Source: Tubiluchus corallicola
Lineage: Eukaryota; Priapulida; Priapulimorpha; Priapulimorphida; Tubiluchidae
DNA length: 64,000 bases
Reading direction: 5' to 3'
Assembly (NCBI GenBank): GCA_030141605.1
Contig: JAQGDQ010000021.1
Location: forward strand, 1 to 64,000
How positions within the stretch are numbered: position 1 is the stretch's first letter; every line of letters begins with the position of its first letter. Below, one piece after another: positions 1 to 64,000 of this stretch. The position numbers and the translations under genes were made by a program. Under the pieces are notes generated by a model. It did not search any database, was not told where the DNA came from, and saw nothing but the letters and a program-made list of their open reading frames with translations.

Positions 1-135
1 ATTTTACTGTGAATTGAAATACCTCACCCACTGAATAACTTTACTGCATTATGTTGCAGATCACTGCAAAACTGATGGCCATACCATCAGAACACTAGTG
101 GTATCATCATAATCTTTGTAAAAGACTGGTCAGTT

Positions 136-1979
136 ATGTTAGACAGCTCTGCATGGATAGCTGATCATTTCTTCAGTATTGATGACATTCTAGCCACACA
201 GGAAAAAGTGCCATGCAAGTTTGAAGTGCCAGTATTTAGACTAGGTAATATGGAATTCCGTATCATTTTTAATAAAATTACGTCTTTACAAATAACATTA
301 CTTTTATCTGCTATTGTTATGAGAAAAGTACAGGTAGTCGTAGACTTGCGACCTATGCAACTTACAACTGTTTGACTTTACAACCCGACCACAACTTAAT
401 TAATTAATTGTACAAATCTAAAAAACTGCAATTTATATTTCCTTCTATTTTTTGTAGCAAATTAATTTAGACCCTATCTGTTTCGATAAATTTATCTGTA
501 GGTGCCGTCATGCTCACACTAACTGATCCATACACACATACCATTTTATGTATAGGAACGCACCACTTAAACATAATGGGTCCCACTTCGTTGAAGTTGC
601 TTTACGGCCAATCAGCTGGAACCAGTTGCGGTCACACGTTGACGACTACATGTATAAGTGCCCATGCATAACAACCTGAATAAATATCTGTGTGACAGCA
701 CTCATTTTCTTGTCAGTTCTGTTTTCTAACTTGCATTCTGTTTTTCGTATTTGTAGTTTCCTAGGTTACCCATTCGCCAACTTTTTCTTTTTTCAGACAT
801 AGCAAAACATTCGTTCGTATTCAGATTCCAACATCACATTCAGGTTCATTTCCATGGACTGACACAAAGGTTTTCTGGGGTCTGAAGGGTTCCGTTGTTC
901 TGAAATGAATTTACTGCCATAATTAACCGTTAATGTAATCAGATCTGCTGAGTTTTACAGTGTTTTTAATTGCAGTACTGTAGCTTACGATAATATTCTC
1001 CTTTTTCATAGGTTTTCTAGACACAAGTACTGATTCTGAGAACATTCAATCTGGCGCTAAACTAGAACTACCGTACTGGCTGGCCAGAGCACTATGCAAT
1101 CAACAACGAACTATCGTGAGCGTAGAGGCAACGAAGCCATACAGATCTGGATTCCGTGAGATCATGAAAGCAGATGCCAACGTTATGGATTTATATAAAC
1201 TTGGACCATATTACTATGCTTTCGGATCAAAATTATTGAACTTTGAGTTACCAGAATCTGATGATATTGCAAAGTCGTTGCTACAGGTTTGTGGCTGATC
1301 AGATTTGCAATTACTGCCTATTTTTAACAAATTTAGTCGATTGTGTTTCATTTCCTGGCTTATATGTACAATGTCTATAACGTGATTCATTACAGCTGTG
1401 GTTAATTTGGACACATGTACATATCATGTCCAAGATAGTCTTTGTACGCCTTTGGTAATCTCTGGGCATGCCGGCAACAGCAAATTTGCTAGAATTAGCT
1501 TATGTTTTAAAAGTAATGTAAAAACATGATTATGTGTGTTGTATGTTTTAGGACATGAAGTTCAGCTTATAATTAATTCAAGTGTAAGAACTACAGAAAG
1601 TTTTTTTGCAGTTTCTGGCTTACATAAAACACTAGGAATTGCTATAAATTTAAATGTGGCTGGTTACTCACCATTTTATTTGAAAACTTTGAAGCTGTTA
1701 TAAAAAGTAAAAAAGTGAATTCACGCTTCAACTATTTATTTGCAGACGTTTACGTCAAGATTTCGCAGTATTATGGACTCTGCTCAGAATGCATTAAATG
1801 AAGACACTTCGACTCTTGTAGCCAAGCTAGATGAGAGTGAGAGAGCGCTCTTCCACACCGGACAAGCCAGTTTGCAGGATCAACAGCTCTGGGAGACAAG
1901 ACAGACGGAGAAGATTACTGTATCAAATATGGTGAAGAACTATCGCAAGCGAAAACGTATAGAGATGGAATCATCTTGA
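136..1979 (+). CDS. GINS3: DNA replication complex GINS subunit PSF3 (GINS3), 3 exons, complete
   Basis: Coding exons are 136-244, 1012-1286 and 1746-1979, joined in phase (109+275+234 nt = 205 residues plus stop); the human protein is about 216. The first intron splits a Gly codon (phase 1) and the second is phase 0; both have GT-AG ends. Recognisable family blocks are the N-terminal FFSIDDILATQEKVP, the middle KLELPYWLARAL and DLYKLGPYYYAFGSKLL, and the C-terminal NEDTSTLVAKLDESERALF, ending in a basic KNYRKRKR tail. PSF3 is one of four subunits of the GINS tetramer, which with Cdc45 and MCM2-7 forms the replicative CMG helicase in the nucleus. The ATG at 136 is chosen because an in-frame stop lies at 73-75 with no ATG between, and because the N-terminus aligns with the human start. 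The gene is convergent with the PARP gene. An AATAAA near 2713 is a possible polyadenylation signal. Confidence 0.95.
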
Positions 1980-4124
1980 TGATTACAAGTAGCATAACGC
2001 ATGAATGGCATTATATGTGATGTGTGCAGTATCACTAATAACCTTTAAGACTGTGATTTCAAATGAACTGCTATGAAGGCACAGTCTGGTATTTTATGTA
2101 CATACTGCTACGCCAACAAGTAAAAAGGAGCGAAGGATCCGCTAACAATAGACCAACCTGCTGAAAGCTCATGTTAACTTTACTAGCAGAGCAAGCAAGA
2201 AAGCCAGGAGTGCAATGCTACCAGCACCTTTGTAAGGATTTATTGATTTTTACAAATGCTAAACAATTTCTTCACTTTACTTCTGAAATGACATAACAGT
2301 ACTTGTAAAGCTTGTCTTCCTCAATGGAATATGCAGTGATACACTCCTACTATGTTCACATCATGTTTTCTTAATGTATTTTCATCTAGTAGTGCGATTA
2401 ACATAAGACAGTTGCAAAAGTACGAGAAAAGTAGGGAGCAAATCTTTGGATTATCGTATTGAAAAGCTACACTAGTAGCTTTTCAGCTTAATTCAAGATT
2501 TGCCAGAAGACTGTCGTAGAATGCGGTATACTTAAACACCATACTGACCAGCTTGCTACACTTTGTCTGTGTTTCGATTTAAGTGCTCGGCGAGAGAGTG
2601 ACCTATGGGAAATTCTTGCACAAAAGGCTTCATGAGTTTTATATGAATTCAGAAATGGGGGTGAGTACTTCAAATAGCATCTATGCATTATGCAGCTAGA
2701 AAAAGTGACAATGTAATAAAGTGACTCTGAATCTGAATCTGATTGTGAATCTGAGTAAGTGTTACACTTGAAGAAAGCACCAAATAAGTAAAACAAATAA
2801 CTTAGCTAATCGGTTTCACAGTCAGCCTAGAACAACTAGACATTGGTTGTCAAGCTAGAACATGAAATAAAAGTAGTAGCAGTCACTAGAAATTCATGTA
2901 AGTGTAAATGAATCTTTCCTAAAAAAATTTGTAGGCCTACTAAGCATGCATATACAAATAGCATGAAATGTATAAGTTAAAAGTACTAATTAGTTTATAG
3001 GAACCTCGTACTCTATCGGAACATTTGCTCCAGATTAAAGTGAACAAATGAGCAATTGTAAATTATGTAAAATGCACAATAACTAAGTATGAACATCTAC
3101 GAAAAACTGTTGCAAATTACAAAGCTTGTTTGACATGAAAATACCAATAAGACTAGTGCTTTGTGCACGTGCACGTTATTTTCTATAACCTCGTACAATG
3201 ATCATCTGATTTTGTTTACAATTAATAATTGTACTCTAGGAAAAAATGATAATGAAATTTTGCAATAAATTTACGTAACCAGATTCACTAATTTCGAAAA
3301 CCAAGTGTTGCAGTAGCTGCTGAAGTTTCTATACAGTAAAATTAAGTCAACGACAAATGCAGGTTCTGCAAAATATGCATTTGGAAAAACAATTCGTTTA
3401 TTTCTAGTAAAGGCAATAAGTGACAAAAATAAAGTAATTTCACACAGATTTACACTTGGAAAGGTACAATCACATTCAGTTTATCACAGTCCTTAATCTA
3501 GTTCAACTCTAATAAAAGTCGTGTCGTGCTTCCATAAAGTTGCCAACAATTAAAAAGTGATGGTAGCAATATTAGATCATATTATTCATATCAGCCATTT
3601 TAGTAATGACCGTAAACAGTTATTATTTGGAAACAGTAAAATGCTAGTAGTGAATGTACATGACATAGAGCAAAAGTAATACCATCAACAAAAGGCTGTA
3701 AAAAGATGGTCCCATGGTAAATTAGTAAGCAAGTGGGCGTGAAAGTGCAACCTGACACGAATCTAAAGCACTACATAGATTGCTTATATGATATTGGTTT
3801 AATCCATTATAAACTTGGAAGTGACAAACAAGTAGAAAGGAAACTGTTTGGACATTTTTATCTTGGTTTTCATATACCCTTCACAGCATTTCCATTCTGA
3901 TGTGGGCAAGCTCAACCAGTTCCTATCAAACTAAAAAATGTGTCTGCCTACAAGTACGAGACGGCCCTGTACGTGTGCCACAGAAAATTGCGAAGGCAAA
4001 GGTGCTCTCACCAATAAAAAACCATTTAATCGTGCAAAACAGCAAGAAAACAATCCTCACAATAATCTTTCTGTATCACTGCTGAATATGAACTAACATC
4101 TACCTATTTTGTCCCACCAAACCG
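1980..4124. other. Convergent intergenic region between GINS3 and the PARP gene
   Basis: This holds the 3' ends of two convergent genes. I see no conserved coding exon. There is a short run of GAATCT-like hexamers at about 2722-2757 and an AATAAA (+ strand) near 2713 that could end GINS3. For the - strand gene, a TTTATT near 3396 is a possible AATAAA. The small open frames here look random. Confidence 0.6.
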
Positions 4125-7100
4125 TCAGTTAAAATTAAAGCTAAGTTTGACTAGGTATCGCATGCGAACCTGTGCCCTATCATACACAATGAATTCGTTG
4201 TAGCTGAGCGTGTAGCCTGACGGATTCTTTACTCCCGTCTCTACAGGTATGCCATATGGTACTACTGCACCTGATGCCCTGAAATGGAATAATTATAGCC
4301 AAAAAGTGTAAAGTGACAATTTTTTGCTATAATACCAGACTCTACCTGATATATTACTGGGTTAGTCAGAATGTCCTTTTATAAGTCAGAAAAAATAAAA
4401 CCAATCAATTTCACAATGATACTGATACTGTCTCATACATACACTGTATACAGTTTTGTAGTACTGGCAAAACTTGCGCACGCATATAAATAACTATTAC
4501 TATAGTATACACCTCTGAAACCATAAAATGGTAATTACTACTGTATAGACATCTACAAAGAAGATTATGTTATAATATGAAATAAGTTGTAAAAACATAG
4601 TGTCCAAACCAAATAAACCATGCTTATAAACATTTATCATTATTCAGCACTTACAGTGTGTGAGTATCATTGGGATCCGGTGCAACTCGACCTAAACCTT
4701 TCACGCTGTGTTTCCCGGTTGGTAGTTTATCCGCACTGTAATCAGCAACTAATAGCTCATTACACACGCCTAAGGCCACCTATGGATATATGATACAACA
4801 ATTTAAAATGGAGGTTGCTGCTTTCACAGCAACGAAAACTACAGTACATCTTACTATATATTTCCACAATTTTGATTTTAGCTGTGATACACCACTATTC
4901 AATCATCATTTCTACGCTATAATTATATTTTGTTTTGCTAAGCAGTAGAATTAACAAAACTATCACAAGTAAAATTATGGAATAAATCATTCTTTTGCTC
5001 GCAAAACGACAACTTCTATCTTCCTCCTTGTTATACACTAAAGTAAAAAGCCTGCAGATTTCTTAAATGCTCACGCACGCCATAGACTTGTCGAATCTGA
5101 AATTTATTCTTTAACGCGAATCTTTAAGAATAAATGGAGTACAAATCACTGAATTGAATTATACTCTCATTTTTAGGCAATGTAAAAACTGCATCTAATT
5201 TGGAGTTCAGATTTGACTCATCTGAATTATGACAGCACTTACAAATAAACAGCATGTAATGTTAAACGTTGCTTTCCAAAGCATTAGAGTGATTTTAGAT
5301 TTACTTATCAAAATGCTGCGGTATGCCGACAGGTGTTGCCAACCAAAATAACAGTGAGCAGAGGATTTCGCAAAACTTTGTGAGTGGACAGAGAGCTGCT
5401 TATCAGAACGTTAGTGTAATTTTACTGTTACAAAGTTTAAATTGACTGAGAGTTAAAACTTCTAAACACAAACGTATGTTTAATGTTTACCAATGGAAGT
5501 GAAATACTCATTTATTCACATACCTCACATAAAACCAGTATGCCAGTGTTGAGGCTTCTACTGGCAAAGCAGTAGTTTGCACTTTTACTACAAATATCTG
5601 CGAAGTACACTCCCTTGCCAAACTGTAATAAAAGGCAGAGTATTTATTCAAACTGTCTAAAAATTATGCAGAAAATGTCCACAGTATCTTAATACCATGC
5701 AAAAACATATCTTCTCACCTGCAGACATAGCAGTGCACTTTCTAAATTTTGGGCACTAAGGTTCAAGATTAGTAGTTCTTAAACTAATTTGTGACTTGCC
5801 ACAGTCTGTTTGCCATTTGGCTTGGCACATATTAGTTGTCATGCTTGGCCATTTTTAAAAATATAAGGCAGCATTCAAAGACAGAAGATGAAGCAAATGA
5901 AAACTAAAAATACTATCAACATCATAAAGCCAGAAGTTGCTATAATAAAAAAATGTCACCCAGATACATGGCTTCATAACATTCCCTCAGAGCATACAAG
6001 TCCAGCAGCTAAGCAGTGACAACATATGCAACAACAATTTATGACTTCATGTGTTATCTCTCATAGCCCAACATACTTTTTATACGGCTACCAGAATGCA
6101 AAGCAAAACGAAAGCTAACGATTTGCAAAAACAATACTGAAAATATTGTCAGTGCTATGCTGATTATTAGAGTTAAATATAGATGTACTCTACTGACCAA
6201 ACTGATTCCTGATGACAATAGAAAAAAACTATGTTTGAAAGTGCTATCACACTCATGCAATCAATCAAATGCAGATAAATAATTTTATCAATAGAGCTGA
6301 GAAATCTGAAAGAAAATAGTCAATGCTCTTACATTGAAAAAATGATTGCCTAAGTATTTAATATTAAGACAAAATCACTAAAACATTTACAACATTTCGC
6401 GTTTGTACATAAGTGAAACAACGTTTAAACAAGTAAAACAGGTACATTCTTTACAGTGTACCTACCATATATCCAGTAACAGGAGCTTCAGGTGGTGCAA
6501 TTCTTAGACCTTGACTCAATATCCCTGCCCAGTTTGTGATACGTGATCCATGCCATAACAACATCCTTTAAAGACAATAACAAACATGAAATAGCATATT
6601 TGCTCACTTGTTATTGAGCACTGCGCAAAAAGCAAGATATATATTTGCAAGCTGTTCGAAGTAATTTTCATAAAAAATGTAGTTCTGGTCTTCATGAAGT
6701 TTCATTTAGTCAATTTAAAGTTAATTATTAATTAAACAACTCTAATTAAAAAACTAATTAACAAAGCAATTACTACAAATTTTTTTGTATTCCTAACTGA
6801 TCAGTTAAGCCATCCTAATTAATCACCCTACCAAATTTCAACTCAACTGGATAAATTTAAGTTAAAAAGAGTGACAGACAGAGAAAGTAAGTCAGTGAAA
6901 CACCGGATTTTTCCTAGGTTCTGAAATTTCGGTAAGAAGCAATAAGTGAGTAATTTAACATCATGAGAATTAAGAATTAATGAGATTCATCACTAAATTC
7001 TGCAATGAATTACATGTAACTTGGAACTGATAATCATTTTGTTAAATGCGAAATAAAGAATCTTTAACAACAACAGTATTTGAAGCTTCTCTCTATAGAC

Positions 7101-10100
7101 ATTTTTATGCTCAGTTTATTTTCGTCCATAAGGATTTGTTCTTATGCAAAACCTTACTGCATACAAATACACTGGCATGGACTTAACCTCCCGCAAAAGT
7201 CGCAACTATCTATCTCGGTGATTTGTTTCAAAAGTTCTTGCAATTCTATAATTTATATATGTAACTATATGCAAAAATTGTTAGTTAACACACAGATAAT
7301 GATTATTTTATTAGCTTGATAATTCTCAACAAACAGTGGAGTACTTTAACTGGCCAATACAAAACACTTTTTTGATACAAACTTGAAAAAGTAGCTAGGC
7401 AAAGAATCTGAACATAAAAAAGCGGATAATGTTTATGGTTAAAGATTACGATGCTTCAAAAAAATTGACAAATTTTATTTTGTTGCCTACATTTCATAAA
7501 TTATAAAATTAAACTTTGTTCGCTTTTACATTCTCGGTTGATTGTGCCTGGGGACCTTAAAGCTTCACAGTCGTAAGCACTGAAAATATGCGGCATTACC
7601 GTAAAAAGCATGTTACAAATGGTATAAAAAGTTAAATGAAAGATATTCGCTTTATTTGGACTATTTCAGCCTAGATGTTTCAGCGATTTTTAACATCTAC
7701 GAGAAAAAAGATAAGTTGGATAAATACTACTAAAACTTCGGAAAAATGCTACCGAAAATTGCCGAAACTTTCAGTTACGAAACTTAATAACTAAAACGAA
7801 ACTAAACAGATAGTGCAATTATAGGCAAACTGTAACTAAATTTTTGTTTCTGTAACATCCCTGACTATGAATAACATCAGAGTCTTAGGCTATTGAAAAT
7901 TTATCTACTAAGACCAACGCTGAAAACTGCGGATTTTATTACGAGAGGTTCTGCGGCATGTCTCAAAGAGGCAAATGCTCGAGTTTCGTGTTTATCCGAT
8001 CATTCATTCCAAAAATATGAAAGACTAATTGTGGACACCTGACACTGGACAGACATGAAGGACAGACAATTGTAGGCACATGAAATAACCATGAAGTAAT
8101 TTTGAAAACAAATAACACAATATTTACTTATTTCCAACATCTCTGAAAGCATCAGCTTCACCATCTTTCTCCACAACAAAAACGTCTTCAATTTTCAGCT
8201 GATACATGTTGTGCGTAGCTGCGTGAGTGTTCTTGACGTACTTCTCAATCACCTGTGAAAATATAGCAAAATTCTTCTGGCACAAAAAATTGCAAACAAG
8301 AAAAAACTAGTGCACGAGCTAACTTTTTGTGAACTGAGCTTCAAACATATTGTTTGTGAAGTGACATTCCAAGTGAATATTGCATTGCCCAATGTAATTG
8401 ACTACCAACTGAGAAACTAAATTGTACAATTGTAAACCCAAAATAACGATGCTCTAGGCTGAACAATGACAATTTACTTTCAGCATTTGCATTTACAACT
8501 ACTGACTTTGACATTCAATCACCAAACAATTGCTTAATGGATATTTGCTAAGTAATAAGAAACAGCAAAACTAGGCAGTTACTTTCAGTTGCTAATCATG
8601 AAAAACAAGAAAGTTAAAAAATCTTTATAAGCACGAAAAGAAAGTTCAATTAGTAAATTTCAATTGTGACAATAGTCATCATTAATCTGAAGAAGTGAGA
8701 AAGACAAAGCATCCATTACTTGTAATCGATATCAGATGTATCAGCTGTTAATGACTGTTGTCATTTTTATACGTAATATTGTTACTGCTTTGAATTTTTA
8801 CCTGGAATATGTCACAACCATGTGTGAGCGTCTGCAGCTCGCATTTTAATGAGTGATAATTACGATCTATAGGATGTACATTGACCTCGGTACTTTCTTT
8901 CAGCGTACGAATAGCTACCTCTATATCACCAAGTGCCTACAGAAAACTGTATATAAGAACACGGTAAACTGTCACTCTATCAAATTGTGTTATAGGCACG
9001 TAATTTGATAAAAAAGCACAACTACGCAGCTAGAACAACAATGCTTGAATTAATTATATGAGCCTCATAAAATTATTTAAAACAAAAGGCAAAATTTGCA
9101 ACCCTGTCTCATTATTTGAAGGTTCCACTAACTCGCAGTGGCAGACAGTGAAACAGGAATCAGGCTTTTATCTGTTTTCTGGCAATAAAATTACCCAGTT
9201 TTCCAACATCTATATAGAATTTCTGAGATTAACTGTCAAAGATTAGGATACATTAAATGGTAACACAAAATAAGCAAAGCACAAAACAGATTTCTTGTTC
9301 CACTTAAAGGGCAATGATTCATAGCAATTAATTAACCGTAACTAATTGTGGCAGATAAACAGAGGGAGTTGGCTACCTCTAGCAAGTTTAACTTTGCTTT
9401 GACTTCGTCTGTTTTCCTGATCAGTGGTGGTTGCTTCATGCTGACAAGAGAGAAAACTAAACATTTAAAGAGGTGCAGTCAGTATGTGCAATTTGCATCA
9501 GAAAAATTTGTTACAGTAAATAAATGCCAAATATCATTTATGATAGCAATTTTTTCTACTTCTATCAATCCTATCAATAAGGTAAATAATTACAAAAAAT
9601 TATAAAAAACAATTTACATATTATACAGAGGATTTCAATCTAACTCTGTGTATGTATGCCTGCATCTTCTAAGACAAAAAAAACTCGACGAGATCTCGCA
9701 AGTACAGCTGCTTTACAGCAAAGGCAACAATCACAGCAAATGAGGGAAGTATTTGCAATACTATCTCTTATAATACCTTAAATATTACATACCCAAAATC
9801 ATGAGGTACTCTGGTATAGAAATCATTGCATGCTTGTATCAAGGCTGAGCCTGTTGTCTGCCCACTGTCTACTAAGGATGCTATTTTCTTCAGTGCAGCA
9901 TAACCAGCTCGAATCTGCTCTGTCGTCAACTTTCCTGCAAAAATTCTTTAAATTAAACCCTAATACAGATTAGAACAGTTAGCACTACGAAAAATTTAAC
10001 TACACTCATTAGCATGGGCAACGACATACAGGAAAACGACGAACAGTCTGACTGTCGCATTTGAAGGCAGTTCAAAAAAGGAAAGCCTTTGCAAAAAGCC

Positions 10101-13100
10101 TCTTCTGACAAGAATGATTTTTTACAGTGCAATAACTGCTACCCAAACTACTGCCACATTGTGCATAACACTACCAATGCCCAATGAAGAGACACCGCAA
10201 AAGCCAGTTGCTTTGCTTTTGGTCTGATATTCGAAGTTCTTGCGAAACAAACCAATCTCCCAGATAAGAAGCAACATTTTACCACTGAGTCATCATAAAG
10301 TATAACATGTACTTTAATCTTAATGCTCTTAATCGAATATTAATCCTTCAGTGTACTATGAGGATTCCTGGCCCCACCAAATTTGAGCAAACGTAGAGAG
10401 AAAAGTTGAATATACTGTTCTCTATAATTTCTCTCAAGACAGGAGGAATAACTTCAATTTAGGCAAGGAAAAGTTTGATAAATAAAGAGGAAAATTTAAT
10501 GTAGGGATACTGCCTACCAACTCCTACCATTTAAATAAGACTGCATGCTCTGTGCGCAAATTGCATCCGCTTACCTGACATGGCTTCAAGTGATTACAGT
10601 CTATCCCTATAGTTCCCCATCCACAAAAAGTACTAAAACACTGTCCACAAAAACTTATGTAACTTACATTTATCAATGGCAAAAGAAAAAAGGCTGAAAA
10701 GAAAACTATAAGCAGGTCACATAACTAACACAACTTCTTTGATTAGCTCTCATGACAGTAAATAGTGCATGCACAATAGTAACATAACTTCTTACCATCA
10801 ATGAATTTTATGAACAATTTCCTTACCTAATGGTGCTTTCTTACAATCATATTTCATCTCCATCACAGCATCTTCCATGGCTTTAATGTCACAGATTAGC
10901 TGAATCAAACTCTAAAGGACAAACAATAAGTAAGAACATTTCATTTAGATTCACAGTACATTCTCTATTTACAGTCAACAAATTAATCTTGCGCTGTAGA
11001 TTCATTGTGCTATAGCTCATTTGCTTGCAAATTATCAATCCACTAGTGCGCTTTTGTTAATTTTCCACAATATAGCTTAATTTTGTACAAAATTAACTCT
11101 TAATTCTATTATAAGTACAGCTGCTTTTATAGATGCTATCAGCTGCACAATATTAGCAGTGCCCAGAGCCGCGTTTCAGCTGAGATCCAGCCGGTTTATT
11201 TCTAGAGCCGACCTAGCGAATGAGAAACCCAGCTTTAATACCGCCAGCTGCTCAGTGATGGGAGTCGAGCTAGCCGACATTTTTGCCGGCTGCGAAGATT
11301 TTCGCCCTTGCGATAATCACACAACACTGCAAATCACTGGATGTAATTCTGAATAATGCAATTCATGCCCCGCTAAGGCGTTACAAAATTCTTACAAATC
11401 ATTGCAGAAAGAAAAGAAACCACAAGTAGGACAACTGCTGACTTACATCAATTTCACTGAAACCAGACACCATTAGATACGAAAAATACAGAAACATGGG
11501 AGATTGCAGGTGACAGCGCACCATGGTCTGAAGTGATAGCAAGGGTCCTGTCAGAGGACGCGTGACTCCAGAGGTGATGACGAAGATGAAATCACTGGTT
11601 GAAATATGGCAAACGCATTTGCTGGCAGAGATACTAAACTTCAGAAATTTCTGAATGAGAAAACTAGTGAATTCAAAATTAAATAGACAAATAGGCAACG
11701 TTAGTCACACGTATAGGATTATTTTGGTGTTTTGGTTAAGATCAGCTTTGCCAAGAGTTGGAATTAAATTATTTTGAAATAAATCCGTTGCTTTTTTATA
11801 ATATTAAAAAATTTATCTCTAATGCATTATTTGAATCTGTACGTCAGCTTTTTTATGTGTATAAGCAACATGAATTATTTAAAAAAGTTGTCTCCATAAT
11901 TTAACTGTTAACAAACAATTTATCATTTAGTTAGTTAACAAAAATTCGTAGCTTTAGCTGACATAGCTGATTTTTTTTCTTTAAGCCAAACCACCTGAAA
12001 AGCCAGTCAACCTCAGCCGAGCTAGCTGATTTACTGGGCAAGTCAGCTGATGTAATAACAAGTGACTCAGCTTCAGCTTCTAAATATTAGCCTCTCGCAC
12101 ATTTAGGTAGTTAAATATGCAAAACTTAGCTAACAGCAAACTCGAATGTTCTATTCAGCTGTGTAAGTTTTTCATTATCAGCGTATGTCAAATCTGAGGT
12201 AAACAACTTGGCACAGACAGTCGACAATACCACGTGTAATGCAATCAGGCATCACCAATATACACGTCTATAAAAGTGCATGAAATAGTTACCAGAATCA
12301 TAAGTTTTTCCTCATCAGTTGTTGAACAAAATGTAAAATTCATCAGTAAGATAGCTAAAGCTTTTGTCAAAAAAATATTTGACAAGTTGTTACCTGAACA
12401 TTGTCATCAAGTTTAGACTTTGGTTCTTCTTTTATCTCTTTATTTGGTTTAACCTCAGTTTTTTCTTGAACTTCGTCACTTTTATCCTAAATTTAAAAAT
12501 AAGGCTATTACAAAAAAGAGAATTTTAAGACCAAAGATGTCCCAATCTGATAAATAATCGGCAAGCAAGCTTACATATTGGAACAGAGTAGAGATCGGGA
12601 CGATACACTTTAATATCTGCAATGGTAACCTGGGGTAATGATGGGCAGTTAAACGAAAATAAATCGTAATTCATCTTAGTTGATGTGACACTTAACCGAA
12701 TTGTATAGAAAAGTAACAACAGTTAATTTCCAGAAGTAGGTGTTCATTCTTTCTAACACATTATGAGATGCTAGCCTGCATTCATAACATGCTCACCCAC
12801 TAGACTGGTATACTGCTATGTTATCACAGAAGTAAACAAGTTACATGTGATAATGTACAGCAGCAGCCAAGCAAAATGTCCTTGAAAAGTCTGGAAAATG
12901 TCCACTCCGGAAAACTCTCTCTTAATGTAACTTCCTGAACCAATTGACACTGTATGATTCATATCTTTGGGAAATCAATTTTATCTTTACGTATTACAAA
13001 AAAAGAATTAATTACTAGGCTACTGAACTATTACTATGAACAGTAAAGAAGTTTAATGTTTTCATAATTTCATCAGACATCACTCAAAGCAATTAAATAG

Positions 13101-16100
13101 ATATATTACATTATCTTATATACTTACACTATTAACCAAACAGTAAGCGTGATTTGTGGGGTAATTTATGCAATTATAATTATGGTTTTCTCAAATCCCA
13201 TGAAAAAATGTCTAAATTTCTAGCTGTTTTCTAAACTACACCACTTATAATTTTACGAAGCAGCACGCTTCAACTTAACACAGCAATATTAAGTTATTAC
13301 AAAAACTAATAATTACTGTACCCATATAATGCATTATGTACGTATCGTAGACCAATTTTTAAATTCTGTATGTCAAAAACTAGCTACCAATTTAATTCTA
13401 CGTCAATGTCAGTTTCATTTGCCTAATCATAATAGTTTTGTCCAGCTTCTAGGAATCAACACATTTATTGAGCGACGATCGTTTCGGCTAATAAAGTCAT
13501 TATCAAACTATAAATCAAGCCAAAAAGAATAAATAATAGAATAATAATACAAAGGCACAAACTGAAACTAGAAAACTACAGATTAGAATTCAAGTTATCA
13601 AAATAAACTAGATTGTAACGGAAGAAATTGCAAGAGAAATGAACAAAATTTTACCGAACACATTACCCAGAACCAAAAAAGAACACAACAGGCAAATAAT
13701 TAATACAAGTCTACATAATGAAGAGCGACAGCAGTAAGCATTATAAGAATAAAACACAACTTCTACATTTTGCACAATTTACAACAAGTGGGAACTACAA
13801 TAAGGGAGACCAGCAGCATGTCAATGTGAAAGTGACAAGAGACTAAATCCAGCAGGACATTGTTTATTATTATTTATTTATATATTATTTATTCTTCTTT
13901 TTAGCTTGATTTATAGTTCAAAAATGGCTTCAATAGTCGAAATGATCATTGCTCAATGAAAATCTAGATAATAGTTTTGGTATATCACAGCACATGCTTT
14001 TTCCATTGTTAACTTTTTCTGTCCAAAATCTCAAAATGCTCAAAGCTGACAAAGGGCCACCCTAAATATTCTTGAAAGGGACCATGAGAACATGGAAAAC
14101 AGCCAAGAAAAAGCTTACACGGAAAGTGCAAGGTTCAGCCAAAAAATGGCTTTTAGCCACCGAACTATTAAAGATGGATAGAAATTCATGGAATCATTTC
14201 ACAGTAAAACATACTGCGGAGTAATGAACTAGCTTATTTAAGAATCAACACTTTTACCAGCATCTGCTATGGCAAGTAACGTGTTGTAGCTTAAGTTGCT
14301 GTGATAAGAGAAAAAGAAATATGCATTGCCTAATCAGTAATCACTAACACTTATGATTGCACAGGTAACTTAGTGCAATCATTATCCAGTAGTTTATGAT
14401 TTATAAACTGAAATAAAGTCAAAATGCTGCTCCAAAGCCGATTTAAAAATTAGCGTAATGCATGCATTTGAAAATGTATGCACCTGGCTCGTCTCCCAAA
14501 ATTCCAACATTTCCAACACGCACTAATTTTATGGTTTACAGTGTTTACAAGTAACAAAATCAGACTGCCCAAATTACCACACTGTAGTCCATCTGTAAAA
14601 GGTCATATTTTCCAGGAACTTTGACAAATGCATTCCTCATGTTCCAGTCATTTTTGGTTTTGTCTTTAAATCTACAAAAATAAGGTTTGCATTAGCAAAG
14701 ACCTTTTTCTCTTTTTTTGAACTTCTCGTCAATCATTTACATAGCAAAAAATCTCTGTTTTGTTATTTTTGTCGCATGAAATAGTAAATTTACGGATAAC
14801 ACCTTGTATATATATATATACCGAGCTCGGAGCAGCAGAATTTATTCATACACCGTCAGTTAAAATATTTTTGCTATAGTTGGTAGAACAAACTTGTATT
14901 ATGTAAACTAGATCACTTCTCCACCACAAAAAGCTAACCAGTAATTATTGCTTTGTTTGTACTCTGAACTTTTGTATGTCTGAATGCGAATAAAAATTAA
15001 TATAAAAAATAATTACGTTCTAAATGTTTACTTATTCAATAGTCACAATTTATTGCAATATGAAAGATAAAGATCGAAATAAAAGAGAAAAAGGGAGTTT
15101 CAAATTAAAAATAAAATGTAATAAATAATACAGAAAAATTCTTAAAGAACATATTAGACGCTATAATCATTTACAGCTACACATGAAAAAAGTCGAATGT
15201 TTGAGTAAGCAAAAATCAAAAGTCCACAAATTTTTGAAAAATAACAAACTTTCAAAAAATATTACTTTACATTATGTATTAACTGAGCTCTTAATTTCAT
15301 TTAAATTACTGACTAACGAGAAGCCAAATTCTGCCTCAAAAATTAAGAAAACTCAGTTATCTTATGAGTAAAAATTCTGACTTTTGCTCCCACTGCTAAA
15401 ACAATCTTAAAAGCAACAACGAAATAAAAGAAGTGCAAAAAGATGATGTGTCATACTTATTCTTGAAGACAGATTTAGCTTTTTCCATGTCTGGACCACA
15501 TGGGATGAGGCTGTTCTGTCCTTTTTTACCAACCCGACCCCATCGAAACCAAACATTATATGATTTTGAATTGTCGTCCTCCAGCAATTGCAGAATATAA
15601 TATTTATTGTTATTCCATTGCAAATTCGTCTGCAAAAGTAAAATGGCCAGTTGAAGAAGTCAATGTCCATCAGACAATAATCACCAAGGATAGGCAAATT
15701 ATTCATCAACAATTAATCAACAATTACAGGCAAATGCAGAAATAAATTTTTGCCTACTCCTCTTTAGTTCTCCATTCATAATAAAAGAAATAATTAATGC
15801 CCGAGTAACTTCTGACACCTTTTATTATCAAAATGTGGTTAAAGTTTATTCTGAAAACAAGAAATCTTTCCACCTTATTAGATTTTCTGTTCAATGCCAG
15901 AAGTTACTTACATACAGAACTGTAATGAGTTGTTCTGTATTTCTTCAGAGCTACTTCTACAAGGAATATTTTCTAACATTGATTAGCTATGATGTCACGC
16001 TTAGGAACTAGTCCAGTCCCACTAAACTAGAAAAGAGGTAGCTGTCTAAAAATCTGATTTGCTTAAACTTGAAAAAGTATCACGTAAAATATAAAAAAAT

Positions 16101-19100
16101 TAAAACACCAACCTGATTCAGCATAGCATCATAAATGTCATTGTTCTCATAATAAACGTGAGCCTTTCCCAGCTTTTCAACACATTCTGGATCAACTGGA
16201 GCTTTCCCAGACACTATCACAGTCCTAACTGCAACAAAGAGAAAACGACATTTAGTAACCACTAGTTCAATGCTTCCTTCCATTCCCATTTTCTCCCATA
16301 ATTAACAAACTGAACTTGTGAAAAAATGCATCCTCGCGATTTCCACTACACTTTAAACCTGTTAATCTGATTCAAAATATACCTAGTAGTTACAGGCTGA
16401 AAATGTAGTGGGATAAGTTTCGTTTCATAATAGTTGTGGATATCGGTTGCACTTTCAAACTAGACTAAACAGATATGGTACAGATTCAATAGGTAATCGA
16501 GTATAATTATTTTTTCAGTTATGTTATGAAGAAGTAGGTGCACATGAAAACCATGTGTTCATGCTGATACGAACCTTCCCATTTGAATAGGCGCGAAATG
16601 CTAAGTTACTATACAAAGGGAGCACCACATCACTTGGTTTTACCTCAATGACATTGCCGCTTGGATGAGAGGGTTTCTCAAAAGCACGAACAGTGGTTTT
16701 CATGTACTCTTATTTTGACAGCTATATTTGTCGCAAGATTTTTGTGGATTTACTGAAAACAAGGTGAAAATGCTGCTGGCAATGTAATCAACTTGCGCTG
16801 GTCAACTGAAAAAATAATCAGTGATCAGAAATAAAGGCCCAAATTGATAAAACTTTGAAAAAATAGGATATTATAAAAATAATTATGACGGAGTCACTGC
16901 AGATGAACAAACATCTAGAAGTAGTATAAAAACTCTTGCGATAAAATATGTATATTGCAGGCATTTTCAATTTGGGCTGCAACCGTTCAACACAGCTATA
17001 CAACCTGCAAAACTTAAGCCTTAGAAACCTAACATATGTTAAACTAATTTCTGTATTAGTAAGCGAAATACTTGATAATATACATTTCAGACGTGCATTT
17101 CATGCAGGCAAAAGCCAAAAATGCTTAGCAAAATACTCAGCAAGCAGAAAATAATATAGTAATTGGTCTATTACACTCTATTTGTTTTTCCCCATGTCAC
17201 ACAACACAGATCCTAACTTCAAAATCCTTTTTGGGGCCACTTTGTGCCAGCTACAACATACATTGCAGGGTTGATCATTTTCAATTGCAAATTAGTGTCC
17301 ATAATCACAATTCCTCAAAATTAAAGATCTTTGACATTATCACTTCGTTTGAAAACATAAACAAAAAATACATACTTACCATTAGCTTCTATATCTTCCT
17401 TGCTATCAACTGCTTTCTGTTTCTTCGACAATTTTTGCTTTTTTACTGAAACATCTTCATCTAAAATATACAGAATTTAAAAATAACAGTTTTTGTTTAG
17501 CAACTGAATTAAAGCAAATCACCTACATAAAAACTAAAATACTGAAAAGGCAACATCCACTAACATAGAAACTGGCACATATCAACAGCAATATTATAAA
17601 ACACACCGCTATCAGCAACTTGAGTTTCCTGTTTCTTTCGAGACTTTGCCTTCTTCACCGGAACCTCATCATCATCTAGGAAGCCAAAGAACAGAATCCA
17701 ACAACTGCTGATAATCTTTAATCCATATTCACAATACTTATGTGTAAACCAGAAGCAAAGCATTTCATCGATAACTGTACTCAACCAATTAAATCGAGTT
17801 TATTTTTCTCTGTAACATTTCAGGAATGAATACAAGTATAAAAATATATAAACATAAACAGAATAATAAATGTGTTAATAAAGTAAATATAAAGTCAACG
17901 AGGTAGGGTAGCAAATTGACAAAAAAGTCACAAAGTCAGTTACCCTTACTGACTAGCAATAGTGACAATAAAAACAATGGAACTGCATCCTTGTTGTTTG
18001 CTTTCTCTAATTTTAGTTTACATTATAGGCTAATTTAAATTACAATACCAAAAAATGAAACTGCTAAGACTGCTAACTGAGAAGTAATAACTCGAATAGG
18101 AAGAATGACAATATGACATTCTTATCATTATTTCAATATTATTTTTTACATTTCAACAGAGTGCCTCTCTGTAGTTGCTCATGATGGGTGATACCAGATT
18201 TTTAGATAACTGCAGCTACTGATTCATTTTAATCCAATAACAAATTACAAGGCAGATACCAATATTTGGCTAAATCAGAAACCAACCCGCGGGCCAAATC
18301 TGCACAGCAAAAACTTTTTTTCACTTAACTTCGACGTGATCGCATTTTCACAATGGGTTGTCCTGAAGTCAGGTTATTTTCCATGTACACACTAGTGTTT
18401 ATTCAAGTCGGTGCTTGATGATCACAATGATTTCGATATGATAAAGTAACAGCGTAGATGCTGCGTAAGCTTTTTTCCATTACCACGTTCAATGCCATCC
18501 TACTACCCTAGTGTTTTCCCCCAACTACCAAATACGAGATAACACATAATACGAGGTATGACGTCACAAATACTTGCTTCTTGAAAATTTTATGGTATCA
18601 TGCAAGTCACACCAGTGCATAAGCAAACACTTGCACAACTGCCAATGAAACTTTTAGGTGCAATGCCAAGCTTTTCCATGCGTGGTATAGTGTCATATGT
18701 AAACACCTACATGATTATTCATAGCACTGGCGAGTGCAACACCTTGAACGACTGTAATACCTTAGTCGTAGGTAATAATAACCATGTTAATACCCGACAA
18801 TGCACTGACAGCAAAAGCTTGTTTTCCGTACCACACAAACACATTTTACTTAGCAGCGAGTAAAAACAAGAAAACTGAGACTTATGCTGATTTTTTTATG
18901 CTTAACAGAATAAAGCAATTTACGTACCAGCCTCAGCATCGGCATCATTGTCATCGTTATAAGTCTTCTTTTTCTTCTTTGCACGTTCACTCTTCCTTAC
19001 TACAGCGCCGGCTGGAATGGGAGTTACAGGAGCTGGGGTTGATGCTGTGTGAGCAGGTGCACCTAATAAAGCATGCATATCTAACTAGTTTTCCAAAATG

Positions 19101-21660
19101 CAATTATTACAGTCATACAATGACATAAGTTTAATAAACATACTCACTGTCCATCTAAAAAGTAGCAGAAGTTAATTTCATTTGAACTGACTGACCATAA
19201 TTTATAAATAGAAGTTTTAGACAAACTTATAGACAATATAGTTAACAGTAAATTTTAAATTTAAATTTAAGAAGCATTCAAACAGTCAAGAAAAGAACAG
19301 ACAGTTGAATCAAATATGAAAACAATTCAACAAGCTCGGCTTTTCCAAGGTCTTGGAAAATATGTGGCACATTGTATAACTAAAATAACATACAATAAGA
19401 TGTACATCTAACAAATAAGTTCTGATTTTCTAAGCAAAAAAAAATCAAGAATTATTTTGATTTCTCAAAAACTGGCATAAAAATGATTAACATAATCATT
19501 CTAATTTATAGTGCAAGTTTTTACAGCTAGAGTAAAGAATGTATCAGCTTCCGCGCTCACAGATTTTAAAATGTCTAGGACCATACTAGATTTTACTCGT
19601 TGAACTTTGTATGTAGCTTCAGAATCACAATGCTGCATGCTTTTTACATCCACCGTGCATCCATTCCCCAAAACAACTGTGCTAGCATCGCCACCCCCGG
19701 CAAGCAAACACTGCTCCAGTTGAATGGAATCAGGAGCATCATAACAATTCCATTGCTTCCTCTCATCTTGCCATTGCCAGCTGTACAAATCTAAAAATCA
19801 AAAAAATTCAAAATTAACTCACTTAACGACAACAGTTTCATGATTCCTTTGTATCGGTGACTTAAATATGGCCCAAGAAAATATAAGCACTCTCTGTTCT
19901 GTTAAAATTACATTTGTACAATTACGTTCAAAGTTAGAAACTGCTTTCACCAGTCGCCATTTTATTTGCATTTCTGTTGAAGGGGAAGATCCACAAGATA
20001 AGCGCTACTCAAAGAGCATTAATGATCAGCATAAAACAGAACAGGTAATCTGTAACACTAGTAACTAAATTGAATTATTTTAGAGTGGTTTGGCTTTAGA
20101 TAAAACATACTGAGATAAACACACAGAATTTTGTACAAGCTATTCTGACTTTTCAGTAATGCTACAAATGTCCACAAATATAGGCCTATCCTTGTCACAT
20201 TTATAGCAGGATTCACAGTCGAGTGAATACATGTGCGATGAATGACTCATGGCTGCCTGCTTTCAATACTTACTCCGGGAAGTTTCATTTGCCGTACTGA
20301 TCATGACTATTAACCTCCTACAATATACATAGTCGAGATATCTCTACCGGTGATTCAATCACTTATACTTCAGAAACATTCTTGACAATGAGTCAGGATT
20401 CGGTGAAATAAACATTTGCTTTGGGAAGGTGTTTAAAATTCTCCCACATAATTTAAATTCCCTAATATTAACCCTAACACCAGCCCCAAGTCAACCCTAA
20501 CCCCAGCCCTAATCCTACTCCTCTTCACAAACTAATTTCTTGTGTGTGGGGAATTGTAAACTTCAGCCCTGGTTTGTATATAGCCTGGCATAGAATGGTG
20601 GATTTCAGCCTAAACTGTGCCAAAGTGTTTATAAAATACATGAAAGAGCCAGTCTCTAAAAATTAACATGTTGTTCATTAGTGCATAATAAACATATCAC
20701 AATTGTACTAATTATTTGTTTTGGCTTTATTTATAACATTGAAAACGACAGTTGCGTGAAACGATTGACTGCGCTAATGAACATGTTTATAAAAAAGTTA
20801 CATATAGAACCATGGTTCCATTTAACCATATTCTCATAATACTATACTTTTCTGCAACAAATTAGTGCTATAGAACACAGACTTACTAAGTGACTATAAG
20901 TCTATAAACACAAAAAACTCACCAACACAATAAATTATTGTAAACAGTTTCCTTTTCTATTCTATCTAATTTTACTTCTGAGCTACGTTTCAGCAAATAT
21001 GATAGAAGTCAGCATCTGGCGGAAATTTTGCAAAACTAGATAAAAAGATGACCAATGACTAAAAACAAGTCTAACTGCACTTTTGGTAATAATATGCTTC
21101 CAAAAAAATTATAAACCTTGTTAAGTATACATACAATGTTTATAGAAAAAATGTCACATTTTTGGCACTAAAATAAGATTAAAATGAAGACTTAAAGTCA
21201 AACTAAACCCTTACTATAATACAAAAGTTTCTACAGTGTAAAATACTACTCAGAATAAGAATATTCAGTTTAGTTTATTAGAAACTAGCTCTGCAGCCAG
21301 CAAACTAACTGATCTTCATGCAATGTTAAACAAAATTACCTCCGTCTTTGCTTTTTAGCACACACCGAATGCGCCTCTCCCAACCTGTGCCCTTGTGTTT
21401 TTGTACCATCTTTTCAAATTTCACCATAAATTTTGTTTTGTTTTCGGCTGTTAATGTCACCTGTTTCACAAAGTGAAGATCTAACAGTAAACATTATAAA
21501 CATTATGGCGAGTAGACTAATAGCTAAATTAATAATGGATTGGTATAAACAATTAAATAGAAAAATAAATCTTTTACTCTAACTGACAGTGTCTAAATGA
21601 ATGAGGCCCATGGGTCTGCAACTTTGTTTTAGATTTGCTACTGACAAATTAATGGAAAGT

Positions 21661-21719
<59 letters not shown>

Positions 21720-21739
21720 TGATGATGATGATGATGATG

Positions 21740-21791
<52 letters not shown>

Positions 21792-24700
21792 CAATAATGT
21801 TTAATAACAACAAAAAATGTTTATTCTAACATTATCTAACCTCTTTTTGTCCTTTTCCATATGCAACATTAAGAGCTTTTGATTGTTTACTTGAATAAGG
21901 TGTCCACTTGCTACCATCGTCTTCCCATTCCCAGTACAAGTTATGCGCATTATCAGCAGTTCCATTTGTTACTGTTGCACTATTATTCACCACATCTTCA
22001 AAAACAAAAACATGTCATTACATGAACAGTGCACCAAAAAGTAATGACGGAAAATTCTGGCAAAAATTGCTTGTAGGAATATGTTGATACATCCCTCCAT
22101 GCCAGAGACAGCTGAAGACAATATGGCACATAGTAGTAGCCGTATTTTAAGTGAGTTTTGTCCAAACAAAACTACAGTGTTCCCTCACTTCTCGCAGGCC
22201 CACCTGCGATAAGTGAATTTCCGCGAAGTAGAGCTGCTATGCTTATTTTAGTAGTTATACATTATTTTAAATCTTTATAAACACTTCCCACACTCTTATA
22301 CATAACCCTTTCCCATTCCCTTAATAACTTTTCCCATACTGTACATGTACCTTTTAAAAAACTTTACTTAAATGTTCATCAAAATGTTTTAAACTCTTAA
22401 GCCTAGATGAGTAGTACCGCAAAAACCCGCTAAACAGCGAAAATACAGCGATAAATATTTTACTTTAATATTTTTGAAAACCCGCGAAACAGCGAGTCCG
22501 CGATAAACGAACCGCGTAGTAGCGAGGGAACACTGTCCAACATTTGTAACAACACACATTCATGCTAAGTATGTACATAAATACATCACAACTATGTATA
22601 GAGGTCAGTTATCCAATGAAATGGTTTATCAATCTTTAAAAAGCTATTTCAGGCCATTAACAAAGATAAGAATAAATGGACTGTTAAGTTTAACAGCACA
22701 CAAAAAGGATAATATAATTATTTTATTCCCCTAAACCCTAGGCTGTATTAATAGTACTCAGCATCGGTACCTAGTAGGCTGACGTAGCTGTCTCACGACG
22801 AAGCATGCAATTAAGTAATTAAGAAGTCTGGCTGGGAAAAACTCTGTCAAATGACTTGTGTGGGAAAACAGTAACTTTTGTGACTCATAGATCGTGTGTT
22901 CAGGCTCTCAGGGTGTAATAACTGAATGCTTGTTATTAACATAACAGTGCAGTTAGTTGAAATGTACCAGTGGTTATTTTTATTAAAAACGTAAATGATT
23001 ACAAATTCTTCACTGCCGCTGAACCTTAACAATCTAGTACCTGACGGATATAAGGAAAAGGGTACCCAAGTCTGATTTTTTTCTACCTGTGTAAATACTA
23101 TGAATTACATTTTTTAAAAGCTTGAAGTGAATATTGTCAACCCAAGCTTGACCAGCTGCTTTGTCTGGCTTACTTGCCAAAAATAGCCTTAATGTTAACG
23201 TAACTTTGTTCGCATATTAGGTTTTTAGACAAACTATAATGATATATTACTCTTTGGTTTCAAAAAGTTCAGATGCAAAATTGTAAAATTATTTCATATT
23301 CACAATTTGTGCAGTGAAATGTTATTGACTTCATGTCTAAGGAGTAACACTAACAGTTCTCACAAGTGGGAAGCACAGAAAAAGGCAATTTTAAATTTGA
23401 AATAATGAGCACAAAGGGGCATGAGCAAGATCACACCCTACAAGTCTAGTGCTTTTTTAATGGTGGATACAAGTTATCTGAGTGCCAGTCCTTCTTTAGA
23501 AAACCTTTGAATTGCACAAAATCTTCGCTTAGATGCACAACCTTTGTTTTGGCTACCAAGTTCCTGGCCATACCTTTAAGCAATGCAAGAACAGGTGCAC
23601 TTGTACAATTTGTGATAAACGCCCTACGGTGCTCCATGGCGAGCTCCGTCAGGCTTCCAATGCCAAGAGTGATATCTTTAAGCGAAGTGAGATTCTTTGA
23701 GATGTAGCTATCCAAGTGTAAGAGACCTATTGTTAATTGTTGTAATTGGTATATTGAATGTGCCGTACAACATGAGGTATACAATGTGCATTGATCTAAT
23801 AATCTCAGGTTTGGTGCAATAGTCAAGGTAGCTCAAGATTAGTATGCGAAGTTAAGATGTACACATTAGTACAACTGTATGTTATTGTTATATGGGTTTT
23901 CACTTACTACCGAGGTGTTCCCGTCAAGGAGCCAAAGAGCATACATGTACTGAATAGTCATGTCAGGTTCATGTATGATACCTGTGATTGCATAAGTACG
24001 AGCAATAATATGCATAATTACTTTTGAAAGAGCACTATGGCATCAATTGTGCCAACATTCCCCTCTGTCATGATAGTTACACCCTACTTGTGACATAGGC
24101 ATTACTGCTTAACTGTTATCCCCTGCCCAATAAAGGCTTCCCTCTTGTAAGCCAGATGTAACATTACCACCTCTAGCTGACGAGTCACTTGCTATGAAAC
24201 TTCTTTAATGTTTTTCAATAAAATAGTTTATTTTGCCTAAATCTGTGCAGTTTTGGTGTTTCCTGTTAATGACTTTACACTTTATATTACACTAGCCAAA
24301 CCCCACAAAAAGAATTTTGTGCACAAATCAACACACAACCCACACCACACCACTCCACCTCATCACACCACACTGCACCACACCATACCACTCCACCTCA
24401 TCGCACCACACTGCACCACACAATACCACCACACCGCACCGCACCACACCGCACCACACCATACCACTCCACCACATCACACCACACTGCACCACACCAC
24501 TTCACCACCCACACTACACACCACACCACCCACACCATAATACTCCACCACATCACACCGCACACCACACTGCACCACACCACCCACCCACCTACACACC
24601 ACACCACCCACACCATACCACTCCACCACATCACACCGCACAACCCACACCACACCACCCACACCATAATACTCCACCACATCACACCGCACAGCACCAC

Positions 24701-27700
24701 ACCATAACACCACACTGCACCACACAATACCACCACACCGCACCACACACACCATACCACCTACACACCACACCATACCACTCCACCACATCACACCACA
24801 CTGCACCACACCACTTCACCACCCGCACACCACACCACCCACACCATAATACTCCACCACATCACACCGCACACCACACTGCACCACACCACCCACCCAC
24901 CTACACACCACACCACCCACACCATACCACTCCACCACATCACACTGCACAACCCACACACCACACCACACCACCCACACCATAATACTCCACCACATCA
25001 CACCGCACCATAACACCACACTGCACCACACAATACCACCACACCACACCACCCACACCATACCAGTCCACCACATCACACCACACCACACCATACCACT
25101 GCAGCACACCGCACCAGCCACACACCACACCACACCACCCACACCATGCGACTCCACCACATCACACCACACTGCACCACACCATACCACTCCACCATAT
25201 CACACCACACCACACCACCCACGCCATAATACTCCACCACATCACACCGCACTGCACCACACCACACTTCACCACAACACCCACCCACTCCATACCACAC
25301 TACCCACACCACACCCCACACACCCTATCACCCCACCACACCATCCATAGCACAACACACAAAGCACACCACCACCACACCACATCAAATCCACCACCTC
25401 ACGTGGTGATCATGATGATGATGATGGTGGCAACGATGATGACACCTATAGCACCAACAGCACAGCATTACAACAAAACCATTCCAAACATTTTTCACAA
25501 AGTTGAAACTATGTGCTTTAATATGATAAATAGCAAAGGCCCCGCAAAAGATTTTGCATAAAAAACCATATATAATCAATAACACGCGAACATCCTACCT
25601 AGTCCTCATTTATTACACAAAGCCCGTAACATCATGCCTACTGTTTGTTTAACTAACGCAAACCTGTAGCAGGCAGCTTTTTGCTGAATTAAAGCTATAA
25701 GATTATAGACCGAATACAATGGATGACGTCACAACAATGCCTTTGCGTCAGCAGTTTTCTAAGCGAAAATTGCCGAAAATGGAACCTCTAATTAACTCGT
25801 CGGTACTTCTCTCGGTGGACCTGCCCTCAAATATAGCCCACATCATCGTGTAGCCCTGTCCTTCCTCTTTGTAAAGAGCCCCATATCTCCTTCCTAGAGT
25901 CCCACCGGGCGACGCTAGAACGTTTTTTCCGCATGCTGTTTGGTCAAAATTTCGAAAAAATCGCGAGTTGGGTCCGGGAAAACGCCCGTTGCGGGACCCC
26001 GTGGAATTCTAAATATGCCTACTACACCCACCGCTGAACGGGCTATCTATCCATACCCAGCACCCCCCTCGACCCATTCCCGTTCTCTACATCTCAGCCG
26101 TATAACTTTTGCAAAAAACGCCCGAAAAAGGGCCATTTTTGGAGGTTTTTCGCCCCCCGTTCCTCCCGGTGGGCCCGATTCGAAAAATAAACCATCAATG
26201 AGACGACACTAGATCGAGACCTTTCGTTTGATATATAGATCGCCGCAAATGGTGCCCTCGTCAAAGCTGTAGCCTCGAATCTTATATATATATAAATAAA
26301 TATATATATATATATATATATATACCAAGAATATTAATATAAGAGATTTAAGGTTAACCCGAATATAATGTGAATTTAGTTTAAGTTGTAAAGAAATTTG
26401 ATCACCCATTTGTATTCGTGAGCCTGCAATAAACTAAGTCTATCTGGACCATGGTAATGCTTGGAATACCAAATGTTGTTGTTCGAATTTGTGTACTCAA
26501 TTTCCACAATTAAATTACAAGCATACAGTAACTGCTGGATTGGTGTGAACAGAAATTCATTTGCGAACAAGTTTAATCTCTGTTTGTGATTGTGTCATAT
26601 GAACATTAGTAAGTCTATGAACATAAATTATTGATTTGTCATTGCTTATAGTAAATTTAATCACGTGTGTAACATTTCCGCAAACACTGATATGGTTAGC
26701 TAGCAATTATTAGATAATTTCATATTATATTATATGATTATTGAATAATATAATGAACGATGAGCATTACTAGCCTCGCAGGTTTTGCTTGATATGTTCC
26801 CACCGAAGATGTAATTCGTCACGATTATAGTTTACTTCACATTGCACTGTTTAGCAACTTTAGCAACAATATAAATCTTAGTGTCATAGTAGCATTGAGT
26901 TCTGAGTAATTTGTAATGTAGTCAGACATTTTCCAGTTTGTGTTGAATTTACTAGTTTAGTAAATCTGCGCTTTGCCTTGTGCCCATGCTTACGTTCATA
27001 CAAGTTGTATTTATCTTAATGGATACAGAGTTTTGATTGCCTGTTGGTTTAATGTTGTTTGAGACAAAACACATGTTCTACTATGCAGCTATGTTGCCTC
27101 TTTACAATTAGGAGTTAAATTTAACCAGTTTGAACTTTGTTCTGACAAATTTTGTAGTTATGGCAATCACTGGTTGTACGTTAGTCACAGGCTGATGTAA
27201 ATAGCCCATACAGTCTGGTCAATTTAGGGGAGCCACGTAATTGCCTGACTGAATTTACCTTTATTGGATGGCACTGCCCTCTATTAATGATAGTCAGGCA
27301 TTGTTCTGTTGTCCAGTTTTTGCATTTTAGTGAACAATGGACGGCGTGCTGGCAGATGCTAGAATACGTGTTTACGAGATTGTTGTGAGAGTTATGAAGC
27401 TATTCTATGAGGTTGTCAAGTTAATTTACGTGTTTCATTAGCAGAAATAAATGTCTCTTGCCTTACATAGTCTTCGTTATTCATTACATCAATAAATATT
27501 TCAACGAATTAGACAGTACATTAGCAGCAACCCACTAATCAAGGCACTATACCATGGAATTTTTTATTAATTGCACTTATTCTTGTCACAAACAATTATT
27601 TCCTGATAGCTGTGATTCCACTAGATCAACTTCATGTGTAAACTAGGTTGAATTTGCGCTTATGCGACATTAAACTGTACAGGGCAGTGCTTCCCATTAA

Positions 27701-27805
27701 AAGAATAAAGATAGATAGGTTATTTTTAAAAACTTATTTAGCATAACTATAAGTATCATCACCTGGTTTACTCAGACATTTTTTAGTCTTTCCCTGCGGC
27801 GCCAT
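4125..27805 (-). CDS. PARP2: PARP2-type poly(ADP-ribose) polymerase with two N-terminal WWE domains, 21 exons, complete
   Basis: Exons in transcript order: 27805-27763, 21995-21841, 21460-21340, 19790-19561, 19154-19148, 19062-18928, 17675-17607, 17460-17380, 16228-16113, 15629-15457, 14671-14578, 12486-12394, 10911-10827, 9934-9793, 9440-9377, 8936-8802, 8252-8128, 6565-6466, 5622-5524, 4779-4655, 4278-4125. All have GT-AG ends and compatible phases; 2,346 nt give 781 residues. Domains: WWE1 about 33-106 ([11 protein letters not shown]), WWE2 about 108-172 ([12 protein letters not shown]), Lys-rich linker with likely NLS 208-218, WGR about 290-400 (WGR at 349-351), helical regulatory domain about 440-565, ADP-ribosyltransferase about 570-781. 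The H-Y-E triad is His628 (LLWHGS), Tyr662 (GKGVYFAD) and Glu759 (YNEFIVY); Tyr673 matches the nicotinamide-stacking Tyr. From WGR to the end it follows human PARP2 (DNA-break-activated PAR synthesis in the nucleus). The WWE pair is not part of vertebrate PARP2. WWE domains of known families bind iso-ADP-ribose in PAR, so self-reading of product is inferred. The gene is divergent from the small gene at 28039. Confidence 0.93.
9935..12393 (-). other. PARP introns flanking the exon at 10827-10911, with a GC-rich island
   Basis: This is intronic DNA on both sides of the 85-nt helical-domain exon. A segment at about 11160-11345 is strikingly more GC-rich than its surroundings and carries several AGCCG- and AGCTGA-type words. 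Further copies of AGCTGA- and TCAGC-rich text appear around 11950-12090. It has no recognisable coding match and is probably an old repeat. The remainder is plain AT-rich intron. Confidence 0.4.
13464..13961. mobile_element. Foldback element with about 90-bp imperfect inverted arms, possibly Penelope-like
   Basis: The left arm (about 13464-13549) and right arm (about 13863-13961) are imperfect inverted copies. Shared words include AACTATAAATCAAGC, followed by an AAAAAGAATAAATAAT-like tract, with ATTGAGC at both outer ends. The roughly 310-bp centre is AT-rich without a coding frame. The element lies in the PARP intron between exons 12394-12486 and 14578-14671. The outer parts read (toward the outer ends) TAGCCGAAACGATCG and TAGTCGAAATGATCA, resembling the GAAA side of hammerhead ribozymes that occur in Penelope-like elements. 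That family link is a guess. Confidence 0.45.
19148..19154 (-). CDS. PARP2: 7-nt microexon of the PARP gene
   Basis: On the - strand the sequence reads TTTTTAG, then ATGGACA, then GTGAGTA, which is an acceptor, seven bases and a full-consensus donor. The upstream WWE2 exon ends in phase 0 at 19561 (followed by GTGAGC) and the downstream exon at 19062 needs one preceding base. Without an insert of 3n+1 bases the frame would break, and this microexon restores it, adding Met-Asp and the first base of Ser. I found no alternative donor in the WWE2 exon that would do the same. Support is by phase logic only. Confidence 0.7.
19791..21339 (-). other. PARP intron between the two WWE domain exons
   Basis: A 1.55-kb intron separating the exon that completes WWE1 from the single exon that encodes WWE2. 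It contains the TTAGGG-rich MITE copy described separately. I see no other exon or RNA gene in it. Confidence 0.6.
20432..20560 (-). mobile_element. TTAGGG-rich MITE-like element, copy 1
   Basis: About 130 bp with imperfect terminal inverted repeats. One end reads, inward on the - strand, TTTACAATTCCCCACACACA; the other end reads GTTTAAAATTCTCCCACATA on the + strand. The interior is built of CCCTAA/TTAGGG-related words (ACCCTAA, CAGCCC). The same ends and interior recur, inverted relative to this copy, at 28335-28496. It lies inside a PARP intron, so it is not a telomere. There is no coding capacity, and the superfamily cannot be assigned. Confidence 0.65.
21662..21788 (+). repeat. AAT/GAT trinucleotide microsatellite
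   Basis: About 127 bp of (AAT)n interrupted by a block of (GAT) repeats near 21718-21740. It sits about 50 bp downstream of the donor of the WWE1 exon ending at 21841, in PARP intron 2. The Asn/Asp-run reading frame across it is a by-product of the repeat, not a gene. Confidence 0.95.
22175..22535. mobile_element. Tigger/pogo-like MITE (361 bp) in PARP intron 1
   Basis: Terminal inverted repeats read CAGTGTTCCCTCACTTCTCG on the left and, reverse-complemented from the right end, CAGTGTTCCCTCGCTACTAC. The right part carries several degraded inner words such as CCCGCGAAACAGCG. TIRs starting CAGTG(N)TCCCTCR are typical of pogo/Tigger non-autonomous elements, which insert at TA. The left flank is TA; the right flank has decayed to TC. 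No transposase frame remains. Confidence 0.8.
23446..23981 (-). pseudogene. Exon-like open frames inside PARP intron 1, unrecognised
   Basis: On the same strand as PARP there is an open frame of about 126 codons at 23446-23826. It has a balanced, protein-like composition (for example [13 protein letters not shown] and [14 protein letters not shown]) and ends in a stop at 23446. Upstream, 23981-23908 is an exon-like segment with an acceptor (CACAG) and a donor (GTAAGTG) that reads [20 protein letters not shown], reminiscent of ARM-type helical repeats. The phases of the two pieces do not join with the splice sites I can see. It could be a nested gene, a retroposed fragment or a decayed gene. 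I do not recognise the family. Confidence 0.3.
24328..25388 (+). repeat. C/A-only minisatellite (about 1.06 kb) with higher-order period near 310 bp
   Basis: The + strand is almost free of G. It is made of variants of CACCACACC with recurring words CCATACCACTCCACCACATC and CACCATAATACTCCACCAC. A larger block repeats: TTCACC at 24501 and again at 24814, and CCATAA at 24535 and 24844, giving a higher-order period of about 309-313 bp. In the PARP pre-mRNA it would be a GU-rich tract. Long His/Thr/Pro frames and the Val/Trp/Cys frames on the other strand are artefacts of the repeat. Confidence 0.95.
25531..26044 (+). repeat. Dispersed repeat, copy A (GC-richer, also at 51328)
   Basis: It starts with TAGCAAAGGCCCCGCAAAA and is similar along about 480-510 bp to 51328-51808 in the same orientation. 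Landmarks present in both: GCGAACATCCTAC, TAGATGACGTCA/TGGATGACGTCA, GGGTCCGGGAAAACGCCC and TTCTAAATATG. Both copies share a short reading frame around FGQNFEKI and WVRENA. Copy A continues with unique GC-rich sequence to about 26215. No TIRs or poly(A) tail were identified, so its class is unknown. Confidence 0.7.
26357..27762 (-). repeat. Left arm of a 1,406-bp inverted repeat (5' part of PARP intron 1)
   Basis: This is an inverted copy of 28679-30084. Every segment compared (26401-26460, 26701-26760, 27241-27300, 27661-27762) is identical to its partner, and both arms are exactly 1,406 bp, so no net indel exists. The inner end at 27762 is exactly the GT donor of PARP exon 1 (CCAG then GTGATGATACTT). 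The outer end at 26357 has no splice site. A 64-codon open frame occurs in both arms only because they are copies. Confidence 0.95.
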
Positions 27806-28038
27806 TTTTCCACAGTAGTTTTTTTGGTGATAAAACTAAGTCATACAATTTTCATTACTGGGGAAATTATAAAAATGAAATCCCGCGAAAACAAGCTAAT
27901 AGCATACTATAATAAACTAGTCTTCGATTCAAGAGCTCCGAAAAAGTCGCTTCGGTTTTGTTTTCAATTGTTCACGATCGCAAAAAAATAATCACGACTG
28001 GATTTCGTTATAATTGTCGTCCAGGGCTGAACTTTATT
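27806..28038. promoter_or_regulatory. Presumed bidirectional promoter between PARP and the small + strand gene
   Basis: 233 bp separate the PARP start codon (27805, reading left) from the ATG of the small gene (28039, reading right). The segment has CpG-containing words (TCCCGCGAAAA, TTCACGATCGC, GTCGCTTCGG) not common in the surrounding AT-rich DNA. No TATA box is placed convincingly. Its promoter role is inferred from the head-to-head layout. Confidence 0.5.
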
Positions 28039-30258
28039 ATGTTCGAAGTTTCCAATTCAAACAGTGAACAAGTAAGTAAACCAAAACAACAGTCAAATAA
28101 CAAAGCTTTTAGGAGAAATACAGCTGGAACTGAAATGTGCAAAAGTGGAAACTGGAAGTCGATAAAAAGCTTTAAAAACCCAACGCAAAAGTAAGAAATC
28201 TGTGAAGTCAAACGCTTTAGCGCTGACTTTAACTTATTAATTTTTGTGATGAAAGTGACGTGAAAAAAAAACAGATAAACGAGTTAATACAGAAAATACA
28301 TCCTTTACTGTTATAATAAAAATTTAACCTAAAGTTTACAATTCCCCACACACAACAAATTGGTTCATGAAGTAGATTAGGGTTATATGATTAGGATCAG
28401 CATTAGGGTTGGGGTTAGGGTTAGGGCTGGGTTAGGGTTAGAGAAAGGGTTAGGATTAAGGTTTGGATACTTAAACTGTGTGGGGAATTTTCCAAAATTT
28501 ATTACACAAGACATCTTGTACAAACATGTACAATCCTCTACATCCTGTACAAAAAGACATGTTGTACAAACATTATAAACATACTGTGCAGCTCACATTT
28601 TATCTGAAGAAGTTTTTCCCCTATTTATTATTAGAATTTAGCATGTTTCCTAAAAGTTACTTGCTGGAGCACATCTAAGTGATGATACTTATAGTTATGC
28701 TAAATAAGTTTTTAAAAATAACCTATCTATCTTTATTCTTTTAATGGGAAGCACTGCCCTGTACAGTTTAATGTCGCATAAGCGCAAATTCAACCTAGTT
28801 TACACATGAAGTTGATCTAGTGGAATCACAGCTATCAGGAAATAATTGTTTGTGACAAGAATAAGTGCAATTAATAAAAAATTCCATGGTATAGTGCCTT
28901 GATTAGTGGGTTGCTGCTAATGTACTGTCTAATTCGTTGAAATATTTATTGATGTAATGAATAACAAAGACTATGTAAGGCAAGAGACATTTATTTCTGC
29001 TAATGAAACACGTAAATTAACTTGACAACCTCATAGAATAGCTTCATAACTCTCACAACAATCTCGTAAACACGTATTCTAGCATCTGCCAGCACGCCGT
29101 CCATTGTTCACTAAAATGCAAAAACTGGACAACAGAACAATGCCTGACTATCATTAATAGAGGGCAGTGCCATCCAATAAAGGTAAATTCAGTCAGGCAA
29201 TTACGTGGCTCCCCTAAATTGACCAGACTGTATGGGCTATTTACATCAGCCTGTGACTAACGTACAACCAGTGATTGCCATAACTACAAAATTTGTCAGA
29301 ACAAAGTTCAAACTGGTTAAATTTAACTCCTAATTGTAAAGAGGCAACATAGCTGCATAGTAGAACATGTGTTTTGTCTCAAACAACATTAAACCAACAG
29401 GCAATCAAAACTCTGTATCCATTAAGATAAATACAACTTGTATGAACGTAAGCATGGGCACAAGGCAAAGCGCAGATTTACTAAACTAGTAAATTCAACA
29501 CAAACTGGAAAATGTCTGACTACATTACAAATTACTCAGAACTCAATGCTACTATGACACTAAGATTTATATTGTTGCTAAAGTTGCTAAACAGTGCAAT
29601 GTGAAGTAAACTATAATCGTGACGAATTACATCTTCGGTGGGAACATATCAAGCAAAACCTGCGAGGCTAGTAATGCTCATCGTTCATTATATTATTCAA
29701 TAATCATATAATATAATATGAAATTATCTAATAATTGCTAGCTAACCATATCAGTGTTTGCGGAAATGTTACACACGTGATTAAATTTACTATAAGCAAT
29801 GACAAATCAATAATTTATGTTCATAGACTTACTAATGTTCATATGACACAATCACAAACAGAGATTAAACTTGTTCGCAAATGAATTTCTGTTCACACCA
29901 ATCCAGCAGTTACTGTATGCTTGTAATTTAATTGTGGAAATTGAGTACACAAATTCGAACAACAACATTTGGTATTCCAAGCATTACCATGGTCCAGATA
30001 GACTTAGTTTATTGCAGGCTCACGAATACAAATGGGTGATCAAATTTCTTTACAACTTAAACTAAATTCACATTATATTCGGGTAGGGTGGTGGATGAAG
30101 AGACAGGAATTTATGCCTTGAACTTAACGGAAAGTCAACCTGAATTAATAGTAGACCCGATCAGTGCAGAGATAAGAAGTATGTCAAAGAAGCCTCGTAC
30201 ATCGAGAACAACATTTGCTCGTCTTGAAATAAGACCATGGGTATCATACCAGTTATAA
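28039..30258 (+). CDS. Small three-exon gene of unknown function (82 aa model)
   Basis: Model: 28039-28071, 28635-28678 and 30087-30258 (33+44+172 nt = 82 residues plus stop). Donors are GTAAGT at 28072 and GTGATG at 28679; acceptors are TTATTATTAG at 28634 and GGGTAG at 30086. Phases are 0 then 2 and all agree. Exon 3 is the best supported: 57 open codons with a protein-like composition (VVDEETGIYALNLTE, then SAEIRSMSKKPRTSR, ending RPWVSYQL and stop). Exon 2 (FLKVTCWSTSK) and exon 1 (MFEVSNSNSEQ) rest on splice signals and phase only. There is no signal peptide or membrane segment. I do not recognise the family. It is divergent from PARP and convergent with TTC9, 612 bp away. Intron 2 is the right arm of the large inverted repeat plus the terminal AG. 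Confidence 0.5.
28335..28496 (+). mobile_element. TTAGGG-rich MITE-like element, copy 2
   Basis: The left terminus is TTTACAATTCCCCACACACA. The right terminus, reverse-complemented, is TTTGGAAAATTCCCCACACA, so the inverted repeats are about 18-20 bp and imperfect. The interior is TTAGGG-like (GGGGTTAGGGTTAGGGCTGG and similar). It is homologous to copy 1 at 20432-20560. It lies in intron 1 of the small + strand gene, 183 bp inside the right-arm boundary of the inverted repeat. Confidence 0.65.
28679..30084 (+). repeat. Right arm of the 1,406-bp inverted repeat (intron 2 of the small gene)
   Basis: Mirror copy of 26357-27762. On the + strand it begins with a GT donor (GTGATGATACTT) directly after exon 2 and ends in TTCGGGT; the next two bases are the acceptor AG at 30085-30086, followed by exon 3. 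The repeat therefore equals a complete intron minus its final AG. The 916-bp spacer between the arms (27763-28678) is not itself symmetrical. Confidence 0.95.
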
Positions 30259-30870
30259 TCACAATTATTAATGTTTACAAGTTTCCACATCATTTTACAT
30301 TACAGATGCGGTAGTGGCAGTAACCACTTAAATACATACAAAGATGTAACCATACTTGACACAAATAGCAACAGTACATTTAATTGCCAATTTGCCACTC
30401 CAAGCTACATGATAAAACCTGTTACACTATTAATTGCTTATCTATATTTTGCAGAGAAAATGCACAAATTTTATTTGTTTTAAAACAAAACCATTATTCA
30501 AATTTCAATGCCTATCAGGTGAGCAATGCCTGTTTGCCATCTACGAGCATCAATTTATGTTGACGAATTGTGGCGAGTACAAATATTTGTTTTAACAGCC
30601 AGTATGAATATCTGTTTTGACAGTACAGCATACTGAGTATATAATAAATCTGTTTACTTGAGCAGTTTTCAAAACAAAACGAACATACGCAGAATTTGCA
30701 TTAATCTGGATGCATTTTCTTGTATCAAATTCTAAAGTCCCAGGAATTAGTTCAAGATAACTAAATGCATTGTTAATGCAACAATATTTAACAGCAAAAA
30801 AAATACAACAAATAACTAATAAAAATACACTGCAATAGTAGCTATCACCAAGCAAAGAATGTCAAAGAAA

Positions 30871-33255
30871 TTACATACTTGTGAGATATTTCTTGATGAG
30901 ATGTGGGAGAGTAACTATTAATAAAATTCTTGGCATTAAGAATTTATTGATACTGTTTACTGATGGTTTGGAAAAACACGTGTTTTGCACACAATTGCTT
31001 GCAAATCTAGCAATTACTGTACCAAGGGTACCAGAGAAAGCTGAAATGGTGCAAGATCTTAGCATTTTATGATGCATGCAATAATAATATGATTACCTGA
31101 TGAACTGGCAGCATTCTGTGACTCCTGTAAACTAAAGAATGCATCGTCGAATCTCTGCAAGTGATAGAGTGCCATTCCCTGACGAAATAATGCCTTCGCA
31201 TTGCCCTCTGACATATCAGCTGCCATGGTGCTGTATTCTAAAACCTTCTCATAATTAACAGGAGGTGTATTTAGCAAACAAGCTGCAAAAAATTAAAAGA
31301 ATCTGCAATACTAGTAGTCAGGGCACAACTCATTTCAAGCTACTCTAAATCACACTCTTACGATCACCAACATCAGGACCACATCACATCTCTGTTATAT
31401 CATCACAGTCACAAACAATCTTTTATAATAATTCAACAGACTGCAAGCCGCAATATAGCGCATGATTTAATGGCGGGTCCTACATAAATTACATAATTAG
31501 GGCGAGTCTGGGACCTAACTCAAGGTTATGATTCTAGCTAAAATGAGCCACTGAATCAGTAGAGGCGCTTTAGTAATGCTTGGATGTGTAAGAAAACATC
31601 AGGCCCTTTACGGGGGAGGGGTGCCCTGTACAGTTAAGCCAGCATGGTAATTCATCCATTCAGTAAAGCTGCAGTGCCATTCCCATTTATGACCAGCCTC
31701 AGCACCATCCATAACTTCATCTGCTATGCACATGACCACTGGGCTGTGAACCTCACCCAAATTATAAATTTATTTCTCATAAGATCTGTATTCATCATTG
31801 CCATTGTTCATGATTCTTGTTAACATTACCATGGACAACATTAACGACAATAGCGATGACGATAAATTTGTCATGTCATCACAAGAAGTAAAATGACACA
31901 GTTACAAAGCACTGCAAAAACATACCAAGAGGCTGAATATGGATATCAATATCATACCTTGACAAAGGAAACTCAAAGCTGTCTTTAGAAAGAAAGGAAT
32001 AGGTCTGTGAAGTGATCAGTATTTCTGAGTGATGGACACAGACACAGGCAGGAAAATACTTAGTATTGCACAAAAAACTTAATTCAAAATTTCTCTTATT
32101 GGCACAAACAAAAATCCACTCAGTGAAACACGAGACATACCAGCCAGGTTATTATAACAATCCGCAGTCAATGCTGTAACTTTTGACGAGTTATCGCTCG
32201 AAGACTGATATTCAAAGGAATGAAATTCGGGTGACATTTCGGCTAGTGGATGCTTTATCGTTAATGCCTTTAAATAAAGAAGCGCTCGATGGTACTTGCG
32301 AATAGCACCTAAAAAGATGTCATGAATATGCATAGCTGTTCACTGTACGTATAAAATTTTAATCATTGTTTGCAATGCTTGTAATTAAATGCTTGATAAT
32401 AAATGCTTGTAATGCAATAAAATACCATACCATTCTATGTTTGCTGCACTGACCAAAAGTTGTAGATGAAATGTAGTTGAGTACAGCTAACAAAGCCATG
32501 AATATAGTAGCGGGATTTACTACAAAATTATCAATCGAAATACAAACTTTGATTACGTGATAGCTGCTGATAAGAAGAAACTTGAAGTGGCAAAAAATAG
32601 TGCACTTTACTACAAACAGCATTTCTTTTAACTGGAAATGCAAAGATGGACAGTTAGATATGACCACAGAGTATTCAATAGGCATTGCATTTCATGAAAC
32701 CACCTTTAAAAAGAGGACACTGTTATAATGTTGAGTTATCAATTAACATCTATGCCTGTTACAACACTTTGGTTTGGTGTTCTTTTAGGCAGTGCACCTT
32801 AACTTGTAATTGGAATGGCGCTGCTCTTTAAATTGGAATAAAGTCATAATTTCATTCTTTACTTTATTATTTATGGTTACAACAGACACCATGCAAAGAA
32901 CAAACTTACCTTTGTAATTTTTCTCTTTATAAAACTGATTGCCTTCAATCTTATATGATTCTGCAATAGACAACTTAGTATCAGCGTCCAAGGATGTCGA
33001 CGGCCCAGATGTTGCATTTTCATCTCCCGATGTTGAAGGCCTGACTTCAGCTGTCACATCTAGGGAAGTAGCACCAATCAACTCTGTACCTTGTGATAAT
33101 GCAGCTGCACAAGCATCTTTGTGTTCATTATCACAAGAACTAGAAGTATTAACAAGCTTATCAGTTTTAGTCACATTTAAATCAGCAGTCGGTGTACCAT
33201 TTGTAGACAGCAATTCTTGAGATTTCAAAGTGTCAGTGCTCTGCTCTGTACTCAT
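30871..33255 (-). CDS. TTC9: Tetratricopeptide repeat protein 9 (TTC9) family, 4 exons, complete
   Basis: Exons in transcript order: 33255-32910, 32308-32141, 31282-31097 and 30914-30871 (346+168+186+44 nt = 247 residues plus stop), all GT-AG with introns in phase 1. The TPR core matches human TTC9C: YKIEGNQFYKEKNYKGAIR (about 102-120), a CYNNLAACLLNTPPVNYEK block spanning the exon 2/3 junction (about 165-184), and AKALFRQGMALYHLQRFDDA in exon 3. TTC9 proteins are small cytoplasmic TPR proteins thought to contact Hsp90-type partners. Oddities are a Ser/Thr-rich N-terminal extension of about 95 residues without a recognised domain, and a C-terminus that stops shortly after IKKYL, so the family's usual last stretch is missing. 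The last exon is the weakest call. The start ATG at 33255 is the first in frame. Confidence 0.9.
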
Positions 33256-33599
33256 TTCAGTAGAATTAATGGACTAAACCAGCCTGAAAAAACAAAGTAT
33301 CAAGTGAAACAGTAGATATTAGTCAAGCAATACTATCAGAAAAAAGTCAAAATACATCAGTGCATTGTGTCATGTTTTACTACGATATCGCATAAGCGCA
33401 TCTGTGTCGCAATAGTATGAACACCGAAATATAGCACGAGTCTGACCAGATAAAAAATATGAAATAATTCAAGTGGCAAATGTAGAATGTATTGTAGTTA
33501 CTTAACAATCAGTGCAGTGATAGCAGCAATAGCAGAACTGACACGGGCAGAAATGCTGCTAGCAACCAAAGCAATTAAAAGCACAACACTTTTATAATA
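33256..33599. other. Region upstream of TTC9
   Basis: Presumed 5' untranslated region and promoter of TTC9. No TATA box or other site could be assigned. Confidence 0.4.
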
Positions 33600-34990
33600 A
33601 TCTACAGGCAGTCACTGCTCAACACTTGGGCTGAGTATTGAATGGTGCTATTTGCATAAAAAGTCTCACGCACTAGTTAAACCATTACTGCTATTTTACA
33701 AGAAATCATTTGAAAATGGTGTTGACCCACTACCCAATGACTGGAAGCTGTCAAGAATTAGTCCAATCCTGAAGAAAGGAGCAAGAAGTTGCAGTTCACC
33801 TGCAAATCGTAGTCCATTGCTATCACTAGTCTTACCTGCAAAGTTCTTGAGAAACTGATAATTAACGAAATTATGCAATACTTCGAAGCTCGGAGGCTAA
33901 TTGGTGCATTACGGCATGATTACTTAAAGAACAGATTTGTCACAAATAACCTACTTGTACTTTTTAAATTTGTCTTCTCAAAGTTTGACCAAAGAATGCC
34001 TGCCGGTTGAATATACAGTAGTCGCCGCTTAATAAACTCACTTTGGGACTGACGTGTTTTGACCCAATTAACCGACTGAACCTATTAATCGATGGGTGTC
34101 GTATTACAGGTATAGAAGTATGAGTCATCAGTTTACTATGCACTGCAAAGGTTTTTAATGAATTTTAGAAACGAAGAAATGCCTAAATTCCTTTGTGCAG
34201 TTAAAAATTAGAAAAAACATTAAAATATTAATTTATATAAGTAAATTAGCAATAAATTAAAAGGTATACTTTTCTACATGACAGATTTTTTTAAGTCTGT
34301 TTATTCGCAAAAACTGCAAAAATTCCTTCAAAGTCGGCCGCTTCATTTTTTCGCAAAGAAGTTGGCAGACAATGAAAATCTGTTGTTATGCGTGATTAAA
34401 ACAGTTCTGAATCTGAATAGCTTCCAGAAATTCTTTGGGTAATGAGGTTAATTGCAGCGGGCGAGCGGGTAACGGATTCAAAGCAAAACCGCTACGCTAG
34501 CATATTAGCACATGATAAACGTACCATAAAATGACATAAAAGTAGGAAAGGCTGTTTGAGCACATACAAATGTCTTACTTTAAGGAAAGAAGGAAAAATA
34601 TTGAGTCATATTGAGAAGGAATACGTGAAGGAAAAATATTGAGTCATTTAAGCGAAGTTATTTGAGTCAATTACCGATAGTTTTTATGTATATTTGAATA
34701 GAAGAGGTCCGTTCCAGGCATTTTTGAGTCAATTAAGCGATTGAGTCGATTAACCGTGAGTCTATTAAGCGGCAACTACTGTACTCAGACTTAGCCAAAG
34801 CTTTCCATAAGGTCGATATTGATCACTAAAGTTCGACCTTATGGCATAGCAAGAAGTTACTTGACTGGAATGGCAACTGGCTAATGGATCATATAGAGCA
34901 GGTGCAGATAAATTCAGGATGAGGCATAAGCTACATCTCCTGAGGTTCCACAAGGAACATTCCTCTGCTGCTTCCATTGTGTAGCCACTA
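33600..34990 (+). pseudogene. Decayed non-LTR retrotransposon reverse transcriptase, split by a MITE
   Basis: The 5' piece (33600-34013) reads through fingers-type RT motifs: LPNDWKLSRISPILKKGA (family consensus: P.DW....V.PI.KKG), then a degraded NYRP-like block and ERLIINEIMQYFE-like text. The 3' piece (34784-34990) resumes with DLAKAFHKVD (consensus LDL.KAFD.VD, holding the first catalytic Asp) and ends near a decayed SG.PQG motif. Frameshifts and stops interrupt it and no ORF1 or endonuclease is seen. It resembles CR1/Jockey-like elements of invertebrates. The MITE at 34016-34781 is inserted between the two pieces. Confidence 0.8.
34016..34781. mobile_element. Tigger/pogo-like MITE (766 bp) inserted in the RT pseudogene
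   Basis: TIRs are CAGTAGTCGCCGCTTAATAA on the left and, reverse-complemented from the right, CAGTAGTTGCCGCTTAATAG. They are flanked on both sides by TA (34014-34015 and 34782-34783), the expected target duplication of Tc1/mariner-pogo elements. The interior carries repeated words such as TGAGTC.ATTAA and GTGAAGGAAAAATATTGAGTC. No transposase frame is present. It interrupts reverse transcriptase homology, so it inserted after the retrotransposon. Confidence 0.85.
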
Positions 34991-36579
34991 TTGTATTATG
35001 ACTTTTCCACGCGAGCCGCCATAAATAGGATCAGAATCAATAACACATGCTAAAAGGCATTCATAGTTGTAAACTCACTAATTGCAAGAAAAAATTATTA
35101 TCTATAATTAGCTGGAATTAAGTGATTTTTTTGTAGAAATGCATAAGTAAAACATTAGATTTTCATGCCCAAATTGCAAGAAAAATGTATTTACTTAAAT
35201 TTACTGTATAACAGCCTTGGGCAAAGCATAGTGCAAACTGCATTTACGATCTTCACTAGCCTCAGCTCACCTATAGAACTCAGACTGCATTCACTGCAGG
35301 CTAGAGTATGTACAAATCATAGAAGCTAGGCAGCCAATATAGGAAGCAGTTTCAAGGGTGGAAAAGAAGTCAGTGTATAAAAGGAATATAACAAATCTGG
35401 TTTGGTATAATTAGAATGTTTCTAAACCCTAATACTGTTATAATTCAAAATTTCAAACTAATAGTGGGGCATGCCTTCAATATTTAAAACATCAGCTCTT
35501 CTGAAGTAGCAGTAACCAATTTCTCTAATTTACAATCTTTTTTTAGTAAATAAATATAGTTTATTCAAAATTACTCAATAATAATAATAATAAATTTATT
35601 TGGAAATGCTAATACAATATCTAGAAACACTGAGAAAAATAGACATTAATAATATTTAATTTTGATCTTACAGCATGCATATAATACATGGCAATAACCA
35701 GAAGCAAAACTTATTAGGTGCTTGCACCATTATAAACACGTCCAAATAATAATTGAAAAAAGAACAAAAAATGAGGGTTTTAGGCAATTTAAAAAAAAGT
35801 TGTGCAAAGCAAACATAGAAGTGATCGATAAAAGAATGTTCAAAAGGATAGGAAGAGTGGCTTGAATAGGAAAAGTGGCTCAAATCCTAGGAATAACAAT
35901 CATGTTGTAAAGTGTAGAGTCCGTAGACTGGTTATTTATGCACTATACTTGCTTATTACTATTCACAATAAAAGCCCAATATGATTAATTTGATTCTCTA
36001 CCAATTTCTAAAAGATAAATCAATTCGATAAGAGTGCAGAAAGCCACGGATCATTATATGAAAAGAGTTTCCCCACTTACATTTTAATTACAACCAGTCC
36101 CGATTAGAGCACCATTATACAATCAAGCCTCAAGGCCATTCAGCTTAGTTGTGGCTTTGTGTTTTTTACCACTAGCACAGCACAATGATGCCCACACTGA
36201 GCGTGCAGTACAGAAACAGAGTGCTGCCGCAGGATGTTCTAATCATTACGCGTGGAAATGCTGCCACTAATTTTCCCCTCACACTGCCGAAAGAAAAAAG
36301 GGGGGTTTAAGGGATATATCTATGAGCACATTCAACAATGATCTTTTGCATATTGCAGATAAGAAGACTAATTCAGACTACTAACCAATAATACACTGAA
36401 CTTCCATGGTCACATTACATGCAAAAAAGAAAACCAGATGGGCCTGATAGCCAAAGCCACTACATCTTCAATCTAAAAGTTATACAGTATTTTACTAATT
36501 TACTAGATATAGGTGTGATCACATCTGGAATCCAGCTCAAACAAGACATGGAATCCTCACTTTAGTAAAGGTGCTTATA
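34991..36579. other. Intergenic, AT-rich, no gene seen
   Basis: Contains a short (ATA)n run near 35577-35592 and otherwise unstructured AT-rich sequence. No exon, RNA gene or clear repeat could be supported. Confidence 0.5.
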
Positions 36580-38440
36580 TGTTTCTAGCAATGCAGAGAA
36601 GGCAGAAATAAACTCTTTCCACAGTGTGTTCACGCAAGGAGATACAGAACATATTCCTCTACCACCCCTCTATGATATGCAAGAAAGCTTACAAAACACA
36701 TATTTCCCAGTTGGGGACATCGTTAAATTATTGCAAAAGCTGAAGCCAGGCAAATTAGCAGGGAGAGATGGATTACACGAGTATTAAAAGAGCTCTCAGG
36801 TGTATTAGCTGCGCCTTACGTCAATAATCTCTTTTGTATGTCCTTAACCCTTCAGCAAGTACCAGATAATTGAAAACTAGCTTACACCTCGACAACTTTT
36901 AAGAAAGGTAGTAAGCTTGCGCCTAGCAACTATCGCTTACTAGCTTAACATATGTTGCATGCAAACTACTAGAATCCATTATTCGTGATGCTATAGTTGC
37001 CACTTAACAGAACGCAACCTAATATCTGATGATTAGCATGGCTTTGTAACCACTTGCAAAATACACCTTTTAGATGTCCTAGAGATGGGGATGTGTGTAC
37101 TCAATGATGCTGGTTCGGTAGATGACATTTACACAGATTTCATTTGACAAAGTACCTCATCAGCGACTCCTACAAAAGCTTAGGGCAGTAGAAGTAAGTG
37201 GATGTATTCATGGTTGTATCGCTTTTTTTTGGATGGACACAAGCAATCAGTTGGTGTCAATGGCATTAAATTCAGTTGGGCTAGCGTGTCGTCCGAAATT
37301 CCGCAAAGACAGTGCAGTTTTTAATCTTCTACTTACCAAGTGTTGTGTCTTGGCTTACAAAACTGTTCGCCGATGACACTAAAATTTATGCCAGAAGTGA
37401 CATTCAAGGAGCAACAGCTAGCTTACAAGGTGATCTGGATAGTCTACATCGATGGAATACAGATGGGCAGCTTGAATTTCATCCTGCTAAATGTTCAGTA
37501 CTAAAGCTGGGGCATAATAAATCAGAAGTAACTTATCATATGATTAGTAAAAACCCTAACAGAGTGATTGATTGTGACTATGTGAGTGATTGTAGCATAT
37601 CAAATGAAACAACCTCTCCTTTACACAGCACACTGGTCAAATTGTTTGAAAAGCTAATAGGGTATTGACAATTATGCAATGTTCTTATGTTTATCTTGAT
37701 AAGGACACTATGCTTATATTGTTTTGTGGACTTATCCATCTAATCGCGGAATATGGCAACAGCATTTGGTCTCCGCATTGTTGCTATTTTTGAAACATTG
37801 AATATTTATAAGGCTATGTAGTACTTTTTCTTCCCAGACATGTGATTTCACTGATTCAGCTTAAAGCAACATTTTATTATTTTTCTCTTCTCTTTTTTAT
37901 TTTTATTGATTTATTTTATTTGTGCTTCCAAGTTGGGTAATGCGCAAAATTGCTTACATTATGCGTTGGACCAACATAGACAATTTGTTATCCCACTATT
38001 TTTCATCGGTCAATAAACTACTGCTACTACTAGTACTACTACTGAGCTTGAAAAAGCAAATTGAGGCAACGAAGAGCAACCAAACTGACACCTGTTTTTT
38101 TCAGAATCTTTCTAACCCTGAACGTTTGCAACTGCGTTCTCTGCCATCATTAGAATTTTGCCACTTGCGGGGTAATTTGATTGATGCGTTTAAGTATGTT
38201 CATGATTTTTATAAAGTTAGTAGACATTGTTATAAAATTTATCAGTAGCAAGCTCGCTCAGATGCTAGTAAATTCTTCTGTTCAAAGAGAGTTGTAGACA
38301 TGTGGAACTCTTTACCAAGTCATGTTGTGGAAGCTGTCTGTGAATGCTTTCAAAAATAGACTTGACAAATATTTCAATAACCATCCTCTGCTGTACTGTC
38401 CATCCAATTTGTAAGTTGGTAGGTTTAGGGAAAATGAAAT
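36580..38440 (+). pseudogene. Second decayed non-LTR retrotransposon (reverse transcriptase to 3' end)
   Basis: Reading through frameshifts gives successive RT landmarks: LQKLKPGKLAGRDGLHEY (consensus KPGK..G.D), a SNYR-like remnant after KKGSKLAP, SFDKVPHQRLLQKL, a decayed PQG region, and FADDTKIYARSD at 37366, the catalytic F.DD box. This is followed by LHRWNTDGQLEFHPAKCSVL, and at 38101-38340 the C-terminal signatures LSNPERLQLRSLPSLEFCHL and RVVDMWNSLPSHVVEA. The order matches CR1/Rex/Jockey-type elements. Multiple stops make it inactive. It is a different copy from the one at 33600 because the motifs overlap. Confidence 0.85.
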
Positions 38441-41400
38441 TTAGCTGCATTATTTACATTAATATTTGCTGGAATAACTATGACGAATGTTATGTGACAC
38501 AGCCTGCAAGTATTTTGTAAATGAGTGATGTGACGGCAACTTTAAAATGGAACAAAAACTTTGTGATATTACTGCCATAGTGCCTCAGATAGAATTCTGA
38601 ACGATTCAACGGCCTAAATTATAATCAGAAACTCAGAAAGTTGCAACTACACAGATTTACTACAAGAAGAATAGAGGTAGACTCATAGAAATGCTACCAA
38701 GAGGCAGCTTTATAACCGGTACATAGAAATATCGTACATAATATATGAAGACAATCTTACAACGCTGATTGAACAGCCACCCCCTAGCCTGCATCTACGA
38801 GTCTGTCTTCTGCTTGCACATCTGCATTACAGCCTACGTAATTTCGAATATGAGTAAAGCTGGACCGTCACTAAGCTTGCTACTTTTGTAGGTAATTAGC
38901 ACAATTCTGAATGTTTTGACGTATTCAGCTACAGAAAAATAACAACCATAACGATTTTAAAGCCTTAACAGGATGTTTAAGATTTTTTATTATTTTAATC
39001 GAAAATTTTAGTGACAGATTCACTGCCAAGTGTCAATGGACACAAAGAACGCGTCAATCAACACATGGTTTGAATCAGCAACATGGAAAATCTTCAGTAG
39101 ACTTATGCCAAACAAAGCATATATGTGGCTGCCTGCTGCTTTATAATCATTATCATGTTTATGTAATCATGAAAGCGACAGGACTATCGTGCGTTCAGTA
39201 GTCCCTGATAAGTGATAATATTTTAGAAATATGAAATCATCTAACTGTTCTTGAATTACACTATAGTATAGTTCAATGCATTATCCATTATTACTATTAA
39301 CATTTTTTGCATTTGCAGCAGCTGTTAACATTAATTAAAATATTCAGCAATAACAATGGTAAAAAAATTATATTATTCATATGCATCGCTTCATTTCAAT
39401 ATCTATGCGTGTAACAACCAAAGCACACGAATCTCTCAACTATGGAAGAAAGGTGTAGATGGGAAGACACTATCGACATTCTTGTCTTTATTGTTATCCT
39501 ATTTATGGTAGCATGCTGTTTCAGTAACCTGACAAAAAAGTCGACCACGACCATGCACAATACTCTTCCAAGCTTGACATACTCAGCACAAAGCTGTCAA
39601 ACTCGGATTTAACAAAGACAGAAACAATTCACCCCAATCAGAATCAAAATTTACTGGTGTTTGTAAGCTGCTACTATTTATAAATTTCAAGCACAATAAC
39701 ACCACTTTCTAGATTCTGCAAACAATGCATTTCAATTAATTTACTAACTATGATCCAGCAAGTACCTTCACGTCTCCAATTCCAGAGACATGTTAATTGT
39801 ATATAAACAGAAATGGATTATGCAGACACTCAAATATGCATCACAAGAATTTGCTACAGAAAACCGATGTATGCATATTTACATTAAGCCCTTGCACCAT
39901 AGTTCTAATGAGCATTAAAAATGTGATTAAATTATTTTTGGTTATAATTTGATTACTTAGTTCCTGTTGCGAATTGGGAAGCAAAGACACCGACAACTGC
40001 TGTCTACTTGGCAATAAGTAGTGATTAACTTGGATAAATTGATTACACCTAAACTTCACGCTATTTTTTAATTTGTGTATATGTATGTATATGTAAGCAA
40101 AAAAACAAGAATAAAGAAAATCAACAGAAAGAAAAACATAAAAAGTTTGTCATCTAAGGCTATATACAATTTTATTTGAACATGTGACATTTGATTGCAA
40201 AAAATATGTAGAGTAACAATTAAAAGAAGCACAATCATGATAAATTCACAAAGTGATATTGAACAATTGAAAATGTGGGGTCTACTGGGACTACACGCTA
40301 TAAACTCTTTCAACCCTACATTAAATAATAAGGAAATGCAGTAGCAAGCAGGTTTACATTTTCCTTCAAAACGTAATCTTACCACAAGAGAAAAAATGCA
40401 GCTGCCAAAATCATAATTAAGATCCATATAAATTACACGCTTCCTGACACTGAACATAAAGCCTGCCAGAATATTTTTGCAGTTGTGAGTGGTGCCACAA
40501 ATTTCCTGGAGTTTTAAATAAACTCTTCAAATAGTTGTAAAACTTGCAACTGTGAAGACAATGATTTTACATTCGTTTATAAGTGCAATACCAACGAACG
40601 AATTAACTGAACAAGCAGTATACAATTAATTTAAATATATACAATAAGCAGTACAACATTAGTTGTGACAAGTCTTCAATTCTCAAAAATACTGTAGAAA
40701 CATTTTCCAGCAAATTTTACAAATCTTGCAGTACACGCATACTACGATAACTACAGCCTAGAGAGGTTAAGGCTCTACTCATATCATTCACGCTTTAATG
40801 TGCTGTGCAAGCTACACTATGGTGCTTCAAAATCAATCAAGATATTTCAGTCAGCACCAGCCGTATCACCGCCATAAAGGTATGCTATATGCAATCGTGG
40901 CAAACTATTTTGACGAAAAAGCTGCTCTGCCAATTAACTTGATAAAAACTAAGCTGCATTTTATATTCTAAATTCCATAATACCAGCTAATGATAATCAC
41001 TTTACAGGGAACAACAACAACAAATGACTAGTTTTTACAGAGACGAAATGAGCTCAATATAATTTACAATAATCATTAGAATCAGTAATACATTTTAAGC
41101 AAGAATGAGGAAAATACAGATGTAATACAGATCAACCAAATGTGAATTATACCTGTGTTAACTAGGGTATGTTTGCACAATTCCAGCAGTGTTAATTATA
41201 GCTTGTTGTTTAAGCAAGACAGTTTTGAAACTGTTTCAATGTATGTGAACAAGTCAATAGGAAAAAGTGAACAACCAATCTGAGTTGTACACTAAATGTA
41301 CATGCACGTCTAGACCGATTTTTGATTTTTGTTAGGACTTAATGGTACATCCGAAAAACAACAACCATGCATCGATAATGGATTAGAATAAAACAACAAA

Positions 41401-41795
41401 TTCCCAAACACAGAAAAAACATAACCACGATAAAATCTATAGACTTATGTAAATATTAAAGAAACAAATATTATACTGTCATACATGCACATTGTCTATG
41501 AGCCCTTTAAACAGGACTTGTTCTACTGCTGACACTGTGATAACTTTGATAAGTGACTGTATAATGTTAAAGTACCTTACACAAACTGTGTGTGTGTGTA
41601 TACCACGTGCAGAATAAATCTCCAATGCATACTTTATGAGTAACTTCCAACAGGCCTAATTTATATACAAAACACTTTTACATAATAAACAGCAGCTACG
41701 TTCTGCACACGAAAACACTTGCAGGTGAAAGATAAATATCGAACGAAGTCAGATATGAGGGTTTGAATACAAAATTACTAATTTCACAAATAACA
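38441..41795. other. Intergenic and 3' flank of the PKA gene
   Basis: No coding exon recognised. Sequence just below 41796 should be the 3' untranslated region of the distal-exon PKA transcript, but no AATAAA is close enough to place its end; the TTTATT near 40171 is one candidate on the - strand. Open frames here (for example 40068-40457) are hydrophobic AT-rich frames without family resemblance. Confidence 0.5.
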
Positions 41796-57579
<15,784 letters not shown>

Positions 57580-58996
57580 CTGAAAAATACAACAAAATTT
57601 ATGTATAATAGTGAAAGAAACTAACAACAAATGTTGCATTTTTAGTGCAGCGTTATTAACTGAGTGAGAAATCGCCACACAGCAACTCAGTCAGGCACTA
57701 TCTTATAAACATCAACTACACGAGTACAGTGTGTATGTCGCTTAAAATGTTACATTTCAATTTTACCAAAACCGATTCACTTATTCAAATAGTACAGAAA
57801 TTAACATATAGAATGGTATTATTTAATGCTTAACAAACATTTACTTTTGGTTTGCGCGTAACGGTATTTCATCTAGTATCTTGGGCAATTTTAATTAATA
57901 CGTCACTCATGTAGACATGATACTACTTGCACGTACAAAAATTTTACCTGCCCAACTGTGCTATATGTATGTGTTGGGTAACATCAAGTAAAAACAGTAC
58001 GTGCTGCATGCAAATTCTAGTATAAATCTTCTGCACGCGCACAAAAATGTAATTTTTTACGCAACCAGCAAAAGAAGATCTTGTGGTGCGAGTAGACTTA
58101 AACCACATATAATATAAACTGTTAACTTCTCCCCAATGTTCTGAGAATACTAAAAATCCATCCAAAATTTTCCTCTAAATCTGATATTCTACAAACATTA
58201 AAATAATATTCAACTTTTCCTGATTTTTTTCAACGAAATATGACGCAGGCAACACAACTAACAGTGGGTCATCCTAAAGTCGTTTAAGTCATCCCAATAT
58301 TGTATTCGCCTTGTTACAGATGAAGAAAGTGAAATGGCAGACATTAGCAGCTGCGGCATCTCACATCGCATTAAACTGGCCGAGTTGTAGGGTGTTCTCC
58401 GAATACCATAAAATACATTTATTCGAATCGAGCGTGTATTACACATTTATGACACCTTTTTATAATAGGAATATGATTGAACGATACATCGTCTTTATTA
58501 TTGCCCAGAGGCTGTTTCTATTGACATGAAATCATGAAAGGCGGCGTGACTATCAATAAAAATACATACAGCACAAACTGCAGCAGAATGCAATCTATTA
58601 TAACCTATTAATGTTCCAATCTGTTCGGAGGCATTGATCAGGTTATATTTATATGATGCTGACAGCGCTGAGTATTACGGCGGCACTCCGTATTAATGGA
58701 GCGGAAACAGCGTTTGTACGTTGTTATTGGTGTGCAAGATTGTTGAATGTGGCACCAGAATCAATAAATTACCGGCAGAATTGATGGAGTGAATGTTGTA
58801 GCAGAAACAGCAAAGCACTGTAGAAAATTTAATGGAAAAATCAAAGTTGTTCCTAAAAACCAGATTCGCAGAATAAATAAGGAAGACATACATTGATATT
58901 AATTATTACTAATTATTTTAAAACTCTGACTTTGAAATTATCACTATTGTCAATTTCTTGAAATTTTGCTAAATACAAGTTGAAGTTCACATAATT

Positions 58997-59358
58997 CTAA
59001 CGCAACTACAGTCCATAATAACATAGACTATAAAGTACTAATATGCAACTACATATACTGTACATACTTTTCACATAAACACATATTATAGCAAATTTAG
59101 AAAACATACATAACTTCACATTATTTGCACTCACAAACCAAATTTGTAATAAAATTTCTGAAGCAATGTCAAACAAATCTAACGCATTTACAGTCGATAA
59201 CAACATAGAACTATAATGTACTAATGTGCAACTATATATGCTGTACATACTTTTTCATACAAACATATATTGTAGCAAATTTAGAAAGCATACACAACTT
59301 CACATTATTTGCACCTGCATACGTACCAAATTTGCAATAAAATTTCTGAATCAATGCT
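58997..59358 (+). repeat. Tandem duplication, two units of about 182 bp
   Basis: Unit 1 starts CTAACGCAACTACAGTC at 58997 and unit 2 starts CTAACGCATTTACAGTC at 59179. Later shared words include GTACTAAT.TGCAACTA.ATA, TAGCAAATTTAGAAA.CATAC and ACTTCACATTATTTGCAC. The two units have diverged by scattered substitutions. There is a hint of a third partial unit before 58997. Confidence 0.85.
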
Positions 59359-62300
59359 AAATAACAATTTTAAAATGTTGCAAAAATAATTAGTAACACA
59401 AATAACGAATACACAGAAGTTATATGTAAGGAGTTTCTTCACCAAAAATTTCTATATTTCTATATATATGATTTCTATATAAATGTATATAATGCAAAAA
59501 CAGCAAGATAATTACGTAAATCTGATGCTATATTGACAGATAAAACACCGTAATTGCTGAAAATAAACTTATAACAATTCGTTCATAGTCCATCTGGCTA
59601 TTGAAAACAGGCAATAGTTTTCTGTATAACCATTCGTTTATTATTGATTTGAAAAATTTTGCTAAGACGATTTAGCTAACAAGATTGCCTTTTTCTTTGA
59701 GTTCACTAGCACCATAAATAATAAGAGCTTTCATAATGAAGCTGTCTAAATGCAGTGGTAAATTAAGATTATCGATTAACAATGAACACGTTAGGCTCAG
59801 GACATTCTACTTTGCAGCCTGTCCAGATTAGCAAAATAGAATTGATTAATTTTTGAGTAATCAATACGAATAAGTAATGAGAACCATCGCGCAGTGGGAA
59901 CGTGCATCTAGCATACACGCAATTCGAGGAGGGATTTAAAAACTAGATTATTCTTGAAACCTCAATGGTATTAGAATTCTAGTTGACCAGATCATACCAA
60001 CCAAAATCAATGATGTGATCAGAACTAAAAGTTCAAAACATTCCTGTTAATGCCCGATTTTTAGCGTGAGTTTAGCACTCTTTTTGTACTAGTGTCAAAA
60101 AAAGTATACACCCTGCAAAACTCTTTCCCATCGACAAGGTTTGAAACTCTTGCACAAGCAGTATTGCAAGACTCTTTATACAAATTTGAGAGCATAGGAT
60201 GAAAATGAAATCATGGTAGATTTGAAGATGAGAACGAGTAGTTGAAGGAAGTGTACCCCGCTCCACCAAATCGCACTAGGTAGGTATGTAATACAACCTC
60301 ATATTATTTATGTGAACTAACTCACGATCAGGAATTTCAAGAATGTAATCAGTATATCTTCAAGGCTTATACTGAGGACTAAAAGGAAGAAGAGATTATT
60401 GTTGCAGAGAAGACAATTTTGAAGAGCTGCTAAAATAAACACCGGCATTACTAAAATAAACAAACAAGACCTGCAAGGTCAAATCAAGGTGAGCACAGGA
60501 TTGTTGCCTGGCTTCAATCAATTTCCAAGGAAGCCAGCAAACACCGGTCACTAAGTTAGTGCTCAGCAATAGCTCAACTGCTATATGACAAGTCTACATT
60601 TCAGTTGATAAACTTAACCAGTACTGTCGGTTGATATGACATTGCCTAACATCAGTATGTCATTGGTACTGTAGGTTTGAAAATAATTTTGTATTTTCTA
60701 TTGTTGTGTTGACAGGTTAGTAGTGACAATTTCTGATGCTACAGGGCAAAATTTGAATCATGACTAGATACCTCCTGAGACATTTTACCCATTTTTGTTT
60801 GCATCCATATGTGTAATTAAGTATTCATATGTGTAATTAATGCTTTTGCACATTATGTGGTTTATTGGATAGCTCAAATAAAACTGAAGTTTATGGCAAG
60901 TACGGAAGTTGCAATGTTCTGATAATTCTGTTAATGGAGAAATTTCGGCCTGTCGTAGACATTGTTACGAAGGCTGCACCTGGTCACCCAGTTTTGCGTA
61001 AAAGCTTAATAATACCAAAGATTGCTTGACGTAAAGGCCATTTTGCAAATTAACGCTTCGAAGGTCAAACTTCCAGCCAAAGCGCAAATCTAGGAATAAC
61101 TTCATTCCGGATTCTTCTTAATCGGATCTTGACTCGCTCATTCTCATGGAGTGAATGAATAAAACAAAAAACTGAAAAGCTGCTTATACAGTCATGTAAT
61201 ACTAAATTGCAATTATCCAGTTAAAATTAGATGTATGCTCACTAAAAATAAATCAGGCCTAATTATAATACACAAGATCAAATAAATAAAAAAAATGACA
61301 CAAACTGAAACTACTGTGTTTATTAAGTAAGAGACAAAAAATAGTTACAAGATACAAGTACACCATAAAAACTAAAAACATAAATAAAAAGATAAAGAAC
61401 TGATTTGGGTACAGTGTTTTCCAAAAAATTGAGTTAATGATAGTATAGAACTATTCAAATTTTAACGTATTTATTAATAAGTACTGTTACTAACAAGACA
61501 CAGACCAAAACAAACAAACAATAGTTCTGAGAATTTGTTATTAACAAATGGGAAGGACCATAAATTATGGGCATAAAGCAAAAGCTGGGTACCAAGCAAT
61601 GAAGATCATTATTATCAGTCTGAGGAGATATGCTATGGCTGACGAATGGGATGACTATAGTAGATCAGTGAAAACCAATCAAACCAACCAAGCTAGCACA
61701 GAACAATGATTATGTGTGTCACATTATGAAGGATGATATCAATCGTGATTACAATGTCATTCAAACTCACGTAAACAGCAATTGCATCAAAATCAGTACT
61801 TTTTGAAGAAACTTCAATTCACAAACATACAATCACATTATTCACAGTCACACAATGTACAGTTTGTTAAAACGAAGTAGATGAATATCGTTTAGTTTAA
61901 GGCACAACATACTCAAAGCCACACATGGATGTATTAGTTGAACCACAAACCAAAAGCACACTGCACATCATCCGAGAATCTAGCTTATATTTTACATCTC
62001 TTACATGACCTATATGTTGTCCATGTAATAACAATACTAGTAGGTAGAAGAATTTTGACTGGACAAGCCACGGAATGTAGTGCATTAGGAATCCTAGTCC
62101 ATACAATGGCATGGAGCATCCGGACAACCAATGATTGGAATGTAACCCACAGCAACCAGTCAGCCAACCAGACGCTAGCTTAACCTGTTAATGCACACAC
62201 CGCAAACTTATAATGCACAGCTACACTACAAAACAAAGCAATTCATGGAAATTTGTTATCAATTCTGCTTACAGGAAAGCTCAGCCCACAACTAGTCTAT

Positions 62301-62986
62301 TAAATTAGCTTTAAAGCATCTAAATAATGTAAAATGTGGTGACAATGACTTTTTTACAGAAATACCCCAAACGAAGAAGTATGCCACTCACAATTAATGG
62401 TAGCAAGATTAAAAAATCAGAAATTAAATACATCAATTTAATACTTTATAGGCTACTAAAAAGAGTGAACAAACTGTAAGTAGTAAAATACAAAAATATG
62501 GAAGGAAAACAGGCCCATTTTTAGACGCACACAATTATTTAGGAGAATAAAAATTGCAACACTATGCTTCTGTGAAACTGGAGAAATTTTGAGTTCACAA
62601 TAATAAATTTCAGTTTCCTGCCGGGCTAACGATTTCATGTAGTTATACTAGTGTCACGATTAGCTTGTTGTACAGTTTATCTGTAATTTTGCTAATGAAG
62701 TACAGGACCTACTTTTTGCACAACACTTTTTCAGAAATTCCAGTAAGCAAACGTTGATTTCCAAGTTACGATTTTTAACTATTGTATGGCAGAGAACATG
62801 CAACAGTGAAAAATTAATGAAAAAATTCATTAAAAATTAATGAACTTTCGCAATAAACATTCTTTAACATAATGTATACATAAACTGTAGAAAACTTTTG
62901 AGTTGCGGTCTAAAATTGGAAACTGTTAGTGACCTTTTTCCTTTAAGTTAAATATTACTATATTTATAGAATATAAGCGATAAAGC

Positions 62987-63030
62987 TTTATTTTAGATGG
63001 TCAAACTGATTTTTTACCATCTAAAATAAA
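62987..63030. other. Perfect 15-bp stem hairpin
   Basis: TTTATTTTAGATGGT at 62987-63001 is perfectly complementary in inverted order to ACCATCTAAAATAAA at 63016-63030, with a 14-nt loop. There is no T-run on either side, and this is a eukaryotic window, so it is not a terminator. It may be the remains of a small foldback element. Confidence 0.8.
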
Positions 63031-64000
63031 ACCGATTTTACTTGCCTCTACAAAACATTTATTTTGCCCACTCTTCGCACATCAAAGTAGCCTAGTTCAA
63101 AAACACATTTATACTTAATATGATCTATTTCTGTCCAGTTTGATCGCAAATTTAACGATTTTGTTTCAAAGAATAATGAATGTTTTGCAATGATATTTTT
63201 AGCTACTTCCCGCTCATTGCCTGATTGGTCAAGAAACTCAGGTCAAGGTATCGCTTCGCTGTTTGGCATTAGTATCAAATGCCCACTGAAATATGTTTAA
63301 TAAAGGACAGGCGTCTATGGATAAAGAAGCCACTGTAACAGGTAATCACACAAAATATGGGTCCTGAAAACCATGCCAACCAGTTTGTGTGGGCTGTCTA
63401 AGCAGCAGCAAAACAGCGTTTGGTTGCTTGTTTTAAACTCTATAAAACAAGCTCTATAAAACTCAGTCAGGTGCAATACAATAAATATGAGTTTAAATCA
63501 ACAACAGAAACGTTTTTTTAAAAAAAGGCAAAATTCGTCAAGTTCTTGCAGAACTTTGCTAAGATTCACTCGTTCTGGCTAATCCCAGTGCGGGTGTTTG
63601 TGTATGTGGAATTTCGTGGATCTGTTTCAGAGAAAACATTCTGGCGTAAAAAGTAATGTAACCCTATCTTAAACTAACCTACCCGTTTCATTTGAAACGA
63701 ACTAAAGTCTGCGTCCCAATTTTTTGTAGTAATAAACAAAGTACAGTTATTTTCATTGGTTTGGAACAAACCGTTTTTATCAAAGCTAGAGGATTAAAAG
63801 CGCAAGGCAAAGGCTCAACTTGATAAAGCAGGCAAGTTGTGTTAGACGCCACAAGTACAGCAGCAGTACACAGAAGTTTTAGCTATTCACAATCTCAAAT
63901 ACACAACTCCAAGCAAGTATTGTCCAGCCAGGTACAACGAAGCGATCAAAACAATCAGACACATATTCACAAGAAATATTCACACACATCAATCTTATAA

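Follow-up and report, generated by a model that had tools for sequence, protein, structure and literature searches.

Near-identical inverted repeats that involve an intron are known from the F8 gene, in which the int1h repeats (~1 kb, ~99.9 % identical, one of them in the first intron) lie far apart. Human fold-back inverted duplications, as far as the cited part of the report goes, have unduplicated spacers of 766 to 70,466 bp, are in some cases joined to translocated DNA and, where long repeats are lacking at the junction, show 2 to 8 bp of inverted microhomology in 13 of 18 cases (PMC3907307). One case with a translocation has a 724-bp spacer, and the duplications in the cited table rows, all from patients, measure between about 10 kb and 14 Mb (PMC3907307). 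Local inverted copies at rearrangement junctions are also described, in the sections cited, for templated insertions made by microhomology-mediated break-induced replication (PMC8421209, PMC7702065), and class 2 templated sequence insertions combine microhomology at an edge with the lack of a target-site duplication and can have intronic donors (PMC5110952, cited in part). Introners, in the passages cited, start with GT and form families of copies at intron positions (PMC9860276).

The locus analyzed here lies in a window of 64,000 nucleotides, at the tip of contig C296 of the priapulid Tubiluchus corallicola. It carries a mirrored repeat and resembles the human fold-back duplications in its spacer, which is unduplicated and about 1 kb long, in a short inverted microhomology where spacer and copy meet and in unrelated DNA past the copy, whereas the copy measures only 1.4 kb and is seen in one assembly. 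Like F8, it has ~99.9 % identical inverted repeats of about 1 kb, one of them in a first intron, but these are separated by 916 bp and lie at a junction. The break-induced replication insertions likewise carry inverted copies of nearby DNA at points of rearrangement, although here the second junction cannot be matched to a parent. Most likely, the mirrored repeat is a known kind of DNA scar, or a false join that resembles one, and not a travelling intron. Very probably, the mirror is a fold-back (template-switch) copy at a breakpoint that fuses two loci, a reading that takes a chromosomal and a chimeric origin together.

A full-length alignment of the arms confirmed the mirrored 1.4-kb repeat in the assembled sequence: the two arms match in inverted orientation over 1406 bp without a gap. 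The complete identity claimed for them in the preliminary description has to be relaxed to near-identity (99.93 %), as one site differs. The sequences outside the arms indeed share nothing, with a random level of identity in the 200 bp on the inner (22.5 %) and outer side (25.5 %). The palindrome is the sole inverted repeat of at least 60 bp listed in the window. The spacer has no long stretch that resembles the arms or another part of the spacer, and it occurs near full length at two genomic places, here and on a second contig, C1809, among the best 40 of 932 candidates scored.

Features of the locus, with positions in the window
Feature	Position	Strand	Remarks
Contig tip of C296	1–28678		second version (allele or haplotypic duplicate) of C1809:231388–258457, with indels
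Left arm	26357–27762	-	native; covers the initial 1406 bp of PARP2 intron 1
Old dispersed ~218-bp repeat within arm	27237–27454	+	mirror copy at 28987–29204
PARP2 exon 1	27763–27805	-	phase 1; donor CAG/GTGATG at 27762; phase-compatible with WWE exon 21995–21841
Spacer	27763–28678		not duplicated at the locus; loop in the proposed fold-back model
Telomere-like element inside spacer	28329–28489		dispersed in the genome
Right arm	28679–30084	+	inverted copy of left arm
GTGA microhomology at spacer/right-arm join	28679–28682	+	partner 27759–27762, minus strand; C1809 continues CATCTAAGTGA/CATTTG
Arm mismatch	28966	+	right arm A, as in C1809; left arm (27475) G, intron sense
Unrelated locus	30085–34000		after right arm; 3' exons of a TPR gene, minus strand
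Exon 3 of plus-strand model	30088–30240	+	diverged piece of a coding repeat that is dispersed and often broken

The gene on the minus strand is a PARP2 orthologue, whose region around the WGR domain matches a PARP2 chain with an E-value of 3.6e-57. Donor sites were scored with a matrix built from 14 of its 16 junctions (1-2 being the junction tested and 11-12 lacking a clear solution); where several phase-compatible pairs existed, the pair was picked by eye. The donor of exon 1 scored 5.94, the best of three phase-compatible donors (the others: 0.33 and -0.58), and exon 1 itself is unchanged in C1809. The placement of the left arm at the 5' end of PARP2 intron 1 was therefore borne out by the top-scoring donor and the phase fit to the WWE exon. 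The intron spans about 5767 bases, the first 1406 of which are present in the right arm.

Positions 1 to 28682 of the window are matched by C1809 with indels and an identity of 97.9 to 100 % per segment (99.5 % for 1–6467). The stretch 24292–26345 is missing from C1809, which in turn carries an additional 485-bp element that interrupts its arm and is missing from both arms of the window. Since C1809 has a single arm, located at the start of PARP2 intron 1 (232298–234184), the left arm is the native one and the right arm the copy. At aligned sites, the left arm and C1809 differ by 15 substitutions: at 14 of these both window arms agree against C1809, at one the right arm agrees with C1809 against the left, and at none does the left arm agree with C1809 against the right. 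The idea of a recent copying event between the arms thus holds: with one difference in 1406 bp between the arms against 15 to C1809, the copy arose after the two versions had diverged. The 14 shared substitutions also point to a template on the same chromosome, provided that the two versions represent different chromosomes.

At the inner edge of the right arm, the sequence is CATCTAA-GTGA-CATTTG in C1809, against CCAG-GTGA-TGATAC at the PARP2 donor, and C1809 departs from the window exactly past GTGA. Relative to C1809, the junction thus has 4 bp of inverted microhomology, within the 2 to 8 bp of fold-back inverted duplications; four or more bases are expected by chance with P = 0.022 (200,000 random junctions), which favours a fold-back, while 4 bp as such is a modest length. 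This comparison with parental sequence covers the inner one of the two junctions. Because C1809 also has GTGA at this place, the second GT is native spacer DNA. The claim that the repeat respects two splice donors consequently loses its support: its ends coincide with a splice site at the PARP2 donor, whereas the right-hand donor is weak and belongs to the spacer, even though the gene model there reads open. What had been described as a mirrored intron dissolves on comparison with the other version of the locus, and the apparent respect for donors is reduced to a 4-bp microhomology that falls on one donor. Under the fold-back reading, it is by chance that the PARP2 donor marks the inner end of the arm. 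Each arm does run in sense orientation to its own gene or gene model, as had been noted, but this is automatic for an inverted repeat around a divergent pair.

Past the right arm, the TPR gene was recognized by a TPR_2 match just under the family cut-off (E = 5.1e-6, 26.7 bits against 27); it is putatively TTC9. The stretch 30085–34000 has no match within C1809:202001–231387, and no near-identical second copy of it was seen in the genome among the best 40 of 137 candidates scored.

As read from the assembled sequence, the locus thus combines a one-arm state in C1809, the 4-bp microhomology, an unduplicated spacer, an apparent template on the same version and different DNA past the copy. We infer from these that a fold-back took place, in which order the steps followed and that C1809 shows the ancestral state. 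A DNA end near 28682, on one of the two versions of the PARP2 locus, would have folded back, its terminal GTGA pairing with the GTGA at the donor of PARP2 intron 1, 916 bp off. About 1.4 kb of the intron would then have been copied in inverted orientation, and the new end joined to the unrelated locus from 30085 onwards. Against this reading stand the lack of a reciprocal rearrangement product among the best 40 of 137, 397 and 4215 candidates scored, the modest length of the microhomology and the open frame of the plus-strand model. If the junction is real, it documents to the base a recent case of fold-back copying where an animal genome was rearranged. A chromosomal junction, heterozygous in the animal, and one created in vitro or by the assembly are about equally probable, given that overlap could be judged at the first junction but not at the second (30084/30085).

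With somewhat less than an even chance, the junction is not chromosomal and represents a chimera from amplification or library preparation, or a misjoin of a PARP2 haplotig tip to a contig that starts at 30085. By sequence this is a branch of the fold-back explanation, with the feature as an artefact. Whole-genome amplification typically yields inverted chimeras with short microhomology. Such an origin is in line with the position of C296:1–28678 at a contig end, while its counterpart lies inside C1809, and with genome-wide searches in which four out of four other segments had no near-identical second copy (best 40 of 137, 397 and 4215 candidates scored for three, 7 of 7 for the fourth). In these searches and in that of the spacer, weak second copies could lie among the remaining candidates. 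Against it, an assembler would have had an overlap of only 4 bp at the first junction, and nine loci (~87 kb, a small sample) held no further long inverted repeat. At the sole arm difference, moreover, the right arm agrees with C1809, which fits a mutation of the left arm after a real duplication, although the same pattern would result if the consensus of the left arm were wrong at this site. If the junction is an artefact, C296 should be broken at this place; a gene model spanning it would probably be false in either case.

It is improbable that a dispersed segmental duplication of at least 28.7 kb placed a copy of PARP2 beside the locus at 30085, with the fold-back copy at its edge. The identity of the two versions per segment, with their indels, would suit such a duplication, as would the searches (best 40 of 137, 397 and 4215 candidates scored) in which no second copy of either continuation was seen. 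However, the second version begins exactly at the contig end, as expected for an allele, and its divergence resembles what we would assume to be the ordinary heterozygosity of a wild invertebrate.

The right arm could also have been reverse-transcribed from excised PARP2 intron RNA, which starts with the GT, and have served to patch a break in the manner of a class 2 templated sequence insertion (PMC5110952, cited in part); we regard this as highly improbable. The copy starts at the first base of the intron and no target-site duplication is visible, but the GTGA at the edge was already native to the spacer, so that the exact start needs no RNA. Furthermore, the copy holds only a fraction of the intron, and its source belongs to the same version of the locus at a distance of 916 bp, which sets it apart from that class. 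No spliced or polyadenylated mark, nor other sign of an RNA intermediate, was seen in the right arm, whose source is intronic. A heterozygous rearrangement whose break was patched with reverse-transcribed intron RNA from the first base is a very faint prospect; if true, the near-identical arms could recombine and flip a cassette of PARP2 promoter and first exon.

An introner or other mobile intron placed in two genes has practically no probability left, and intron mobility is not supported for the repeat. Its appeal lay in the GT start at the PARP2 donor, the AG directly after the right copy and a three-exon plus-strand model that keeps an open reading frame. The predicted genome-wide copies of the 1.4-kb unit at donors did not appear: among 23 matches (22 of 22 candidates scored), the full unit occurs only at the two arms and the C1809 locus, so that there is no copy family as in introners (PMC9860276, in the passages cited). 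The other 19 correspond to the old ~218-bp internal repeat and do not start at an arm end (70 to 87 % identity, some partial; four aligned). Neither terminal inverted repeats nor a target-site duplication, as expected of a DNA transposon, were seen at the arm ends and flanks.

The second gene, for which the right arm would be an intron, is weak as well. Its donor TAA/GTGATG at 28679 scores 1.38, which 35 % of all GTs attain and which falls short of each of the 14 PARP donors in leave-one-out scoring (2.6 to 8.0). In favour of the gene, the model reads open, and its acceptors have scores of 4.79 (28635) and 2.51 (30087), values attained by 6 % and 13 % of AGs. In the codon-usage test, 63 % of null segments score as high as the 44-nt exon 2, which thus does not resemble coding sequence. 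Exon 3 is borderline (6 to 7 % of null segments as high), in a test whose PARP positive controls, including exon 1, were part of the training set and thus not independent. Exon 3 lies in a dispersed repeat, similarity to which begins at 30076–30088, around the outer end of the right arm (14 of 14 and 38 of 38 candidates scored). The repeat probably encodes a DDE-type transposase; on its best relative, Pfam DDE_3 and HTH_SB matched at an E-value of only 0.06, with two unrelated families scoring alike. As assembled, the modelled gene crosses a junction, with exon 3 in DNA absent from the C1809 version.

The plus-strand ORFs matched no Pfam family above its cut-off (top: Nse5, E = 0.058) and, in the PDB set, three weak bacterial adhesin sequences (E = 0.015, 0.016 and 0.78); a sororin-like identity, initially considered for the gene, found no support. 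The window contains no tRNA and no RNA family at the gathering threshold, with one chance-level miRNA match, and neither the viral_contigs nor the genome_contigs set contained a match to a 48-base pattern from the arm. In mammals, PARP2 and RNase P RNA share a bidirectional promoter; a search for RNase P RNA near PARP2 matched nothing in the window. The plus-strand ORF at 28039–28190 is borderline coding (6 to 7 % of null segments as high) and is unchanged in C1809.

The inverted repeat was recovered exactly where the preliminary description had placed it, with 1406-bp arms around a 916-bp spacer. The arms had been called identical, which holds over their full gap-free alignment except for one mismatch. 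The sequences directly flanking the arms, inner as well as outer, are no more alike than random DNA, and a comparison of the arm with the rest of the window returned just four short matches (E 0.91).

Coordinates of the inverted repeat, PARP2 exon 1 and the alignments with C1809
Feature	Window position	Strand	Remark
Left arm	26357-27762
Right arm	28679-30084
PARP2 exon 1	27805-27763	minus	ends CAG|GTGATG
C1809 alignment	28682 to 26346 + 24291 to 16482
C1809 alignment	16481 to 6468
C1809 alignment	6467 to 1

By sequence, the minus-strand gene is a PARP2 orthologue, with two WWE domains, WGR, the PARP regulatory domain and the start of the catalytic domain; PARP2 chains head the PDB matches for the part around WGR. 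Both WWE domains are N-terminal and precede WGR (window 27805-8130, minus), an arrangement not known from human PARP2. Splicing to the exon at 21995 would stay in frame from any of three donors, of which the one ending exon 1 scored highest with a matrix from 14 other PARP donors.

Searching the genome with the arm hit the window's contig, C296, twice and another contig of the assembly, C1809, once, in two pieces with about 484 bases between them. C1809 has one arm only, where PARP2 intron 1 begins. Within the intron, this arm carries an element of 485 bp that is flanked by TA and has inverted ends (CAGTGGCCGCC...; C1809:232453-232937); it is probably of the non-autonomous Tc1/pogo type. Identity between both contigs is 97.9-100% by segment. 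The entire first 28.7 kb of C296 thus represents another version of an internal part of C1809, a 1.44-Mb contig. The window version has 2054 bp (24292-26345) that are missing from C1809. Part of this stretch, about 24322-25301, is a long array of low complexity, and 25517-26044 is a repeat that recurs at 51314-51806.

Where the arm could be aligned, the left arm differs from C1809 by 15 substitutions; the right arm equals the left at 14 and C1809 at one, and at no site is it alone in its state. Because 14 of 15 are common to both arms, the right arm was templated by the C296 version of the locus, after the two versions had split. For the one site at which the arms differ, the best explanation is that the left arm changed later or contains a consensus error.

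Leaving the spacer, C1809 reads CATCTAAGTGA then CATTTGATTTC and the window CATCTAAGTGA then TGATACTT; the PARP2 donor sequence is CCAGGTGATGATAC. The GT of the supposed second donor is thus native spacer DNA, to which the copy was joined via GTGA, and the earlier claim that two splice donors are respected is not supported. Microhomology of at least 4 bp occurs at 2.2% of 200,000 random junctions in this sequence. Given microhomology, the position of the inner edge on the PARP2 donor is one coincidence, GTGA at the donor, and an RNA intermediate starting at the first base of the intron is conceivable but not needed.

The second, plus-strand gene of the preliminary description is weak. Its donor at 28679 scored below 14/14 leave-one-out PARP donors and is comparable to a third of all GTs, higher-scoring donors lie at 28072 and 28191, and a search for coding signal in the 44-nt exon 2 found none. 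However, the three-exon model is open, as is a two-exon version without exon 2, its acceptors have acceptable scores, and ORF 28039-28190 is borderline coding and the same in C1809, and may therefore contain a real first exon.

At the protein level, exon 3 matches five further places in the genome (E 8.8e-5 to 7.4e-4, 43-48% identity). The 160-residue open frame of its best relative gave 32 matches on 20 contigs, including the query frame itself and the window fragment, and 17 of them contain stops. Pfam signals on the relative are weak, at E 0.06 for DDE_3 and for an HTH of the Sleeping Beauty kind, and two unrelated families score alike. Judged by its dispersed and broken copies, these signals and its motifs, the repeat is a probable transposase. 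In the relatives the frame runs on upstream of the matched part, and in the window similarity starts at 30076-30088, around the outer end of the right arm; the simplest reading is a transposase-like relic cut by the junction.

Window 30085-34000 yielded no near-identical second copy, just short dispersed repeats (40 of 137 candidates scored), and no match to C1809:202001-231387; the latter does have some matches to window 34007-34783, apparently a dispersed repeat. A repeat of about 160 bp (32721-32884; 79-94% identity) within a TPR gene, presumably TTC9-like, accounts for 37 of the 40 other matches among the candidates scored. Beyond PARP2, C1809 instead holds what appear to be transposon remains, with a presumably pogo/Tigger-like transposase, and a kinase frame without introns, presumably MAP4K-like. 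This frame has at least 757 codons and extends past the piece examined, C1809:222001-232000. The C1809 continuation likewise showed no near-identical second copy (40 of 397 and 40 of 4215 candidates scored), nor did window 43500-47500 (7/7 scored). There is thus one locus in two versions, with different DNA after each.

The locus thus combines an unduplicated spacer, short inverted microhomology, an inverted copy of part of PARP2 intron 1 from the same locus version, and unrelated DNA after it. PMC3907307 describes this anatomy for fold-back inverted duplications in humans that are joined to translocations; the case in the window is a small-scale counterpart. The same fold-back-like anatomy can be produced in vitro, and whether the junction is real in the genome or an in vitro or assembly chimera is about even. 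The locus lies at a contig end, its tip is duplicated while searches with 4/4 other segments revealed no second copy, and a reciprocal product gave no sign of itself, all as for a chimera; the first junction, with its very short overlap, and the single arm difference, in contrast, speak for a real event.

The spacer also contains a TTAGGG-rich, telomere-like stretch (28329-28489) that lies between the copies of a 13-bp perfect inverted repeat, AATTCCCCACACA. It was hit by 56 of the spacer's 58 genome matches (71-82% identity; 40 of 932 candidates scored), a piece of it also lies at 20469-20566, and it is part of a dispersed element.
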